In this document: positions 1 to 64,000 of the stretch, piece after piece
Layout of the letters: every line of letters begins with the position of its first letter
Numbering within the stretch: the first letter of the stretch is position 1
From: Spirochaetes bacterium GWB1_60_80
GTDB taxonomy: Bacteria > Spirochaetota > Spirochaetia > Treponematales > UBA12059
Assembly (NCBI GenBank): GCA_001829185.1
Contig: MIAR01000046.1
Span: forward strand, 62,001 to 126,000
DNA: 64,000 nucleotides
Direction of reading: 5' to 3'
Program-made: the position numbers and the translations under genes
The notes under the pieces: generated by a model
Seen by the model: only the letters and a program-made list of their open reading frames with translations
The model's database searches: none
What the model was told of the DNA's origin: nothing

Positions 1-2
1 TG

Positions 3-1304
3 GATCAGGCCACGGCCTGGTGGCCCCAAGCCGGCTTGACCCTGCGCAATTTTCTGCGGCGTTGCCTGTTCAACGAACAAGCCTCGGCCGGTGTAGCGGT
101 GCTGGAATGGGAACCGGTGATGGCGACCTACCCCCAGATGGCGGCCCAGATTCGAAATGAAGTCACCAAGTCTTTGGCCAGCGCCGCCGCCGACCGGGCC
201 ACCGTTACCTACTGGGCGGCCTCCTGGCTCAAGAACTGCCTCCATTTTGCCCGTCGACTCCGCCAGGCCACCAGCCTGAGCCAGCAATCCGGTGGCATAA
301 TCCTGGCGGCGGCCGGACCCGGCCTCAATGACTGCCTGCCAGCGATTCGACGCAGCCGTGATCAGGCCACCGTCTGGGCTTTGTCGTCAGCGGTGCCAGC
401 CTTGCTGACGGCTGGAATCCGGCCGGATTTCGTCATTTCGACCGATCCAGGCTATTGGAGCGGAGTTCATCTGCAGAGTAGCCGGCAACAAGGCCTACTG
501 GTGGGCTTGCCCCCCAGTGCCTATGCCGGAACCGGCTTACTGGATTCTGGTCGACCGATCGTCCCGCTCGATACTGGTTTGCTGTTCGAGAAAACCGTCT
601 TGCAACAACTGGGCATTACGGCCGTGCCGGCGATTGCCTTCGGTACCGCCGCCGGTACGGCGCTGAATCTAGCCTTGACCGCAAGTACCGGGCCGATTGC
701 GGTCTGTGGCCTGGACTTTGCCGCCTATCAGACCAGGACTCACGCCAAGCCTTATGCCTTCGATAACCTGCACTTGGAACACGCCTCCAGGCTCCACCCT
801 GGCCAAGCCAGCCTTTATGGCGAAACTATCGAACGTTATCCTGAGAAAGCTGGATCGTGGCGTTTTTCACGCGCCTTCTCGGCGTATGCCAACGAGTTGA
901 CCATTGCACCATCCGATCTAGGGCGCGTATTCCGGTTCAGCCGTTCGCCAGTTACCAGCGCCGGCATGGCCAGTTTTCCGGTTTGCCACTTTGAAAACCT
1001 CGACTGGCCAGAAAACAGCCCACCGGAATCACCGGAAATCAAGTCGGTCAGTGGTGGAGCCGATAAAGTCGTCGGCATACTGGACGCCTTGGGTCGCCAA
1101 GCCGGGCTAGCCATCGATCAGGCCCTGGTATCTGGCAAGGCCTTTGCCTTCGATGATGCGCTCGTCCTGAAGGCCTTAGGCGGCGCCGCTGTCGCCGCTC
1201 CGCTGGCCCTCGCGGCCAGGGGACAATTGACCAGCCAGACGGCTTTGCAGGCGCGGGAAGCCATCCGGCAAGCGCTGGAAAAGTGGAGCGAACCGTGCCG
1301 TTAG
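3..1304 (+). CDS. DUF115 / motility accessory factor glycosyltransferase-like protein, 5' partial
   Basis: The frame is open from the window edge with no stop upstream of the first possible start (TTG at 36), so the 5' end is probably outside the window. The protein carries the DUF115 (MptE-like/MAF) core: the glycine-rich LAAAGPGLNDCL segment near residue 90, then PDFVISTDPG and a later CGLDFA block, as in the Rossmann-like fold. In spirochaetes and Campylobacter such proteins are linked to flagellin or surface glycan transfer. The exact substrate here is unknown. It overlaps the start of a second DUF115 gene, so the two are probably translated together. Family assignment is fairly sure; the biochemical activity is inferred. 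Confidence 0.8.
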   Translation, partial: DQATAWWPQAGLTLRNFLRRCLFNEQASAGVAVLEWEPVMATYPQMAAQIRNEVTKSLASAAADRATVTYWAASWLKNCLHFARRLRQATSLSQQSGGIILAAAGPGLNDCLPAIRRSRDQATVWALSSAVPALLTAGIRPDFVISTDPGYWSGVHLQSSRQQGLLVGLPPSAYAGTGLLDSGRPIVPLDTGLLFEKTVLQQLGITAVPAIAFGTAAGTALNLALTASTGPIAVCGLDFAAYQTRTHAKPYAFDNLHLEHASRLHPGQASLYGETIERYPEKAGSWRFSRAFSAYANELTIAPSDLGRVFRFSRSPVTSAGMASFPVCHFENLDWPENSPPESPEIKSVSGGADKVVGILDALGRQAGLAIDQALVSGKAFAFDDALVLKALGGAAVAAPLALAARGQLTSQTALQAREAIRQALEKWSEPCR

Positions 1305-2971
1305 CCGATTATACTATTTTTGAACGCAATATGCTGGCGCTCAGTACCTCCACTAGTTACCTGGTTACCAAACGCCTGCGCGAGGCTGTCAGTTCGGAAA
1401 ACCTGAGCTTCGAGCCAGCCCGCAGCGGCGCTCTTATACCGATTCTGTCGCGCGGCGGCCGCCAGATAGGCTTGCATTCGCGCTTTGACCCGGAAGAAGA
1501 AGGCCGCCGCATCGCCCAAGGTTTCAGTCAACGCGGATTTTATATTTTCCTCGGCCTGGGGGCCGGTTATGGCATTCAGGCCTTCTTGCAGAACGACCGT
1601 ATTTCCCGGGGCATCATCATCGATTTCGACGCCGGCTTGATCCGGAGCATCCTGGAGACTATCGACCTAACGCATATCCTGGCCGACAAGCGCCTGGAGT
1701 TTCTGGTCGATCCGACCGAGGCCGAGCTACAGGCGCTTTTCGTTTCCACCTACATACCATCCTTGTATGGCAACCTTTCGGTTGTGCCCCTACGGAGCCG
1801 CGTCGACGATAGCAACGACGTTTTCCAGGGCGCCGCCGACTGCATCAAACGTCTGATGGAAGCCGTGTCCGACGACTACTCAGTGCAGGCCTTTTTCGGT
1901 AAGCGCTGGTTTACCAACATCGTCCGGAACATGAAAAAGGCCGATGGTAACACGCCGCCGATTGGGCCGATCCATCGCGCGGCCATTACGGCAGCCGGTC
2001 CATCGCTCGAATTGTTCGTTGAAGAATTGCGCGCCTTGCCCCCGGAAGTTTTCCTGATTGCGACCGATACCAGTCTTAATGTCCTATTAGGCCATGGGAT
2101 CGTGCCGCACGCCGTCATTACCATCGATTGCCAGCACATCAGCTACTTCCATTTTATGAAAAAATTACCGCCCAAGCTGCCGGTTTTCATGGATCTGGCC
2201 ACGCCGCCGACCGTAGCCCGGCTGACTGGCAGTAATTATTTTTTCTCATCGGGACATCCGCTGGCCCGGTACGTGGCATCACGCTTCCGGGCTTTTCCCT
2301 GTATCGACACCTCGGGTGGAAATGTCACCCATGCCGCCATATCGCTGGCCGATTACCTCGGAGCCGCGACTATCGACCTGTACGGCGCCGACCTCAGTTA
2401 TCCCTTTGGCAAGGCCTACGCGCGCGGATCCTACGTCTACCCCTATTTTGACCTTCGGCAGAGCCGCTTGAAACCGGTGGAATCCTTATTTAGTCACTTT
2501 TTGTTTCGCAACCAAAGCCTGACCCGCGAGCATGATGCTTCCGGCCGATTCCGCTATATCACGAAACCCTTGGTTGCCTATCGGGAGCGGCTTGAACGAC
2601 TGGCCAGTCAGGGGAATTTTCAGCTGATTCCGCATAGCGGGAACGGCATTATGATCAAGGCATTACCGCCAGCCCAGCCTCGTAAGGATCAAGGACGGAT
2701 GTTCGCCGCCGGTAAAACCTTTCAACCAGCCCGGCAATTTCTGGAAGAATACCGGCAGGCCATCGACGAGTTGGGACAACCGGTGCGGCCGGTCGGTTAT
2801 TATATGGGGAATTTGAGCGCTCGGGAACGTGATATTTGGATGACCCTGTTGCCGACGGCCGCGGCCATCCGGCGCGAATTAGCCGATAAAGACCCGGAAC
2901 CGGAGAAAATTCTGGAGTTAACCCGACAATGGTGCATCAGCCGCATCGACGAGGCCCTAAAAGCCTATTAA
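1295..2971 (+). CDS. DUF115 / motility accessory factor glycosyltransferase-like protein
   Basis: Second DUF115 protein in tandem, about 558 residues. The N-terminal 200 residues resemble the Rossmann-like N-domain of MAF proteins (FLGLGAGYGIQAFL). The DUF115 core follows, with ITAAGPSLELF, a LIATDTSLNVLL strand, IVPHAVITIDCQ and DLYGADLSYPFGKAYARG. I chose GTG at 1295 because GGAG lies 6 nt upstream; a GTG at 1283 in the same frame lacks a well-spaced site. The overlap with the preceding gene suggests translational coupling. Paired DUF115 genes are common in spirochaetes, and a role in glycosylating flagellar filament or surface proteins is the likely, unproven function. An IS5-type miniature element begins 29 bp after the stop. 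Confidence 0.85.
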   Translation: MPLADYTIFERNMLALSTSTSYLVTKRLREAVSSENLSFEPARSGALIPILSRGGRQIGLHSRFDPEEEGRRIAQGFSQRGFYIFLGLGAGYGIQAFLQNDRISRGIIIDFDAGLIRSILETIDLTHILADKRLEFLVDPTEAELQALFVSTYIPSLYGNLSVVPLRSRVDDSNDVFQGAADCIKRLMEAVSDDYSVQAFFGKRWFTNIVRNMKKADGNTPPIGPIHRAAITAAGPSLELFVEELRALPPEVFLIATDTSLNVLLGHGIVPHAVITIDCQHISYFHFMKKLPPKLPVFMDLATPPTVARLTGSNYFFSSGHPLARYVASRFRAFPCIDTSGGNVTHAAISLADYLGAATIDLYGADLSYPFGKAYARGSYVYPYFDLRQSRLKPVESLFSHFLFRNQSLTREHDASGRFRYITKPLVAYRERLERLASQGNFQLIPHSGNGIMIKALPPAQPRKDQGRMFAAGKTFQPARQFLEEYRQAIDELGQPVRPVGYYMGNLSARERDIWMTLLPTAAAIRRELADKDPEPEKILELTRQWCISRIDEALKAY

Positions 2972-3000
2972 GCGGATGCCAACTGATTACAGCCTACTAG

Positions 3001-3129
3001 CAGGTTGTTGAAAAAGCCGGTTGCTTTCTCAACAACCTTAACAATTCCTCGCATAGCTTGCGCTATGCTGCGTAATTGTACCGGCTTTTGAAGTGTTGAA
3101 AAGCCGCATCCGCGTTTTTCAACACCCTG
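3001..3129 (+). mobile_element. 129-bp MITE family 1, copy 1
   Basis: Non-autonomous miniature element with no coding capacity. Its ends CAGGTTGTTGAAAAA and (reverse complement of the right end) CAGGGTGTTGAAAAA are inverted repeats with one mismatch. It is flanked by a perfect 4-bp CTAG duplication (2997-3000 and 3130-3133). Inside are three hairpins: AGGTTGTTGA/TCAACAACCT with an inner AAAGC/GCTTT stem, GCATAGC-TTGC-GCTATGC, and GTGTTGAAAA/TTTTCAACAC. The right-hand CTAG contains the TAG stop codon of the leftward gene that ends at 3130. The YTAR duplication is typical of IS5-group transposition; no transposase is in the window. Confidence 0.93.
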
Positions 3130-3897
3130 CTAGAGCTTGATCATGCTGCGGGCGATCAGCTGGGCAAGCTGAAACATCCGTTCCGGCACGATCCTGGCGT
3201 CTGTCCTGGTTAAGCCCTCCCAGCGCCCGGCAAAATCCTCCGGCAAGGCTGGCAAGTCCAGCAGGCATTCCGTCAGGTTGCGGTTTGAAGGCTGCCAGCA
3301 CTTGTTGATAGCAAACAGCGAAGCAGTACAGGCTTTGAGAAACCCGGCCAGCGACACGAAATAAAAATAGCGGTCATGCTTGAAGGCCGCCCCCCCCAGG
3401 TCGCTGAGCGAATGCTCCAGCTTATTCTGGCAGGACTCGCGCAGCACGCCCCAAAAAGCCTCGGGAAGCGCCGCCAGGGCTTGGCGCAAGCGCTCTACCC
3501 AGGCATCCTTGCGAAACAGGATAGTCCCATGGACGATGCGATACAAAAAATACGTTCCAGAACTGGGCGTAAATAGATGATAATCGCAATCCGACCGCTG
3601 CAGGGCATCGAGGCTGCTGGTTTCTTTATATTCAAGGTGGATAGGCAGGCTATCTAAAAAGAAACGATCCTTGCGGCCATTGCCGGAGGTTTCGAAGGCG
3701 CCAGGGTTGTCGAAGGCGGTTTGGCGCTGTTCGGCCGGCGGTATCGGGCCGTCGCAATAGACGTCGAGCACCAAGGCGAAATAGGGATCGATGACGTCCG
3801 TGTCAGACGCATCGCAGGACAGGATGCAATTAACGCCGCTCCAGGCGGACATAATCTGCGTCAAGCGCTCGGCTACCAGTTCAACTTTGTGTTTCAT
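3130..3897 (-). CDS. unknown protein, possible nucleotidyltransferase-fold (DUF4037-like)
   Basis: A 255-residue soluble protein with no signal peptide or membrane segment. The start is supported by GAGGAA a few bases before the ATG. The segment SCDASDTDVIDPYFALVLDV followed by an acidic stretch and IHLEYKE recalls the acidic active-site strands of the nucleotidyltransferase superfamily, but no complete GS...DxD motif is visible, so the family call is weak. Its TAG stop codon lies in the target duplication of MITE copy 1. It is divergent from the gene at 3992, with 94 bp between the two starts. I do not recognise a specific function. Confidence 0.6.
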   Translation of the reverse strand: MKHKVELVAERLTQIMSAWSGVNCILSCDASDTDVIDPYFALVLDVYCDGPIPPAEQRQTAFDNPGAFETSGNGRKDRFFLDSLPIHLEYKETSSLDALQRSDCDYHLFTPSSGTYFLYRIVHGTILFRKDAWVERLRQALAALPEAFWGVLRESCQNKLEHSLSDLGGAAFKHDRYFYFVSLAGFLKACTASLFAINKCWQPSNRNLTECLLDLPALPEDFAGRWEGLTRTDARIVPERMFQLAQLIARSMIKL

Positions 3898-3979
3898 GCC
3901 AATTCCTCATAAGGTTGAAGCAATCCATAGCGACCTGGCAATGAATCGCCAACCCCTTATGTTTGATCCAGTTGCAGTA

Positions 3980-3985
3980 TACAAT
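3980..3985 (+). promoter_or_regulatory. -10 box of a probable leaderless gene
   Basis: TACAAT lies 6 nt before the ATG at 3992, with TTATGT 17 bp upstream as a weak -35. This spacing would put the transcript start on or next to the start codon. The same arrangement recurs at five other genes in the window. Confidence 0.45.
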
Positions 3986-3991
3986 GGAACC

Positions 3992-4618
3992 ATGATTTTG
4001 CAAACCGGTGAAATGCAAGATTTTTGCGGCTTGATGCTGTTGCCGCCGGGTAACATCCAGCAAGCCATCGTAGCCCTCTGCCGTGGCCTGCAGCAACAAG
4101 GCATCCTTGACTTAACTGGATTCGTGCCGCCTTTTATCCTGCTGGCGCCTTATTGTCCGTCGATTGCGGCTGATATAGTGGAGGCTGAGGCCCGCCGCCT
4201 GGCCTGGCAACTTGATCCACCCACCTGGATGGTTTTAAACGAGCAACTCTATCTATCCTGGCCTGTCCTGCCCCGGCGCTCTACTCCTGAAAAAGTCGAC
4301 CAGGCCCTTGCCTCAATCCGCTCCGGAGCGGCCGGCCGGTCACAAGCGACCATCGACGGGTTCGGCGGCTGGTTTTTGCCGGATGCCCCACCGCATTTAT
4401 TTTGCGGCCGTCTCAAACGCCCGGCGGCCGGGCGGCCGGAAAGCGTTGGAGCCGGCCAGGCTGCTTGGTCAAGCCTGAACCTGGACCAATTACGCTTCCG
4501 CTCCGGGCGCCTGGCTATGGTTGCTTATCATGGCCGATTGCTGCCCTCGCCGGTCTTGAGTTGGCGTATCCGTTTCGGGGCTTACTTAAAAGCTGGCCGA
4601 CAGTTGCCAGAAACTTGA
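3992..4618 (+). CDS. hypothetical protein
   Basis: A 208-residue protein that I do not recognise. The frame is open further upstream (to 3791), but that extension runs antisense into the neighbouring gene. The ATG at 3992 is preferred because a TACAAT box ends 6 nt before it, and codon use upstream is poor. The sequence has no signal peptide, no transmembrane segment and no known catalytic motif. It begins MILQTGEMQDFCGLMLLPPG and contains a hydrophobic ILLAPY strand and a Trp-rich middle. A proline/glycine-rich stretch of about 40 residues precedes the C-terminal strands. It is likely monocistronic. Alternative starts at 3941 or 3959 are possible. Confidence 0.6.
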   Translation: MILQTGEMQDFCGLMLLPPGNIQQAIVALCRGLQQQGILDLTGFVPPFILLAPYCPSIAADIVEAEARRLAWQLDPPTWMVLNEQLYLSWPVLPRRSTPEKVDQALASIRSGAAGRSQATIDGFGGWFLPDAPPHLFCGRLKRPAAGRPESVGAGQAAWSSLNLDQLRFRSGRLAMVAYHGRLLPSPVLSWRIRFGAYLKAGRQLPET

Positions 4619-4644
4619 TCTGTAACGAAACCAATACTGATGCC

Positions 4645-4673
4645 TTTTCAGAGACAGGTCGCTGTGTTATACT
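4645..4673 (+). promoter_or_regulatory. promoter of the outer-membrane/lipoprotein pair
   Basis: TTTTCA, 17-bp spacer, TATACT. It lies 60 nt before the ATG at 4734, which has its own GAGGAA ribosome-binding site, so this is an ordinary leadered promoter. Confidence 0.6.
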
Positions 4674-4733
4674 GCTGGCCGACCGGGAAGATTCAAACCG
4701 CGTTCCCGGTATTCAATACTGCACGAGGAAACA

Positions 4734-5342
4734 ATGCGCCTTCGAATCATGATTCTTTTGTCCGTCGCCTGTCTAGGCTTGCAGTTATCAGCCGAGGATG
4801 CCGCGCCGGCCAGCGATGGCTTGGCCAACACCACCGTCTTCGAGATGTTCCAGCCAGGCGACGCCTTGCTGACCCTGAGCGCCGGAACCAGCCTGGGTAT
4901 CGGCTTCCTCGATGCTACCGGTCAATTCGTGCCTGCCAACCTAGATCCGGCCGTTTCCATCGGCCTTTCGTTATCCATTTTCCTGGACAATCACTGGGCC
5001 TTGGGTGGCGAGTTCAGCGGCCTGTTCTTCACCACCATCGCCGATCGCCAATATTTTTGCGCCCCCTTCGCCGCCCGCCTGACCTATGCCTTCGACCTCG
5101 ATCCGTTTGCCATCAGTCCCTTTGTAGCCCTGGGAATGGCGGTCAACGTCCTCGATGACATGCGGTCCCTCAATCCGCTCGTTCGCGTGGGCTCGGCCTT
5201 CACCTGGCGCTTCAACACCGAGGTCAGCTACGGTCTGAACCTGGATTGCAGCCTCATTCCCGAGATCTATGCCGACCCGGCCTATCAGAGCCATGCCCTG
5301 TTTCTGTTTGGCGCCACCCTCAGTGCAACCTATCATTTGTAA
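4734..5342 (+). CDS. putative outer-membrane beta-barrel protein
   Basis: 202 residues with an N-terminal signal peptide (hydrophobic LLSVACLGLQLSA, likely cleavage after Ala20). Alternating aromatic and polar strands follow, ending in an ATYHL strand, as expected for a small eight-stranded outer-membrane barrel. Glycine-rich strands such as LSAGTSLGIGFLDATG and WALGGEFSGLFF support a barrel rather than a globular enzyme. GAGGAA precedes the ATG. The gene is followed after 15 bp by a lipoprotein gene, and both probably share the promoter at 4645. The localisation is inferred from composition; no specific family is recognised. Confidence 0.7.
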   Translation: MRLRIMILLSVACLGLQLSAEDAAPASDGLANTTVFEMFQPGDALLTLSAGTSLGIGFLDATGQFVPANLDPAVSIGLSLSIFLDNHWALGGEFSGLFFTTIADRQYFCAPFAARLTYAFDLDPFAISPFVALGMAVNVLDDMRSLNPLVRVGSAFTWRFNTEVSYGLNLDCSLIPEIYADPAYQSHALFLFGATLSATYHL

Positions 5343-5357
5343 AGGGATTACCACACT

Positions 5358-6527
5358 ATGAAACGTTCGAAAACGATAGTACTTGCTGGCCTTTTGTTCA
5401 TGCTACTAGCCAGCACGGCCTGCAATCCTGGTTATCTCGGCCTTTTTGCCAGCATCGCCGGTGAAAACGATTTCCGGGTCGATCCAACGGCGGCTTTCAA
5501 GGCCGCCAGCAGCAGCAGCTTGGTTCAGTTTAATGGTAAATATTACGCCGCGCTTAGCCGGCTTTGGGAACGCGCCGAGGCCGATGGCTCGCTCTGGACC
5601 GTCCCGGCTGCCACCAAGGATTACCTGGTCGACTCGCTGGTTGTCAGCGGCGCTACACTATACGCAGCCTTCCGCGACGATGCGGGCCTCTCCGTCGGCG
5701 TACTCAGCACGGTTGACGGTAGTACCTGGGATAGCGCCGCCTTGCCCATCACCCTCGGGGCGGGCCATGAACTGCGCGGCTTGTTGGCCGCCAACAACTT
5801 GGTTCTGGCCTGGTCAGAAAAGTTTACCGCCGCCGCCGGTGATATTCCCGCCAGCAGCGTCTATAGCCTGCACTATCTAGCCGGGGCTGTCTTCACGGCC
5901 GGACCGGCAGACCTGAGTAGCGGTCTGCCCCATTCCCTGATGTGGGATGGAAGCAACTACTGGCTGGGCACCGGTAATGGACTTTACCGTGGCTTGGATG
6001 GCGCTGCCCTGGCGGCCGTCACCCTGGTTGGCGCTGCCGCCACCGCCAGCGATCAATTCAGCAGCCTGGTCTACGACACGGGGCGTTATTTTATGACCAG
6101 CAGCGGCGGCAAGCTTTACTCCGCTACCGATGGCACTACCTGGGCCGTAAGCCAGGGACCGGCTAATACCAGCTTCACGACGGCCTTTGTGATAGACGGT
6201 CTAACAACCGATAGCTACCTGCTGTTGGGCACCCGTACCTACACCGCCTCCAGTACCACCTATGAGGCTGACGGTTACTGGCAGTTTGATATCAGCGACT
6301 GGATTGCCGGTACCGCGTTGACGGAAGCCATCCGCAGCTATGACCCTATCGCTAGCCGCACCAACTTCGATACCAGCATTGGCAACAGTGTAATTGTCCG
6401 ATTGGCGGCCTTCGACACTATTGACGGGAAGAAGCAGTTATTTGCCTGCACCTTAGGTAACGGCCTGTGGTCCAATCAGCGGGTCGACGGCACCTGGGCT
6501 GGCTGGCGCCGCGAAAGTGACCGCTAA
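5358..6527 (+). CDS. putative lipoprotein, beta-propeller-like repeats
   Basis: 389 residues beginning with a lipoprotein signal peptide. The charged MKRSK start and hydrophobic core are followed by LASTAC, so Cys22 should be lipidated. The remainder is rich in short strands with repeated 'SLVQFNGKYYAALS', 'SLVYDTGRYFMTSSGG' and 'SLMWDGSNYWLGTGNGLY' type blades, which resemble sorting or photosynthesis-type propeller repeats that bind ligands at the cell surface. No catalytic residues are visible. It sits 15 bp after the barrel gene. Its stop TAA (6525-6527) is part of the CTAA duplication made by MITE copy 2, so the element inserted exactly at the stop without shortening the protein. Confidence 0.75.
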   Translation: MKRSKTIVLAGLLFMLLASTACNPGYLGLFASIAGENDFRVDPTAAFKAASSSSLVQFNGKYYAALSRLWERAEADGSLWTVPAATKDYLVDSLVVSGATLYAAFRDDAGLSVGVLSTVDGSTWDSAALPITLGAGHELRGLLAANNLVLAWSEKFTAAAGDIPASSVYSLHYLAGAVFTAGPADLSSGLPHSLMWDGSNYWLGTGNGLYRGLDGAALAAVTLVGAAATASDQFSSLVYDTGRYFMTSSGGKLYSATDGTTWAVSQGPANTSFTTAFVIDGLTTDSYLLLGTRTYTASSTTYEADGYWQFDISDWIAGTALTEAIRSYDPIASRTNFDTSIGNSVIVRLAAFDTIDGKKQLFACTLGNGLWSNQRVDGTWAGWRRESDR

Positions 6528-6656
6528 CAGGTTGTTGAAAAAGCCGGTTGCTTTCTCAACAACCTTAACAATTCCTCGCATAGCTTGCGCTATGCTGCGT
6601 AATTGTACCGGCTTTTGAAGTGTTGAAAAGCCGCATTCGCGTTTTTCAACACCCTG
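6528..6656 (+). mobile_element. 129-bp MITE family 1, copy 2
   Basis: Same orientation and structure as copy 1, flanked by perfect CTAA duplications (6524-6527 and 6657-6660). The left duplication contains the TAA stop codon of the lipoprotein gene. It differs from copy 1 at one base of the right-hand hairpin loop (CGCATTCGCG against CGCATCCGCG). Confidence 0.93.
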
Positions 6657-6696
6657 CTAAGGCGTCTTATAGCCGGCGGGGCGGCCTGGCGTCGGC

Positions 6697-8958
6697 ATGA
6701 GCGATGAGCTTTTCAGCCAGGCGGCTGGCGGAAATGAAGCCGCCAGCCCCCTGGCCGACCGGATGCGGCCGCGCAATCTGGACGAGTTCGTTGGCCAACA
6801 CCATATCGTCGGCCCGGGCAGATTGTTGCGCCGGGCCATCCTGCGCGACCGCCTAAGCAGCATCATTCTGTCCGGGCCGCCCGGCACCGGCAAAACGACG
6901 CTGGCGCGGGTAATCGCCAATGCCACCAGCGCCCGTTTCGTGGCCATCAACGCCGTGTTGAGCGGCGTCCAGGCTATCCGCGACACCATCGAGTCCGCCA
7001 AACAAAGCCGCGATCTGTATAACCGAAAAACCATCCTCTTTGTCGACGAGGTCCACCGCTGGAACAAGGCCCAACAGGATGCCCTGCTGCCCTCGGTCGA
7101 AAATGGCACGGTCATCCTGGTCGGCGCGACCACCGAAAACCCGTTCTTTGAAGTCAACAAGGCCTTGGTTTCGCGCTCGCGGGTCTTTCAGCTGCAGGCG
7201 TTGGCCGAAACTGACCTGTTGCAGGCCGCCCGGCAAGCCCTGGCCGACAAGGCCCGCGGTTACGGCCGCTGGCAGATCGAATTTGGCACTGGCGCCCTCG
7301 AACATCTGGTCCACACCGCCGGCGGCGACGCTCGAGCCCTGCTGAACGCCCTGGAACTGGCCATCGAGACCAGTACCGCAGCCTGGCCAGCGCCGGACGG
7401 CGCGACTATTACGGTCAGCCTGGACACAGCCGAGCAAAGCATCCAGAAGCGGGCCATCCTCTACGACAAGGACGGCGACGCCCACTACGATACCATCAGC
7501 GCCTTCATCAAGAGTATCCGCGGTTCCGACCCCGACGCCAGTCTGTACTGGCTGGCCAGGATGCTGTACGCCGGCGAGGATCCCCACTTCATTTTTCGCC
7601 GTCTACTAATCAGCGCCAGCGAGGACATCGGCCTGGCCGACCCGCAGGCCATCGCCACCGTCCAGGCTTGCGCGGCGGCCTTTGACCGGCTGGGCTTGCC
7701 GGAAGGGCAATTCCCGCTGGCCGAAGCCACCCTCTATCTGGCCACGGCCGCGAAATCCAATTCCGGCCTGGCCTTTTTCGCCGCCCTGGCGGCCGTGGAG
7801 GCCGAACAGGCCGAAGTACCGAACCACCTCAAGGACGGCAGCCGCGATAGCCAGGGTCTGGGGCACGGTGCCGGTTACGCCTACCCACACGCCTATCGCG
7901 ACCACTGGGCTAATCAGCAATATTTGCCGGACAGCCTCAAGGGCCTGGTTTTTTATCAGCCGGGTAAACTTGGCTACGAAGCGACCATCCGTGATACTGT
8001 CCTCGAGCGCCGCGATCTGCAATTGGCGGCCATGGCCAGTCCGGCCGATGCGGAGATACTGCCCCTCCCGATGCCAGGACAGCCTGAAAACGGCAAGCGG
8101 AACTGGCGCCAGCGCGTAGCCGGCGGTCAGGCCGCCGCCATGGCCGCTGTCCAGGCTACGCTGTTGGCGTGGGCGGAGTGCCAGCGCCACGAGAACGTTC
8201 TGCTGGTCGCGGCTGACGATGGCGCGCTGGCCAGACAGATATTCCGGGCCTGCCCGGATGGCAGCCTGACTTGCCTAGTGGACCAGCCGGCCCAGCTGGA
8301 GCGCCTGCAGTGGTTGTTCGCCGACTGCGAAGAGATTCTCAAACCCCTACTGCTTCTGCCGGACGAAGGCCGCCGCGCCGTGTCGCCAGGCTGGCTGGTG
8401 GATAAGATTGGCCACCGGCAGATCGAGTGCCTGATAACCCAAGACTGGTTGACTGGCGTGCAACCGGGACGCGTCTTGTCGCGCCAAGCGCCAGACCGAG
8501 ACTCAAACAGTTCAGATTGGGCCAGCTGCTTTCCAGCTGCTCGCCTGATCGGCAGTGAGCGCTTGCCACCAGCCACCGGCATCCTGTCGCTCCATACCGC
8601 CGGACTGTTGCCTGACGACCTGCAGGACCGCTTTCGCCGCCTGGATGACGGATTCTATGCCGCTGAACAGGCCAAGCAGCTGCAAGCTATTACAAACCAG
8701 CTGGCCGAGGCCGGTTATGCCCTGCAACGTCAAGCCGTGGTGGAGCATCCAACCGAACGACGTTTGTCCGTCGATGAAATCGAGAAATGGTTAGGTGCAG
8801 CATCGGCCTGGGGGCGTCATCTGCGCCAAGAGTTGAACGAGGCGGATAGTGCCAGGCTGGCGCAGGCCTTAAAAGAGCTGGTCGGCCGGGATATTGCCTG
8901 GCCACGCTGCTGGTGGTTATACCGAGGCGTCTGTCGGGCTTTGGAAAGCGAAGAATGA
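6697..8958 (+). CDS. rarA: RarA-type AAA+ ATPase fused to a C-terminal methyltransferase-like domain
   Basis: 753 residues. Residues 1-445 are a complete RarA/MgsA replication-recombination ATPase, with Walker A GPPGTGKTT near 59, Walker B ILFVDEVH near 113, sensor GATTENP, and the conserved tetramerisation end GHGAGYAYPHAY...QQYLP. RarA acts at stalled replication forks with SSB. Residues 455-753 are extra. They start with RQRVAGGQAAAMAAVQAT and a VLLVAADDGALARQIF Rossmann-like strand-turn-helix, so a class I methyltransferase-like fold is likely, though no catalytic motif is seen. A RarA/unknown-domain fusion class is known in cyanobacteria and others. The last ten codons and stop lie inside MITE-2 copy A, so the C-terminus is transposon-derived. 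The ribosome-binding site is poor. Confidence 0.88.
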   Translation: MSDELFSQAAGGNEAASPLADRMRPRNLDEFVGQHHIVGPGRLLRRAILRDRLSSIILSGPPGTGKTTLARVIANATSARFVAINAVLSGVQAIRDTIESAKQSRDLYNRKTILFVDEVHRWNKAQQDALLPSVENGTVILVGATTENPFFEVNKALVSRSRVFQLQALAETDLLQAARQALADKARGYGRWQIEFGTGALEHLVHTAGGDARALLNALELAIETSTAAWPAPDGATITVSLDTAEQSIQKRAILYDKDGDAHYDTISAFIKSIRGSDPDASLYWLARMLYAGEDPHFIFRRLLISASEDIGLADPQAIATVQACAAAFDRLGLPEGQFPLAEATLYLATAAKSNSGLAFFAALAAVEAEQAEVPNHLKDGSRDSQGLGHGAGYAYPHAYRDHWANQQYLPDSLKGLVFYQPGKLGYEATIRDTVLERRDLQLAAMASPADAEILPLPMPGQPENGKRNWRQRVAGGQAAAMAAVQATLLAWAECQRHENVLLVAADDGALARQIFRACPDGSLTCLVDQPAQLERLQWLFADCEEILKPLLLLPDEGRRAVSPGWLVDKIGHRQIECLITQDWLTGVQPGRVLSRQAPDRDSNSSDWASCFPAARLIGSERLPPATGILSLHTAGLLPDDLQDRFRRLDDGFYAAEQAKQLQAITNQLAEAGYALQRQAVVEHPTERRLSVDEIEKWLGAASAWGRHLRQELNEADSARLAQALKELVGRDIAWPRCWWLYRGVCRALESEE

Positions 8959-9103
8959 TTGTCAGAAAAAATTGGGAAACAAATCTGAAGCATCCGGAAT
9001 CCCGGGAAATTTTTCATGCTTTTGGCCGATCTCAGCGCCCCACGGCGTAAAATCGGCTCGTGGCTCGCTTTGGCTGGGCCAAAATCCAAAGCCCGACAGA
9101 CTC
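8927..9103 (+). mobile_element. MITE family 2, copy A (177 bp)
   Basis: A second miniature family. The terminal inverted repeats are GCGTCTGTCGGGCTTTGGA on the left and, read from the other end, GAGTCTGTCGGGCTTTGGA (17 identical bases of 19). The interior contains CCGAT/ATCGG and CGCC/GGCG hairpins. It is the same sequence as copy B at 57893 in inverted orientation, minus 55 bp lost between two ACGAG direct repeats. Flanks are CGAG and TTAG; the right one fits YTAR, the left does not. The left end provides the last codons of the rarA fusion. Confidence 0.8.
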
Positions 9104-9157
9104 TTAGCCAAATCGCCCACCAGCCCGGCGGATAGTCTCGCCTCAACCGTTTCCTAA

Positions 9158-9286
9158 CAGGGTGTTGAAAAACGCGGATGCGGCTTTTCAACACTTCAAA
9201 AGCCGGTACAATTACGCAGCATAGCGCAAGCTATGCGAGGAATTGTTAAGGTTGTTGAGAAAGCAACCGGCTTTTTCAACAACCTG
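9158..9286 (-). mobile_element. 129-bp MITE family 1, copy 3
   Basis: Inverted relative to copies 1 and 2, flanked by perfect CTAA duplications (9154-9157, 9287-9290). It lies in the 490-bp gap between the rarA fusion and folC, 50 bp beyond MITE-2 copy A. This gap therefore consists mostly of two transposon remnants plus the folC promoter; no gene was found in it. Confidence 0.92.
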
Positions 9287-9362
9287 CTAATTATCCTAGC
9301 GGTCAGGCGGTTAGGCGGTCAGGTTGCTAGCCGGCTGCCACCGTCGGGTAGCAGAATTCGTA

Positions 9363-9391
9363 TTGCACAAGCCATCGGCCTATCGTACAAT
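9363..9391 (+). promoter_or_regulatory. folC promoter
   Basis: TTGCAC, 17-bp spacer, TACAAT, 60 nt upstream of the folC ATG at 9451. Confidence 0.65.
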
Positions 9392-9450
9392 GCGCTACGA
9401 TTTGCGACCGGCCAGTTCGGGCAACCCTACCAGCCGGGATGGAGAACAGC

Positions 9451-10773
9451 ATGCAGTTTAGCAACGCCGCCGAGGTTTATACCTTCCTGAACGGCTTTAT
9501 CAATTTTGAGCGCAAGCACGGCCAGCGCAATGAATATCGGCTGGATCGTATCCGTGGCCTGATGGAGCGCGCCGGGCGTCCCGACCGGGCCATCGGCTGC
9601 TACCACGTGGCCGGCAGCAAGGGTAAGGGTTCTACCGCCACCATGCTGGCCGCCGTCCTGCTGCAGCGGGACGGTCCGATCGGCCTGTTTACCTCGCCGC
9701 ATCTGCTGCACTTCACCGAGCGAATCGCCATCGATGGCCAGGCGGTATCCGAAGCCATTCTCTTGCCGGCGGCCGTAGAGATGACCGAGTGCCTGACCTC
9801 GACGAATCCTCAGGATTATGCGCTGGTCGACTGCCCGACTTTCTTTGAATTGCTGACCTTGCTGGCTTTTTTGTGCTTCCGCCTGGCTGGCTGCCGCCAA
9901 GCGGTCATAGAGGTCGGCCTGGGCGGCCGGCTGGACACCACTAATATCATCGCGCCGGTGGCCTGCCTACTAACGGCTATCGAGCTGGAGCATACCGAGA
10001 TCCTCGGCCACACCATCGAGTTGATCGCGGCTGAAAAAGCCGGCATCATCAAGTCAGGCGTACCGGTTTTTAGCAGCGCCCAAAAAGAAGCGGCCGTCCA
10101 GGTGTTTCGCGCCACGGCGCTAGTAAAAGGCGCTGCCTGGCATTGCCTTGACGACGAGGTGACCATCGACGACCGCCGCATCGACCGGTCCGGCAGCCAC
10201 GCGCTACTGCGCTTCAGGGACCAGCCGGCTGGCGATAATTCCTTAACGGTGTCGGTGGGCTTGATCGGCGACGTGCAGCTGCGCAATGCCGCCTTGGTCA
10301 GTCTGGTCGCCCGGCACTTCGGCTATACTCCAAGCCAGATTCAAGCCGGCTTGCTGGCGGCTAAGTTGAGGGCCAGGTTTGAAATCATCCCAGGCGACCC
10401 GACCGTCATCCTCGACGGCGCCCACACGGTCGATTCGGTGGCCGCCTGCCGCGACCAGCTGGTACGGCTGTTCCCGGAAGGCTGCTGCCTGCTGTTCGGT
10501 TGCGCCATCGACAAGCCGGCCGCTGCCATGGCCGCCGTTTTTGGGTCTGAAATCAAGCGCCTATTCGTGACCAAACCCGGCCCCTTCAAGGAGAGCGATC
10601 CGGCCGCCATCGCCCAAGCCTTCGAGCGACACGGTTTCGCGGTCCAGCTGGTGGTGGATACCGCCGAGGCTATCCGGCAGGCGGCGGCGGCGGCCAGAAA
10701 AAGCCATTTGCCCTTACTGGTGTGCGGGTCGTTTTATCTCTGCGCGGAAGTGGCTGCCGAGCTTACCGGGTAA
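9451..10773 (+). CDS. folC: bifunctional folylpolyglutamate synthase / dihydrofolate synthase
   Basis: 440 residues. FolC adds glutamates to (dihydro)folate in the cytoplasm, using ATP. The P-loop HVAGSKGKGSTATML, the substrate loop GLFTSPHLLHFTERI with the essential serine and histidine, the VIEVGLGGRLDTTN metal site and the C-terminal-domain VILDGAHTVDS motif are all present and in order. Length is normal for the Mur-ligase-like FolC family. The ATG at 9451 is preferred over 9439 because GGAGAA is 6 nt before it. Its last 40 bp overlap, tail to tail, the diguanylate cyclase gene on the other strand. Confidence 0.95.
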   Translation: MQFSNAAEVYTFLNGFINFERKHGQRNEYRLDRIRGLMERAGRPDRAIGCYHVAGSKGKGSTATMLAAVLLQRDGPIGLFTSPHLLHFTERIAIDGQAVSEAILLPAAVEMTECLTSTNPQDYALVDCPTFFELLTLLAFLCFRLAGCRQAVIEVGLGGRLDTTNIIAPVACLLTAIELEHTEILGHTIELIAAEKAGIIKSGVPVFSSAQKEAAVQVFRATALVKGAAWHCLDDEVTIDDRRIDRSGSHALLRFRDQPAGDNSLTVSVGLIGDVQLRNAALVSLVARHFGYTPSQIQAGLLAAKLRARFEIIPGDPTVILDGAHTVDSVAACRDQLVRLFPEGCCLLFGCAIDKPAAAMAAVFGSEIKRLFVTKPGPFKESDPAAIAQAFERHGFAVQLVVDTAEAIRQAAAAARKSHLPLLVCGSFYLCAEVAAELTG

Positions 10774-11819
10774 TCGAGCAAGGCGCCGGCCTGCTCGTAA
10801 AAAATGCGGTCACGCCCGTTGTCCTTGGCCCGGTAGAGCGCCGCGTCGGCCCGGTTTATCCAATGGGCCAGGTTTTCGCTGGCTGTGTACTCCACGAGCC
10901 CGACCGAAATGGTGATGGACAGGCAGTTGTCATTCCAGTCAAAGCAGGCCGCCCCGATCGCCACTTGGATGCGACGGGCGATCGGCAGGGCGTCCTCCAG
11001 TTTGGTTGCCGGCAGAATGATGAAAAATTCTTCACCACCGTAACGTCCGGCGTGGTCGTTGCGCCGAAGCTGCTGCTTGAAGAGGCGGCCCAAGCGGCCG
11101 AGTACCATGTCGCCGGCCTGGTGGCCCCAGGAGTCGTTCACTGTCTTGAAATAGTCGATGTCGATCATCATGCCGCAGAGCGGGCTTTGCTCGGCCACTG
11201 ATTTGGCCACCTCGAGTTCCAGGCGGTCATTCAGGCTGGCGCGATTAAGCAGGCCGGTCAGCACGTCGTATCCGGCCTGACGCTTAAGCTTCTTGTGGGC
11301 CGATTTGAGTTCCTGGTTACGGCGTACCGTATCGGCCAGGCTGGTTTTGAGGTACTGTTGGCGCTCCAGCAATTTTCGGGACAGGAATTCTTCTTGCACC
11401 ACCGCCTTGCGAAAAAACTCGCGTTCCTCGAGCAACCCGGCCTGGCCGGACTGTCGACGATTAGCGAATTGCAGCCGCACGCCCAACTCGACACGCGACA
11501 ATGGTTTAAGCAGGATATCGTCGATTGGGCATAGCCCATCCTGGCAGTGCGGCAGGTCGACGGCTTCGAGGCACAAAAGCAGGTAAGAGCGTTCATAGCC
11601 AGCCTGCCTTTTGATGCGGTGGCACAGCTGCAGCGTTTCGGAGTCGGCCTGGCGGGCGTTTATCAGGATAATGGGCGGCACCGTGCTGGCCAACTCCTCC
11701 AACAAGCCGACGTTATCGCCGAGTTGCAGGAAACTGAGTGACTGGGTGCAGCCGGATAGGAAGTCATCGTCGATGTCGCTTGCCAAATCGAGAACCAGGA
11801 CTTTTTTGGATTGATCCAC
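10734..11819 (-). CDS. receiver-like/GGDEF diguanylate cyclase
   Basis: 361 residues starting at GTG with AAGGAG 6 nt upstream. Residues 1-125 look like a degenerate response-regulator receiver (VLVLDLASDID at the start, IILINAR in place of the phospho-acceptor strand, DDILLKPL at the end). A predicted coiled coil follows, then a GGDEF domain from about 190: DVLTGLLNR, MIDIDYFKTVND, GRYGGEEF and ALYRAKDNGRD. GGEEF is an active-site variant that normally makes cyclic di-GMP, and RRND five residues upstream fits the inhibitory RxxD site. The receiver lacks a clear phosphoacceptor Asp, so its input may not be phosphorylation. The 3' end overlaps folC by 40 bp. Confidence 0.9.
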   Translation of the reverse strand: MDQSKKVLVLDLASDIDDDFLSGCTQSLSFLQLGDNVGLLEELASTVPPIILINARQADSETLQLCHRIKRQAGYERSYLLLCLEAVDLPHCQDGLCPIDDILLKPLSRVELGVRLQFANRRQSGQAGLLEEREFFRKAVVQEEFLSRKLLERQQYLKTSLADTVRRNQELKSAHKKLKRQAGYDVLTGLLNRASLNDRLELEVAKSVAEQSPLCGMMIDIDYFKTVNDSWGHQAGDMVLGRLGRLFKQQLRRNDHAGRYGGEEFFIILPATKLEDALPIARRIQVAIGAACFDWNDNCLSITISVGLVEYTASENLAHWINRADAALYRAKDNGRDRIFYEQAGALLDYPVSSAATSAQR

Positions 11820-11907
11820 CCTAATCTCCTTTTAAATACAGCTCCAGTATCGTGCATCCGGCGCGACGACGCAAGCGGTCGCCGGCCATGATTCGCGGCG
11901 GCCGGTT

Positions 11908-13458
11908 TTAACGCAACAAGTTGAGCACCGACTGCGCCAGCCCCATTAGTCCGCCGAGCAAGGCTCCAAACCAGGTGACGGCCCGCAACTCGCGATCCAT
12001 GACGCGCAGGATCATCCGCTCTATGGTGACGATATCCAGGTCATTGATACGATCCTGTACCAGCCGATGGACATCGACCGACTGCAGGATGCGGGCGCTC
12101 TGGGTCGCCGCCAGGCCGGCGATGGCATTGGCGGCCAGATCGGCGAAGCGCACCGCGTTGGCCTCGTCGACCGCCAACAGGCTACCCAAGGGCCGCCCTT
12201 CCATCAAGCTGAGGAAGGCCTGAAAAAAGGCTTGCATCACCTTGGAGGCGCTGTGGGCGGCTCCCGTCCCGCCGGATAGGAGCGAGGCCAGCCAGGCGCC
12301 GATGCTGCTGGCCAAGACCCCTTGCAGTTGTGGGAATAGCTCGAACAAGCCGGAAAAAGTCTGCTTGCGAACCAGGTTACCCAAGGCGCCTACCAGCTGC
12401 TCGCCGTTGAGGCTCTGTAAAACGGAGCTGAGGGCGGCCTCGGTTTTACCGAGCAGGATACGGCGTTGCTCGCCCTGGTTGATGATGGCCAGTTGGCGGC
12501 ACGGCTTTTGCATGAAGTCTTGCAACTGCTGGAGCAGCCATTCCAGCAGTTCGGCCTGAGTCTCCGGCTTTTGCAGCAGGTCCTCGACCGTGGCCGTAAA
12601 GTCGTCGATTATGGCCGGCATGCTCTGTAGGATACTGCGTTCGTACCCGCCCAGACCGATAAAGAAGCGCTGGACGCTGTTCAGTTTCTCGATGATGCGG
12701 CTGACCAGCAAGGCGCCGGTCGTTTCCAGCTTGCCGCGCAGGTGCGGCTCGCGCAGGATGGCCACGATTTTTTGGGAGACAAAGGGCCACAGGTAATGGA
12801 AAATCTGGCTGACGCTGGCTGGCAATTGATCCAGTCGGACGAAGTCAGCCAGGCAGGCATCGGCCGCCAGCGCCTTCTGGAGCTGCTCGTCCAAGGCCTT
12901 GGTGATGGTGGCCGCCAGGCGGGGGGCGGTATGCCGGTCCGACAGTAAACGGGTCAGGGCGGCCAGCGTATCGTCGGTAATGACGCTGGACAAGGGCAAG
13001 CCTTCCAGTTCCTCCATGGCCAGGCGCAGGGCTTGACTGGCGGCGGCTTCAAAAATACCGGAACTGCCGATTGATTTCAGCGCGGCGCCGAGCATGTCGC
13101 GGGCCAATTGCAGCGCCGGCGAGGCATTTGCGTTGTTCCCCAAATCGAGACTGGCGGCGTAGAAAGCGTGCTGTCCGTCAAGCACCGCCGCTTGCAGCGA
13201 TTGATGGAAATCAGGCGAACGAATTTTGGCGACCAATACTTCCTCGGTGATAAGGTCCCCGGCCGCGGTCGCCCCCAGCGATGCGGCTAGGCGCTGTCGC
13301 TCGCGCGGCAAAATGCCCGGGGTAAAAGGAATGCGGATGCCAAGGAAGCGTTTTTCGTAACGCGGCCGGAACAGCATTTTTATGGCCAACCAGTTGGTGA
13401 AAAGGCCGATAACGGCGCCCACCAGGACCGGCATCAGAAACCAGACTAGCTCCATCAT
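11908..13458 (-). CDS. DUF445 family membrane protein
   Basis: 516 residues with the DUF445 signature at the N-terminus: a membrane helix, then IGLFTNWLAIKMLFRP and IPFTPGILPRER. A long, mostly helical soluble middle follows, and a C-terminal hydrophobic helix (WFGALLGGLMGLAQSVL). DUF445 proteins are widespread membrane-anchored proteins of unknown function, sometimes in flotillin-like or envelope-stress contexts. The ATG at 13458 is chosen because AGGA lies 6 nt upstream; an in-frame TTG at 13464 is less likely. It starts 2 bp after the stop of the SH3-like lipoprotein gene, so the two are an operon. Confidence 0.88.
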   Translation of the reverse strand: MMELVWFLMPVLVGAVIGLFTNWLAIKMLFRPRYEKRFLGIRIPFTPGILPRERQRLAASLGATAAGDLITEEVLVAKIRSPDFHQSLQAAVLDGQHAFYAASLDLGNNANASPALQLARDMLGAALKSIGSSGIFEAAASQALRLAMEELEGLPLSSVITDDTLAALTRLLSDRHTAPRLAATITKALDEQLQKALAADACLADFVRLDQLPASVSQIFHYLWPFVSQKIVAILREPHLRGKLETTGALLVSRIIEKLNSVQRFFIGLGGYERSILQSMPAIIDDFTATVEDLLQKPETQAELLEWLLQQLQDFMQKPCRQLAIINQGEQRRILLGKTEAALSSVLQSLNGEQLVGALGNLVRKQTFSGLFELFPQLQGVLASSIGAWLASLLSGGTGAAHSASKVMQAFFQAFLSLMEGRPLGSLLAVDEANAVRFADLAANAIAGLAATQSARILQSVDVHRLVQDRINDLDIVTIERMILRVMDRELRAVTWFGALLGGLMGLAQSVLNLLR

Positions 13459-13460
13459 GG

Positions 13461-13847
13461 TCAATCCTGATTCCTGACGTAATAATCGGCGACAGTCTTC
13501 GAGGCGAAAAATAGCAAGGCGCTTTCATGCAACCAGCCGGCTTGGCCATCGAGTTCCAGCCGGTACCAAATACCGGAGTCTCGGCCTTCGCTGCGTCGTT
13601 CCCGACCGAGTAATTCGAAGGCCACCAGTTGACGCACAAAGCCGCTATCGGCCGCCGAAAACGACGGTTCGGCTTTAAGCCTGCCCCAGGCCTGGGTGGC
13701 TACGCCCCAACCGATGCCGATACTGAGCACCGGAGTCGGCTCCAGGTTGAACACCAGGGGCGTTTCTTTACGGCATGATGTTATTAGGCTGACGCCTACC
13801 GCCAACGATAAAACAAGGCCGATCAGGCTGATGCATTTGGTTTTCAT
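13461..13847 (-). CDS. small lipoprotein with SH3-like domain
   Basis: 128 residues. The signal peptide ends in LITSC, so Cys25 is the predicted lipid anchor. The rest includes SFSAADSGFVRQLVAFELLG and WYRLELDGQAGWLHESALLF, the typical 'W-x-x-x...G-x-x-GW(V/L)' pattern of a bacterial SH3 (SH3b) fold that binds peptides or cell wall. The reading frame ends 2 bp before the DUF445 start, which implies one transcript. MITE copy 4 sits 57 bp upstream of its start, in the space shared with the divergent barrel gene. Confidence 0.75.
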   Translation of the reverse strand: MKTKCISLIGLVLSLAVGVSLITSCRKETPLVFNLEPTPVLSIGIGWGVATQAWGRLKAEPSFSAADSGFVRQLVAFELLGRERRSEGRDSGIWYRLELDGQAGWLHESALLFFASKTVADYYVRNQD

Positions 13848-13908
13848 GTCCCGTCAAGCATAACACAGACCTGGCCGGCTGCCAACCTCGGCCCAGATGG
13901 ACCGTTAG

Positions 13909-14037
13909 CAGGTTGTTGAAAAAGCCGGTTGCTTTCTCAACAACCTTAACAATTCCTCGCATAGCTTGCGCTATGCTGCGTAATTGTACCGGCTTTTGAA
14001 GTGTTGAAAAGCCGCATCCGCGTTTTTCAACACCCTG
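13909..14037 (+). mobile_element. 129-bp MITE family 1, copy 4
   Basis: Forward orientation, perfect TTAG duplications (13905-13908, 14038-14041). It lies between two divergent genes (SH3 lipoprotein and barrel/caspase operon), so it occupies the upstream region of both and could affect their promoters. No consensus promoter was seen on either side. Confidence 0.92.
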
Positions 14038-14082
14038 TTAGAGTGACTTGATTTTTGTCACCGATTGCGGCATCTTCATTAT

Positions 14083-14793
14083 ATGGCTATTACCCGTTTT
14101 ATACACCGACCAGGCTGGCAGGCACTTTTGCGTGGGCAGCGCTTGCCATTAGGCCTGCTGCTGCTCCTAGCCGTTCTGGCACAGGCTCCGGCTCAAGGCA
14201 ACTCCAGCCTGAGTCCTGCTACCAGCACTTCCGGGAAATGGTTCACGCCCCTGGCCGACAACGCCGGCTTTGCCACCACGGTCGGTTACCAGTTCGCCGT
14301 CCTGGCTACCATCGAGCCCGGCCGGACTGACGCCGCCTGGCTGCCCCAGCTCCTGCATCGCGTCAGCCTGAGCAACCGTTATGGCGACCAGTTGGGCCTC
14401 AGCACCAACCTGGCCTTGAATAGCGTCGGCCTGTCGCTCTTCTCCGAGTACTACTACCGCTACCGCGGCTTTGACAGTCTGGCCGGCAGTCTTGGTTTCT
14501 TTGCCAATATTGGCCAGTTGACTGGCCTGCCTTTTGACCTGGAGGCCGAGATCTCAGGCGGCGCCGCCCTGGCTATGTACCCCGACACTTATATGCTGTT
14601 TTTTATGCCGGTACTGGACGCCGCAGTGCGCCTGTTTTTACGCACTCCCATCGACGGTTTAGTGCTGTCGTTCAGCCTGGAAGCGCCCTTTTTCCTGCCG
14701 GCGCACAGTTTCTCGGTTGGCGGCGGCCTGTCGCTGCGCCTGGTCTATCTGCCGGTCAGCCGCGTCCGTCCAGCCAGCGGCAATCAACCATGA
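14083..14793 (+). CDS. putative outer-membrane beta-barrel protein
   Basis: 236 residues with a signal peptide (PLGLLLLLAVLAQAPAQG, cleavage probably after Ala-Gln-Ala-Pro-Ala). Amphipathic strands rich in Tyr, Phe and Gly follow, ending in SLRLVYLPVSRV. The composition suits a spirochaetal outer-membrane barrel. The start is uncertain: ATG 14083 has no good ribosome-binding site and an in-frame TTG lies at 14065. Its stop overlaps the start of the caspase lipoprotein gene as ATGA, so the two products are translationally coupled and may act together at the envelope. MITE copy 4 ends 41 bp upstream. Confidence 0.7.
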   Translation: MAITRFIHRPGWQALLRGQRLPLGLLLLLAVLAQAPAQGNSSLSPATSTSGKWFTPLADNAGFATTVGYQFAVLATIEPGRTDAAWLPQLLHRVSLSNRYGDQLGLSTNLALNSVGLSLFSEYYYRYRGFDSLAGSLGFFANIGQLTGLPFDLEAEISGGAALAMYPDTYMLFFMPVLDAAVRLFLRTPIDGLVLSFSLEAPFFLPAHSFSVGGGLSLRLVYLPVSRVRPASGNQP

Positions 14794-15764
14794 AGGCGGT
14801 AAACTGGCCGGCACCAGGCCAGCGCGCGGCTGGCTGCAGTCGAGTCGCTAGGCTGGACCATCTGGCCGGACTAGTCAGCCTTGCGCTCAGCCTGGTACTG
14901 ATCGCCTGCGCCTTCCCGCAGCCCAAAATCCTGGGCACCGCCATCGTCTTTGGCGCCAGTGATTATACCCTGTTCAAGGATCTTCCAGCTACAATGGCGG
15001 ATGCCATTGCAATGGACGCCCTCCTCACAGAGCAAGGCTGGGACAGCCGACTAATTGTGAATACCGAAGCCACCGCCGCCCGGCTGAAAGCGGAATTGGC
15101 CAGTCTGACCGGTAACACCCAGCCCGTCTTGTTCTACTATGCCGGACACGGTTATATAGAACCTGAAGAAACTTTTTTGGTGCCGGTGGACGCCAGTCCC
15201 TTTGTCGACAACCTGCGTCCCAACCTGATCAGCAGCCGCGACCTGCACGGCTGGCTGGTGGAATACGATATCCGCCACCCCATCCTGATCCTGGACAGCT
15301 GCTACTCCGGTGGATTTGCCCCTGGCGGCGTGGCTTACGATGGTATTCCAGCCGACTACAATCCTTGGGTCACGCCGTCTGAGGACACGCCGGCCTTCAG
15401 CCAAGTCGGCGCGCTGCTGGCCGGCGCCTTCCAAGCCTGGCTAGGCGCCGACAACGGCTCCGGCGCCGTCGTGCTGGCCGCCGCCGGACCGCCGGAGTTG
15501 TCGTGGGAGGAAAACACGGCCAGCAGCCTGCCGTATGCCGGGCACGGCATCTTTACCTGGTTCCTGCTGGCGGCGGCTACTGACCCGCTGGCGGACCGCG
15601 ACGGCGACGGTTTCGTGTCCACCGTTGAGGCCTATCTGTACACCAGAACTAAGCTAGACGAAGAATGGAACAAACTGCATAGCAGGTCGTCTGATCCGGA
15701 ACTGGTCTACCTGCCGCGCCAATCCGGCGGCCTGCGCGATTACCTGCTGTTCAGCCAACCCTGA
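14790..15764 (+). CDS. lipoprotein with caspase-like (peptidase C14) domain
   Basis: 324 residues. A long N-terminal segment and hydrophobic stretch end in LVLIAC, a lipobox placing Cys40 as the anchor. The rest is a C14 caspase/metacaspase fold: FGASDY at the first strand, YYAGHG with the catalytic His near residue 120, and LDSCYSGG with the catalytic Cys at 171. A C-terminal D-x-D-x-D-G calcium-type loop (DRDGDGFVSTVEAYLYTR) follows. Prokaryotic caspase-like proteases cleave after Arg/Lys or Asp, often after calcium activation. A lipid-anchored, exported form coupled to a barrel protein is unusual. The start shares ATGA with the barrel gene's stop. Confidence 0.85.
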   Translation: MKAVNWPAPGQRAAGCSRVARLDHLAGLVSLALSLVLIACAFPQPKILGTAIVFGASDYTLFKDLPATMADAIAMDALLTEQGWDSRLIVNTEATAARLKAELASLTGNTQPVLFYYAGHGYIEPEETFLVPVDASPFVDNLRPNLISSRDLHGWLVEYDIRHPILILDSCYSGGFAPGGVAYDGIPADYNPWVTPSEDTPAFSQVGALLAGAFQAWLGADNGSGAVVLAAAGPPELSWEENTASSLPYAGHGIFTWFLLAAATDPLADRDGDGFVSTVEAYLYTRTKLDEEWNKLHSRSSDPELVYLPRQSGGLRDYLLFSQP

Positions 15765-15787
15765 GCCAGCGACCTCGGACCACGCGC

Positions 15788-16027
15788 TCAGTTGGTCGTG
15801 GTCGACAGATAGTGACCCAGCACCTCATGCAGCGCCTTAGCCTCTTCCGCGCTCAAGGCGATGCCCTTGCCCATCCGCTGGTGACTTGGATCCCAGGGCC
15901 GCAGATCGAGTTTGGGTTCCCGGCCGTTCCAGCTGACCAGATTGAGCTCGGTGGTCCAGCCACCCCGGGCGCTGCCCAGCACGCCGATATGCCTGCTTAT
16001 CTCGAATTGAATCTCGCCTTTGTCCAT
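15788..16027 (-). CDS. PC4/YdbC-like ssDNA-binding protein
   Basis: 79 residues. It matches the short bacterial PC4/YdbC family: FEISRHIGVLG, then the hallmark ELNLVSWNGREPKLDLRPW, then GKGIALSAEEAKAL. PC4-fold proteins dimerise and bind single-stranded DNA and may assist transcription or repair. The length is complete for the family. AAAGGAG precedes the ATG at a suitable distance. A TATAAT box lies 38 nt upstream. It is a single gene divergent from asnS. Confidence 0.88.
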   Translation of the reverse strand: MDKGEIQFEISRHIGVLGSARGGWTTELNLVSWNGREPKLDLRPWDPSHQRMGKGIALSAEEAKALHEVLGHYLSTTTN

Positions 16028-16064
16028 CGCTTATGCTCCTTTCGATCCTTCGCCTAATGACGCC

Positions 16065-16070
16065 ATTATA
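16065..16070 (-). promoter_or_regulatory. -10 box for the PC4-like gene
   Basis: Perfect TATAAT on the minus strand, 37 nt before the start codon at 16027. No matching -35 at 17 bp is obvious (CTGACA lies 20 bp upstream). Confidence 0.5.
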
Positions 16071-16133
16071 CTAACCCGGAAAGGCATTATTGTCAGTCCA
16101 CTTTAGGATGGCAGTCGATGGTTAGTCGATGGT

Positions 16134-16163
16134 TTGACCAGCAAGCGCCAAAAATGCTATCTT
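16134..16163 (+). promoter_or_regulatory. asnS promoter
   Basis: TTGACC, 18-bp spacer, extended -10 TGC-TATCTT, about 75 nt before the asnS ATG. Just upstream are two tandem copies of AGTCGATGGTT (starting near 16112). The leader has no recognisable T-box. Confidence 0.6.
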
Positions 16164-16237
16164 TGTGCCCAGCGCCGACCAGGCGGCGGGCTGCCGCGTC
16201 GACCAAGCTTGGCGACCGGGACAACAGGGAGTAAATC

Positions 16238-17626
16238 ATGCAAGACATCAAGGCCATCCTGCGCGAGAAAGCCGTTGACAGCACTCTGACTGCCAAGGGA
16301 TGGGTACGCACCAAGCGCGACACTAAAAACGCCATTTTTGTGGAATTGAACGATGGCTCGTGCTTTGGTAATCTGCAATGCGTTTTTGATGCTAATACGA
16401 TTGGCGACACGGTTCGCGGCCAACTCGACCGGCTCAATACTGGCGCGGCCTGTGCCATCAGCGGCCGGCTGGTTGCCTCCCCGGCTGCCGGCCAGCCCGT
16501 CGAGCTCCAGGCTACAAGCGCCGAAGTCATCGGCGAAGCGCCGGTCGATAGCTACCCGCTACAGAAGAAGGCCCACTCACTGGAGTTCCTGCGCGAGATC
16601 GCCCACCTGCGGCCGCGCACCAATACCTTCGGCGCGGTGGCCCGCGTGCGCAATCAGATGGCCTTCGCGGTGCACAGCTTCTTTCAGGAACGCGGCTTCA
16701 ATTATGTGCATACGCCCATCATCACCGCCAGCGACTGCGAAGGCGCCGGCGAAATGTTCCAGGTAACCACCCTGGACATGGACGCCATGGTCAAGGCCGG
16801 CAAGCCGGTCGACTATGCCAAGGACTTTTTCGGCAAGAAGTCGTTTTTATCGGTTTCCGGCCAGCTGAACGTCGAGACCTACTGCATGGCCCTCAACAAG
16901 GTCTACACCTTCGGGCCGACCTTTCGGGCCGAAAACTCGAACACTACCCGCCATCTGGCCGAATTCTGGATGATCGAGCCGGAAATGGCCTTCGCCGAAC
17001 TGCCCGACAACATGGCCCTGGCCGAGGACTTCATCAAATACCTGCTCGGATGGGCCCTGGACAAGTGCGCCGAAGACCTTGATTTTTTCGACAAACGCAT
17101 CCAGAAGGGCTTGGTTCAGATGCTGGACAGCGTGCGCGGTTCCACCTTCGCCCACATGACGTATACTGACGCCATCAAGCAGCTGGAACAAAACAAGGAC
17201 AGCTTCGAGTTTAAACCCTTCTGGGGCTGCGATCTGCAGACTGAGCACGAGCGCTTCCTGTCCGAGACCGTAATCAAGGGTCCGGTCATCGTTACCGACT
17301 ATCCGAAGGAAATCAAGGCCTTCTACATGCGCCTGAACGACGACGGCAAGACGGTGCGCGCCATGGACGTCCTGGTGCCCAAGATCGGCGAGATCATTGG
17401 CGGCTCGGAGCGCGAATACCGCCACGACGTGCTGCTGCAGCGCATCCGCGACCTGGGACTGGATGAAGCCGCCTACTGGTGGTACCTCGACCTGCGCCGC
17501 TTCGGCTCCGCGCCGCACTCCGGCTTCGGCCTGGGCTTCGAGCGCCTGATGCGCTACGTGACCGGCATGGAGAACATCCGCGACGTTATCCCCTTCCCGC
17601 GCGCCGTCAAGCAGGCCGATTTCTGA
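16238..17626 (+). CDS. asnS: asparaginyl-tRNA synthetase
   Basis: 462 residues. It charges tRNA-Asn with asparagine. An N-terminal OB-fold anticodon-binding domain ([20 protein letters not shown]) is followed by the class IIb catalytic core, with motif 2 [21 protein letters not shown] and motif 3 [15 protein letters not shown]. The [17 protein letters not shown] block is typical of AsnRS rather than AspRS. The ribosome-binding site AGGGAG sits well before the ATG. The D,D-carboxypeptidase gene follows 2 bp after the stop, so the two are probably co-transcribed. Confidence 0.97.
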
Positions 17627-17628
17627 AG

Positions 17629-18921
17629 GTGCCGACCACGCAACCAAACTTAACCATATCGACCAGCCCGGCCAGGGCGACCCGGCCGGCGGCAAGTCAC
17701 CGGTCGGGCTGGCGCGGCGGTGTGGTCCTGGCCGCGCTCTGGCTAGCGACCGCGTTGGCTTTGCCCGCCCAAGCCGCACCGCCGGCCGCCGCTTCGGCCG
17801 AGCCGCCGCCCAACCTCGACGCCCGGGCCATCGTCATCATGGACTACGCCCGCGGCGAAGTCCTCTTTGAACGGAACGCCGACCTGCCGATTCCGCCGGC
17901 CAGTCTGACCAAGCTGATGACTTTGCACCTGATGTACGAGGCCATCGCCGCCGGTCGCTTTAGGCGCGACACGATTGTCCCCATCCTGCCAGAGGACGTC
18001 AATCTGCCCTACGGTTCGGCCTTGATGTATCTGCAGGCCGGCATGAACGTGCCAGTGCTTGATCTGATGCTCGGACTGGCCGTCATTTCCGGCAACGATG
18101 CCGCCCGGGCCACCGCCCGCTTCATGAGCGGCTCGATTACCGATTTCGCCGCCTTGATGAACGCCGCCGCCGCCGAAATCGGCCTGACGCAGACTCACTT
18201 CGAGGAGCCATCCGGCTTGTCGGCCCAGAACATCAGCACCGCCCGCGACCTGGCCGTTTTTTCGCGCTACTACCTAAAGCGCCATCCGGAAGCCATCCGG
18301 GAGATACACAATGTCTATACGATGGAATTCCCGCGCGCCGACATCATGCCGCCGGGCGTCCCGCCGCCGGCTGGAAAAATCCTGCTGCGCAACCGCAATC
18401 ATCTGATCTTCGATTACGAAGGCTGCGACGGCCTTAAAACCGGCTATATCGACGAATCTGGCTATAATATTATTGTTACCGCCGAACGCGACGGCACCCG
18501 CTTCATCGTGGTCAGCCTGGGCGGCAAGAACGGCACGGCCGCGCGCAGCCAGACGGCGGCCAGCCTGCTCGATTGGGCCTTCCGGCGCTGGCAGACGGTC
18601 AACGTGCCGGCCCCCGCCCTGCCCGCCTTGCGGATCTGGGATTATGCCGGAAAATTCAGCGTACCAGTCATCGACGACAGCCTGGTTTTCACTCTGGATC
18701 GGACGGACGCCGCTATGCTGCATAGTCGACTCGTGTTCGAAACTGACCTGCGCGCGCCCCTGGCCGCCGGCGTTAAGGTCGGCAGCCTGATCCTTTCGGC
18801 CGGGGAGCGGGTCATCCGCCGCCTGGACATCGTGACGGCCGTCGACATCCCGCGCGGCAATTTCTTCATCCGCCTGCGCGATGCCCTGACCCGTTTCTGG
18901 AACCGACTGTTCCAGCCTTGA
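17629..18921 (+). CDS. dacA: D-alanyl-D-alanine carboxypeptidase (PBP5-type)
   Basis: 430 residues. It trims the terminal D-Ala of peptidoglycan pentapeptides in the periplasm. A signal sequence (WRGGVVLAALWLATALALPAQA) precedes a penicillin-binding domain with all three active-site motifs: PASLTKLM (Ser-x-x-Lys), ISGNDAA (Ser-Gly-Asn) and LKTGYIDESG (Lys-Thr-Gly). The C-terminal 100 residues fit the PBP5_C beta domain and end in an amphipathic RLRDALTRFWNRLFQP helix that would attach to the membrane. The start is uncertain: GTG 17629 lies 2 bp after asnS with AAGG overlapping, and a GTG inside the signal region is an alternative. Confidence 0.92.
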   Translation: MPTTQPNLTISTSPARATRPAASHRSGWRGGVVLAALWLATALALPAQAAPPAAASAEPPPNLDARAIVIMDYARGEVLFERNADLPIPPASLTKLMTLHLMYEAIAAGRFRRDTIVPILPEDVNLPYGSALMYLQAGMNVPVLDLMLGLAVISGNDAARATARFMSGSITDFAALMNAAAAEIGLTQTHFEEPSGLSAQNISTARDLAVFSRYYLKRHPEAIREIHNVYTMEFPRADIMPPGVPPPAGKILLRNRNHLIFDYEGCDGLKTGYIDESGYNIIVTAERDGTRFIVVSLGGKNGTAARSQTAASLLDWAFRRWQTVNVPAPALPALRIWDYAGKFSVPVIDDSLVFTLDRTDAAMLHSRLVFETDLRAPLAAGVKVGSLILSAGERVIRRLDIVTAVDIPRGNFFIRLRDALTRFWNRLFQP

Positions 18922-18972
18922 TTGCCGGCAGCAGCTGATCGCGGGCGGCAACCAAGCTGGTCTCGGCGGCTA

Positions 18973-19935
18973 TCAAGCACCGCCGGCCGGAGCGCCCGGC
19001 TCAACCAACACGTTAGGGAGCGCCCGACCGAAAATAGCGGCTAAATCGGTCGGATAATCATGGGCGCCGGCCAGTACTTCCAAGCCGCAAACCAGGCCGA
19101 CCTGGTTCATGGCCGCTACCAGTTGTCTGATGGCCGCGCAAGATGGATCCAGGCTACCGACCACCACATGACCGCGTAGGCTGGGCGCGGCAGGCTTTTG
19201 CAACAGTTTTAGCCATTCGGTTAAATTCGCATCAATATATGGCGCGAAAAGCAGGAATCCCCGACAGGGCAACAAACAGTTCAAGGCCGCCCGCAAGGCC
19301 ATCTGGCCGCCCAGCGAAAAACCGCCCAAGAGTAGCGGCGTCCCGATCGGCAAGGCCAAACGCTCGTGGAAGGTCCGGATGGTGGCAAAGGTTGCCGCCT
19401 CATCGTCCCAGTTCCAGACATCCTTCATCAGACCACCCTGCCCGGATTCAGGCAGACCTACCAGGCAAGCCTGGGCCGTCAGCCCAGTCCAGTGCGCGGC
19501 TTCAAGGGCTGCCGACCCGGCATTGCCGTGTAGTGCTATCAAGGCCGCCGCCACAGCCAGGCTGGAGGCTGGACGAACGATGATATCCGGCTGTCTGGCA
19601 GCCATGCTATGTTCCTGGACGGCGCGGTGCCGCTCTACCAGCCTCTCAAAATCAGGCAATTCCTGAAACGGCGCGAAAGACGGTGATTGGCGCAACAAGA
19701 CTTCACTATACCAAAAGCCCTCATCCGCCAGTTGGCGCAGGCTATCGAAGACCAGCTCGCGGCGGCCCAGGCGGGCGGCCGCGCAAAGCCGGAAATACTC
19801 GATCATGCCGCGAGTGCCTGGAAAGTGTTTGCTGGCCAGGGTGGCGGTATCGAAAGCGGCTGGCCAGTCTGGAATGGCAATTTCGCGCTGAATCTGGATC
19901 AGGGCCTCATTGGCGGATTCGAATGGTGTGGTCAT
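18973..19935 (-). CDS. alpha/beta hydrolase with N-terminal helical domain
   Basis: 320 residues. The first 110 form a helical repeat-like region (AFDTATLASKHFPGTRGMIE...YFRLCAAARLGRRELVFDSL). An alpha/beta hydrolase domain follows, with the nucleophile elbow LLLGGFSLGGQMAL, acid strand VVVGSLDPSC and the histidine GAHDYP, so the Ser-Asp-His triad is intact. It is probably a serine esterase or thioesterase; the substrate is unknown. A minus-strand TATACT ends 7 nt before the ATG, so its mRNA may lack a leader. It is convergent with dacA and divergent from nothing close. Confidence 0.8.
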   Translation of the reverse strand: MTTPFESANEALIQIQREIAIPDWPAAFDTATLASKHFPGTRGMIEYFRLCAAARLGRRELVFDSLRQLADEGFWYSEVLLRQSPSFAPFQELPDFERLVERHRAVQEHSMAARQPDIIVRPASSLAVAAALIALHGNAGSAALEAAHWTGLTAQACLVGLPESGQGGLMKDVWNWDDEAATFATIRTFHERLALPIGTPLLLGGFSLGGQMALRAALNCLLPCRGFLLFAPYIDANLTEWLKLLQKPAAPSLRGHVVVGSLDPSCAAIRQLVAAMNQVGLVCGLEVLAGAHDYPTDLAAIFGRALPNVLVEPGAPAGGA

Positions 19936-19942
19936 GCCTTTA

Positions 19943-19948
19943 AGTATA
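19943..19948 (-). promoter_or_regulatory. -10 box of a probable leaderless gene
   Basis: TATACT on the minus strand separated by 7 nt from the ATG at 19935. No convincing -35 is seen. Confidence 0.45.
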
Positions 19949-20023
19949 GCCTGTTTAGCGCTGGGCGCCAGCTTTTTTTCCAGGTCCGCGCTGAGGTCAG
20001 CGGCAGCGCCGAGGCCGGCGGGC

Positions 20024-20956
20024 TCAGTCAGCGAAGGTCAAGCGCTGGCCGTGGTAACGCAGCAAGCCTTCCGCCACCAAGGCGGCGACGGCCGTCTCCA
20101 GCCGCTGATAATCAGCCGGCGCGGTCAGATCAGTCTGTCGGGCCAGCGTCGCCAAATCAGTCGCCCCGGCGATCCGCAAGCTTGCCAGCACGGCGCCGCG
20201 CGCCTGGCGCAGCGAACCGTGGAAAGCCGTCGGCTTGCTGTAGGCTTGGCTGCGCCGCGTTGGATTGACTTCCATTTTCTTGATAAAGACACCGTAATCC
20301 ATCAACGCATAGTACCAATCGCGTGGTGGACAGCCGCGGGCTATGGCCGCGTCCAGGGCAGCGGCGGCCAGTGGCAGCAAGGCGCTGTCCGTTACCCGCG
20401 GCTGGTCGGGGAAAAAGTGGAAAATCAGGGCGCTGCGGATATTGGTTTCGAGGATGACGGTTGGCTGGTTCCAGGCAAAAGCCAGCACCGCGCCGGCGGT
20501 ATAGCGACCAATACCCGGCAAGGCGCGCAGGGCAGCCTCGTCGTCCGGCACCCGCCCTGGGGACTCGGTACACAGCCGACGCGCCGCCTCACGCAGCCGC
20601 ATGGCCCGATTGTTGTACCCGAGCCCCTGCCAGGCGGCGTAGACGTCGACCAGGCTGGCGTCAGCCAGGCTTTGCATGTTCGGGAATAACTCAAACCACC
20701 GTTCGTACTTGGGCAACACCCGCAGGGTCTGAGTCTGTTGCAGCATGATCTCGGAGACCAGTATACGCCAGGGGTCAGCCGTTTCGCGCCATGGGAAGGA
20801 CCGCCGGTTGGCGCGATAGTAGTCGAGTACCACCTGGCTAAAACTGTCGATCTGGTCTGGCGACCAGCCCCCGTCGTCTGGACTTTCCTTGGCCGGAGCG
20901 GTCAAGCTTACCGGCGGTGGAACCGATTCACCGCCGCCGGCCACCCGCCTGGTCAC
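20024..20956 (-). CDS. mutY: MutY-like adenine DNA glycosylase lacking the Fe-S cluster cysteines
   Basis: 310 residues. MutY removes adenine opposite 8-oxoguanine. The HhH-GPD core is clear: SFPWRETADPWRILVSEIML, LQQTQT, GLGYNNRAMRLREAA and the HhH motif LPGIGRYTAGAV. The glutamate of SEIMLQQTQ is present. The usual catalytic Asp strand reads VILETNIRS, with Glu where Asp is usual. After YALMDYGVFIKK the four-cysteine 4Fe-4S loop is absent; Fe-S-free MutY homologues are known from some anaerobes. The GTG start overlaps the stop of nifU as GTGA, and the N-terminal 30 residues are low-complexity, so an internal start is possible. It is the last gene of the Fe-S operon. Confidence 0.85.
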   Translation of the reverse strand: MTRRVAGGGESVPPPVSLTAPAKESPDDGGWSPDQIDSFSQVVLDYYRANRRSFPWRETADPWRILVSEIMLQQTQTLRVLPKYERWFELFPNMQSLADASLVDVYAAWQGLGYNNRAMRLREAARRLCTESPGRVPDDEAALRALPGIGRYTAGAVLAFAWNQPTVILETNIRSALIFHFFPDQPRVTDSALLPLAAAALDAAIARGCPPRDWYYALMDYGVFIKKMEVNPTRRSQAYSKPTAFHGSLRQARGAVLASLRIAGATDLATLARQTDLTAPADYQRLETAVAALVAEGLLRYHGQRLTFAD

Positions 20957-21555
20957 TCGGCAAAGATGTGCACGTACTCGTGCAGCAGGGCTTCGGCCTT
21001 GTCTTTGCAGCCGCCGCAGACCGTGCCGATCTTGGTACGTTCCTGGAGGGTTTCCCAGTCGTGGGCGCCCTGCTTGACGGCGGTCTCGATATCGCGGTCG
21101 GTGATATTGAGGCAGCTGCAGATGACGGTGGCGCCTTCATTGCGGAACAAGCCGGCGCGGCCGGTCTTGGCCAGGTAGGCGTCGATGGCGGCGCGCAAGG
21201 CCTTGTCGCCCAGCACCGAACAATGGATCTTGTTGTCCGGCAGGCCGCCCAGCCGGGCGGCGATGTCTTCCGGCTTGATGTTGTAGGCCTCGAGCAGCTT
21301 CATGCCCTTGACGGCCTCCGACAGGATCGAGGTACTGGCAATGGCGCTGGCGCAGCCGTAGGTCTTCCAGCGCACGTCGACGATGACGTCGTCCCGCACC
21401 TGCAGCATGAACAGCATCTGGTCGCCGCACTTGACGTTGCCGGTCATGCCCTCGGCGTCGGCCTTGAAATTGTCGGCCGGGTTGAAAACGTTGCGCGGAT
21501 TGGTAAAATGATCCTTGACGGTATCGGAATAGAGCCAGTTGAAGGCTTCGCTCAT
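20953..21555 (-). CDS. nifU: NifU-like Fe-S scaffold (IscU domain + BFD-like [2Fe-2S] domain)
   Basis: 200 residues. The N-terminal IscU-type scaffold carries the three ligand cysteines in GNVKCGDQ, YGCASAIAS and HCSVLGDKAL. The C-terminal BFD-like domain has CSCLN and CGGC for a permanent [2Fe-2S] cluster. The third Nfu domain of classical NifU is missing, a shortened architecture common in anaerobes. AAGGAG lies 7 nt before ATG 21555; the in-frame TTG at 21561 is too close to it. It lies 18 bp downstream of nifS and receives sulfur from it. Confidence 0.93.
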   Translation of the reverse strand: MSEAFNWLYSDTVKDHFTNPRNVFNPADNFKADAEGMTGNVKCGDQMLFMLQVRDDVIVDVRWKTYGCASAIASTSILSEAVKGMKLLEAYNIKPEDIAARLGGLPDNKIHCSVLGDKALRAAIDAYLAKTGRAGLFRNEGATVICSCLNITDRDIETAVKQGAHDWETLQERTKIGTVCGGCKDKAEALLHEYVHIFAE

Positions 21556-21573
21556 CGGCAATCTCCTTTATGC

Positions 21574-22743
21574 TCAGAAGCTGACGGTCGACATCGACCG
21601 CAGGCGGGCGATAATGCCCGGTAGGGTAGCCAAAACGTAGTCGACATCGTCCGCGGTGCTGCCTCTACCCAGGCTGAAGCGGATCGAGCCATGGGCCAGC
21701 TCGGGGCCGACGCCGGTGGCCATCAGCACGTGGCTAGGGTCGAGGCTGCCGGAGGCGCAGGCCGAGCCGGTTGAGACGGCGATGCCGGCCAGGTCGAGAT
21801 GCAGCAGGATGGCCTCGCCCTCGGCGCCCGGGAAAGATATGTTTAGGGTATTGGGCAGAACCTGCTCCGGGTGTCCGTTGACGCGGATCTTGGGAATGGC
21901 CGCCAGCAAGCCATCAACCAGCCGAGTGCGCAAGGCGCGCAGCCGCTGGCCATACTCCGGCAGTTCCTGCCTGGCCAGGCTAGCCGCCAGGCCGAAGGCG
22001 GCGATAGCGCCGGAGTTGTAGGTACCGGCCCGCCGGCCGTGTTCCTGGTGCCCGCCGCGGATCAGCGGTTCGAGCGGCGCGCCCTTGCGCACGAACAGGC
22101 CGCCGACGCCTTTGGGGCCGTACAGCTTGTGACTGGACAGGGTCAGGTAGTCGACCTGCCAGGACTCGACGTCGACTGGGATCTTGCCGACGGCCTGGGT
22201 GGCGTCACAGTGCAGCCAGGAGAGGCTCGGTTTGACGATCCGACCGATGGCCGGCATGTCCTGCAGGGTGCCGATCTCGTTATTGGCGGCCATGATGGAC
22301 ACCAGTAAGGTTTTGTCGTTCACCAGGCGCGCCAGCTCGGCCAGGTCGATGCGGCCGTCGCCGTCGACACCCAGGAAATGCACCGGGAAACCTTCGGACT
22401 CCAGCCACTTGGCGGCGTTGAGCACGCAGGGGTGTTCGATAGCCGTAGTGATGATCTGGTTGCGATCCTGCTTGCGGCCAAGGTGGAACATGGTGGCGAA
22501 CACCGTATTGTTCGACTCCGAGCCACCGGAGGTGAAGACCAGCTGTTCGGGGTTGCGCTGGGCGCCGATCAGCTGGGCGACGTACAGGCGGGCGGCCTCG
22601 ATGGTGGAACGGGCCTGGCGCCCCTGCTCGTGCATGCTGGAAGCGTTGGCAAAGAGGTCGAGATTGTCGACCAAAGCCTGCTTGACCAGGGGATGCAGTG
22701 GCGTAGTCGCGTTGTAATCCATGTAAACAAATTTATTTGGCAT
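21574..22743 (-). CDS. nifS: cysteine desulfurase NifS/IscS
   Basis: 389 residues. A PLP enzyme that converts cysteine to alanine and passes persulfide to the scaffold. Key elements are YMDYNATTPLHP at the start, the FTSGGSESNN phosphate loop, LSSHKLYGPKG with the PLP lysine, and STGSACASGSLDPSHVL with the mobile catalytic cysteine. This matches the NifS/IscS type, not SufS. The ATG at 22743 overlaps the end of rrf2 by 11 bp, so it is co-translated with its regulator. An upstream in-frame start would lie deep inside rrf2 and is not supported. Confidence 0.95.
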   Translation of the reverse strand: MPNKFVYMDYNATTPLHPLVKQALVDNLDLFANASSMHEQGRQARSTIEAARLYVAQLIGAQRNPEQLVFTSGGSESNNTVFATMFHLGRKQDRNQIITTAIEHPCVLNAAKWLESEGFPVHFLGVDGDGRIDLAELARLVNDKTLLVSIMAANNEIGTLQDMPAIGRIVKPSLSWLHCDATQAVGKIPVDVESWQVDYLTLSSHKLYGPKGVGGLFVRKGAPLEPLIRGGHQEHGRRAGTYNSGAIAAFGLAASLARQELPEYGQRLRALRTRLVDGLLAAIPKIRVNGHPEQVLPNTLNISFPGAEGEAILLHLDLAGIAVSTGSACASGSLDPSHVLMATGVGPELAHGSIRFSLGRGSTADDVDYVLATLPGIIARLRSMSTVSF

Positions 22744-23149
22744 GAGTCGCCCCTTCCACCAGATCCTGCAGGCTGCAATCCCGCAGGTAATCATCGATTG
22801 TACTCTTCAAGCCGATCCAGAATTGGCGCGGCATGCACGAGCAGCCCAACGAGCAGGTATCGGGCGTCTCGACGCAATTGACGGGCATGACGCTGCCGTC
22901 GAGGGCTTCGACGATCTGCAGCATCGGGATGTCGCTAGCTGCCTTGAGTAGGCGGTAGCCGCCGTTCTTGCCCCGCTCGCCGGAGACCAGGCCGCCGTTC
23001 TTGAGCGAGGTCATGATGCCTTCTAGGTACTTGGCTGGAATTTGCTCAGCGGCGGCGATTTCGGCGCTACTGACCACCCGCTCGGTATTGCGAGCCAGGA
23101 AACTCATGGCGCGAATGGCGTATTGCGTCTTGGCGGATACCGAAAACAA
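22733..23149 (-). CDS. iscR: Rrf2/IscR family Fe-S-responsive regulator
   Basis: 138 residues. The winged-helix N-terminus (SVSAKTQYAIRAMSFLA, IPAKYLEGIMTSLKNGGLV, GKNGGYRLLKA) is followed by the cysteine cluster CVETPDTCSLGCSC. The three cysteines at IscR-like spacing would bind [2Fe-2S]. It is first in the nifS-nifU-mutY operon, as expected of a regulator that senses Fe-S status and represses its own operon. Translation starts at TTG 23149 with AAGGAA 6 nt upstream. A dyad overlapping the promoter (23226-23248) is its probable binding site. I use iscR by function; Rrf2 family membership is what the sequence proves. Confidence 0.9.
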   Translation of the reverse strand: MFSVSAKTQYAIRAMSFLARNTERVVSSAEIAAAEQIPAKYLEGIMTSLKNGGLVSGERGKNGGYRLLKAASDIPMLQIVEALDGSVMPVNCVETPDTCSLGCSCMPRQFWIGLKSTIDDYLRDCSLQDLVEGATHAK

Positions 23150-23225
23150 GCGCGCTTCCTTCCACCGGCCAGGCGCCGGAACTATTTCAGATCACCAGGC
23201 AGGGCGGGAAATTTGATTCCCCTCA

Positions 23226-23248
23226 ATTCCTATCGGTTTAGTTGGAAT
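23226..23248 (-). promoter_or_regulatory. candidate Rrf2/IscR operator
   Basis: Inverted repeat ATTCC-N13-GGAAT that overlaps the -10 box and the expected transcript start of the iscR-nifS-nifU-mutY operon. Its position fits autorepression by the operon's first product. Confidence 0.5.
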
Positions 23249-23274
23249 ATAGCAAAAAAGAAAAAAACTGTCAA
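23246..23274 (-). promoter_or_regulatory. promoter of the Fe-S assembly operon
   Basis: Consensus TTGACA (23269-23274), 17-bp pyrimidine-rich spacer, TATATT (23246-23251), about 95 nt before the TTG start of iscR. The best sigma-70-type match in the window. Confidence 0.85.
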
Positions 23275-23279
23275 CCGCC

Positions 23280-23352
23280 TTGCACCTAACTCTCAGCTGC
23301 CGCTTTGCACGTTATCCTCAGCTGCCAAGTTTGTGTGTTACTCTCAGCTGCC
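23280..23352 (-). repeat. three 25-26-bp tandem repeats upstream of the Fe-S promoter
   Basis: CTCAGCTGCC occurs at 23292, 23317 and 23343, each within a conserved unit of about 22 bp that begins with TTG(C/T)(A/G). On the coding strand the unit reads GGCAGCTGAG and has a CAGCTG palindrome at its core. The copy nearest nrdG supplies that gene's last two codons and TGA stop. The array ends 6 bp from the -35 of the Fe-S operon, so it could be a binding array for an activator or simply a repeat. Confidence 0.75.
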
Positions 23353-24033
23353 ACGCAGCCGGGCCGAGGGCGCCGCCTGCCTGATAATACTGAGCAGGCC
23401 AGCCAGTTCCGTCTCGCTGTAATCGGCCTGACTCTCGGCCCAGACTGGATCCAGCACCTGGCTTTTTTGGCAGCGTTGCAGGTAGACCGGGTCTTCCGGA
23501 CGCAGCAAGGCCGCAACTTGGCGGGCTTCATCCAACCCGAAGATGCCAGGGGCGCAGGTGATGCGAAACTCGTAGGGTTTTCCCAGGGCGCGCACCAGGC
23601 GGATGCTTTCCATGATGCGGTCGGCGGCGTCGGTCGGTGCCGCCGGCCATAATTCCGGGTAACGCGCCGGGCTGGTTTTGATGTCCAGGGCCAGGTAATC
23701 GACGCCGGCCGGGCCGATGCGTTCCGGGAACGAACCGTTGGTGTCCAGCTTGACCAGGACCGCGTGGTGGCGCAGGCGGCTGACTAGGGCGGGGATGTCC
23801 GGCCGCAGCAAAGGCTCGCCGCCGGAGATGACGGCCGCGCTGATGACGCCCTGGCGCCGCCCCAAGTGGCTCAAGGCCGTTTCCAGCGACACCAGATCGG
23901 CGCTGGCCTCAAGCGACAATAATTCGGGGTTATGGCAATACGGGCAGGCGAAGTTGCAGCCCGGCAGGAACAGCACGCAGGCCACCCGGCCGGGATAGTC
24001 GACCAGGCTCAGTTTCTGTAAACCGAGCTTCAT
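23344..24033 (-). CDS. nrdG: anaerobic RNR-activating radical SAM enzyme
   Basis: 229 residues. NrdG uses S-adenosylmethionine and a 4Fe-4S cluster to install the glycyl radical of class III ribonucleotide reductase. The sequence starts MKLGLQKLSLVDYPGRVACV, and the radical-SAM motif is PGCNFACPYCHN (Cys-x3-Cys-x2-Cys). VISGGEPLL and LVKLDTNGSF follow, as in the family's partial barrel. GAGG precedes the ATG. It lies 17 bp after the gene for the separated radical domain and 105 bp further than nrdD, and its product must act on that radical domain. Confidence 0.94.
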   Translation of the reverse strand: MKLGLQKLSLVDYPGRVACVLFLPGCNFACPYCHNPELLSLEASADLVSLETALSHLGRRQGVISAAVISGGEPLLRPDIPALVSRLRHHAVLVKLDTNGSFPERIGPAGVDYLALDIKTSPARYPELWPAAPTDAADRIMESIRLVRALGKPYEFRITCAPGIFGLDEARQVAALLRPEDPVYLQRCQKSQVLDPVWAESQADYSETELAGLLSIIRQAAPSARLRGS

Positions 24034-24050
24034 GCCGCCAGCCTCACCGT

Positions 24051-24644
24051 TCAGAGGCTGACCCTGGCTCCAGCCGCTGTCCGCGGTCCCAACAGGCCGG
24101 CCAACTGGCTACGATTGTAAGCTCTGGCCTGCTCTTCGCCTTGCCGTCCCAGTAGGATGGCGGTGGGCGTGGCCATGACGTTATACTGGCGGGCCGCTTC
24201 CAGGCCGTCCGGCGTGTCGACATCGACGATGGTAGCCGGCAGGCCAGAGGTTTGCAGGTACTCTTTGACCGGGCCGCAGCCTGGACAGGTCTGGCGCGTG
24301 AACAGCATATAGGCCTGGGCCATGCCGCTCTCGTGCCGGGTAGACGATGCAGCCACCGTCACCGCTTCCGGCTGAGCCAGTAGCTCTGGCTGAGCCAGTA
24401 GTTCTGGCTGAGCCAGTAGTTCTGGCTGAGCCAGTAGTTCTGGCTGAGCCAGCGGGCTGGTCCCATGGTCGAGCTGATAGGTCTTGCGCCTGGTGTATTC
24501 GTGGCGTTTACCGACATTCCAGTTACGGACCGAGCGATAGTAGCCGACGATGCGGCTATACACTTCGGTGGGCGTGCCCTGGACGCTGAGCAGCTGGCTC
24601 TTCAATTCGGCCAGGCGGGCTTCCTTCGCTTTTCGTGCTTCCAT
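24051..24644 (-). CDS. detached NrdD glycyl-radical domain fused to a CxxC redoxin
   Basis: 197 residues. After a charged N-terminal helix, residues 24-58 read TEVYSRIVGYYRSVRNWN and so on. This is the C-terminal radical segment normally attached to NrdD, with RxxGY placing the putative glycyl radical at Gly34. Residues 66-93 are four-and-a-half AQPELL repeats encoded by an 18-bp tandem repeat. Residues 110-197 are a thioredoxin/glutaredoxin fold with active site CPGC (120-123) and the cis-proline segment ATPTAIL. So one polypeptide carries the radical and a reductant. The ATG at 24644 has GGAGGGG just upstream. Stops in the 94-bp gap rule out a simple frameshift split from nrdD. Confidence 0.8.
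   Translation of the reverse strand: MEARKAKEARLAELKSQLLSVQGTPTEVYSRIVGYYRSVRNWNVGKRHEYTRRKTYQLDHGTSPLAQPELLAQPELLAQPELLAQPELLAQPEAVTVAASSTRHESGMAQAYMLFTRQTCPGCGPVKEYLQTSGLPATIVDVDTPDGLEAARQYNVMATPTAILLGRQGEEQARAYNRSQLAGLLGPRTAAGARVSL
24370..24452 (-). repeat. 18-bp tandem repeat encoding AQPELL linker
   Basis: Four full 18-bp units (24370-24387, 24388-24405, 24406-24423, 24424-24441) plus 11 bp of a fifth. The last three full units are identical; the first differs at one base. Whole-codon length keeps the frame whatever the copy number, so the linker can expand or contract. Confidence 0.9.
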
Positions 24645-24738
24645 TTTTCCCCTCCGGAAACCAGCGCTTCCCCTCCGGAAGGCTGGAACATTATTCGACG
24701 GCGGCCTGTCAGGTGGCCGGGATAGTCTCAACAGTCAA

Positions 24739-26823
24739 TCAGCTCTCGGCCAATTCCTTTTCCAGGAACTGGATCTCCTCGCGCAACCGGGCTTCCTTCT
24801 CGGTTTTGCATTTCGGGCAGGCGAAGTGCTCGCCGGAAATATAGCCGTGAATCGGGCAGACCGAGAAGGTCGGCGACAGCGTGTAGTATGGAATGCGGTA
24901 GCGGGTGGTCAGACTGCGGATTAGGTCGCGTACCGCCCGCCAGTCGTCGATGGCCTCGCCCAGGAAGATATGGAAGACCGTGCCGCCGGTGTAGCTAGTC
25001 TGGAGCGCTTCCTGATGGTCGAGCGCCTCGAACAGATCGGTGGTGTACTCGGCCGGCAGCTGGGTGGAATTGGTGTAATACGGCTCGCTGTCGCCGGCGG
25101 TCAGGATATCCGGATAGCGCTTCTTGTCGTGCTTGGCCAGGCGGTAGGAGGTGCTCTCGGCCGGGGTGGCCTCCAGGTTGAACAGGTCGCCGGTATCTTC
25201 CTGGTAATCGGCCAGGCGCTTGCGCATGTAGTCGAGCACTTCCTGGGCGAAAGCCTTGCCCTCGGTATCGGCGATGGTCTTGCCTAGGAAATTGCGGCAG
25301 CACTCGTTCATGCCCACCAGGCCGATGGTCGAGAAGTGGCTGTCGAAATTTTTGAGGTAACGGCGGGTGTACGGGAAGAGGCCGCCTTCCAGCAGGCGCG
25401 AACAGACTTTGCGCTTGATGACCAGGCTCTGGGCCGCCAGATCCATCAGCCGGTCCAGCCGGCGGTAGAAGTCGTTTTTTCCCTGGGCCAAATAGCCGAG
25501 GCGGGGCATGTTCAGGGTGACTACGCCGATGGAGCCGGTTAGCTCGTCCGAGCCGAACAGGCCGCCGCCGCGCTTGCGCAGCTCGCGCTTGTCGAGCTGC
25601 AGGCGGCAGCACATCGAGCGCACGTCGTTTGGGTTGAGGTCGGAGTTGACGAAATTCTGGAAGTAGGGCGTACCGTATTTGGCGGTCATCTCGAACAACA
25701 GCTTGGCGTTAGGCGAGTCCCATTCAAAATCAGGCGTGATATTATAGGTAGGAATCGGATACTGGAAGCCGCGGCCGTCAGCGTCGCCACCCAGCATCAG
25801 CTCGATGAAAATGCGGTTGATGGCTTCCATTTCGGGTTGGCAGTCGCCGTAGGTGAAGCCGGTCTCCTGGCCGCCGATAACCGCCGGCCGATCGCGCAGG
25901 TCGACCGGGCAGGTCCAGTCCAGCGTCACGTTGGTGAACGGCGCCTGGCTTCCCCAGCGGCTGGGGGTGTTGACGCCAAACATGAAGCTCTGCAGGCACT
26001 GCCGGATTTCGTCGTCGCCCAGGGCGTCGATCTTGACGAAGGGCGCCAGGTAGGTGTCGAAACTGGAGAAGGCCTGGGCCCCGGCCCACTCATTCTGGAG
26101 GATGCCGAGGAAATTGACCATCTGCTGGATGAGGGTGGACAGATGCTTGGCCGGCGCGCTGGTAATCTTGTCCGGCACGCCGCCCAGGCCTTCGGCTATC
26201 AGTTGGCGCAGGCTCCAGCCGGCGCAGTAGCCGGAGAACATCGACAGGTCGTGTAGGTGGAAATCAGCCTCGCGGTGGGCCTCGGCGATATCCTCGGTAT
26301 AGATGTTCTTAAGCCAGTAATTGGCGGTGATGGTGCCGGAATTATGCAGGATGAGACCGCCCAGCGAGTAATTGACGTTAGCGTTTTCCTTGACGCGCCA
26401 GTCCCCCTGCCCCAGGTAGCCGTCCATGGTACCGTTAATGTCCAGCATCAGTTTCTGGGTATCGCGTAGCGCCTCATGGCGCGCCCGATACAGGATATAG
26501 GCCCGGGCGACGGCCGCTTCCTTGCCTTCGATGAGGGCGGTTTCCACCAGATCCTGGATTTCCTCGATGGCCGGAATGGAGTTCGGGTGGCGGCCGGACA
26601 GCAGTAAGGCCAGCCGGATTTCGACGTCGGCCGTGATGCGTTCGACCTGTTGCCGGTCGGCTACGCCTTTGACGGCTCGGAAGGCCTTTTCGATGGCGCT
26701 GGCGATGCGGATGCGGTCGTACGGCTCGATCTTGCCGGTCCGCTTGGCGACATACCTGGTGGCCTCGGGCACGTTTCCTAGCACAGTGCGCCATTCCGGA
26801 AAAAACTGTTGATCAGAGCCCAT
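24739..26823 (-). CDS. nrdD: class III (anaerobic) ribonucleoside triphosphate reductase, catalytic chain without radical domain
   Basis: 694 residues. It reduces ribonucleoside triphosphates to deoxy forms without oxygen. An N-terminal ATP-cone (RYVAKRTGKIEPYDRIRIAS) is the allosteric site. The ten-stranded barrel carries SMCCRLQLDKREL with the thiyl-forming cysteine near residue 400. The C-terminal zinc site is CPIHGY plus CPKC. The protein then stops after a charged helix, without the RxxGY glycyl-radical loop that normally follows the zinc site; that loop is in the next gene. ATG 26823 has GGGGGAG 9 nt upstream and overlaps the end of nrdR by 11 bp. Confidence 0.93.
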   Translation of the reverse strand: MGSDQQFFPEWRTVLGNVPEATRYVAKRTGKIEPYDRIRIASAIEKAFRAVKGVADRQQVERITADVEIRLALLLSGRHPNSIPAIEEIQDLVETALIEGKEAAVARAYILYRARHEALRDTQKLMLDINGTMDGYLGQGDWRVKENANVNYSLGGLILHNSGTITANYWLKNIYTEDIAEAHREADFHLHDLSMFSGYCAGWSLRQLIAEGLGGVPDKITSAPAKHLSTLIQQMVNFLGILQNEWAGAQAFSSFDTYLAPFVKIDALGDDEIRQCLQSFMFGVNTPSRWGSQAPFTNVTLDWTCPVDLRDRPAVIGGQETGFTYGDCQPEMEAINRIFIELMLGGDADGRGFQYPIPTYNITPDFEWDSPNAKLLFEMTAKYGTPYFQNFVNSDLNPNDVRSMCCRLQLDKRELRKRGGGLFGSDELTGSIGVVTLNMPRLGYLAQGKNDFYRRLDRLMDLAAQSLVIKRKVCSRLLEGGLFPYTRRYLKNFDSHFSTIGLVGMNECCRNFLGKTIADTEGKAFAQEVLDYMRKRLADYQEDTGDLFNLEATPAESTSYRLAKHDKKRYPDILTAGDSEPYYTNSTQLPAEYTTDLFEALDHQEALQTSYTGGTVFHIFLGEAIDDWRAVRDLIRSLTTRYRIPYYTLSPTFSVCPIHGYISGEHFACPKCKTEKEARLREEIQFLEKELAES

Positions 26824-27310
26824 GCTGTCTTTCTCCCCCGTCCTGACCATCGCGTTGCGTTTCCAGACGTTTTATTTCTTGTAAAAATTCCTGCATACTC
26901 TCGAATTTTCGGTAGACGCTGGCAAAGCGTACATAGGCGACCTTGTCGAGGGCGTATAATTTGTTAAGTACCAGGTCACCTAAGGCCGAACTAGGCACCT
27001 CGTTGCCATTGCGACCCAGCATGGCGGCCTCGTCCTCGATCTCATTGAGCAAATTCTCGATGGCCAGTTGGGAAACCGGGCGCTTCTCGACCGCCCGGCG
27101 CACGCCACGCTCCAGTTTGGCCCGGTCATACGGCTCGCGCCGGCTGTCGCTTTTGACAACCATCAGCGCTTTTTCTTCAATTCGCTCATAACTGGTAAAA
27201 CGGTAGCCGCAAGCCAGGCATTCCCGGCGGCGACGGATGCTCTCGCCATTGGCCAAGGTCCGCGAATCGGTTACCCGGTCATCCAGCGACAGGCAATGGG
27301 GGCACCTCAT
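26813..27310 (-). CDS. nrdR: transcriptional repressor NrdR
   Basis: 165 residues. NrdR represses RNR genes when dATP is high. The N-terminal zinc ribbon starts MRCPHC and continues to CLACGYRFTSYERIE. An ATP-cone (VKSDSRREPYDRAKLERGVRRA) and the usual LYALDKVAYVRFASVYRKF end follow. ATG 27310 gives the family's MRCP start; an in-frame TTG at 27337 is less likely. It is the first gene of nrdR-nrdD-radical domain-nrdG, so the repressor controls its own operon. Confidence 0.95.
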   Translation of the reverse strand: MRCPHCLSLDDRVTDSRTLANGESIRRRRECLACGYRFTSYERIEEKALMVVKSDSRREPYDRAKLERGVRRAVEKRPVSQLAIENLLNEIEDEAAMLGRNGNEVPSSALGDLVLNKLYALDKVAYVRFASVYRKFESMQEFLQEIKRLETQRDGQDGGERQHGL

Positions 27311-27363
27311 ACGAGTAAGCTGCCTGACAGCCGACAACAGGGACCGTTCGTCGTCAAATCTTT

Positions 27364-27372
27364 ATTATACCA
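27364..27372 (-). promoter_or_regulatory. extended -10 promoter of nrdR operon
   Basis: TGG-TATAAT on the minus strand, a perfect -10 with TGn extension, 54 nt before the nrdR ATG. Confidence 0.65.
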
Positions 27373-27435
27373 AAGCTTGACTTGCCCGTTATCCGATCTT
27401 GTATACAATTGATGGTAGCCCTCACTTCTAACTAC

Positions 27436-27451
27436 ACACTATATAGATGTA
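27436..27451 (-). promoter_or_regulatory. candidate NrdR box within a distal promoter
   Basis: The sequence TATATAGTGT (minus strand) matches one half of the NrdR box consensus and the other half is degenerate. It overlaps the -10 (TATATA, 27440-27445) of a second minus-strand promoter with TTGACA at 27464-27469 and an 18-bp spacer. No second box at the usual 31-32 bp distance was found. Confidence 0.4.
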
Positions 27452-27672
27452 TATCGCATATTCTGTCAAGTCGCAAAAGTTGCAACGCGCTATTATAATT
27501 TTAACATTTTTATACCTTTTGGCATGATACAGAGAAAGTGGAGCTTTCAAAATCCGACATCAATGATGGTATTTACTTGCCTTTCGCCGGTAATTGCGCG
27601 ACTTTTAAAAACGGTTGCTGGCAACTTAACTTGTAAAGCGATAGCCAGCACTTGAAAGAAAAGGAGAGGACG
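27452..27672. other. AT-rich intergenic region, nothing firmly identified
   Basis: The gap from the nrdR start to the next gene is 362 bp. Beyond the minus-strand promoters described above, it holds an AT-rich stretch with TATAAT on the plus strand at 27494-27499 (no good -35). This may be the promoter of the small gene at 27673 with a leader of about 170 nt. No structured RNA was recognised. Confidence 0.3.
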
Positions 27673-28017
27673 ATGGCATTCGTAGACCAGATGAAAGCAT
27701 GGATCGATAAAGGTTTAGCGGTATCCAAGGAAGCGCTCGCTAATTTGGGTGACAAGGCCCATCAGTTAGGCGAAAAAGGCGTCCTGAAAATGGAAATCAG
27801 CCAGTTGCGCTCCCAGATCGTCAAGCAAAGTGCCCGTTTGGGTATGGAAGTGTACGACATCCTGGTCGAAAAAGGCCATAAAACCGTCTCGCGTGAAACC
27901 ACCGGTATCAGCGAAATCCTGGACAAGATCAAGGAATTGGATAAGCATAAGGACGAAAAAGAAGCCGCCTACGGCAAAATTGGTGGCAAGGAAGAAGACC
28001 TGGACAAGGACGACTAA
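27673..28017 (+). CDS. small conserved-looking helical protein
   Basis: 114 residues, almost entirely charged helix: MAFVDQMKAWIDKGLAVSKE, then a MEISQLRSQIVKQSARLGME coiled-coil, ending in the acidic GGKEEDLDKDD. No signal peptide and no known domain. AGGAGAGG before ATG 27673 is strong, so it is translated. It may be an abundant cytoplasmic protein. It stands alone between divergent nrdR and a converging methyltransferase gene. I do not recognise the family. Confidence 0.8.
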   Translation: MAFVDQMKAWIDKGLAVSKEALANLGDKAHQLGEKGVLKMEISQLRSQIVKQSARLGMEVYDILVEKGHKTVSRETTGISEILDKIKELDKHKDEKEAAYGKIGGKEEDLDKDD

Positions 28018-28049
28018 CAGCTTGCTGTTAAGCAGCCCAGACGGGCTTT
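28016..28049 (+). terminator. possible terminator of the small gene
   Basis: Two adjacent hairpins, AACAGC-TT-GCTGTT and AGCCC-AGAC-GGGCT followed by TTT. MITE copy 5 is inserted at the T tract (TTAA duplication), which shortens it. Confidence 0.4.
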
Positions 28050-28051
28050 AA

Positions 28052-28180
28052 CAGGTTGTTGAAAAAGCCGGTTGCTTTCTCAACAACCTTAACAATTCCT
28101 CGCATAGCTTGCGCTATGCTGCGTAATTGTACCGGCATTTGAAGTGTTGAAAAGCCGCATTCGCGTTTTTCAACACCCTG
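28052..28180 (+). mobile_element. 129-bp MITE family 1, copy 5
   Basis: Forward orientation, perfect TTAA duplications (28048-28051, 28181-28184). The right duplication holds the TAA stop of the leftward methyltransferase-like gene. Slightly divergent: GGCATTTG in the right arm and CATTCGCG in the loop. Confidence 0.93.
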
Positions 28181-29089
28181 TTAAGCCAGCTTGACCAGCC
28201 GGGCGATGTAGAGCGGCCCGGCGCCTCGCGCCGTATCGGGCAGATATAAGCGGCCATAAGTGGTGGTTTCGGCCTGGATTGTACCCAGCCAGTCGTCCAA
28301 GCCGGCAACGGCTGGCTGGTCTGAGCCGATTTCGGCCGCTAGGTTGTCCGTCCCCGTTTCGACCGGGCGGCAGCCATCGGGCGACAGTCCGGCTTCGGCC
28401 AGGGCTGCGGCCAGATTATCCGGCGGTAGGTCGACTGCTACCTTGCCGGACTGCTTTTTCATAAGCCGGCCAACCACCTCGTCGTTTTCGGCCGTTGACA
28501 GGGCACAGGTCGAATAAACCAAGCTGCCACCGACGACCAGAAGCAGGAAAGCACTGGATAGTAGCGACCATTGCCGCTGGGCCAGGAAGCGCACTCGTGC
28601 CGCGCTCCACTGGCCCAGGGCCTTGTCGTCGGCCAGCACGTGTCGCTCGCTGGAGCACGGCGCGTCCAGCAGGATGGCGCCGAAACGGCCGTGCTCGCTG
28701 GTACGACCACCGGCCGCGGCGGCGTCGAAACCGGAGACCGTCACCAGGCTACGCCGTTCGGCCGCCAGATGCTGGTCCAGTACGTCATGCAGCCGTCGCC
28801 GCCGCTCGCTGGACAGTTCGTTGGCTAGCAGGGGCCGGTCAGTGCCCAGGCGACTGGCCAGCACTAGACTCTTGCCGCCTGGCGCGGCACAGGCGTCAAG
28901 CATCTGCCCAACAGCCGGCAGCCGCAGGGCACAGGCTGCCGCCACCGAGGCGGCATCCAGCCGGTATGGGCTGGTGAGGCCATGTTTGAAGTCCAGGCGG
29001 GCGCCGTGGGCCAACAAGGCGGTGCGCAAAGCCGGCCAGCGAACTCCAAACGCCGTCTGGTAATATGCCTCGAAATCAGCCTGACCCAT
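28181..29089 (-). CDS. RsmB/NOP2/Sun-type RNA cytosine-C5 methyltransferase
   Basis: 302 residues. It uses SAM to methylate C5 of cytosine in rRNA or tRNA. The SAM-binding motif DACAAPGGKS, motif IV LDAPCSSERHV with the Pro-Cys pair, and motif VI YSTCALSTAEND with the catalytic Thr-Cys are all present. There is no N-terminal NusB-like domain and no C-terminal PUA, so it is closer to RsmF/archaeal-type Trm4 than to full RsmB; the target is unknown. ATG 29089 has GGGGG 6 nt upstream. It starts divergently from the phosphatase gene. Its TAA stop lies in the MITE copy 5 duplication. Confidence 0.88.
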   Translation of the reverse strand: MGQADFEAYYQTAFGVRWPALRTALLAHGARLDFKHGLTSPYRLDAASVAAACALRLPAVGQMLDACAAPGGKSLVLASRLGTDRPLLANELSSERRRRLHDVLDQHLAAERRSLVTVSGFDAAAAGGRTSEHGRFGAILLDAPCSSERHVLADDKALGQWSAARVRFLAQRQWSLLSSAFLLLVVGGSLVYSTCALSTAENDEVVGRLMKKQSGKVAVDLPPDNLAAALAEAGLSPDGCRPVETGTDNLAAEIGSDQPAVAGLDDWLGTIQAETTTYGRLYLPDTARGAGPLYIARLVKLA

Positions 29090-29134
29090 CTTTTGCCCCC
29101 TACCGTCGGACAATAGCATTTTTTGTCCCGCTCG

Positions 29135-29143
29135 TGCTATAAA
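29135..29143 (+). promoter_or_regulatory. extended -10 of a probable leaderless gene
   Basis: TGC-TATAAA ends 6 nt before the ATG at 29150. No typical -35 is present. Confidence 0.45.
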
Positions 29144-29149
29144 GCCGAC

Positions 29150-29803
29150 ATGATCAAAGCTTGTATTTTCGACCTCGACGGCACGTTGGTGGATACGCTG
29201 GCCGATATCGCCGCTTTCGTCAATCCCATCCTGCTGGAACACGGCTGGCCGGAACATCCCCTGCCCGATTACCGCTACTTGGTAGGTCGCGGTTTCCGCG
29301 CCTTGCTGAAGGCGGCCATTCCGGCTGACGCGGTGGTCGACTTCGAGCAGCTCTACCTCCAGAGCTTGGAACGTTATAAGGCGACTGGCGTGGCCAGCTC
29401 GCAGCCCTATCCGGGTGTCGGTCAGGTTTTAGCTGGGTTGGAGCAACGCCGGCTGGCCCTGGCGGTGGTCACCAACAAGCCAGACCTGATTGCCAAAGCC
29501 GTTGTAGCCCAGACCTTCCCGGCTAACCGCTTTGTGCTAGTCCGGGGCGCCATCGACGGTCGGCCGATCAAGCCCGATCCGGCCGGGGCGCTAGCGGCGG
29601 CGGCGGCGGCCGGAGTATGCGCCTCGGAGTGTGCTTTCATCGGCGACTCCGATGTAGACATGCTCACCGCCCGGGCGGCCGGCATGGTAGCCTTGGGCGC
29701 GGCCTGGGGTTTCCGTAGCGCCGCCGAACTGCTGGCGGCTGGGTCCCAAGCCATCTTGGAGGATATCCGGGATCTGCCCGCCTGGCTGGACCAGCAAGCC
29801 TAA
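29150..29803 (+). CDS. gph: HAD-family phosphatase, phosphoglycolate phosphatase-like
   Basis: 217 residues. Haloacid dehalogenase fold with motif I FDLDGTLVDT (nucleophile Asp), motif II VVTNKPD, motif III lysine in RPIKPDP and motif IV FIGDSDVDMLTA. A four-helix cap lies between motifs I and II, as in Gph. It hydrolyses a small phosphoester, perhaps 2-phosphoglycolate. ATG 29150 is chosen over an upstream TTG because the protein then begins MIKACIFDLDGT. A TATAAA box is 6 nt upstream, so the message may be leaderless. Its TAA stop (29801-29803) is the left CTAA duplication of MITE copy 6. Confidence 0.9.
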   Translation: MIKACIFDLDGTLVDTLADIAAFVNPILLEHGWPEHPLPDYRYLVGRGFRALLKAAIPADAVVDFEQLYLQSLERYKATGVASSQPYPGVGQVLAGLEQRRLALAVVTNKPDLIAKAVVAQTFPANRFVLVRGAIDGRPIKPDPAGALAAAAAAGVCASECAFIGDSDVDMLTARAAGMVALGAAWGFRSAAELLAAGSQAILEDIRDLPAWLDQQA

Positions 29804-29932
29804 CAGGTTGTTGAAAAAGCCGGTTGCTTTCTCAACAACCTTAACAATTCCTCGCATAGCTTGCGCTATGCTGCGTAATTGTACCGGCTTTTGAAGTGTT
29901 GAAAAGCCGCATCCGCGTTTTTCAACACCCTG
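29804..29932 (+). mobile_element. 129-bp MITE family 1, copy 6
   Basis: Forward orientation, perfect CTAA duplications (29800-29803, 29933-29936). The left duplication contains the stop of the phosphatase gene. The element ends 32 bp before the -35 of the phosphohexomutase promoter. Confidence 0.93.
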
Positions 29933-29964
29933 CTAATCCGCCAGCCTGGTCAGGCCGTTTTCAT

Positions 29965-29993
29965 TTGCCAAACAGCCGTGGCTTGGCTATAAT
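29965..29993 (+). promoter_or_regulatory. phosphohexomutase operon promoter
   Basis: TTGCCA, 17-bp spacer, TATAAT, about 100 nt before the ATG at 30098. Confidence 0.8.
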
Positions 29994-30097
29994 CAAGCCA
30001 GCGCCGCCACCGGTTTCCGCCGTTTGCAGCCTGGCCTCCGGCCGACTGCCTCATCTGGAAGCGCGCACCGCTACTATGCACTATAAGGAGTCCTGAT

Positions 30098-31867
30098 ATG
30101 GAAAAAGCCGATATCCTGAGTCGCGCCCGCGATTATTTGGCCAAGGAAACCGACACCGCCTTCAAGGCGGAGGTCGAGAAACTGATGGCCGCAGACAACC
30201 TCAAGGAACTGGAAGACCGCTTCTACCGCGACCTGGAATTCGGCACCGGCGGCCTACGCGGCCTGATTGGCGGCGGTTACAACCGCATGAACTCCTACGT
30301 CGTCCGCCGCGCCACCCAGGGCATGTGCGACTATATCAACGCCACCGTCCAGGGCAAGGCCTTGTCGGCCTGCGTGGCTTACGATTCCCGGCACTACTCC
30401 GAAACCTTTGCCCTCGACACGGCCTTGATTTTCGCCGCTAACGGCATCAAGGCCTACCTGTTTTCCAGCCTGCGGCCCACCCCGGAACTATCATACGCCA
30501 TTCGGCGGCTTAACGCTGATACCGGCGTGGTGGTTACCGCCAGCCATAATCCGCCGGCCTACAACGGCTACAAGGCCTACTGGAACGATGGCGCCCAGGT
30601 GATCGCTCCGCACGATACCGGCATCATCGAGCGCGTTGGCCAGGTCAGCGCCATCAAGGTCATGCCGCAGGCCGAAGCCCTAGCCAAGGGCTTGCTGGTG
30701 ATGATCGACAAGGAAATCGACGAACCCTACGTCCAGATGGTCAAGAACCAGCTGTTTCGGCCGGAACTCTTCCGCCGCCTGGCCAAGGACGTCAAGATCG
30801 TATTCACGCCGCTGCACGGCACCGGCGGCATGCACTTCGAGCGCGTCATGGGCGACCTGGGCCTGTCCATAACCACCGTGCCCGAGCAGCGCGAGCCGGA
30901 TGGCGATTTTCCGACGGTCGGCTACCCGAACCCGGAGGAGGCCGCCGCCCTCAAGCTGGCCCTGGAGCTGGGGCGCCAGGTCAAGGCCGACGTCGTCATG
31001 GCCACCGACCCGGACGCCGACCGCCTGGGCATCGCCGTGCCGGACGGCCAAGGCGACTTCGCCCTCATTACCGGTAACCAGCTGGGGTCGCTGCATGCCG
31101 ACTACATCCTGCTGTCACGCCAAGAGCTGGGCCGCATGCCCAAGCGACCGGCCACCATCCGCAGCATCGTCACCACCGAACTGCAGCGGCGCATCGCCGA
31201 AGGCTACGGCGCGGAATGCCAGGAATGCCTGACCGGCTTCAAGTGGATCGCCGACCTGATGCGCCGTTTCGAGGAAACCGGCCGTGATTTCGTCTACGGC
31301 ACCGAAGAAAGCTACGGCTACCTGGTGGAAACCGAGGTGCGCGACAAGGACGGCATCAGCGCCGCCGCCATGACCGCCGAGATGACCCTTTACTGGCGCA
31401 GTCGCGGCAAAAGCCTGCTGCAGCGCCTGGACGACCTGTACCTAGAGCACGGCTACCATCAGGAAGTCGGCATCAGCAAGTATTTCGCCGGCGCCAGCGG
31501 CATGGACATTATGCAGGGCATCATGGCAACCTACCGTAAAGCCCAACCCAAGCAACTGGGGGGCATCGCCGTGCAGCGCATCCGCGATATAAAAACCGGC
31601 CTGACTTGGGAGACGGCTAAGCCGGGAACGACCGCTAAAGTCGTGCTGCCGGCCAGCGACGTTATCCAGTGGTACCTGGCGGACGGCACGCTGGTTACCG
31701 TCCGCCCCAGCGGCACCGAACCGAAAATAAAATTTTACATTCTGGCCTGTACCGCAGTGGTCGACTCCAAGCTTCCCGGCGCCGCACAGCGACTGGCAGC
31801 GGCCAAGGCGGCCAGCGCGGTCAAGGTGGCTGCCATCGAGGCCGATATCCGCCAGGTAATCGGCTGA
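30098..31867 (+). CDS. pgm: phosphoglucomutase / phosphomannomutase
   Basis: 589 residues, the long (PGM2-like) type. It interconverts sugar 1- and 6-phosphates. The phosphoserine loop is TASHNPPAYNGYKAYW, the metal loop ATDPDADRLGIAVPD, the sugar-binding loop GTEESYGYLV and the phosphate-binding loop RPSGTEPKIKFY; all are intact. The N-terminal LEFGTGGLRGLIG is typical. AAGGAGT precedes the ATG. The exonuclease gene starts inside its stop codon (TGATG), so the two genes form an operon. Confidence 0.95.
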   Translation: MEKADILSRARDYLAKETDTAFKAEVEKLMAADNLKELEDRFYRDLEFGTGGLRGLIGGGYNRMNSYVVRRATQGMCDYINATVQGKALSACVAYDSRHYSETFALDTALIFAANGIKAYLFSSLRPTPELSYAIRRLNADTGVVVTASHNPPAYNGYKAYWNDGAQVIAPHDTGIIERVGQVSAIKVMPQAEALAKGLLVMIDKEIDEPYVQMVKNQLFRPELFRRLAKDVKIVFTPLHGTGGMHFERVMGDLGLSITTVPEQREPDGDFPTVGYPNPEEAAALKLALELGRQVKADVVMATDPDADRLGIAVPDGQGDFALITGNQLGSLHADYILLSRQELGRMPKRPATIRSIVTTELQRRIAEGYGAECQECLTGFKWIADLMRRFEETGRDFVYGTEESYGYLVETEVRDKDGISAAAMTAEMTLYWRSRGKSLLQRLDDLYLEHGYHQEVGISKYFAGASGMDIMQGIMATYRKAQPKQLGGIAVQRIRDIKTGLTWETAKPGTTAKVVLPASDVIQWYLADGTLVTVRPSGTEPKIKFYILACTAVVDSKLPGAAQRLAAAKAASAVKVAAIEADIRQVIG

Positions 31868-32469
31868 TGGGGTTCTACCAGCCCCCGGCCATGGACGCCG
31901 GGGCGCTCGATGGCCTGTATAGCCTACTGGCGGCCGGCAACAGCTTCGTGGCCTTCGATTTCGAGACCACCGGGCTGTCGCCGGCGGTTGACCGCATTGT
32001 CGAGATCGGCGCCATTCGTTTCGGGCTGCGCGAGACCGCCGATGGATGGTCCTATGACCAACTGGCCAGCTTCCACAGCCTGGTCAATCCACGGCGGCCA
32101 ATACCTGCAACGGTCTCGTCCATCCATGGCATTTACGATCTGGACGTGGCCAGCGCGCCGACCTTCGCTGAAATTGGCGCTGCCTTCCTGGACTTCTTGG
32201 GTAAATCCGTCCTGGTTGCGCACAACGCCAGTTTCGATTGCGGCTTCCTCCAGGCTGAAGCCACCCGCAACCGCTTGTCGATACCGGCCAATCCGGTATA
32301 TGATACAATCATTCTGGCCAAGACGGCTCGGCCACGCCTTGAATCGTATGCCCTGGGTAAATTAGCTAAGGTTTTTGGCATAGCCCAACAGGCCGCCCAT
32401 CGCGGCGATGACGATGCCCGAGTCTGCATGGAAATTTTTTATCGCAGCATTCGCTTGCTCTATAGTTGA
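31867..32469 (+). CDS. DnaQ-like DEDDh 3'-5' exonuclease
   Basis: 200 residues with the complete DEDDh set: FDFETTGLSP (Asp, Glu), HNASFDCGFL (Asp) and HRGDDDARVCMEIF (His, Asp). It resembles the proofreading epsilon subunit or a free-standing exonuclease; no clamp-binding tail is obvious. Start ATG 31867 overlaps the mutase stop as TGATG, with no separate promoter. A co-operon with a sugar mutase seems incidental. Confidence 0.88.
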   Translation: MGFYQPPAMDAGALDGLYSLLAAGNSFVAFDFETTGLSPAVDRIVEIGAIRFGLRETADGWSYDQLASFHSLVNPRRPIPATVSSIHGIYDLDVASAPTFAEIGAAFLDFLGKSVLVAHNASFDCGFLQAEATRNRLSIPANPVYDTIILAKTARPRLESYALGKLAKVFGIAQQAAHRGDDDARVCMEIFYRSIRLLYS

Positions 32470-32507
32470 GAAGGCCAGCCCTGCCAGCCACTGAAATATG
32501 AAAATCC

Positions 32508-32625
32508 TTGTCCACTTTCCGCTTATTTGCAATATACTCTAGTATGGACGTTGTGGACAAAATGCGATATGTGATCTGGTCGCCTCAGGGTTTAATGCCA
32601 ACGCCCGCCGAAAGATTGTGGATAA
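32508..32625. promoter_or_regulatory. cluster of DnaA-box-like motifs
   Basis: Within the 376-bp AT-rich gap before the giant gene: a perfect TGTGGATAA (32617-32625), a one-mismatch TGTGGACAA (32552-32560) and an inverted TTGTCCAC (32508-32515). The last two form an inverted pair 36 bp apart. They could bind DnaA as a regulatory site. An origin is unlikely since neither dnaA nor dnaN is near. Confidence 0.35.
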
Positions 32626-32629
32626 TGGT

Positions 32630-32661
32630 CGACAAAATTGTCGTGATCGACAATTTTGTCG
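32630..32661. other. perfect 14-bp inverted repeat with 4-nt loop
   Basis: CGACAAAATTGTCG-TGAT-CGACAATTTTGTCG. It is too AT-rich in the stem and lacks a following U tract, so it is not a standard terminator. Each arm is itself nearly palindromic (CGACAA..TTGTCG), so it may equally be two operator half-sites. It sits between the exonuclease gene and the giant lipoprotein gene. Confidence 0.7.
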
Positions 32662-32845
32662 TGACAAGGATTGGTTTTAACCATCCTGCTTTATCCCATG
32701 ATTGGCATTCGCATTTTATCCGTGCTACAATTCATTTATGAACATATATTTATGTGATTTATAGCAATTCAAATTTTATTATTATCCCTATTCTGTTTTT
32801 GGCATGCTAATTGCTATACAATTGATGAGACATCTGGAGGTGAAT

Positions 32846-35800
32846 ATGAACACGACGAAAACCACTATTGCCAAGCGCGGCGCTTCCCTGGCTCGCGGCT
32901 TGCTGTTGACAGCACTGGTGGTATTCCTGTCCACCTGTGACATCCCCTTCGGCCTGGGTAGCCAGGTTGACACTGGCGCGCCACGGGTAACTATCGATAC
33001 ACCGACCAGAAACGGCTATTATAAAGGCCAGATCGTCATTTCCGGTACGGCAACCGACGATATCGAGGTAGCCCGCGTCCAAGTCATCGTCAAACGCGGC
33101 ACCACCATCGTCAAAGATATCGACGCCGCCATCAGCGGCGAAACCTGGACCTACAGCCTGGATACCGGCGATGGCAGCCTGGACGGCGAACTGACCGTCA
33201 CGGCCAACGCCATCGACGGCTTCGGCAAGGCCACCGAGACCATCATCCCCATTTTTGTGGACAATACGCCGCCGACGGTGCTGGTGACCAGTCCGGTAAC
33301 GCTTAACTCGGTTATGACTGATTACATCGACCTCAAGGGCGAAGTTTACGACCAGTCACCAGTTAGCCTGGTGGAAGTCGAACTGTTGAACCTTGACGGC
33401 ACGGTATTGGCTGGCCCTACCCGGGCCGACGGCACCAATACCTGGGCCATCCGTTTCCTGCTCAAAGACACCATTGCCGGCCTACCCCTACCCGGCGAGG
33501 GTACTAGGGCTTACAAGTATCGGGTATACGTTACCGATGGCTCAGGCAACCGTAACAGCTACTACTTTCACCGCACCGGCATCATCGCCCAGAAAAATTC
33601 GACCGCCCCATTCCCGTCGATGGACGAGATCGGCCGCATTGACCAGAATAATCTGGATGGTGACAGTGGTATCACGGTGGCTGAACTGGAATCAATCCGC
33701 CTGATCAGTATTGCCAATTATGCCGGCTTTACCTATGATCCTGACCCGCAGATCGATTTTCAGTTTACCAATATAGTTCGTATCGCCGACTCGGGCTCGG
33801 CGGAAATCAACCTTCTGGCTCCGAATTCAAAAATCACCGGCCTGATCACGCCACCACCGGAATCCGGCGCCGTCGAAGAAAGCAGTGTTGTCGTCAGGAT
33901 TTACGAGTACCTGACCGAAAACCTGATTACAGAAATCAGCCAGTCCAGCAACCCGGGCAACCTGACCATGTTACCAGTGTCTTCCTCCATCAGTTTCGCC
34001 ATCGCCCTCAAGGATGGCGTTGTCGACCTGGCTTCCAATAAATACAAAATGACTATCAGTGCCGCAACCGATACTGGCATTACTAAAACCAGCAATATGG
34101 AAGAATTTACCATCGACGCCGAAGCGCCGATGTTCGAGGAAAGCAACCTCGATCCGGATTTACCGGATAGTCAATACCAGAACGCCCCCTTCTCCATGCG
34201 CTTCTCAGGCTCGCACTCCACAGCTCTGGTTAAGATCGAAATTTTCCAGTCATTCGAAGGCGGCGCTTTTGTTGCCATACCCGAAATAGATTTACCTGAT
34301 ACTATTTCCTTTGCCGACCAACTAAGCGTCGCCCTGCCATTTGGCACCACCACCAACGGCCGGTACAATTACCGCGCCATCCTGCACACTGTCAGCGGCA
34401 AGACCACTACCATCTTACGTTCAGTTACCTACGATACAGTCGCACCGGTAGTTACTATCAATAGTTTTAACAGTTTCGTGCCATCGACTACCAGTGTAAA
34501 CGGAATGGTTGAATTCTACGCCACCAGTTCGGAAAAGTACGGCATTGAAGAAACCAAATATTATATTACGTTGAATGACAGCGCCCCGGCTTTCGACGCG
34601 GTAGTCGGCGGCAACATAGTGCAAATCCTGGCCAACCAGGAAATTGACACCACCAGCTTGCCTGACAGTTCTACGTATTATTTGTGGGTACTCACCCGTG
34701 ACCTGGCTGGAAACCTGGGGAGCAACACTGTAGATATGTCCTTTGATGTCGACCAATCGACCGACCGGCCGACAATCAATCTGACCAGTCTGGATAACGG
34801 CATCATCCTCGAGACGGCCGTTAACCAGGACGACAACCTGCTGGTGCTCGGCGGCAAAATCTCCGGCAGCATCAGCGATGACGACGGCGTGGCCGCGGCC
34901 TGGCTGGAGATCGACCTCAACCACAATACTAACTTCGACGGCGGCGCGGAGCGCATCGCGCTTACCTTGTCCGGCTTCGGCACCACCAAGACCTTCGACT
35001 ACGCGGTCAGTGGCCTGACCGAAGGCACCTACAGCTTCCGCATCGACGCCACCGATACCAACGCCACCCCGGTTCATAATACTGTTTTCGCTAATCCGGT
35101 CTGGTTCGGCTACGACACCGCCACCCCGACCGTCGTCTTCAACCCGAACGCCACCGACAGCAATCCGGTCGGTCCCTACCGCAATGCCGACTTCACCGTG
35201 CAGGGCACGGTCCAGGATACCGCCGGCATCGCCATGGTCGAGTTCAGCCTCGACAACGGCAGCAGCTGGACGGATCTGGGTATTACCGCCGCCGCTGGCG
35301 CTGTACAACCCTGGACGCGGACCATCGCCGCCGCCGCCAACAACGGCGCCAAGAAACTGATTATCCGCGCCACCGACGACTACGGCCGCACCAACCAGAA
35401 TACCGCCGTGGACGCGACCATCGACACCGTCAACCCGACTGTCGGCCTGACGCCGATCAGCGGCTACATCGACACCTTGCTGAACATCGATGGCACGGCC
35501 GTTGATGCCACCAGCCAACTGGCGGCAACCATGGAATATTGCGTTGACCTCAATGGCAACGCCGTCGCCGATGACGGCTGGACGGCCTTCCCGGCCGGCG
35601 CCAGCTGGTTCAAATCGGGCATCGTCACCTCCGGGCTGGCCGAAGGCGCCGGCAAACTGATTTGGATCAGAATCAGCGACCGGGCCGGCAACCAGGCCAG
35701 CACCAGCGGCACCTTTACGGTCGACCATTTCGCCCCGACCATCGCGGTGGACGTCGCCTTCGACGGCGCCGTCTACCGCAACGGCGAATTTACCATCAAC

Positions 35801-38800
35801 GGCACGGTCACCGACACCAACCTCGGCGCCAGCCCCATCGCCGTCACCGCCACCCGCAACAGCGTCGCCCATGCCCTGACCAATCCGCTAACCAATGGCA
35901 CCACCTGGTCGCGGCTGATTAACCTGGCCGGCGAAGGCAACTATGAAATAACCATCACGGCTACCGACCAAGCCGGCCGCACCAGCACCGAGAAACGGAC
36001 TATCATCGTCGACACCGTCGATCCGACGGTCAGCATCACCAGTTTCGAGTCCTATGCTACCGGCAGCAAGGTCAACGGAACCGTCAGCTTCAGCTCGGTC
36101 AGTTCCGACGCCAACGGCATCGATGATACTAAATATTTTGTCACTACTGCCGCAACCGCTCCGGCCTACGGCGCCACGGTAGATGGCACCATCGTCGTCC
36201 GGATTCTGGCTGGCGCGTCCATTGATACCACCACCTTGACCGACCTGGGCACCTACTACCTATGGGTAGTGGCGCTCGACAAGGCCGGCAACGATGGCGC
36301 CAACGCCACTAGCCTGAGTTTCCAGGTCGACCAGTCAACCGATCGGCCAGTGGTCAGCCTAACCAGCCTGTCGGCCGGTATCATCAGCGAAGGAGCCGTC
36401 GACAAGGACAACAACTTGCTGGTGCTCGGCGGAAAAATCTCCGGCAGCATCACCGACGACGACGGCGTGGCCGAAGCTTGGCTGGACATCGACCTCAATC
36501 ACAACACTACCTTCGACGGCGGCGCGGAGCGTATTGCCCTGACTCTGTCTGGCTTTGGCAAGACCAAAACTTTTGACTACGCCGTTAGCGGTCTGGCCGA
36601 AGGAACCTATAAATTCCGCATCGACGCCCTGGACAGCAACGCCACCGCCATCCATAACACCCCGTTTGCCAATCCGGTCTGGTTTGCTTACGATATTTCC
36701 CTCCCCAGCGTCGTCTTCAACAATCTCGACAGCCTGGGCGTCGCTATCGGCGCCTACCGCAACGCCGATTTTACGGTCGAAGGAACGGTTCAGGATACCT
36801 CGGGCATTACCAAGGTCGAATTCAGTCTGGACAACGGCGGCAACTGGAGCGATCTCAGCCTCAGCACGACTACCAACCTAGCTCTCGATTGGGATTACCC
36901 GATCGACGCCGCGGGCAATAACGGTACGGTCAACCTGATCGTGCGAGCCACCGACCGTTACCTGCGCACCAATCAGAATAGCGCTATTGCCGTTACCGTC
37001 GATACCTTGATTCCGACGATGACCGTGACGGCCTTCGCGCCGACCTATTACGCCGACACTGGCCTAGCCATCAGCGGCACGGCCGTTGACGCCAACAGCG
37101 GTTTGTCGCTGCTGGAGTATTGCGTCGACCTCGATGGCGACGCCACCGCCGACGATGGCTGGTTCGCCCTGAATGGAACCGCCAGCTGGTATAAAAACGA
37201 TATCGCCGCCAATCTCCTGGCTGAGGGCGCTGGCCGCGCAGTTTGGATCCGCGCCACCGACATGGCCGGCAACGTCTCCGTACCGGAACTGCGTACCTTC
37301 ACCGTCGACCATGGCGCTCCCGTCATCGCGGTCGACGCCGCCTTCGACGGCTCGGTCTTCCGTAACGCCGCCTTTACGCTCAACGGCACCGTCAGCGACG
37401 GCAACCTGCCGGCCAGTCCGATCAGCATCACCGCCAAGAAAGACGGCGTGGCCCATACCCTGACCAACCCGATTAGCAACGGCGCCACTTGGTCGCGCTT
37501 GATCAACCTGAACGGCGACGGCGTCTACGTCTTCACCATCACCGCCGTCGACGCCTTCAGCCGCTCCAGCTCGGTAGAACGCACCGTAACGGTGGACAGC
37601 TCGCAGCCGAACCTGGAAATCACCTCGGTACTGCCCATCCTGAGCGGCGCCAACGTCAACGGCGTCATCACCTTGGCCGTCAACACTTCCGACAGCAATG
37701 GCCTGACCGGCGTCAAATACTTCCTGCGCACCGACGCCAGCACGCCAGCTTACGGCGACGCCATCGCCGCGCCAACCAGCGGAAACCTGTCCGCGCCTTA
37801 CTCGGTGCAAATCGACACTACCCTGCTGACTAACAGCACCGCCTACACTCTCTGGGTGATAGCCCGCGACCGGGCCGGCAACGACCGGCTGGTATCCACC
37901 ACCATCAACGTCAACCAGACCTCCGATACGCCCAGCGCAGCCATCGAAAGCCCGTTGTCCACCGAACAGCTCGGCGTCGACCGCCGCCTGCGCGGTTCGT
38001 TTAGCGACGATGACGGCGTGGCCTTGAGCGGCGCGGTTCTCTATATCCGCAAGCTCGGCGCGCCGACCTATACCGCTCGTAACCTTAACGTCACCGGCAG
38101 CGCCGGCCAGCAGGTAGCCTGGACCTACGACGCCACGACCGACGTCACTACCAACGGCGACGGCACCTACCAAGTCTATCTGGTGGTGGCCGATAATGCC
38201 GCCGTCAAGCTGGGCAAGGGTTCGGTCAATTATACGACCGCCGTCCAGACCTTCGTCTACGACGTCAATCCGCCGAACGTTTCGGCCATCTCCGCCGCGC
38301 CGGTGCAAGGCGCTTACGCGGCCGCCGACGTGGTCACCCTGACATGGACCGCTCTTGATAGTTCCGGCATCGCCAGCCAGGACATCGATATCGACGGCGT
38401 CAGCACCGGCCTGGGCGCCATTACCAATCCGTCGGGCGACAACTTCCAGGCCATTTACACCGTGCCCTCCAGTGGTTTGACCTCCGGCAACAAGACTATA
38501 ACCTTGATCACGGCCGACGGCACCGGCCGGGCTACCACCCGCACCCTGACCATCCTGGTGGACATCGACCCGCCGGAGGTGGAAAACGCCTACACCGTCA
38601 ATCCGGCCTTCGTCGGCTCGACGCCTAACGGCGCCTTCGAGTTGAAGGGTACCGCCTACGACAACCGTGGCTTGACCACCGTCGCCGTGGCCTTGTCCAC
38701 CGACGGCACCAATTACGGCTCGTACACCAATGCCACCCTCAGCTCCGGGAACTGGACCTTGGCCATCGCCGATTCAGCCAGCCTGATAGCCGGCGCCGGC

Positions 38801-41800
38801 ACCCTGTACTTCCGGGTCATGGCTACCGACAGCGCCGACAATACCAGCGTGGTGCGCGAATTCAGCCAGGCCGTAAACCAGGCGGCCGATAAACCGGTAG
38901 TCACCCTGATCAGCCCGGTCGACGCCTCCAGCTACGGCACCACGGTCCAGATCTCCGGCACCGCCACCGATGACGACAATCTGGACGGCGTCAGCCCGCT
39001 CGACGCCGACGCCATCGAAATCCAGTACTGGGGACCATTGCCAGCCACTACGCCGACCACGGTCAACCCGACCATTTCCGGTACCGGCAAGAATGCCAAT
39101 TTCAACTACTCGCTTAGCGGATTGGCTTCGGGCGACTTTGTGGTTCAGTCTCGGGCCCGCGACAGCAACAACCTGTGGGGCGACTGGTCGACCCAGGCTG
39201 GTTTCACGGTCAACGCCGGCGCGCCGAACCTCAGCCTGGCCACGGTGGTCGATACTTTCCGCAACAACGCCAGCCTCAGCCTTTCGGGCACCGTATCCGA
39301 CGGCCAGGGCGTCCAGTACGTCCGCGTGCGCATCAATGGCGCCGGCTGGACCGATGCCACCGGTACCAGCGCTTGGGGCGCCGGTAACGTTTCCGACACT
39401 TGGTCGGCTACCATCAACCTCGGCTCGGATGGACTCAAGACCATCGAGATCATCGCCGCCGATATGGGCGACTTCATCGCCAACCGCCAATTGACGACGA
39501 CCCTTGACGCCACGCCGCCGGCCGGCAGCTTCGACACGCAGTTCCGCGACGATCCGTCGGGCTCATACCTGGTCACCACCGCGCTCAACAAAGTGGTGCG
39601 CATCACCGGCACCGTCACCGAACTCAACCTGGCCGATACCAACCCGGTGGAAATCTCCATCGCTGGTGGCGGCTATGTTCCAGTCAGCGGCACCTTCGTC
39701 TGGTCTTATGTCTGGGACACCACCAGCCTGGGCAACGCCGACTATGAACTGCGCCTGCGCATTACCGACAAGGCCGGCAACGTTACCGCCAGCGTGATCA
39801 AAACGGTTACCACCCAGCAGTCAGCCGATGTGCCGCAGATCAGCCAGGCCTTCGTAGCCGCCCCGACCGCCAACGACGCCGGCAATAACCTGCTGGGCGC
39901 CTTGCTTAAGGTTTCCGGTACCATCAGCGACGACGACGGTTTCCTGGCCGGCGCCGTCAATCTCTACCTTGACGGCTCGGCCACCCCGATTGCCGCCACC
40001 AATACCACCGGCACCACGGCCACCTGGGATTATACCTGGGGCAGCCTGGCGCAGGGCCAGCATTACTACAGTATCCAGGCCACCGACCGCAACGGTCAGG
40101 TAGCTAGCCTCGGCCCAACCTACTTCCTGGTCGATACCACCAATCCAGCCCTGACAGTCAATAGCCCCACCGCTGGCGCCAAGGTTCTGGCCGGCACGCT
40201 GACCATCAGCGGCAGCGCCACCGACGCCGGTGGATTGGGCGCCTTGCCCTTGTCCATCAGCCTACGCCATTCCTCCGGAGCCAGCAGCCTGCTACACAAC
40301 CTGAATTACACCCCGACCCTTGCCGGCAACAACTTCAGCCAAAATGTCACCATCGACGGCAACTCTCTGGATGGCACCTTGTTTATCGACTTCGTGCTGA
40401 CTGACCGGGCCGGCAAGCAAAACAGCCTGACCCGCGCCATCACCATCGATACGACAGGGCCGGTTCTCAACCTGACCTATCCAAGTTCAGGCGCCTACAT
40501 GAATGGCTTCGTTTCCTTCACCGGCACCGCCGATGACCTCAATGGCCTGTCCGACGTCACCCTGCAACTGCTGGCCCCCGGCACCTACTTGCCGGTTGCC
40601 ACTATCGCCCGTTCCGGCAGCACCCTCTCCAGTTGGGAATTCCCCTTCAATCTGGAGAGTTATGCCACCGCCACCTACGGCGTGGACGTCAACGCCGATG
40701 GCAAGCTCTTTAAAGTTCTGTTCCGCCTAACCGCCACCGACCAAACCGGCAATGTGGTGGAATACAAAGTTAACAACCCGACACAAAACGACTGGCCTTT
40801 CTTCTACATCGACCTGGACGGCGACAAACCCAGTATCTCGGTTACCCAGCCCAGTAATGGCGCCAACATCGGCGGCATCGTCAACATGTTCGGATCAAGC
40901 TCGGACGATGACGGCCCCGTCATGCGCGTTGAAGTCCAGATCGACTTCAATGGCGACGGCGACTTCACCGACACCCGGGACCTGGATGGCCTCGGCGGTA
41001 TCCAGACCGGCGGCACGCCGGAGAGTTACGTCATCGGCTCGGATACCTTCAACGTCACTGTCGGCGACATCGCCCATCCCTGGGAGGACGAGTCTTCCTG
41101 GTACCCAGTTTCGGTTACCAATAACAGCTGGTCCTTGGAACTAAACGTAACTGGCGATCTGTACTCCGCCAACACCGGGGGAACTGGCTACCTCAACATC
41201 CGTACCCGCAGCCGCGATATGTACGGCTTGCCCAGCGAGATTTCCACCCGTACCATCTTCCTGGACGAGACTTTCCCGCGCATCGAGAACGTGGTTCCGG
41301 ACGACAAATCCTACCAGAGCGGTCATTTCGACTTGACGGTTGACTTTGGCGACAACGTCAACCTGAACCTGGCCGACAAGTCCGCCATCCGCGTTAACAT
41401 CAATAAGTCCGGGTACACCACCTTAGTGCCGGGCGCCAATTCCGGCCCGGGCTGGTCCGGCACCCTGACGGCCGCCTTAGGTACGCCGCAGTACGGCTAT
41501 GACCTAGCCCTGGATATCGACACCGACTTCTTCTTCAACAACGCCTCTGGCATTTTTTACGTGGATCTCTACGTTAAGGATCAGTCGGAATACGTCAACC
41601 AGCGCGGCTACACCTACTATATCGACAACCAAGCGCCGACCAGTGGTTGGTCAGACCGCCCCGGCGCGCCGGATGGCCTCAACCTGCGCAATGGCCAGGT
41701 CCGCATCAACAACAACCCGCTGTATGACTACGCCTTCCTGGAAGGCAACTATCTTGACTCGGGTGTGGTGTCCGGCGTGGACCGCGTCGAAGTCTACTTC

Positions 41801-44800
41801 GTCAAAACAGGGACAGTCCGCCGCATAAAAGGTGCCACTGGAAGCTTGGCTGCCCTGAATACCAGCGCGGTGCAGCTTGAAACCTACGACGAGGGAACCG
41901 GTATCTGGAGCGACCCGCCCCTTGCCACGACCCTGCCCTATGCCCAGCACAGTGATCCGGGTTTCGGCAATGATTACGTCATTCGTATCGATCGTGCTAC
42001 CGAGATGAGTTCCATCTCGACCGGCGCCGATTCCGACCTTGACGGCTTCTTTGAGTTCATGGGGCTCGATGGCGGCGCCCAGCGCTTCCGCGCCTACTTT
42101 AACAGCCAATATCTGCCTGATGGTGAGATCGATATTCACTATGTCGTCTACGATATGGCTGGCAATTCCACCCACTGGGTACGCCGTGGCTTCATCGCCA
42201 ACAACGGCCCGTCCTACAGCCGCATCCGGATCGGCTCCGACTACAACGCCAGCGATACAGTGGTAGATATTGGCGGCTCGGTTACCGAGATTGTCGATTA
42301 CTTCTACCCGACTGAAAGCATCGATCGTTTGGCCGATGACGAACCGGTCACCATCAAGAATGGCAAGCTCTATTTCGCCGTCGAATCAACCGACCCCAAC
42401 GGCACCATCCAGAGTACCGTCATCAATGTGGTCGACCCCAGCCCGGGTAGCAAGGGAACCCTGACCACCTTCAGTGGCGCCACTGGCGGTAACGTGGCCA
42501 TCAATCCGCTTACCCCCATCGCCATCACCATCGGCTCGGCCCAATTCCCGTCGGCAGGCATCTATTACCTAGAAGTAGCCGTCAAGGACAATGATTTGAT
42601 CGCTTCGCGGCGGACGTTGGTGATCAACGTCTTGGCAACCGTTGACACTGATATTCCGACCTTGACGCCGATTGCCATGACTCAAGCCAACGCCATTCCG
42701 CTTGATGCCGGCAATGCCTTGGGGCATCTGGAAATGCAGACCGGAACCGACCCGACAGCCTGGACTGCGATCAGTACGGCTTACGGCAGTGACAATGATC
42801 CGAAGGCCTCCGGTGAAATCAACCTTAAGGGTACGGTCTTCGACAACAACCGCATTACCAGCCTGGACGTTACCGCTGAGGGCGTCGGCACCAACCTGGT
42901 TATCGCCAATTGGGTCGGCGGACAATTGGTCAGCGCTGATCCTGCTCGCCTGACCATCGACAGCCAGGGCCTGACTGAGGCTGGCCATACCGTTACCTTC
43001 ACCTACCGCTGGAATACCGCCTTGGTAACCAATTCAGCCGGTCTGGACAAGACAGTGGCCTTCCGCGCCACCGATGCCGCCACCCTGAACTCGGCGGCCC
43101 ATACCGCCCTGCGCTTTGACGTCGTCCCCTATATATCGGGCATCACTACCACCCAAATCACCAATGGCGGCATCACGGCCAGGAACCTGCGCGCTGTATC
43201 CGGGCGCTATTCAATCAAGACCGGCAGCACCGCCGACTTCGTCACCATCAGTGGCTTCAACCTGCGGCCTATCGCCAATGGCGTCCGGCTGTCTTCGGCC
43301 ACTTACCCCAGCGGCGTCACCGGCACCACCTTGCGCGGCGCGGCCATGACCTTCCAGGCTGCGGCTTCGCCCTACACCACGTTGATGGTAAGCAACACGG
43401 CCACCGCCTCCGGCTACGTGAACGTCATCACCGGTACAGTGGGAGTGCCATTGCCAACGGTCAACAACCTGAACGATAATACCATGGCGCACAACCAGGA
43501 ACCTGACACCAACAATGGCCTAGTCACCTTGCACGACGACCGTTACGCCAACTTCTTCACAGTCACCAACACCGGCATGACGACCAGCCTCTTCCCGCAG
43601 ATGATCATGGATGTCGACACGCCGGTCTTCGGCTACATTCAGGGCAGCGCGGCCAATGACTTGCAGGTGCGGCGTGGTTCCACCTCGGGTGGTTCCATCG
43701 GCTTGGTTCGCATCCTCTCGGCTGACGGCTTGGGCATGGCACGCGACGATTCAGGCTTCTACCACATGGCCAGCGTCAACAACTTCGCCCAGGGGCGCAT
43801 GATCTACCTGTACAACCGCTTCGAGACCCTTTACGCCAACGGTGGCCGTTCCAACCCATACTGGTCGGGCAGCACGGCCGAAAGCTCGACCAATACCGGT
43901 AACAACGCCCTGGACATGGACAGCGTCGATTTCTCCAGCCGCTTGCTCAGCCGCTACCAGAACATCCAGATGATCGCCCGCGGCAACAGCAATACCGCTG
44001 GACAATACAGTCGCGTCTATATGGCTTTCTATGACGATCTTACCGGCCAGGTCATCTTCCGCAACCTGCGCGTCGGCCAGGGAGCTGCCGGCTATGATAT
44101 GTACAACGATGGCGGATTGCGCCGTACCAATTATGCCGAAGCCCCCGGTACCGTAACCGATGACGGACGCAAGATCGTCACTGCAAATGGTAGCCCGCAC
44201 TTGGCCATGGCGGTAACGGACAATAACGTCGTGGTCATCGTCTTCTACAATCAGGTGACCGGTTATCTCAATCTGGTATACTCGGCCACCGTGGCTGGCG
44301 GTGCGACCGCTGCGCCCATCGACCTGGCCAATCCGGTTACGGGCGCGGTCTATTGGTCCACGCCACAGCAGATCGGCCAGCAGTACACCGGCTGGTATCT
44401 GTCGATGGCCATGGAGAACGACGGCAATACCGGAACGCCGGACGCCATCCACCTCGCGGCCTACGATTCGGCCACGGCCGACCTGCGCTACCTCTACCTG
44501 AGCGATTACACCGACGCGACGGCGGATGTCGCCCGTATCGATGCCATGAACTCCGTCGGTATCTACACCGATATCAAGGTTCGGGCTGGCGTGCCGTGGA
44601 TCTCTTATTACAACAATTCGGAAAATGGTACCCGCGATTCGATCCGCTTAACCAGATTCAATGGCGTACCGGCTACTGCGGTAACGGATGGCGCCAATCT
44701 CAACGGAACCGTTACCGGTAACTGGGAATACATGACCGTACCGGTGAACTCTGCGCCCGTCGGCGGCAATACCAAATTCCTGAAAACCAATTTGGGTTTC

Positions 44801-44881
44801 AACTCTTCTGGGCACCCGATCATTGGCTACGCCGCCAGCCAGATCGAGTATACGCGGCTGTTACCGGAAATCACGCCGTAA
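32846..44881 (+). CDS. giant Ig-like-repeat lipoprotein (4011 residues)
   Basis: Start ATG 32846 has GGAGGTGA ideally placed; the frame is open 42 bp upstream. A signal peptide ends in FLSTC, so Cys31 is the lipid anchor. Residues about 40-3400 are a long series (well over 20) of Ig-like beta-sandwich modules. The recurring joint is 'VDT..P', followed by 'I.G.V.D..G' strands. Between them are calcium-type D-x-D-G-D loops (DLDGDATADDGW, DFNGDGDFTDTRDLDG). Residues about 3430-3560 look like an IPT/TIG module, and the last 450 resemble a propeller. Lipid anchoring suggests a very long surface stalk for adhesion or cell-cell contact. The function is inferred; no enzyme motif was seen. The gene's upstream region is AT-rich. 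Confidence 0.9.
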   Translation: MNTTKTTIAKRGASLARGLLLTALVVFLSTCDIPFGLGSQVDTGAPRVTIDTPTRNGYYKGQIVISGTATDDIEVARVQVIVKRGTTIVKDIDAAISGETWTYSLDTGDGSLDGELTVTANAIDGFGKATETIIPIFVDNTPPTVLVTSPVTLNSVMTDYIDLKGEVYDQSPVSLVEVELLNLDGTVLAGPTRADGTNTWAIRFLLKDTIAGLPLPGEGTRAYKYRVYVTDGSGNRNSYYFHRTGIIAQKNSTAPFPSMDEIGRIDQNNLDGDSGITVAELESIRLISIANYAGFTYDPDPQIDFQFTNIVRIADSGSAEINLLAPNSKITGLITPPPESGAVEESSVVVRIYEYLTENLITEISQSSNPGNLTMLPVSSSISFAIALKDGVVDLASNKYKMTISAATDTGITKTSNMEEFTIDAEAPMFEESNLDPDLPDSQYQNAPFSMRFSGSHSTALVKIEIFQSFEGGAFVAIPEIDLPDTISFADQLSVALPFGTTTNGRYNYRAILHTVSGKTTTILRSVTYDTVAPVVTINSFNSFVPSTTSVNGMVEFYATSSEKYGIEETKYYITLNDSAPAFDAVVGGNIVQILANQEIDTTSLPDSSTYYLWVLTRDLAGNLGSNTVDMSFDVDQSTDRPTINLTSLDNGIILETAVNQDDNLLVLGGKISGSISDDDGVAAAWLEIDLNHNTNFDGGAERIALTLSGFGTTKTFDYAVSGLTEGTYSFRIDATDTNATPVHNTVFANPVWFGYDTATPTVVFNPNATDSNPVGPYRNADFTVQGTVQDTAGIAMVEFSLDNGSSWTDLGITAAAGAVQPWTRTIAAAANNGAKKLIIRATDDYGRTNQNTAVDATIDTVNPTVGLTPISGYIDTLLNIDGTAVDATSQLAATMEYCVDLNGNAVADDGWTAFPAGASWFKSGIVTSGLAEGAGKLIWIRISDRAGNQASTSGTFTVDHFAPTIAVDVAFDGAVYRNGEFTINGTVTDTNLGASPIAVTATRNSVAHALTNPLTNGTTWSRLINLAGEGNYEITITATDQAGRTSTEKRTIIVDTVDPTVSITSFESYATGSKVNGTVSFSSVSSDANGIDDTKYFVTTAATAPAYGATVDGTIVVRILAGASIDTTTLTDLGTYYLWVVALDKAGNDGANATSLSFQVDQSTDRPVVSLTSLSAGIISEGAVDKDNNLLVLGGKISGSITDDDGVAEAWLDIDLNHNTTFDGGAERIALTLSGFGKTKTFDYAVSGLAEGTYKFRIDALDSNATAIHNTPFANPVWFAYDISLPSVVFNNLDSLGVAIGAYRNADFTVEGTVQDTSGITKVEFSLDNGGNWSDLSLSTTTNLALDWDYPIDAAGNNGTVNLIVRATDRYLRTNQNSAIAVTVDTLIPTMTVTAFAPTYYADTGLAISGTAVDANSGLSLLEYCVDLDGDATADDGWFALNGTASWYKNDIAANLLAEGAGRAVWIRATDMAGNVSVPELRTFTVDHGAPVIAVDAAFDGSVFRNAAFTLNGTVSDGNLPASPISITAKKDGVAHTLTNPISNGATWSRLINLNGDGVYVFTITAVDAFSRSSSVERTVTVDSSQPNLEITSVLPILSGANVNGVITLAVNTSDSNGLTGVKYFLRTDASTPAYGDAIAAPTSGNLSAPYSVQIDTTLLTNSTAYTLWVIARDRAGNDRLVSTTINVNQTSDTPSAAIESPLSTEQLGVDRRLRGSFSDDDGVALSGAVLYIRKLGAPTYTARNLNVTGSAGQQVAWTYDATTDVTTNGDGTYQVYLVVADNAAVKLGKGSVNYTTAVQTFVYDVNPPNVSAISAAPVQGAYAAADVVTLTWTALDSSGIASQDIDIDGVSTGLGAITNPSGDNFQAIYTVPSSGLTSGNKTITLITADGTGRATTRTLTILVDIDPPEVENAYTVNPAFVGSTPNGAFELKGTAYDNRGLTTVAVALSTDGTNYGSYTNATLSSGNWTLAIADSASLIAGAGTLYFRVMATDSADNTSVVREFSQAVNQAADKPVVTLISPVDASSYGTTVQISGTATDDDNLDGVSPLDADAIEIQYWGPLPATTPTTVNPTISGTGKNANFNYSLSGLASGDFVVQSRARDSNNLWGDWSTQAGFTVNAGAPNLSLATVVDTFRNNASLSLSGTVSDGQGVQYVRVRINGAGWTDATGTSAWGAGNVSDTWSATINLGSDGLKTIEIIAADMGDFIANRQLTTTLDATPPAGSFDTQFRDDPSGSYLVTTALNKVVRITGTVTELNLADTNPVEISIAGGGYVPVSGTFVWSYVWDTTSLGNADYELRLRITDKAGNVTASVIKTVTTQQSADVPQISQAFVAAPTANDAGNNLLGALLKVSGTISDDDGFLAGAVNLYLDGSATPIAATNTTGTTATWDYTWGSLAQGQHYYSIQATDRNGQVASLGPTYFLVDTTNPALTVNSPTAGAKVLAGTLTISGSATDAGGLGALPLSISLRHSSGASSLLHNLNYTPTLAGNNFSQNVTIDGNSLDGTLFIDFVLTDRAGKQNSLTRAITIDTTGPVLNLTYPSSGAYMNGFVSFTGTADDLNGLSDVTLQLLAPGTYLPVATIARSGSTLSSWEFPFNLESYATATYGVDVNADGKLFKVLFRLTATDQTGNVVEYKVNNPTQNDWPFFYIDLDGDKPSISVTQPSNGANIGGIVNMFGSSSDDDGPVMRVEVQIDFNGDGDFTDTRDLDGLGGIQTGGTPESYVIGSDTFNVTVGDIAHPWEDESSWYPVSVTNNSWSLELNVTGDLYSANTGGTGYLNIRTRSRDMYGLPSEISTRTIFLDETFPRIENVVPDDKSYQSGHFDLTVDFGDNVNLNLADKSAIRVNINKSGYTTLVPGANSGPGWSGTLTAALGTPQYGYDLALDIDTDFFFNNASGIFYVDLYVKDQSEYVNQRGYTYYIDNQAPTSGWSDRPGAPDGLNLRNGQVRINNNPLYDYAFLEGNYLDSGVVSGVDRVEVYFVKTGTVRRIKGATGSLAALNTSAVQLETYDEGTGIWSDPPLATTLPYAQHSDPGFGNDYVIRIDRATEMSSISTGADSDLDGFFEFMGLDGGAQRFRAYFNSQYLPDGEIDIHYVVYDMAGNSTHWVRRGFIANNGPSYSRIRIGSDYNASDTVVDIGGSVTEIVDYFYPTESIDRLADDEPVTIKNGKLYFAVESTDPNGTIQSTVINVVDPSPGSKGTLTTFSGATGGNVAINPLTPIAITIGSAQFPSAGIYYLEVAVKDNDLIASRRTLVINVLATVDTDIPTLTPIAMTQANAIPLDAGNALGHLEMQTGTDPTAWTAISTAYGSDNDPKASGEINLKGTVFDNNRITSLDVTAEGVGTNLVIANWVGGQLVSADPARLTIDSQGLTEAGHTVTFTYRWNTALVTNSAGLDKTVAFRATDAATLNSAAHTALRFDVVPYISGITTTQITNGGITARNLRAVSGRYSIKTGSTADFVTISGFNLRPIANGVRLSSATYPSGVTGTTLRGAAMTFQAAASPYTTLMVSNTATASGYVNVITGTVGVPLPTVNNLNDNTMAHNQEPDTNNGLVTLHDDRYANFFTVTNTGMTTSLFPQMIMDVDTPVFGYIQGSAANDLQVRRGSTSGGSIGLVRILSADGLGMARDDSGFYHMASVNNFAQGRMIYLYNRFETLYANGGRSNPYWSGSTAESSTNTGNNALDMDSVDFSSRLLSRYQNIQMIARGNSNTAGQYSRVYMAFYDDLTGQVIFRNLRVGQGAAGYDMYNDGGLRRTNYAEAPGTVTDDGRKIVTANGSPHLAMAVTDNNVVVIVFYNQVTGYLNLVYSATVAGGATAAPIDLANPVTGAVYWSTPQQIGQQYTGWYLSMAMENDGNTGTPDAIHLAAYDSATADLRYLYLSDYTDATADVARIDAMNSVGIYTDIKVRAGVPWISYYNNSENGTRDSIRLTRFNGVPATAVTDGANLNGTVTGNWEYMTVPVNSAPVGGNTKFLKTNLGFNSSGHPIIGYAASQIEYTRLLPEITP
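34433..38050 (+). repeat. 1.58-kb higher-order repeat inside the giant gene
   Basis: A block of about 526-528 codons starting at the VDT/DTV..P joint recurs at 34433, 36011 and 37595. The first two copies are complete; the third is partial and fades near 38050. Long stretches are near-identical in DNA (for example CTGGTGCTCGGCGG at both 34840 and 36420), so the duplication is fairly recent compared with single Ig modules. Confidence 0.85.
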
Positions 44882-44887
44882 GTCGCC

Positions 44888-44921
44888 GCCGACCGGGTCA
44901 GAACGACTCGGCCGGCCTTTT
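44888..44921 (+). terminator. terminator of the giant gene
   Basis: A 12-bp stem (GCCGACCGGGTC / GACTCGGCCGGC, one mismatch and one G-U pair) with a 5-nt loop, then CTTTT, 6 bp after the stop. Confidence 0.65.
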
Positions 44922-44975
44922 CGGACTGCGCGGTGAAACTACTAGCGCTACTGTCCGTTACTATCCTGGAGGGGT

Positions 44976-45821
44976 ATGAAACGCATATTAATCGTCCTGT
45001 CCTTGTTTTCTTTGCTAATGGGGTCTTGCGCTGCGCCGCTTCGGCGTGCCCACCGAGACTGGCGGCAAACCTGGACTACAGCCGCGCAGTTGGGGCAACT
45101 ACCGGTTTCTGCGGAGCGTGCCGACTATATCGGAGCGATCGAGGTAGCCTCCAGCTACCTGACCAGCCAGCTGCCTGAAGCCGCCGTTTTAGCGCCGGCC
45201 TTCTTGGACCCCGCCTCGGCCCCCACCACCCAAGCCCTGACCGCCTGGCATGAGGACAAGGCGGAGTGGTTGATCGACCAGGCCAGCCGCCGTCCCTTCC
45301 AGTTATTCTTTGACCTGGAGCGCCTGGCCAGCGCCCGGCGACGCCTGGAGGCCAAGGGCTACCGGGTAGAGGTCTTCCCGGTGGAGCGGCTAGTTCCCTG
45401 GTTGGGGCTGGAAACGCCTTTGCGGCTGGACTGGCAACAGCGTCCCTTGGCCTACAGCGCCGAAACACTGGCCTACAATCAGCTGTTGGATGCCGACGCC
45501 TCCGTCGACCGCGAGGCTATAGTCGAGGCCCTGGTCCGCGACTTCCTGATCCAGCGTTATGGCGCCCACAGCTTGGAACTAGAAGCCTTCCTGGCTCGCC
45601 GGGCCGATGAACGCAGTCTGCAGTACCTGGTTGGTCAGCTGGCCACGGCCTTGGCCGGTGGCAGCGATACTGTCACCCGCAGCAGCTATCTGTCAGCCTG
45701 GTTGGACGATTACCGGCAGAATTATTCCAGCCGCTTCCAGACCAATCTGTACCGCGATATCGACGAAGCTTGGCTGACGCCGGGACGCATTGTGCTCATT
45801 ACCGAAGGCTGGCGTCCGTAG
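44976..45821 (+). CDS. putative lipoprotein of unknown function
   Basis: 281 residues with a lipoprotein signal peptide (SLFSLLMGSC; Cys18). The remainder is a mostly helical globular domain containing AIEVASSYLTSQLPEA, LTAWHEDKAEWLIDQ and DLERLASARRRLEAKGYRVEVFPVERL. It has no recognisable catalytic motif. GGAGGGG precedes the ATG. It follows the giant-lipoprotein terminator and precedes ettA with its own -10, so it is probably transcribed alone. Confidence 0.75.
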   Translation: MKRILIVLSLFSLLMGSCAAPLRRAHRDWRQTWTTAAQLGQLPVSAERADYIGAIEVASSYLTSQLPEAAVLAPAFLDPASAPTTQALTAWHEDKAEWLIDQASRRPFQLFFDLERLASARRRLEAKGYRVEVFPVERLVPWLGLETPLRLDWQQRPLAYSAETLAYNQLLDADASVDREAIVEALVRDFLIQRYGAHSLELEAFLARRADERSLQYLVGQLATALAGGSDTVTRSSYLSAWLDDYRQNYSSRFQTNLYRDIDEAWLTPGRIVLITEGWRP

Positions 45822-45913
45822 CCGCCGAGCAATAGCCGAAAAACAACACTTCCCGACGGGATTGGCCAAACAGCAGTACGGTCGCCGCCTTCCATAAATT
45901 GCCATTTTCGGGC

Positions 45914-45919
45914 TATACT
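45914..45919 (+). promoter_or_regulatory. -10 box of a probable leaderless ettA transcript
   Basis: TATACT with 7 nt before the ATG at 45927; no Shine-Dalgarno sequence fits between them. Confidence 0.5.
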
Positions 45920-45926
45920 GCTCCCC

Positions 45927-47606
45927 ATGGCAACAGTCGACGACAAGAAAATCATCTACACGATGCATGGTGTTTCCAAGAAACACGGTACCAAGCAGGT
46001 CCTCAAGGACATATACATCAGCTACTACTATGGCGCCAAGATCGGCGTCATCGGCCTGAACGGCTCCGGTAAATCCAGCCTGCTGCGCATTCTAGCCGGC
46101 CGGGATACCGAGATCCTGGGTGAAACCTCTTGCGCGCCTGGTTACTCGATCGGCTTTCTGGAACAGGAACCGCACCTGACCGACGGCAAGACCGTCCGCC
46201 AGGTGGTTTCCGAGGGCGTCCAGTCCATCGTGGATCTGCTGGCCGAGTTTGAACAGGTCAGCGAGGCTTTTGGCGAGGCCGAGGCCGATTTCGACAAGCT
46301 GGCCAGCCGCCAGGCCGTCCTGCAGGAAAAAATCGAGGCCGCCGATGGCTGGAACCTGGACGTCAGGCTCGACCTGGCCATGGATGCCCTGCGCTGCCCA
46401 GCGGCCGACGAGCCGGTTGACCATCTGTCCGGTGGCGAACGCCGGCGGGTGGCGCTCTGCCGTCTGCTTTTGTCCAAGCCCGATATTCTGTTGCTCGACG
46501 AACCGACCAACCACCTGGACGCCGAAACCGTCGCCTGGCTGGAGCGCCACCTGCAGCAGTACGAGGGCACGGTCATCGCCGTCACCCACGACCGCTACTT
46601 CCTGGACAACGTGGCCGGCTGGATCCTGGAGCTGGACCGCGGCGAAGGCATACCGTGGAAGGGCAACTACTCCAGCTGGCTGGAACAGAAGCAGCAGCGC
46701 CTGGCCATCGAGGAAAAGGGCGACTCGGCCCGCGCCAAGACCCTGGAGCGCGAGCTGGAATGGGTGCGCATGAGCGCCAAGGGTCGCCACGCCAAAAGCA
46801 AATCGCGCATCGAGCGCTACGAGAAGCTGCTGGCCGACGGCGAGCGCGAAAAAGTGAAGGAAAACAAACTGTACATCACGCCAGGACCCCGCCTGGGTTC
46901 GGTGGTCATCGAGGCCAAGCAGATCGCCAAGGCCTTTGGCGACAAGATACTGTTCAAGGACCTGGATTTCGTCATCCCGCCGGGAGCGGTGGTGGGCATC
47001 ATCGGGCCCAACGGCGCCGGCAAGACCACCTTATTCAAGCTTATCGCCGGCCTGGAAAAGCTGGACTCCGGCGAGCTGCGCCTGGGCGACACGGTCAAGC
47101 TGGCCTACGCCGACCAGATGCGCGCCGGCTTGGACCCCGACAAGACAGTCTGGGAACAGCTATCCGACGGCCTTGACCTCATCAAGCTGGGCGGTACCAA
47201 GGAAATCAACAGCCGGGCCTATTGCTCGTGGTTTAACTTCTCGGGTGGCGACCAGCAGAAGAAGGTCGGCGTGCTGTCCGGCGGCGAGCGCAACCGGCTC
47301 AACCTGGCCATCATGCTCAAGGAGGGCAGCAACGTCATGCTGTTGGACGAGCCGACCAACGACCTGGACGTGAACACCCTGCGCGCCCTCGAGGAAGCCC
47401 TCGACGAGTTCGCCGGCTGCGCCCTGGTGGTCAGCCATGACCGCTGGTTCCTGGACCGCGTCTGCACTCACCTCTTGGCCTTCGAGGACGAGGGCGTGCT
47501 CTGGTACGACGGCAATTGGAGCGAGTTCGCCGAATACCGGCGCGAACAGCTTGGCGCCGAGGCCGACCGGCCGCACCGCTACGTCCACCGCAAACTGGAA
47601 CGCTAG
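45927..47606 (+). CDS. ettA: energy-dependent translational throttle ABC-F protein
   Basis: 559 residues. EttA binds the ribosomal E site and gates the first peptide bond by ATP level. Two ABC domains have Walker A GLNGSGKSSLL and GPNGAGKTTLF, signatures LSGGERRRVAL and LSGGERNRLNLA, and Walker B DILLLDEPTNHLD and VMLLDEPTNDLD. The P-site tRNA-interaction linker is rich in basic helix (WVRMSAKGRHAKSKSRIERYE). The length is that of EttA (about 555). It opens with MATVDDKKIIYTMHGVSK. It converges on the M28-like gene with 6 bp between stops. Confidence 0.95.
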   Translation: MATVDDKKIIYTMHGVSKKHGTKQVLKDIYISYYYGAKIGVIGLNGSGKSSLLRILAGRDTEILGETSCAPGYSIGFLEQEPHLTDGKTVRQVVSEGVQSIVDLLAEFEQVSEAFGEAEADFDKLASRQAVLQEKIEAADGWNLDVRLDLAMDALRCPAADEPVDHLSGGERRRVALCRLLLSKPDILLLDEPTNHLDAETVAWLERHLQQYEGTVIAVTHDRYFLDNVAGWILELDRGEGIPWKGNYSSWLEQKQQRLAIEEKGDSARAKTLERELEWVRMSAKGRHAKSKSRIERYEKLLADGEREKVKENKLYITPGPRLGSVVIEAKQIAKAFGDKILFKDLDFVIPPGAVVGIIGPNGAGKTTLFKLIAGLEKLDSGELRLGDTVKLAYADQMRAGLDPDKTVWEQLSDGLDLIKLGGTKEINSRAYCSWFNFSGGDQQKKVGVLSGGERNRLNLAIMLKEGSNVMLLDEPTNDLDVNTLRALEEALDEFAGCALVVSHDRWFLDRVCTHLLAFEDEGVLWYDGNWSEFAEYRREQLGAEADRPHRYVHRKLER

Positions 47607-47612
47607 GATTAG

Positions 47613-48536
47613 CTAGCCGATATAGGCCGGCAGGCGCCACTCGGCCAGGCATTGCAGCACCCGGGCCATCAGGCTGAAGGCCTCGGCCGTGTAGAGCTTC
47701 GGCGTATCCTGGGCGCCGTGCAGGTAACGCCAGGTTTCGGGGATGCCAGGAGCCCGCAGCGAGGCCCAGGGTGGCAGAAGAGCCGGCGCAGCGCCTCCCG
47801 GGGCACCCGGGCTATTGTTGTCGCCGTAAGCGCCACCATCGAAGGCCTGGCCGGTCAGGCCTTCATACTCGCGGCGTGGCAGCACCGTCAGCACCAGCGA
47901 GGCCACGCCGGCGCACAGGAAGCCGAGGTCTTCGCCAAACGGCACCCGCGCCTGGCGGACCGGGACGCGAGTGCCGAGCAAGCGCCGCAGCTGATTGGCC
48001 GTATCATCCACCTGAAGCGCCAGCCCCCGAAACGAGGCATCGCGTCCTGCCAGGCTGTCGCTGGCGCTGGACAGTAACAGGGTGTCGCCCCGCCCGGTCA
48101 CGTCCAGCGAAAAAACCATTGGTGCCTGGTAACCCAGCCGCTGCAGGGCCGTGCCCAAGAGGTAAGACCCCTGGCGGTCGATAACGGTGCCGGACAACTC
48201 CTCGTGGTCGGTGAAGATTACAGCCGTGTTCACGGCCGCCTGAGCCGACACCAGGAAACGCACCAACTGTAGGTTGGCGGCCGAGTTGTCGAGCGCTCCA
48301 GGCGTCCCCGCCACCCGGTCATGATGCGCCGTGATTATTTTATAGCGACAAGCCTCGCTGCGCACCATGCTCGGCGGCGTGGCCACCAGATGGAGCCCGC
48401 CGGACAGCTCCACGGCCCGCACCTTGATGCCGGCGTCCTGCAAGACAGACTTCAGCAAGCCTGGCCGGTCGGCGCCGAGGGCTAAATAGTCCTGGAACCA
48501 GGCCGGCAGCGGCCCGGCCGACTGGACGGCGCTCAT
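47613..48536 (-). CDS. M28-family metallopeptidase-like protein
   Basis: 307 residues. Zinc-peptidase M28 features are visible: AHHDRVAGTPGALDNSAAN (His and Asp ligands), FTDHEELSG (acid and ligand Glu) and FGEDLGFLCAGVASLVLTV with a further ligand. There is no signal peptide, so it would act in the cytoplasm. The ATG overlaps the stop of the upstream GGDEF gene as ATGA, implying co-expression. The substrate is unknown, probably aminopeptidase-type. Confidence 0.8.
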   Translation of the reverse strand: MSAVQSAGPLPAWFQDYLALGADRPGLLKSVLQDAGIKVRAVELSGGLHLVATPPSMVRSEACRYKIITAHHDRVAGTPGALDNSAANLQLVRFLVSAQAAVNTAVIFTDHEELSGTVIDRQGSYLLGTALQRLGYQAPMVFSLDVTGRGDTLLLSSASDSLAGRDASFRGLALQVDDTANQLRRLLGTRVPVRQARVPFGEDLGFLCAGVASLVLTVLPRREYEGLTGQAFDGGAYGDNNSPGAPGGAAPALLPPWASLRAPGIPETWRYLHGAQDTPKLYTAEAFSLMARVLQCLAEWRLPAYIG

Positions 48537-50860
48537 GGCTGCTTCGGACTGACGTCGTCCGGCGGCAATTGGGTGCAGACCACCCGATTGCGGCCTCGAT
48601 TCTTAGCCTGGTAGAGGCAGCGGTCGGCTGCTTCCACAAAGCCGAGCAAGTCCTGGTGGCCGTCCAGGATCACCAGGCCGAACGAGACGGTAACCTGTAG
48701 GCCAAGCTCGCCGATGGACAGTTCGGCCACTTGGCGGCGCAGGCGCTCCGCGAAGACATAGGCGCCGGCCAGCGGCGTTTCGGGCAGCACGATCAGGAAC
48801 TCCTCACCGCCATAACGCCCTACGAAATCGGCGTTACGCAGGCCGGCCTTGATGCAGCGGGCCACGTCGGCCAGTACTTGGTCGCCAGCCCGATGGCCGT
48901 AGGTATCGTTGACCAACTTGAAGTGATCGATATCGGCCATGACCAGGCAGAGCTCGCGCCGGTAGCGGCTGGAGGTCTTGAACTCGCGGTCCAGCAGCTC
49001 AAAAACATGGCGCCGGTTATAGAGGCCGGTCAGGCCATCCTTGATGGCCAACTGCTCCAGATCGCGGGTGCGGCGCTTGACCTCCTCTTCCAAAGTCGCG
49101 TTCCAGGCCCGGAACATTTCCTTGTATTTTTTCTCCTTGCGGGCCAGCTTCATCAGCTGGTCGTTGGCCCGTTCCAGGTCCTCGCCCTGCTGCTTGAGTT
49201 CGGTAGTCTTGAGCCGATAAATTTCGGCCTCTTTCTTGGCGCTCTCCACCTCGTAGCGCAGGCCGTTGCGCAAGGCGACGGCCACGAAGCTGGACAGTAC
49301 CTGCAGCGCTTCCATGGCCTGCGTGTCGTAGGCATAGGCGTTGTTGCTCTGAACCAGCATGGCGCCCAGGGCTTCCTCCTGGTCGTAAACGGGCATACAC
49401 ACGAAACTGCGCGTTTCAGGATAGATCACCGAAAGATCGAAAATCCCGGCCGGCTGCCACTTGGTCAGATCGTTGACCACCAGGTCGCGGCGGTGGACCA
49501 TGCACTGAACCAGGAGGTTCGAAGGTTCCAGGAACAGGTTGGTGTCGCTGATCTCCAGCGAGTTGTACTTGACGTTCAGGCGGTAGACCAGCTCGCCCTT
49601 CTCGCTGTCGTAGAGCGCTAACGAGAAAATCGGCGCGTCCAGGAAGGCGAACAAGCCATTGTAGAGCTCGCGGCAGACGTGGTCGATATTCAATGACGAG
49701 GTGACGGTGCGGCCGAGCTGACTAACCGTATGCACCAGCCGGTAAGACCGCTGTAAAGCCTCGTTGCTGCGCCGCAACTGCTCGCTTTCCGCCCGGGCTT
49801 GCTCGGCCTCCCGCATGGCTTGGGCCGTGTCATGCCGGATCTTGAAGATGGCCAGTTGACGTTGGATGTCGCCGTTGAACAAGCGGCGGGTCAGGCTGTC
49901 CGCTTCCAAAAGATACCCGGCCGATTCGCCGTAGCGGCCGCGTTCGTACTCGATCCGGGCCATGGCCCGTAAGGTCTTGACCATGACCTGGCTGGCGGCC
50001 TGCCCGCCAAACATCTCGCGGCAGCGTTCCAGCTGGTCGGCGGCCTCGTCATGCCGGCCGCTCTCCATCAGGAAGGTGCCAAAGCGTAGCCGGATGTCGC
50101 AGCCGCTCAATTTCAAGTTCACCGGCGCCACCAGTTCGATGGCGGCGCGGAACAGGGCTTCGGCCGCGGCCGGCTGCCCTGTTCTGGCCGCCAGAAGCGC
50201 CTGATTGGCCAGGACATCCGCTAGGCGGCCCGAGGCTTGGTCGCGTCGATGCACGGCCTCGGCGGCCTGGAAATCCTGCCCGGCGGCTTCATAATCGCCC
50301 AATTCCAGCCTAACCAAGCCGCGATTGGCCAGGTAGATAGCCAAGCCCCCACCAAGCTCATCCTCGCCGGCCAGTTGGATGGCTTTTTCATAGCAACTCT
50401 GGGCTTCGCCGAATTGCTCCAGCTCGCGGTAAACCTCGCCCATGTTGTTAAAGGCCGCTGCCTCCAGCAGGCGATCCTGGGTTTTGCGCAGGGCTTTGAA
50501 ACAATTATCCAGATCGGCCAGGGCGGCGGTGTAATCGGCCACGCCGCAATCAATAGCCGCCAAGCGCATGCAGGCTTCGGCTTCTTCCAGCCCGGCGCCG
50601 GACAACTCGGCCAAGCGTAGGGCTTCCAACGTGTCGACCATGGCCTGTTCCAGATTGAGCATGGCAAAGTGAGCGCCGGCGCTGACGATTCGCGCTTTGG
50701 CGCGAACCCGCTCCAGACCGGTCGCCGCGTACTGCTCATAATACTGGTTGGCTTGCCGTAGGGCTTCCTGTGGAGTCCGGTGCACTTTGTGCCAGATAAG
50801 GTCCAGCTCATGCACCAAGTTTTGGATATCCACATGCCTAATCGATTCAGAATCCCTCAT
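48533..50860 (-). CDS. TPR-GAF-GGDEF diguanylate cyclase
   Basis: 775 residues. Residues 1-330 are tandem TPR-type helices (AAFNNMGEVYRELEQFGEAQ is one). A coiled coil leads to a GAF domain at about 380-560 (NIDHVCRELYNGLFAFLDAP, SFVCMPVYDQEEALGAMLVQ). A second coiled coil is followed by GGDEF at about 605-775: DGLTGLYNRRHVFELLDREF, ADIDHFKLVNDTYG, GRYGGEEF and CLYQAKNRGRNRV. RNAD five residues before GGEEF is a product-inhibition site. It is cytoplasmic and likely makes c-di-GMP in response to GAF or TPR-partner signals. The transcript carries a strong 5' hairpin. It is coupled to the M28 gene. Confidence 0.92.
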   Translation of the reverse strand: MRDSESIRHVDIQNLVHELDLIWHKVHRTPQEALRQANQYYEQYAATGLERVRAKARIVSAGAHFAMLNLEQAMVDTLEALRLAELSGAGLEEAEACMRLAAIDCGVADYTAALADLDNCFKALRKTQDRLLEAAAFNNMGEVYRELEQFGEAQSCYEKAIQLAGEDELGGGLAIYLANRGLVRLELGDYEAAGQDFQAAEAVHRRDQASGRLADVLANQALLAARTGQPAAAEALFRAAIELVAPVNLKLSGCDIRLRFGTFLMESGRHDEAADQLERCREMFGGQAASQVMVKTLRAMARIEYERGRYGESAGYLLEADSLTRRLFNGDIQRQLAIFKIRHDTAQAMREAEQARAESEQLRRSNEALQRSYRLVHTVSQLGRTVTSSLNIDHVCRELYNGLFAFLDAPIFSLALYDSEKGELVYRLNVKYNSLEISDTNLFLEPSNLLVQCMVHRRDLVVNDLTKWQPAGIFDLSVIYPETRSFVCMPVYDQEEALGAMLVQSNNAYAYDTQAMEALQVLSSFVAVALRNGLRYEVESAKKEAEIYRLKTTELKQQGEDLERANDQLMKLARKEKKYKEMFRAWNATLEEEVKRRTRDLEQLAIKDGLTGLYNRRHVFELLDREFKTSSRYRRELCLVMADIDHFKLVNDTYGHRAGDQVLADVARCIKAGLRNADFVGRYGGEEFLIVLPETPLAGAYVFAERLRRQVAELSIGELGLQVTVSFGLVILDGHQDLLGFVEAADRCLYQAKNRGRNRVVCTQLPPDDVSPKQP

Positions 50861-50882
50861 TTTAATTCGTTCTCCCGGTTTA

Positions 50883-50905
50883 CCACTGGCTATGCCAGCC
50901 AGTGG
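50883..50905 (-). promoter_or_regulatory. 5'-end stem-loop of the GGDEF transcript
   Basis: Minus-strand CCACTGGCT-GGCAT-AGCCAGTGG, a perfect 9-bp stem with a 5-nt loop. It begins a few bases after the expected start site and ends before the ribosome-binding site. It may stabilise the mRNA, bind a protein, or act as an operator in DNA. Confidence 0.5.
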
Positions 50906-50914
50906 GGAATTTTA

Positions 50915-50923
50915 ATTATACCA
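50915..50923 (-). promoter_or_regulatory. extended -10 promoter of the GGDEF gene
   Basis: TGG-TATAAT on the minus strand, 55 nt before the start at 50860. Confidence 0.65.
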
Positions 50924-51006
50924 CGGACTAGGCCAGATCGACAAATTTTCGACTTTGACCGCTAAAAAATCCATAGGTTCCGCTTTTAAATGACTGAATC
51001 GCGGAT

Positions 51007-51012
51007 TATACT
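51007..51012 (+). promoter_or_regulatory. -10 box for the TGS-uridine kinase gene
   Basis: TATACT, 47 nt before the ATG at 51060. A weak TTTTAA lies 17 bp upstream. GAGGAG before the ATG gives a normal leader. Confidence 0.5.
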
Positions 51013-51059
51013 GGAGAAGCAGCCAGTACCAGGCGCTTTAATCGAGCAGAGGAGTCGTT

Positions 51060-52712
51060 ATGCAGTCTATCGAAGTTAAATATCCTGATGGCAACGCCAA
51101 GCTGTTCCCGGCCGGGGTCAAGATCGCCGACGTGACGGCCGGTTTCGGATCCGTAGCCATGCCCTTGGCCGCCGTTTTTTTGAATAATGAATTACGTTCG
51201 CTGGACGATGTAATTATCACCAATTGCAGCCTTGAGCCGGTGCAGATCGACTCGCGCGAGGGCGCCGCCAGCTACCGCCAATCGCTCTGCTTCCTGGCCG
51301 CCAACGCCGCCCGCAAACTGTTCCCTGAACGGCGCCTGACCGTCGGCCAGACCATCGGCTATGGTTTCTACTTTTACTTCGAGGAAGGCAGCGCCAGCCC
51401 GGCTGACGTCGCCGCGCTCAAGGCCAAAATGCTGGAGCTGGTGCAGGAAAACATCCCCATCAGCCTGCAATGGTGGAGTTACGGCGACGCCGTCGCCTAT
51501 TTCGAGAAGCACCGCCAAGTCGATACGCTGCTCCTGCTGGAACTGATCAACGAACCGCGCATCGCCCTCAACGAGTGCGACGAATTCCGCGATCTGTACA
51601 ACAGCCCCTTGGTGCCATCGACCGGGGTGCTCAAGACCTTCGACCTGATGGCCTATGATAAAGGCTTTTTGCTGCGCTACCCGCAGAAGGAAACTCCCTT
51701 CGAGTTACAGCCCTTCAGAGATGACCCGCTGCTGTACCGCATTACCGACGAGGCGCGGCGACATTCCCGCAACCTGGGCGTCAAGTCGATCGGCGACCTC
51801 AACCGGCTCAATCAACCGAAAAAAATCAAGGAATACATCCAGCTGTGCGAAACCCTCATGAACAAGCGGGTGGCCGAGATCGCCGACCGGGTGGCGGCCA
51901 AGGCTGCTACGCTCAAGGTGGTGCTGATAGCCGGGCCGTCCAGTTCAGGTAAGACCACGACGTCCAAAAAGCTGTCCATCCAGCTCCGGGTACTGGGTTT
52001 CAACCCACTGGTCATCGGTCTGGACGATTATTTCATCGACCGCGTCCATACTCCGCTCGACGAGAAAGGCGAGCCGGATTTCGAGTGTCTGGAAGCCCTC
52101 GATGTGGCATTCCTCAACGAACAACTGTTGCTATTATTCGCCGGCGAGGAAGTGGAGCTGCCGACCTATGACTTCAAGGTCGGCGCCCGCAAGCCTTCCG
52201 GCCGCCGCATCCGCCTGCAGGAACGCGATATCCTTATCATGGAAGGTATTCACGGCCTCAATGACCGCCTGACGCCACGCATCCCCGCCGAACAGAAAAT
52301 GCGCATCTACGTATCGGCCCTGACCCAAATCAACATGGACGGGCACAACCGCATTTCCACCACTGACAATCGGCTGCTGCGGCGTATGGTGCGCGACAAC
52401 CAATTCCGCGGCCATTCCGCCCAGCAAACCATTAAGATGTGGCCAAGCGTCAATCGCGGCGAGCGCCTGCATATTTTCCCGTTCCAGGATATGGCCGATG
52501 TAGCCCTCAATTCGGCGCTCGACTACGAGCTGGGCGTGCTCAAGATTTATGCCGAACCCATCCTGCGCAGCATCAAGCCCACCGAGAAAGAATACTCCGA
52601 GGCCAGGCGCTTACTCAATTTTTTGGCCTACTTCGCGCCGATTCCCACCCAGTTCGTGCCAGACGATAGCATCGTGCGCGAGTTCATCGGCGAGAGTTCA
52701 TTCAAGTATTGA
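51060..52712 (+). CDS. nucleoside (uridine-type) kinase with N-terminal TGS and ThrRS-like domains
   Basis: 550 residues. Residues 1-65 are a TGS domain (MQSIEVKYPDGNAKLFPAGV). Residues 65-250 resemble the second additional domain of threonyl-tRNA synthetase. Residues 280-550 are a P-loop nucleoside kinase with VVLIAGPSSSGKTTTSKKLS, IGLDDYFIDR, PTYDFKVGAR and LIMEGIHGLND. Such three-part proteins are known from spirochaetes, clostridia and Thermotoga and phosphorylate nucleosides. It sits close to thrS on the opposite strand, separated by the DUF1361 gene. The ribosome-binding site is strong. Confidence 0.92.
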   Translation: MQSIEVKYPDGNAKLFPAGVKIADVTAGFGSVAMPLAAVFLNNELRSLDDVIITNCSLEPVQIDSREGAASYRQSLCFLAANAARKLFPERRLTVGQTIGYGFYFYFEEGSASPADVAALKAKMLELVQENIPISLQWWSYGDAVAYFEKHRQVDTLLLLELINEPRIALNECDEFRDLYNSPLVPSTGVLKTFDLMAYDKGFLLRYPQKETPFELQPFRDDPLLYRITDEARRHSRNLGVKSIGDLNRLNQPKKIKEYIQLCETLMNKRVAEIADRVAAKAATLKVVLIAGPSSSGKTTTSKKLSIQLRVLGFNPLVIGLDDYFIDRVHTPLDEKGEPDFECLEALDVAFLNEQLLLLFAGEEVELPTYDFKVGARKPSGRRIRLQERDILIMEGIHGLNDRLTPRIPAEQKMRIYVSALTQINMDGHNRISTTDNRLLRRMVRDNQFRGHSAQQTIKMWPSVNRGERLHIFPFQDMADVALNSALDYELGVLKIYAEPILRSIKPTEKEYSEARRLLNFLAYFAPIPTQFVPDDSIVREFIGESSFKY

Positions 52713-52771
52713 CGGCGCGGACAGCGGCGGCTTTTCCGGGCCAACTGACCGGGTAAACGAGGCGCCGCGGC

Positions 52772-53581
52772 TCAATCCCAGGACGAGTCCTTGCGCACCA
52801 AAAAGAATATCAGGTACGTGACGCCGATAAAGAAGGAAAAGGCCAGCGAGAATAAAATGGCTGACGGCTGGGCCAGGGTCTCGAGAATGGCACGCGTCGC
52901 GCTCAGTGGATGGAAGAATAAGTCCCAGGAATTGAAACGCGAAAAGCGCCCCAAGTGGATGCCGAAGCCGGAAAGTAACATGGGCGGCAGCATCAGCAAG
53001 GAGCCGCTTATCCGGCCGAGCAGGCGACGCAGGCTGCTGTGCATGAGATACATCGAAATCAAGCCCAGGTAATGGCCGACAAAGGCGAAGGCCGCGTTCA
53101 TGACAATGTCAAACCACAGCAAATCCAGCGGCGACATCCAGCTGGCGCTGATGGACCCCAGGTTGGCCCGCCGGATGACATGGATGAAATCAGTGAAAAT
53201 ATACGGCGCATTAGGAAAGAATAACATCCAGAGGAAAAAGCTGCCAAAGCAGGCAGCCAGCGCGAAACGCCGCGTCCGGGCCTTCTCGACCAGCTGGTAA
53301 CCCCAGGCGGCGATGCCGACCGGTACTGCCGCCAGGGCCAGGTTCCACAGCAAATAACTCTGCGCGAAGCGCCCCGCCAAGGTATAGCGTAAGAGTACCA
53401 TAAATAGCAAAGACAGAAACGACAAGACGACAACCGCTATCAATCTGGCATGGCCGACGAAGATTTTACGCATAACTGGCCAGTCGCCATGAAGCCGGTC
53501 GACGGCGCACTCCTTCAGATAATCTGCTAGCCGGCTGGCGTCGCGGGACTGCCCCGACGTCGGCCGGCCAGGATGGTTCAC
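52772..53581 (-). CDS. DUF1361 multi-pass membrane protein
   Basis: 269 residues. Six or so hydrophobic helices follow a charged N-terminus, with the family hallmarks FFPNAPYIFTDFIHV and NSWDLFFHP. Function is unknown for the family. The GTG start shares bases with the thrS stop (GTGA), so translation is coupled to thrS; an internal ATG at 53473 (MRKIFVGHARL) is the alternative. It converges with the TGS-uridine kinase gene, with 59 bp between stops. Confidence 0.85.
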   Translation of the reverse strand: MNHPGRPTSGQSRDASRLADYLKECAVDRLHGDWPVMRKIFVGHARLIAVVVLSFLSLLFMVLLRYTLAGRFAQSYLLWNLALAAVPVGIAAWGYQLVEKARTRRFALAACFGSFFLWMLFFPNAPYIFTDFIHVIRRANLGSISASWMSPLDLLWFDIVMNAAFAFVGHYLGLISMYLMHSSLRRLLGRISGSLLMLPPMLLSGFGIHLGRFSRFNSWDLFFHPLSATRAILETLAQPSAILFSLAFSFFIGVTYLIFFLVRKDSSWD

Positions 53582-55314
53582 AGCTCGAGCGATTTCTCGG
53601 CGACACGGGCCTTGGCATGAGCGATGAAAGTCTCGACGGCCTGGCTTTCCAGCTGCCGGCCATCGCGCAGGCGTGGCGACACGGTCGACTCGTCGCGCTC
53701 CTTGGCGCCGACCACCAGCATGTACGGCACCTTCTGGGCCTGGGCCAGCCGAATCTTGGCGTTCATGCGGTCATCGGACAGCATCATGCGGACGCGCAAG
53801 CCGGCCCGGCGCAGCTGATCGCCGACGGTCTTGGCGTAATCGGCGAAATCGTTGCCGACCGGAATGACCGCCACCTGCTCCGGCGCCAGCCAGAGCGGAA
53901 AGGCGCCGGCCGTATGCTCGATATAGACGCCGAAAAAACGCTCGATGGAACCAAGCAAGGCGCGGTGTACCATGTACGGCCGCTTCTTGGTGCCATCGCT
54001 GTTCACGTAGGTCATGTCGAAACGCTCCGGCTCGTTGAAGTCGAACTGGATGGTCGTCATCTGCCACTCGCGGCCGATGGCGTCCTTGACCTTGAGGTCG
54101 ATTTTCGGCCCGTAGAAGGCGCCGCCGCCTTCGTCCATCTCATAGGGCAAGCCTTCCTTGTCGACGGCCTTGCGCAGCGACTCCAGGGCCGTCGCCCACA
54201 TTTCCGGCGCGCCGACCGCGCCATCGCCGGCCGGCCGGGTGGCTAGGTAGGCCTTGATGTCTTTGAAGCCGAGGATTTTCCACATCGAAAGGCTGAAGCG
54301 CAGCACCTCGGCGATCTCGTCCTCGATTTGCTCGGGGGTGCAGATGATGTGGGCGTCGTCCTGAGTAAAGCCGCGCACCCGCATCAGGCCATGCAGGGCG
54401 CCGGCCCGCTCGTAGCGGTAGACGGTGCCCAGCTCGCCCCAGCGTAGCGGCAAGTCGCGGTAGGAGTGGCCGTCGTTGTTGTAGATCATGATGTGGAAGG
54501 GGCAGTTCATCGGCTTGACGTAGTACTTTTCCTCGTCGATTTCCATCGGCGCGTACATGCCTTCCTTATAAAAGCCGAGATGGCCGGATTTTTCCCACAG
54601 CCAGGCCTTGCCGATATGCGGCGTAAACAGCAGGTCGTAGCCATTTTTGTAATGCTCGTCGCGCCACCAGTTTTCTAGCTCGACGCGGAAACGGCCGCCC
54701 TTGGGATGCCAGTAGATCAGTCCGGGACCAGCCTCCTCGTGAGTCGAAAACAGGCCGAGCTCCTTGCCCAGGCGGCGGTTGTCGCGCTTTTCGGCTTCCT
54801 CAAGCATCTTGAGGTGGGCATTGAGTTCATCTTTGGAATTGAAGGCGTAGGCGTACAGCCGGGTCAGCATCGGCCGCTTTTCATCGCCCCGCCAGTAGGC
54901 GCCGGCAATGGCGCGCAGTTTGAAACAATCCGGCCGCAAGTCGCGGGTGGTGTCGACATGGGGGCCGCGGCACAGATCGGTGAACTCGCCCTGTGAATAG
55001 ACGGTAATGGCGCCGTCTTCCAGGCCTTCGATCAGTTCCAGCTTGAAGGGCTGAGCGGCGAACAGCGCGACGGCCTCCGCCTTGCTGATTTCGCGGCGCT
55101 CGAACTTCAGATTGGCGGCGATGATGCGGCGCATCTCTTTCTCGATGGCCGGCAGATCTTCCGGTTGGACGGTAACCGGAAGCTGGAAATCATAATAAAA
55201 GCCATCGTCGATGGCCGGGCCGATGGCTACCTTGGTACCGGGGTACAGCTTGCAGACGGCTTCGGCCATGACGTGCGACAGGGAATGACGGATAGTTTCA
55301 AGTGGATGACTCAT
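53578..55314 (-). CDS. thrS: threonyl-tRNA synthetase lacking the TGS domain
   Basis: 578 residues. Class II synthetase that joins threonine to tRNA-Thr. The editing domain is intact, with HSLSHVMAEAV (HxxxH) and DLCRGPHVDTT (CxxxH). The catalytic core has MNCPFHIMIYNND, RYERAGALHGLMRVRGFTQDD and GGGAFYGPKIDLKVKDAIGREWQ. The C-terminal anticodon domain runs from APEQVAVIPVGNDFA. The protein starts directly at the editing domain, so the N-terminal TGS (N1) domain, present in most bacterial ThrRS, is missing. AGGAGC precedes the ATG. It is coupled to a DUF1361 gene. Confidence 0.95.
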   Translation of the reverse strand: MSHPLETIRHSLSHVMAEAVCKLYPGTKVAIGPAIDDGFYYDFQLPVTVQPEDLPAIEKEMRRIIAANLKFERREISKAEAVALFAAQPFKLELIEGLEDGAITVYSQGEFTDLCRGPHVDTTRDLRPDCFKLRAIAGAYWRGDEKRPMLTRLYAYAFNSKDELNAHLKMLEEAEKRDNRRLGKELGLFSTHEEAGPGLIYWHPKGGRFRVELENWWRDEHYKNGYDLLFTPHIGKAWLWEKSGHLGFYKEGMYAPMEIDEEKYYVKPMNCPFHIMIYNNDGHSYRDLPLRWGELGTVYRYERAGALHGLMRVRGFTQDDAHIICTPEQIEDEIAEVLRFSLSMWKILGFKDIKAYLATRPAGDGAVGAPEMWATALESLRKAVDKEGLPYEMDEGGGAFYGPKIDLKVKDAIGREWQMTTIQFDFNEPERFDMTYVNSDGTKKRPYMVHRALLGSIERFFGVYIEHTAGAFPLWLAPEQVAVIPVGNDFADYAKTVGDQLRRAGLRVRMMLSDDRMNAKIRLAQAQKVPYMLVVGAKERDESTVSPRLRDGRQLESQAVETFIAHAKARVAEKSLEL

Positions 55315-55421
55315 GGATAGCTCCTGATAAGTCGGGCTGTCAAACCGCTGATTTCTCGGCGGCCGCAGCCCTTCGTGGTTGTATACTATGCCTTCAGGGC
55401 GATATTGGTCAAGCCAAAGCC

Positions 55422-55449
55422 TTGATTTTAACCAGGCAGCGTCTATATT
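55422..55449 (+). promoter_or_regulatory. promoter of a probable leaderless gene
   Basis: TTGATT, 16-bp spacer, TATATT, then 6 nt and the ATG at 55456. No ribosome-binding site is possible within this gap. Confidence 0.6.
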
Positions 55450-55455
55450 TGTCTT

Positions 55456-56316
55456 ATGTGTATCATATCGACCAGACGGTCAATCCGGCTACTTGTTGGC
55501 AGCTTGACCTGCGTTTTGGCCGTCGTCAGCCTGGCCTGCCAGGCCAAGCCCACCAGGGCCATTCCCGAACCGGTGCTGCTGGCGCCAGCCAGCCTGCTCG
55601 GGGGAAGCGCCGACACCATCCTCTGCCGGGTTCTTGATTACCCACCGCAGTACTATGTCGGCTCGGACGGTCGCTGGACCGGTCTGGATGTGGAACTGAT
55701 GCGGGCTATCATCGAAGCAGCTGGCCTGAAAGCCGAATTCGCGGAACTACCATGGACGCGGGCCCTCGAGGAAATCAAGCTGGGGCGCCTGGATATGATG
55801 GCCAACCTGTCGATAACGGCAGAACGGGAGGTTTTCCTGCGCTGGATCGGTCCGGAACGGCAAGCCCGCATGGTGTTGGTGGTCCATCAGGACAACAGCC
55901 ACCTCCCGGTCGGCACGTTCGCCGATCTTTTGACGGTTAGCCGACGTTCCAACCAAGCCTTCGGGGTTCTGGAAGGCGCCTTCTATGCGCCGGAATTGAA
56001 TGCCCTGATCGCCGACCCGGCCAACCACCAGCTCTTCGAAGCCCTACCCGACTCGCTCATGAACCAGCAAAAACTGATTGCCAAGCGCATCCTCGGCATA
56101 TTTGAAGATTACGACAGCTTGAGCTACAAGATTGCCACCGATCCGGTCTACGCCGAGCTAGCCATCCACCCCTTCATCGTCAGCCAGGCAGCAGTCTATC
56201 TAGGAATCAGCCGCCTGGGCGTCAGCGACGCGCACTATGCAGCCTTGCTAGCCGCCTATCAACGGCTTGAGGTCGACGGCAGCCTGGAGGCCATCCGTAC
56301 GCGTACCTGGCACTGA
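55456..56316 (+). CDS. solute-binding lipoprotein, family 3
   Basis: 286 residues. The signal peptide ends in VVSLAC, so Cys28 is lipidated. The mature part has the amino-acid-binding family 3 pattern: DYPPQYYVGSDGRWTGLDVELMRAIIEAAGL, LPWTRALEEIKLGRLDMMANLSITAERE. It may capture a small polar solute, but no permease gene is near, so a sensor role is possible. It is leaderless by promoter position. The last 69 bp overlap, tail to tail, the hydrolase gene on the other strand, which is a long overlap. Confidence 0.85.
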   Translation: MCIISTRRSIRLLVGSLTCVLAVVSLACQAKPTRAIPEPVLLAPASLLGGSADTILCRVLDYPPQYYVGSDGRWTGLDVELMRAIIEAAGLKAEFAELPWTRALEEIKLGRLDMMANLSITAEREVFLRWIGPERQARMVLVVHQDNSHLPVGTFADLLTVSRRSNQAFGVLEGAFYAPELNALIADPANHQLFEALPDSLMNQQKLIAKRILGIFEDYDSLSYKIATDPVYAELAIHPFIVSQAAVYLGISRLGVSDAHYAALLAAYQRLEVDGSLEAIRTRTWH

Positions 56317-57243
56317 ACCAGCCGAGGCGGCCAGACAACGGGTCACAAAGTCCGCCACGGTACGGTCGTACAGCACTGGATCGACCTGACGCGACTTGGC
56401 GTGGCGCGCTCCGGGAACCAGCAACAACTCCGTCGGGGCAAACCCCTGTCTTTTAGCTTGCATGGCTACCGAAAAACGCCACGGCACGTAGCGGTCTTCC
56501 TGACCATGGATGAATAGTATTGGCACCGGCGTGCGCATGATGGCCGCCATAGGATCGGCTTCGAAGAAGGAATAGCCATCCAGCCAGCGCACCAGAATCT
56601 CGACTAGCTGGACCACCAGGCCGCGAACCAGGCGCGGCAGGCGGTAGAGCGCCAGCTGATGGTCCAGTTCGGCCCGGACGCTGACATATGGACAATCCGC
56701 CACCACCGCCCCAACGCGGTCGTCGATGGCGGCATGCTGCAGCACGCTGGCGCCGCCCATCGATTCGCCGTAGGTAAGTAAGAAGTCAACCTTCGGGAAA
56801 ACCTGCCAGACCCAATCGACCATCCGGCGTAGATCCTGTTTCTCAAAATAGCCGAAACTGGCCGGGCCGCCTTCCGACCGGCCATGCCCGCGCGAATCGA
56901 AAGCCACGACATTCCAGCCAGCGGCGATGAAGGGTTCCATATAGCGCAGCATGCCATACCAGCACCAATTGTGGCCGTGGTGAAAAATCGCCGTATGGTT
57001 GGTCCGGCCGGCCAAGGCATGAAGGGCCAAGCGATACCCGCCATCGGCGACCACGAAGGCCTCCATCCAGGGCAAGTCCAGCCAGGCCGGTTTAACGTCG
57101 CCGGATTCCAGACTGCTGGCCAGTATCCAATCCGCTGTCCGAGGACGGGAGCGAAACATAAGCCGGAAGCTAAACCACACCAGCGCCAAGAGGGCCAGGA
57201 TCAGGACGGTAGTGGCTACCATCAGCGCAATGACGATTCCCAT
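56248..57243 (-). CDS. membrane-anchored alpha/beta hydrolase
   Basis: 331 residues. A single N-terminal helix (IALMVATTVLILALLALVWFSF) anchors it. The hydrolase domain has FHHGHNWCWYG near the oxyanion region, DSRGHGRSEGG, the nucleophile elbow YGESMGGASVL, FIHGQEDRYVP with the acid and GARHAKSRQV with the histidine. It belongs to the group of cell-envelope serine hydrolases; substrate unknown. ATG 57243 lies 6 nt after TATAAT, so the mRNA is probably leaderless. The 3' end overlaps the solute-binding gene by 69 bp. Confidence 0.88.
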   Translation of the reverse strand: MGIVIALMVATTVLILALLALVWFSFRLMFRSRPRTADWILASSLESGDVKPAWLDLPWMEAFVVADGGYRLALHALAGRTNHTAIFHHGHNWCWYGMLRYMEPFIAAGWNVVAFDSRGHGRSEGGPASFGYFEKQDLRRMVDWVWQVFPKVDFLLTYGESMGGASVLQHAAIDDRVGAVVADCPYVSVRAELDHQLALYRLPRLVRGLVVQLVEILVRWLDGYSFFEADPMAAIMRTPVPILFIHGQEDRYVPWRFSVAMQAKRQGFAPTELLLVPGARHAKSRQVDPVLYDRTVADFVTRCLAASAGSVPGTRTDGLQAAVDLKPLIGG

Positions 57244-57249
57244 GCCGCA

Positions 57250-57278
57250 ATTATACGCCAAACCAACGCCCTGGCCAA
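57250..57278 (-). promoter_or_regulatory. promoter of a probable leaderless gene
   Basis: TTGGCC, 17-bp spacer, perfect TATAAT, then 6 nt and the ATG at 57243. Confidence 0.65.
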
Positions 57279-57378
57279 GTTGTGGCCAGATAAAGGGCAG
57301 CTTGCGTTTTTAGCGGGGAGCCTGTATGATTTGCGGCACTAGCCGTGGCATCAAGCCTGGCCGAAAGGAAACTGCCCG

Positions 57379-57759
57379 ATGAGCGCTACCGTTCTGGTCG
57401 TGGAAGATGAACCGATCCTGGCTCTGGAGTTGTGCGAAGATCTGACCCGGCATGGCTATACCGTGCCGCCGAGCGTCAACGATGGCGACATGGTGCTGGC
57501 CAATGTCCTCAAGCATAAACCGGACGTGATTGTGATGGATATCAAGCTGTTTGGCTTCCGCAATGGTTTGGATGAGGCCTTACGCATCCGAGCCTTCTTC
57601 AAGACGCCGCTGGTCTACCTGTCGTCGTATAGCTACGCCGAAGTCAAGGAACAAGTCGAGCGAACCGCCCCGGCCGTCTACCTGGAAAAGCCGTACGACG
57701 AAGCCACCTTGGTTTCCACCATTGAGGGCATGTTGCACGGTGACCAGGCTAGCCGCTAG
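57379..57759 (+). CDS. stand-alone CheY-like response regulator
   Basis: 126 residues, a single receiver domain. VVEDEP supplies the metal-binding acids, VIVMDIKLFG the phosphoacceptor Asp, LVYLSSYS the switch and YLEKPY the conserved lysine. There is no output domain, so it signals through protein contact. GAAAGGAAA precedes the ATG. The nearby histidine kinase at 58125 on the opposite strand is a possible partner. Its TAG stop is the left CTAG duplication of MITE copy 7. Confidence 0.9.
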   Translation: MSATVLVVEDEPILALELCEDLTRHGYTVPPSVNDGDMVLANVLKHKPDVIVMDIKLFGFRNGLDEALRIRAFFKTPLVYLSSYSYAEVKEQVERTAPAVYLEKPYDEATLVSTIEGMLHGDQASR

Positions 57760-57888
57760 CAGGGTGTTGAAAAACGCGGATGCGGCTTTTCAACACTTCA
57801 AAAGCCGGTACAATTACGCAGCATAGCGCAAGCTATGCGAGGAATTGTTAAGGTTGTTGAGAAAGCAACCGGCTTTTTCAACAACCTG
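57760..57888 (-). mobile_element. 129-bp MITE family 1, copy 7
   Basis: Reverse orientation, perfect CTAG duplications (57756-57759, 57889-57892). The left duplication contains the stop of the receiver gene. The right duplication directly abuts MITE-2 copy B, so two different elements are joined with only the 4-bp target between them. Confidence 0.93.
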
Positions 57889-57892
57889 CTAG

Positions 57893-58124
57893 GCGTCTGT
57901 CGGGCTTTGGATTTTGGCCCAGCCAAAGCGAGCCACGAGTGGAAAATTGGTGAGGATTGAGGGTTATACTTCCGGTATGGCCCGATTGACGAGCCGATTT
58001 TAGGCCGTGGGGCGCTGAGATCGGCCAAAAAGCGTGAAAAATCTCCCGAGATTCTGGATTCTTCAGATTTGTTTCCCAATTTTTCCTGATAATCATTCTT
58101 CGCGTTCCAAAACCCGACAGACTC
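57893..58124 (-). mobile_element. MITE family 2, copy B (232 bp)
   Basis: Terminal repeats GCGTCTGTCGGGCTTTGGA and (other end) GAGTCTGTCGGGTTTTGGA. Same as copy A in inverse orientation but with 55 more bases between ACGAG repeats, so this is the fuller form. Flanks are CTAG on the left and CTAA on the right: both fit YTAR but are not identical. The right flank holds the TAG stop of the histidine kinase gene. Confidence 0.82.
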
Positions 58125-59540
58125 CTAACATCCGGCGCCTTTGGTGGTCTCGGCAGCCGGCTGATCAGGGTCGAAACTCAGCCGCACCGTTGTACCCAAG
58201 CCGGGTTCGCTGGTTAGCATCAGCCGGGCGCCGTTCAGGCGCGCGAACTCCCAGCACAGTATCAGCCCCATGCCGCTGCCCGTCTCGCCCAGGGTTCCGG
58301 GGGTACTGATCTTGGTCTCGATCTGCAGCAGTTTTTCGCGTAGCTCCGGCTTGATGCCGATACCGCGGTCGGTCAGGCTGATGAAGGCTCCGCCGCTACT
58401 TTCGCGGCCGCTGATAACCTCGATCAGGCCGCCAGGTTGGCTGAATTTTATGGCGTTGGACAACAGGTTGTGCAGGATGAGTAGCACGCTGTCGGAGTCA
58501 GCCCTGACTGGCGCCGGCTGGAGCGCGCTTTCGAGGATCAGGCCCTTGGCATCGATACTGGGCATAGCCATGCCGATGGCGCTCCGCGCGACATCCACCA
58601 GGTCGAAGTCGTCGCATTTGGATACCCAATCCTCGCGTTGTGCCCGACTCCACCACAAAACATTCTCCAGGAAGATATGGGTCTTCTCCAAGGATTGGGC
58701 CAGCACCTCCAGGGCATGCTGGCGCTGAGCCGGGTCAACCAGGCCAGTCAAGAGGTTCTTGCGCACATAGCGGGCGGCGCCGGCCAGCGGACTGCGCAGA
58801 TCATGCGCCAGTATGGACACAAACAAATCCTTGGTTTGGTTGGTTTTACGCAAGGCCAGATTGGTTTCACCGAGCAGGCGTTGTTGCTCGGCCATGGCCT
58901 CCTGGCGGCTCATTCCGGCCAGCAGAAAGTAGCCGAACAGGCTGATTGGCGCGGTCAGAATCGAAGCCAGCAACACCAGCGGATAAAGTGGATTGAGGTG
59001 GCCGATGTCATAGCTGGCTGGAAAGATCAAGGCGCCGGCTAATTGCAGCAGATTGCCGGCGGCGATAAACAGAAACGGCAAGGCCGCCCACCGCGCGCCG
59101 GGATGCTCGGCCCGCGCCAAGCGCCGCGACAGCTGCCGGTAGATCGCCAGGCTGCCTACCATGGACAGGGACGAGAAACAAGCGGTCCGGACGCTGACCG
59201 GCGCCGCGCTTAAGGGCAGCAGAAACACGACCAGCGCCACCGCCACCAGGCAGTACCACCAAGCGGCCAGCGGCTTGCGGCCGGCGAAAATCCGCGCCGC
59301 CTGGAAGTACAGCAGGTTGGCGGCCAGTACCAGGCTATTGCCCACCGCTACCACCGCGTACGGCATGGTCTGGCGGATGGCCAGCAACAGCATACCGCCT
59401 GCCAGGCTGGACTGGGCGACGATCCAGTGGCTGGCGCCGGGAAAACTTGTGCCACTGCCGAACAGCAAGACCGAAAACATCAGGTTGGCCAGGTAGCTTA
59501 AGCCCAGTACCCAAAACAGGGTTATGACATCAAGCTGCAT
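58125..59540 (-). CDS. membrane histidine kinase with 7TM-type sensor
   Basis: 471 residues. Six to seven N-terminal membrane helices (residues 1-215) form the sensor. A coiled coil is followed by the phosphoacceptor helix SILAHDLRSPLAGAA and an ATPase domain with LLSNAIKFSQPGG (N box), DRGIGIKPE (G1) and GSGMGLILC (G2). It phosphorylates an unlinked or nearby regulator, perhaps the receiver at 57379. The ATG lies one base after the stop of the OYE gene (TGATATG), so the two are co-translated. Its stop is at the edge of MITE-2 copy B. Confidence 0.9.
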   Translation of the reverse strand: MQLDVITLFWVLGLSYLANLMFSVLLFGSGTSFPGASHWIVAQSSLAGGMLLLAIRQTMPYAVVAVGNSLVLAANLLYFQAARIFAGRKPLAAWWYCLVAVALVVFLLPLSAAPVSVRTACFSSLSMVGSLAIYRQLSRRLARAEHPGARWAALPFLFIAAGNLLQLAGALIFPASYDIGHLNPLYPLVLLASILTAPISLFGYFLLAGMSRQEAMAEQQRLLGETNLALRKTNQTKDLFVSILAHDLRSPLAGAARYVRKNLLTGLVDPAQRQHALEVLAQSLEKTHIFLENVLWWSRAQREDWVSKCDDFDLVDVARSAIGMAMPSIDAKGLILESALQPAPVRADSDSVLLILHNLLSNAIKFSQPGGLIEVISGRESSGGAFISLTDRGIGIKPELREKLLQIETKISTPGTLGETGSGMGLILCWEFARLNGARLMLTSEPGLGTTVRLSFDPDQPAAETTKGAGC

Positions 59541-59541
59541 A

Positions 59542-60627
59542 TCAAGCCGGCGTGGCGGCAGCTCGGCTTAGGCCGAAGACTGGGCAGGAGCGGCCGTCCA
59601 AGCGGAAGGCACAGCCGTTCTTGCAGTGCCGGCACGGGTTCACGGCCTGTCCGGCCAGAGCCTTGTTGGCCCAGTCCGGATCGGCCAGCAAGCCCCGGCC
59701 GATGGCCACCAGGTCGGTTTGGCCGCCGGCCAGCAAGCGCTCGGCTTGGGCCGGTTGAACCAGCCCGTAGACGCAGGCTGTCGGCCGGCCAATTTGGCCA
59801 GCCCGACGTCGTTGGGCGTGCAGGGCGCACCCCAACCAGGTAATATAGTGCTCCGGGAAATCGGCCGGCGGTACGATCGACTCGACGCCGATACCGGTCG
59901 AAATGTTGAACCAGTCAACGCCGGCGGCCACTAGCCGGTCCAGCAGCCAGCCATCTTCGGCCAGGCTCGGGTCGTTGGCGCCAAAGCGGTAGCCGATGAT
60001 GAAATCTGGGCCAAGCGCCGCCCGGACCGCCTGGACGGTTTCCAGCGCCAGGCGACTCCGGCCGGCCAGGGTACCGCCGTAGCCATCGGTCCGGGCATTG
60101 CTGCGGCTGGCGGTAAACTGGTTGAGTAGATAGCCGTGGGCGCCGTGCACCTCAACGCCGTCCAGGCCAGCCGCTTGGGCTCGGAGGCTGGCCTGGACGA
60201 AGTCCTGCTTGACCCGTTCGATGTGTTCTGGTTCCATGGCCTGGATTGGCTTGTCGCCGTCGACAGACGAGGAAGCCGAATACAGCTTCGGGCCGATGGC
60301 CTTACTGCCGGCGTGAACCAATTGGACGAGGACAACGGCATTACCATCGTGGCAGGCGGTGGCGACGCGGGCAAACTGGTCGACCTGGTCGTCCGACCAC
60401 AGGCCAAGCTGGGAAACATGGAGGCGGCCTTCGCGGTTGATGGCGGTGGCCTCGACCACGATCAGGCCGACGCCGCCTCGGGCGCGCCGGCCATAATGCT
60501 CCGCCCGGTCGACCGTCTCAAAACCGTGGCCATCGCCCCAATTGAAGCAGACCATCGGCGGCATGACGATACGGTTACGCACCGTTTTCCGGTTGATGGT
60601 GATGGCTTGGCCGAGCAAGTTGGGCAT
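59542..60627 (-). CDS. NADH:flavin oxidoreductase, Old Yellow Enzyme family
   Basis: 361 residues. An FMN barrel enzyme that reduces activated double bonds or similar. The active-site histidine-containing loop GVEVHGAHGYLLNQFTASRS, the substrate arginine in NARTDGYGG and the FMN loop VAIGRGLLADPDW are present. The C-terminus has CRHCKNGCAFRLDGRSC, a cysteine cluster; it is short of the extended 4Fe-4S/FAD module of 2,4-dienoyl-CoA reductases. A good promoter lies 40 nt upstream, and GGGAGGG precedes the ATG. It forms an operon with the kinase gene. Confidence 0.9.
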   Translation of the reverse strand: MPNLLGQAITINRKTVRNRIVMPPMVCFNWGDGHGFETVDRAEHYGRRARGGVGLIVVEATAINREGRLHVSQLGLWSDDQVDQFARVATACHDGNAVVLVQLVHAGSKAIGPKLYSASSSVDGDKPIQAMEPEHIERVKQDFVQASLRAQAAGLDGVEVHGAHGYLLNQFTASRSNARTDGYGGTLAGRSRLALETVQAVRAALGPDFIIGYRFGANDPSLAEDGWLLDRLVAAGVDWFNISTGIGVESIVPPADFPEHYITWLGCALHAQRRRAGQIGRPTACVYGLVQPAQAERLLAGGQTDLVAIGRGLLADPDWANKALAGQAVNPCRHCKNGCAFRLDGRSCPVFGLSRAAATPA

Positions 60628-60665
60628 CGATCCCTCCCGGGTTCTGGCAGTAGTAGGACGACGCC

Positions 60666-60694
60666 AGTATAGCGCAGCCGCTGCCGGTCGGCAA
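60666..60694 (-). promoter_or_regulatory. promoter of the OYE-kinase operon
   Basis: TTGCCG, 17-bp spacer, TATACT on the minus strand. MITE copy 8 begins 6 bp beyond the -35 (its CTAG target starts 2 bp away). Confidence 0.75.
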
Positions 60695-60700
60695 GGCTAG

Positions 60701-60829
60701 CAGGGTGTTGAAAAACGCGGATGCGGCTTTTCAACACTTCAAAAGCCGGTACAATTACGTAGCATAGCGCAAGCTATGCGAGGAATTGTTAAGGTTGTTG
60801 AGAAAGCAACCGGCTTTTTCAACAACCTG
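60701..60829 (-). mobile_element. 129-bp MITE family 1, copy 8
   Basis: Reverse orientation, perfect CTAG duplications (60697-60700, 60830-60833). It lies between the divergent OYE operon and the ROK gene. One base differs inside (ACGTAGC against ACGCAGC). A start codon within it is in frame with the ROK gene through a 39-codon extension, but the native start is preferred. Confidence 0.93.
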
Positions 60830-60889
60830 CTAGACAATCAGCCAATCTTCCGGCTTGACGGAGCGCCGGATATTCGCCAAACTGGCAGC

Positions 60890-61933
60890 ATGAAGACAGC
60901 ACGCATCTTTTTAGGCACCGATTCCGGTGCCACCACCTCCAAGGTGGCGGCGGTACGGGAAGACGGCAGCGTCGTTTCGACCCGTCTCCTGCAGTATCCA
61001 ACCGACGCGCACCAAGGCTCCGCGGCCATCATCGCCGCCTGGCTGAGAAGCGCCGACCAGTACCTGGCCGCCAACCAGCTGCGTTGGGATCAGGTGGCGG
61101 GAGCGGCTTTGGCCATACCGGGTCCCTTCCTGAGCGCCGGCGTCCTGGGCCTAACCGCCAACCTGCCGGCTTCGCTGGACGGCTGGGACGTCGGCCACGA
61201 CTATGCCGCGGCCCTGTCGGCCAAGGCCGGCCACCCGGTCAGCCTAACGGTCGGCAATGACGGCAACTACGGCGGCGTCGGCGAGGCCTCGGCTGTCCAG
61301 AAATTGGCGCCCGGCGCCGTGCTGATGCTGGCCCCTGGCTCGGGCTTGGGCGCGGCCTTCATCGACAGCCAGGGACTGCCCCTCGACGGCGACACCTTCA
61401 CGGCCATGGAGGCCGGCCACATGCCCGCCCCGCTGCAGCTTTTGGGCATGCCGATCTTCAGCTGCGGTTGCGGCCGGCCCTGGGGCTGCGTCGAGGCCTA
61501 CACTACCATTTCCGGTCTGCCCCAGCTGCTGCGCGAATTCCTCAAACAGTATCCCAGCCATCCTCTGACCGCCTCTAGCCTGGGCGAAAAGGAAAAGGCC
61601 CTCAGCCTGCGCGGCCTGGCCCAGAAAGGCGACCCGCTGGCCCTGGCCATCTTCGACTTCCAGGCCAAGACCCTCGGTTATCATGTCGCCAGTCTGGTGC
61701 AGGCCTTCGATCCGACCTGGATTATCATCGGCGGCGGCCTGATGGACATCGAGAGCACCACTCCCGAGTTCCGGGAGCGCTATCTGGGCATCGTGCGCGA
61801 TACGGCCTTGCCGCTGTTTTGGCCGGGCCAGCGCGCCAGGGTGCGTTTCCAGGCCGCCAACCTGGGCGAACTGTCGCAGGCCATCGGCGCGGCCCAAGTG
61901 GCTAGGCTCACGGCTCAGGGCTCGAAACGATAG
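60890..61933 (+). CDS. ROK-family protein (sugar kinase-like)
   Basis: 347 residues. ASKHA-fold ROK protein: ATP-binding LGTDSGATTSKVAAV, IPGPFLSAGVLG, GNDGNYGGVGEAS with the catalytic Asp, and the zinc-binding FSCGCGRPWGCVEAY. The second phosphate loop, IIIGGGLMD, follows. There is no DNA-binding N-terminus, so it is a kinase for glucose or a similar hexose rather than a repressor. ATG 60890 starts at MKTARIFLG; a longer frame reaches into MITE copy 8. Its end overlaps the regulator gene on the other strand by 19 bp. Confidence 0.88.
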   Translation: MKTARIFLGTDSGATTSKVAAVREDGSVVSTRLLQYPTDAHQGSAAIIAAWLRSADQYLAANQLRWDQVAGAALAIPGPFLSAGVLGLTANLPASLDGWDVGHDYAAALSAKAGHPVSLTVGNDGNYGGVGEASAVQKLAPGAVLMLAPGSGLGAAFIDSQGLPLDGDTFTAMEAGHMPAPLQLLGMPIFSCGCGRPWGCVEAYTTISGLPQLLREFLKQYPSHPLTASSLGEKEKALSLRGLAQKGDPLALAIFDFQAKTLGYHVASLVQAFDPTWIIIGGGLMDIESTTPEFRERYLGIVRDTALPLFWPGQRARVRFQAANLGELSQAIGAAQVARLTAQGSKR

Positions 61934-62604
61934 CCAAAGCCCCGCACCGTGATGATATGCCGCGGATGGGCGGCATCATCCTCGATCTTCTGGCGCAGCG
62001 CCGAGATGTGCACGTCGATGGTTCGGCTGGCCGCGTCGGCGCCGTAACCCCAGACCTCGTCGAGCAAGCGGTCGCGCGATAAGGTCTTGCCGGAGTGTTC
62101 AAGCAAGTACAGGAGCAGGCGGTATTCCTGCGACGTCAGCGGCAGTACCGTATCGCCCCGTTTGGCCTCGGAACGTTCCGCGTCGATGCTGATGCCACCA
62201 AAGCCGCTCGGACTAGGCTGACCTTGACTCTGGCTGCGGCGCAGCAGCGCTTCGATGCGCGCCAGCAGCTCCAAAGAATCAAAAGGCTTGGCCAGGTAAT
62301 CGTCGGCGCCTAATTTAAGGCCGACGACGCGTTCCGGCGGCGTGGCCTTGGCCGTCAGCATCAGGATAGGCAAGCGGCAAGCCTTGGCGCGCAGGTCGCG
62401 CAGTAAGTCCAGGCCCGAGCGGCCCGGCAGCATAACGTCCAGCAGCATCAGGTCGAAGCCGGCGGCCGCCAGGCGACGTTCGGCCGCCGCCGCGTCGCCG
62501 GCGGCCTCTACCTCGTAGCCCTCGGCCCGCAACAGGTCTCCCAGGGTCAGAACCAAGCCAGGCTCATCCTCCACCAGCAGTAATCGCCGCCTATAATAGC
62601 TCAT
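61915..62604 (-). CDS. OmpR/PhoB-family response regulator
   Basis: 229 residues. A receiver (LLLVEDEPGL, LMLLDVMLPGRSGLDLL with the phosphoacceptor Asp, LAKPFD) joined to a winged-helix DNA-binding domain (LPLTSQEYRLLLYLLEHSG, DVHISALRQKIEDD, IITVRGFGYRFEP). It activates or represses genes when phosphorylated by the adjacent kinase. The ATG overlaps the kinase gene's stop (ATGA). The longer frame to 62823 would run inside the kinase gene and is not used. Confidence 0.95.
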   Translation of the reverse strand: MSYYRRRLLLVEDEPGLVLTLGDLLRAEGYEVEAAGDAAAAERRLAAAGFDLMLLDVMLPGRSGLDLLRDLRAKACRLPILMLTAKATPPERVVGLKLGADDYLAKPFDSLELLARIEALLRRSQSQGQPSPSGFGGISIDAERSEAKRGDTVLPLTSQEYRLLLYLLEHSGKTLSRDRLLDEVWGYGADAASRTIDVHISALRQKIEDDAAHPRHIITVRGFGYRFEP

Positions 62605-64000
62605 GGGTAGGCCTTGAAGGTCATCTCGAAGACGGTGCCGGCCGGGCCGGACGGCTGCAACCGGGCGTCGCCGCCGTGGATCCGGGCCACCCGGCGCACC
62701 AAGTACAACCCCACCCCGGTGCCCGGACAGTGCCGGCTGCTGGCGGCGGCGCCGCGGAAGAAGGGTTCGAACAGCCGACGCCGCTCGGCGCGTGGCACGC
62801 CGGGACCATGGTCGACGCAGCACAAGCGCGCCACATGCCGGCCGCCGGCCTGATACTCGGCCAATTCAAGCCGATAGGGCGGCGCGCCGTAGTTCAAGGC
62901 GTTGGATATCAGGCTATCGATGGCGCTTTCCAGCAACAGACTGGAACCGGCCACCAGCGGATCGCCCGTTTGGATCAGGGTCCAGTCGGCGGCTAGGCCA
63001 CGCTTCTGCAGCACCGCCTGGCAGGCGGCGCCTAGTCCGATCGGTTCGCCCGACGGCAGGTTGCGGGCCGACTGCAGCCCGGCGATGACCAAGAGCCGTT
63101 CCACCGAGGCGCCCAGGCGCTTAGCCTCGCCGGCCAAAACTTCGCCGTAGGCCGCGACCCGTTCGGCCGGCACGATGCCTTTAGCCAGGTTCTCGCCGGC
63201 CGAGCGGACCACGGCAATCGGCGTTTTCAGTTCGTGGCTGACGCTGGCGAAGAAGGCCCGCTCGCGTTCGGCCAGAGCCCGGGTGCGGTGCAGGGTCAGG
63301 AACAAGAGCACGCAAACCGCATAGAGGGACAGTAAGCCGGCCAGGGCCGCCAGGCTGTACCAGTTGGCCGTTCGGCGGGCCGCCTCGGCTATGGTTCGCC
63401 CTTCCTGGAACAAGGCCAGTTGCCAAAGGGCTTGTCCAGGTGGGGTATAAAAGCGATATTGTTCGATGTAATCAGGCTCAGTCGCTTGGGCCAGACCGGC
63501 CTGGTAATCCTGCAGGCTGCGCCGGCGTTGTTCGGGGCTGGCGCCGTTCGACCAGGCGCCAGCGTTAGCTAGCCGGCCGCCGGCCGCCTCTAGATCGCTG
63601 GGTGGCAGCAGACGGATAGCCGCCCCGCGATAGAGGCGGGCAATATCGAAGCGGGCAGGATCACGGAAGAGCGGGCGCATAAAATCGGCGTAACGCCGGG
63701 ACGACTTCAGCGTTGCCGCGCCGACCCGGGACGTTTCGGCGCTTTCGGACTGCAAGGCCAGCGCACTGGACGGGACGGCTTGGCTGGCCGGGGCGACAAA
63801 AGCCAGTTCGCCGTTGGGACGGTAGACAGCGGCCGCGAAGCCTGGAAAATCCGACTCCGAACCGAAGTACCGGGCCACCAGATTGGGCAGTACCTGTTCC
63901 AGGAAGACGGCTTCGTCAAAAAAAGCCACGAACAGGCGCAAACCCGGTCCATCGCCCGCAGGCGGACCGGATGCGGCCGGACGGGGATCGCCGAAAGGCA
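62601..64000 (-). CDS. sensor histidine kinase, 5' partial
   Basis: The frame is open to the window end, so the N-terminus is missing. What is seen is a periplasmic sensing segment, a membrane helix (YSLAALAGLLSLYAVCVLLF), then SVSHELKTPIAVVRSAGENL with the phosphoacceptor His. An ATPase domain follows with LISNALNYG, VDHGPGVPRAERRRLFEPF and GTGVGLYLVRRV. It is coupled to the OmpR-type regulator downstream, so the pair is a complete two-component system. The stimulus is unknown. Confidence 0.92.
   Translation of the reverse strand, partial: PFGDPRPAASGPPAGDGPGLRLFVAFFDEAVFLEQVLPNLVARYFGSESDFPGFAAAVYRPNGELAFVAPASQAVPSSALALQSESAETSRVGAATLKSSRRYADFMRPLFRDPARFDIARLYRGAAIRLLPPSDLEAAGGRLANAGAWSNGASPEQRRRSLQDYQAGLAQATEPDYIEQYRFYTPPGQALWQLALFQEGRTIAEAARRTANWYSLAALAGLLSLYAVCVLLFLTLHRTRALAERERAFFASVSHELKTPIAVVRSAGENLAKGIVPAERVAAYGEVLAGEAKRLGASVERLLVIAGLQSARNLPSGEPIGLGAACQAVLQKRGLAADWTLIQTGDPLVAGSSLLLESAIDSLISNALNYGAPPYRLELAEYQAGGRHVARLCCVDHGPGVPRAERRRLFEPFFRGAAASSRHCPGTGVGLYLVRRVARIHGGDARLQPSGPAGTVFEMTFKAYP

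Follow-up and report, generated by a model that had tools for sequence, protein, structure and literature searches.

What might a spirochaete do with a single lipoprotein of 4011 residues that consists largely of Ig repeats, and what does the far end of such a chain carry? The gene (32846 to 44881, + strand) lies in a 64,000-nt stretch of DNA, which was analysed as a whole and is called the window here. Its frame is open throughout, as the preliminary description of one gene of about 12 kb had it. The ORF listing puts the start at 32804; the ATG at 32846 is the better start because an SD sequence, GGAGGTG at 32836-32842, sits just upstream. A pseudogene reading was rejected, since the one TAA counted in genome G007 is the end of its ORF, past which the alignment runs, and the gene is unbroken. 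The AT-rich stretch upstream contains an inverted repeat (32630-32661) with 14-bp arms, CGACAAAATTGTCG and CGACAATTTTGTCG, around a spacer of 4; it is the sole such site in the window at two or fewer mismatches, and no terminator-like T run was found at it. The neighbours in the window are otherwise housekeeping genes, for phosphoglucomutase, an exonuclease, and an ABC-F protein.

Anchor, stalk, and core of the giant protein

Residues 1-31 form the lipoprotein signal, which ends in the lipobox (...VVFLST-C31) with the Cys31 codon at 32936-32938. Cys31 occupies alignment position 26 and opens the family motif C..GLGxxVDxxxP, in which the Cys and the LG are invariant (Table 1), and this supports the predicted lipid anchor that had been proposed for the stalk. 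The residue at position +2 after the lipobox Cys varies among the aligned relatives (D, N, E, R, or K), and the sequence here does not reveal how spirochaete lipoproteins are sorted.

The stalk was also correctly described as Ig repeats: Pfam assigns 11 stretches to Big_7 (E 6e-34) and five to Big_13, with no Big_2 among the 10 Pfam families at E<=1. Linker spacing gives a module period of about 96-106 residues, and we estimate about 33 Ig modules over some 3400 residues. A PDB sequence search with the whole protein gave no match at E<=0.001. Loops of the calcium type, which had been noticed between the modules, exceed chance expectation, with five strict loops (D-x-[DN]-x-[DN]-G) against 0.7 in shuffled sequences (none of 500 shuffles reaches five) and 13 looser loops lacking the G against 6.7 (9 of 500 shuffles reach 13). 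None of the strict loops falls within the duplicated block, and orthologues also have the ones at residues 2700 and 3062. A core query of 1740 residues (37496-42715) matches at full length in four of 58 genomes including the window's own, the others being G007 (62% identity), G013 (56%), and G028 (54%), and only partial matches were obtained elsewhere. The N-terminal half of the protein is poorly conserved, at 24-36% identity.

Table 1. Features of the giant gene and its downstream neighbour, in window coordinates
Feature	Position	Strand	Remark
Signal peptide and lipobox	32846..32938	+	Cys and LG unchanged across all 14 aligned relatives
Repeat block A, residues 488-1014	34307..35887	+	59.8% amino acid identity to block B
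Repeat block B, residues 1015-1541	35888..37468	+	59.8% amino acid identity to block A
Conserved Ig-module core, residues 1551-3281	37496..42688	+	Full-length matches to core query
Calcium-type loop DFNGDGDFTD, residue 2700	40943..40972	+	Also present in G013 and G028
Calcium-type loop DSDLDGFFEF, residue 3062	42029..42058	+	Recurs in G007, G013, and G028
C-terminal tip: Ig, IPT-like (about 43103-43453), and propeller (about 43544-44872) parts	42689..44878	+	AlphaFold2 model
Small lipoprotein, 281 aa, ..LLMGSC	44976..45821	+	94 bp downstream of giant gene

Family distribution and conflicting segment trees

Among 390 phylum genomes, the N-terminal profile (E<=1e-30) matches 92, all in the window's own class, and the tip profile (E<=1e-20) matches 106, five of them outside that class. 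All 92 genomes with the N-terminal profile also match the tip profile, where 25 would be expected by chance, which indicates that anchor and tip belong together. The 66 named loci with a tip relative are nearly all from Treponema (T. bryantii B25 and T. ruminis RU1, both cultured, among them) or other spirochaetes. With Brucepastera placed in Treponematales, the window probably comes from that order. Neither the giant gene nor the Ig-barrel gene described below occurs in G032, a 1.1-Mb genome from the same order. Judged by these profiles, the giant protein is a member of a widespread spirochaete family, which is apparently undescribed so far; no description was found in a literature search that most subscription journals lay outside. 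Absence from the same-genus genome G001 was considered and rejected as an assembly gap, with the upstream exonuclease running to the end of contig C55 and contig C78 beginning inside the ABC-F gene. Some further loci were noted in passing: G007 has two giant lipoproteins in tandem with a small lipoprotein between them (L072), G054 has three (L037/L152), one with an N-terminal match spanning an in-frame TAA, and one tip relative (L115) comes from a contig with the label Clostridiales bacterium (RUI571), which may be a mislabelled or contaminated MAG.

The family does not follow a simple tree. Comparison windows 1 to 1126 of the G013 protein are 54-75% identical to same-genus G008, whereas windows 1626 to 3001 are 45-73% identical to G028, G000 (the window's own genome), and G007 and at most 36% to G008, and the G013 tip is 60-76% identical to G028 and 34-64% to G006. 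Segment trees of seven or eight proteins, picked by having fetched sequence, match these window-by-window identities and conflict at 92-100% support: the N-terminal part joins G008 with G013 (100), the core joins G013 with G028 (93) alongside G000 and G007 and places G008 with G006 (100), and the tip joins G006, G013, and G028 (100) and places G008 with G009/G014 (100). Threonyl-tRNA synthetase identities to the window's genome are 79% for G008, 79% for G013, 82% for G028, and 75% for G007, so the core pattern departs from that of this gene. It seems that N-terminal stalk, core, and tip were exchanged between lineages, or that ancient variants were sorted by recombination. A chimeric MAG could produce apparent mosaicism in one genome, while the conflict here involves three (G013, G006, and G008). 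Cassette exchange of this kind offers a way to predict changes in specificity.

The propeller tip and the associated genes

The preliminary description had assigned the last 570 residues to an IPT-like and a propeller-like part and proposed structure prediction as a check. An AlphaFold2 model of residues 3282-4011, built with 36 sequences, bears this out with good confidence (mean pLDDT 83.2, pTM 0.86), with an Ig domain followed by an IPT-like sandwich and then a propeller, the last two covering about 585 residues. The best 18 VIA matches of the model are all Photorhabdus PLL/PHL lectins (Z 23.8-25.5), which fit model residues ~302-728 with an rmsd of about 3.0 over about 295 residues at 6-8% identity; other propellers follow at Z 23.2 and below, many of them WD and others at Z 19-22, and the fold is also similar to glycoside hydrolases/lyases 5muk, 5mum, and 7esk. 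PLL/PHL lectins have seven blades with sugar sites between them (PMC5584973). The tip propeller is thus predicted to be seven-bladed, with these lectins as its nearest solved folds. The likeness lies in the fold, known for the tip from the predicted model; unlike the giant protein, PLL/PHL lectins are soluble, without anchor or stalk, and there is no sequence-level match. A lectin-like fold is not the same as sugar binding.

A profile of the 36 tips gave no match to PDB sequences at E<=1, PLL/PHL included, and no Pfam family reaches E 0.01 in the 36 tips; the IPT label draws on weak TIG matches in relatives only, which at 14.8 and 11.9 bits stay under the cutoff of 20.9. Some quarter of the sampled phylum genomes hold one family that joins a lipid anchor to a binding-type domain without a Pfam family. 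The Foldseek list for the tip includes sialidases (NanA) as well as PLL lectins. Sialidases carry Asp-boxes with the pattern S/T-x-D-x-G-x-T/S-W/F, and a sialidase tip was rejected because no Asp-box was found in the window's tip, even with a relaxed pattern. As a side observation, the tips of G013 (L029 6756-8855) and G006 (L031 6116-8215) contain inserts similar to biotin/lipoyl-type domains (PF00364 at 17.6 and 19.5 bits, short of the cutoff of 22.1), which are absent from the window's tip.

A second large protein is widespread; it has Ig repeats and a conserved C-terminal segment with F as the last residue. The query for it (L039) matches 42 of 58 genomes at E<=1e-3, some perhaps through Ig modules alone, and loci reaching the query C-terminus were tabulated in 41 genomes. 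In the window's own genome it is a 2397-residue frame (G000:C23:90722-97912), unlinked to the giant gene on C46, with a match to the OmpL47-type domain NF047446 (74.1 bits, cutoff 40). Linkage was counted over the 35 genomes whose N-terminal match (E<=1e-25) begins close to profile position 1; this left out G011 and G029 (5e-16), the latter also having the barrel and giant genes adjacent. In 17 of the 34 genomes with both genes, the two lie within 10 kb on the same strand, and in the remaining 17 they are not neighbours. The barrel gene comes first in ten linked pairs, with 85-174 bp between match edges in eight and about 6 kb in two, and lies about 1.1 kb downstream of the giant gene in seven, the far ends of some giant genes being estimated from ORF length. 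The last ~150 residues of a barrel relative are modelled as eight long strands ending in F (pLDDT 71.3, pTM 0.44). Among the Foldseek matches listed for this model, only the Ig part was matched, with SiiE modules among the top ones and Bacteroides surface glycan-binding proteins among others, so the prediction of an outer-membrane barrel, held with moderate confidence, draws on the eight strands and the C-terminal F. The Ig-barrel protein is probably a partner of the giant lipoprotein. The gap between the two genes in G009, G014, and G017 contains a frame of about 360-390 residues with a hydrophobic segment (L041 1665-2828, L040 2107-3264, and L092 6366-7445, respectively); these frames, and L087 in G009, are unrelated to the small lipoprotein, and L087 has no Pfam match.

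Relatives of the 281-aa lipoprotein lie directly downstream of a giant gene with the same core in G007, G013, and G028, the only other genomes of the 58 with the full core. A profile of the four small lipoproteins gave strong matches in five of 58 genomes (E 1e-93 to 1e-147), the fifth being G055, where the gene lies near a contig start, before the barrel gene of that genome; after a gap to E 1e-22 come weaker matches, including unlinked canonical copies. PF10023 (cutoff 25 bits) is matched by the downstream relatives in G007 (36.2), G013 (27.0), and G028 (67.2) and not by the window's 281-aa lipoprotein. HExxH is absent from all five downstream copies and present in all four unlinked canonical paralogues read (G000, G007, G013, and G028), which indicates that an aminopeptidase-like lipoprotein lost its metal site and travels with the core. 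It is probably a dedicated accessory for this core type with a helper role, and it offers a clear case of an enzyme apparently made accessory. A canonical PF10023-type aminopeptidase with HESAH (L153, G000:C46:253-1110) shares a contig with its inactive paralogue and lies outside the window, about 61 kb upstream of the window start.

Candidate functions and the age of the internal repeat

Known spirochaete proteins share parts of this architecture. PMC7821625 describes Leptospira LigA and LigB as lipid-anchored surface proteins of tandem Ig-like domains that both bind calcium, with Big_2 domains and, in LigB, 12 Ig domains plus a Big_5-containing C-terminal extension. The giant protein resembles them as a spirochaete lipoprotein of tandem Ig-like domains with a predicted N-terminal anchor, but differs from that description in its Big_7/Big_13 modules, their larger number, the propeller tip, and the two associated genes. 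According to PMC11444514, BPP43_05035 of Brachyspira pilosicoli is a surface lipoprotein of 463 aa with a six-bladed propeller that attaches through N-glycans, lacks an Ig stalk, and is reported to be unique to that species, whereas the propeller studied here stands on ~3400 residues of Ig stalk and fits seven-bladed lectins. Lig and BPP43_05035 show that spirochaetes do use Ig-chain and propeller lipoproteins at the surface. Leptospira OmpL47 is an outer-membrane protein reported to be surface exposed (PMC2698987), and through NF047446 the Ig-barrel partner shares its repeat type. The giant protein itself scores 41.3 bits against the OmpL47 equivalog NF047441, below the cutoff of 250, and unlike OmpL47 (~39 kDa) it is of giant size and lipid-anchored. 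Giant calcium-binding adhesins such as SiiE also have a very long Ig-repeat chain; adhesins of this type leave the cell through type I systems and carry their secretion signal at the C-terminus, whereas the giant protein has an N-terminal lipoprotein signal.

We lean slightly towards a surface fibre for adhesion or glycan capture with a glycan-binding tip. The secreted lipoprotein would be anchored to the outer membrane through lipidated Cys31, its Ig chain would extend, over roughly 130 nm if straight, and its free end would present the IPT-like domain and the propeller to a ligand, most likely a glycan; the tip could plausibly be displayed outside the cell. The Ig-barrel protein would act as a partner, the inactive-aminopeptidase lipoprotein would serve as an accessory for this core type, and swapping of stalk, core, and tip as cassettes over evolution would change reach and binding specificity. 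The anatomy, the family, the gene linkage, the loss of HExxH, and the mosaicism come from the computations, and surface location, ligand binding, partnership, and the helper role are inferred from them. A further proposal, which we put forward tentatively and well short of an even chance, is that in spirochaetes of this class these proteins make up an undescribed three-part surface apparatus of Ig-barrel, giant fibre with a new family of glycan-binding propellers, and, in some lineages, a non-catalytic former aminopeptidase as helper, whose cassettes are swapped between lineages with changes in reach and specificity. Ig-repeat surface adhesins are known; literature searches did not find a giant lipid-anchored chain with a new propeller family, an Ig-barrel protein, an inactive aminopeptidase, and cassette exchange. 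To our knowledge, few treponeme surface ligands are known, and with the anchor and tip family the attachment of gut, rumen, and digester spirochaetes becomes directly testable.

The giant protein might instead be a scaffold-type protein with its tip inside the periplasm. No surface export route was identified and the other neighbours in the window are housekeeping genes, the Ig chain of the barrel partner could face either side of the membrane, and an aminopeptidase-like lipoprotein gave rise to the downstream one. However, a chain of ~33 modules far exceeds the width of the periplasm, a poorly conserved N-terminal half and an exchanged tip are expected of an exposed variable protein rather than of a scaffold, and the family is missing from G032 and from most phylum genomes sampled, which makes a periplasmic scaffold rather unlikely compared with a surface fibre. 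A glycan-harvesting receptor, in which propeller and Ig modules capture polysaccharide for degradation and uptake in an anaerobic gut or digester and not for attachment, would agree with the hydrolase/lyase likeness of the propeller, with the Bacteroides matches of the partner, and with the many gut or rumen treponemes among the relatives. We consider it quite unlikely, as no carbohydrate-active enzyme or SusC-like transporter was found among the ten neighbours tested, and the tips have neither a Pfam family in any of the 36 nor, in the window, Asp-boxes.

The period of the internal repeat, about 527 residues, and its DNA offsets of 1578 and then 1584 bp had been given correctly. In blastn, 34748-35961 and 36326-37545 align over 1230 columns with 70.5% identity (E 7e-163), and residues ~1575-1726 hold a degenerate third copy (32-38% identity). 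The repeat had also been taken as a substrate for homologous recombination that could vary the stalk by about 500 residues, and this did not stand, because the longest exact tract common to blocks A and B is 21 bp, identity at their third codon positions is 53%, and where the residue is identical the codon also agrees in 61% of cases, with codon usage predicting 52%, so that synonymous sites are near saturation. Lengths do differ widely across the family: ORFs at the 148 places with an N-terminal match have a median of 3364 aa (range 270-7564, some ended by contig ends), and 100 of them reach 3000 residues or more. Invariant length in relatives, which the preliminary description had named as a possible refutation of its variable stalk, is thus not seen family-wide, whereas the orthologue in G028, from another family of the order, is collinear and nearly equal (3924 aa, with all alignment gaps shorter than 25 residues). 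A stalk whose 527-residue blocks recombine to vary its length within a species is therefore highly improbable, despite the two similar blocks and the degenerate third. Among the relatives examined (G028, G013, and G008), no close match to blocks A and B was found, their counterparts being 25-35% identical. Short exact tracts and codon agreement near expectation indicate that the duplication is old and kept at the protein level rather than a fresh, recombination-ready repeat.
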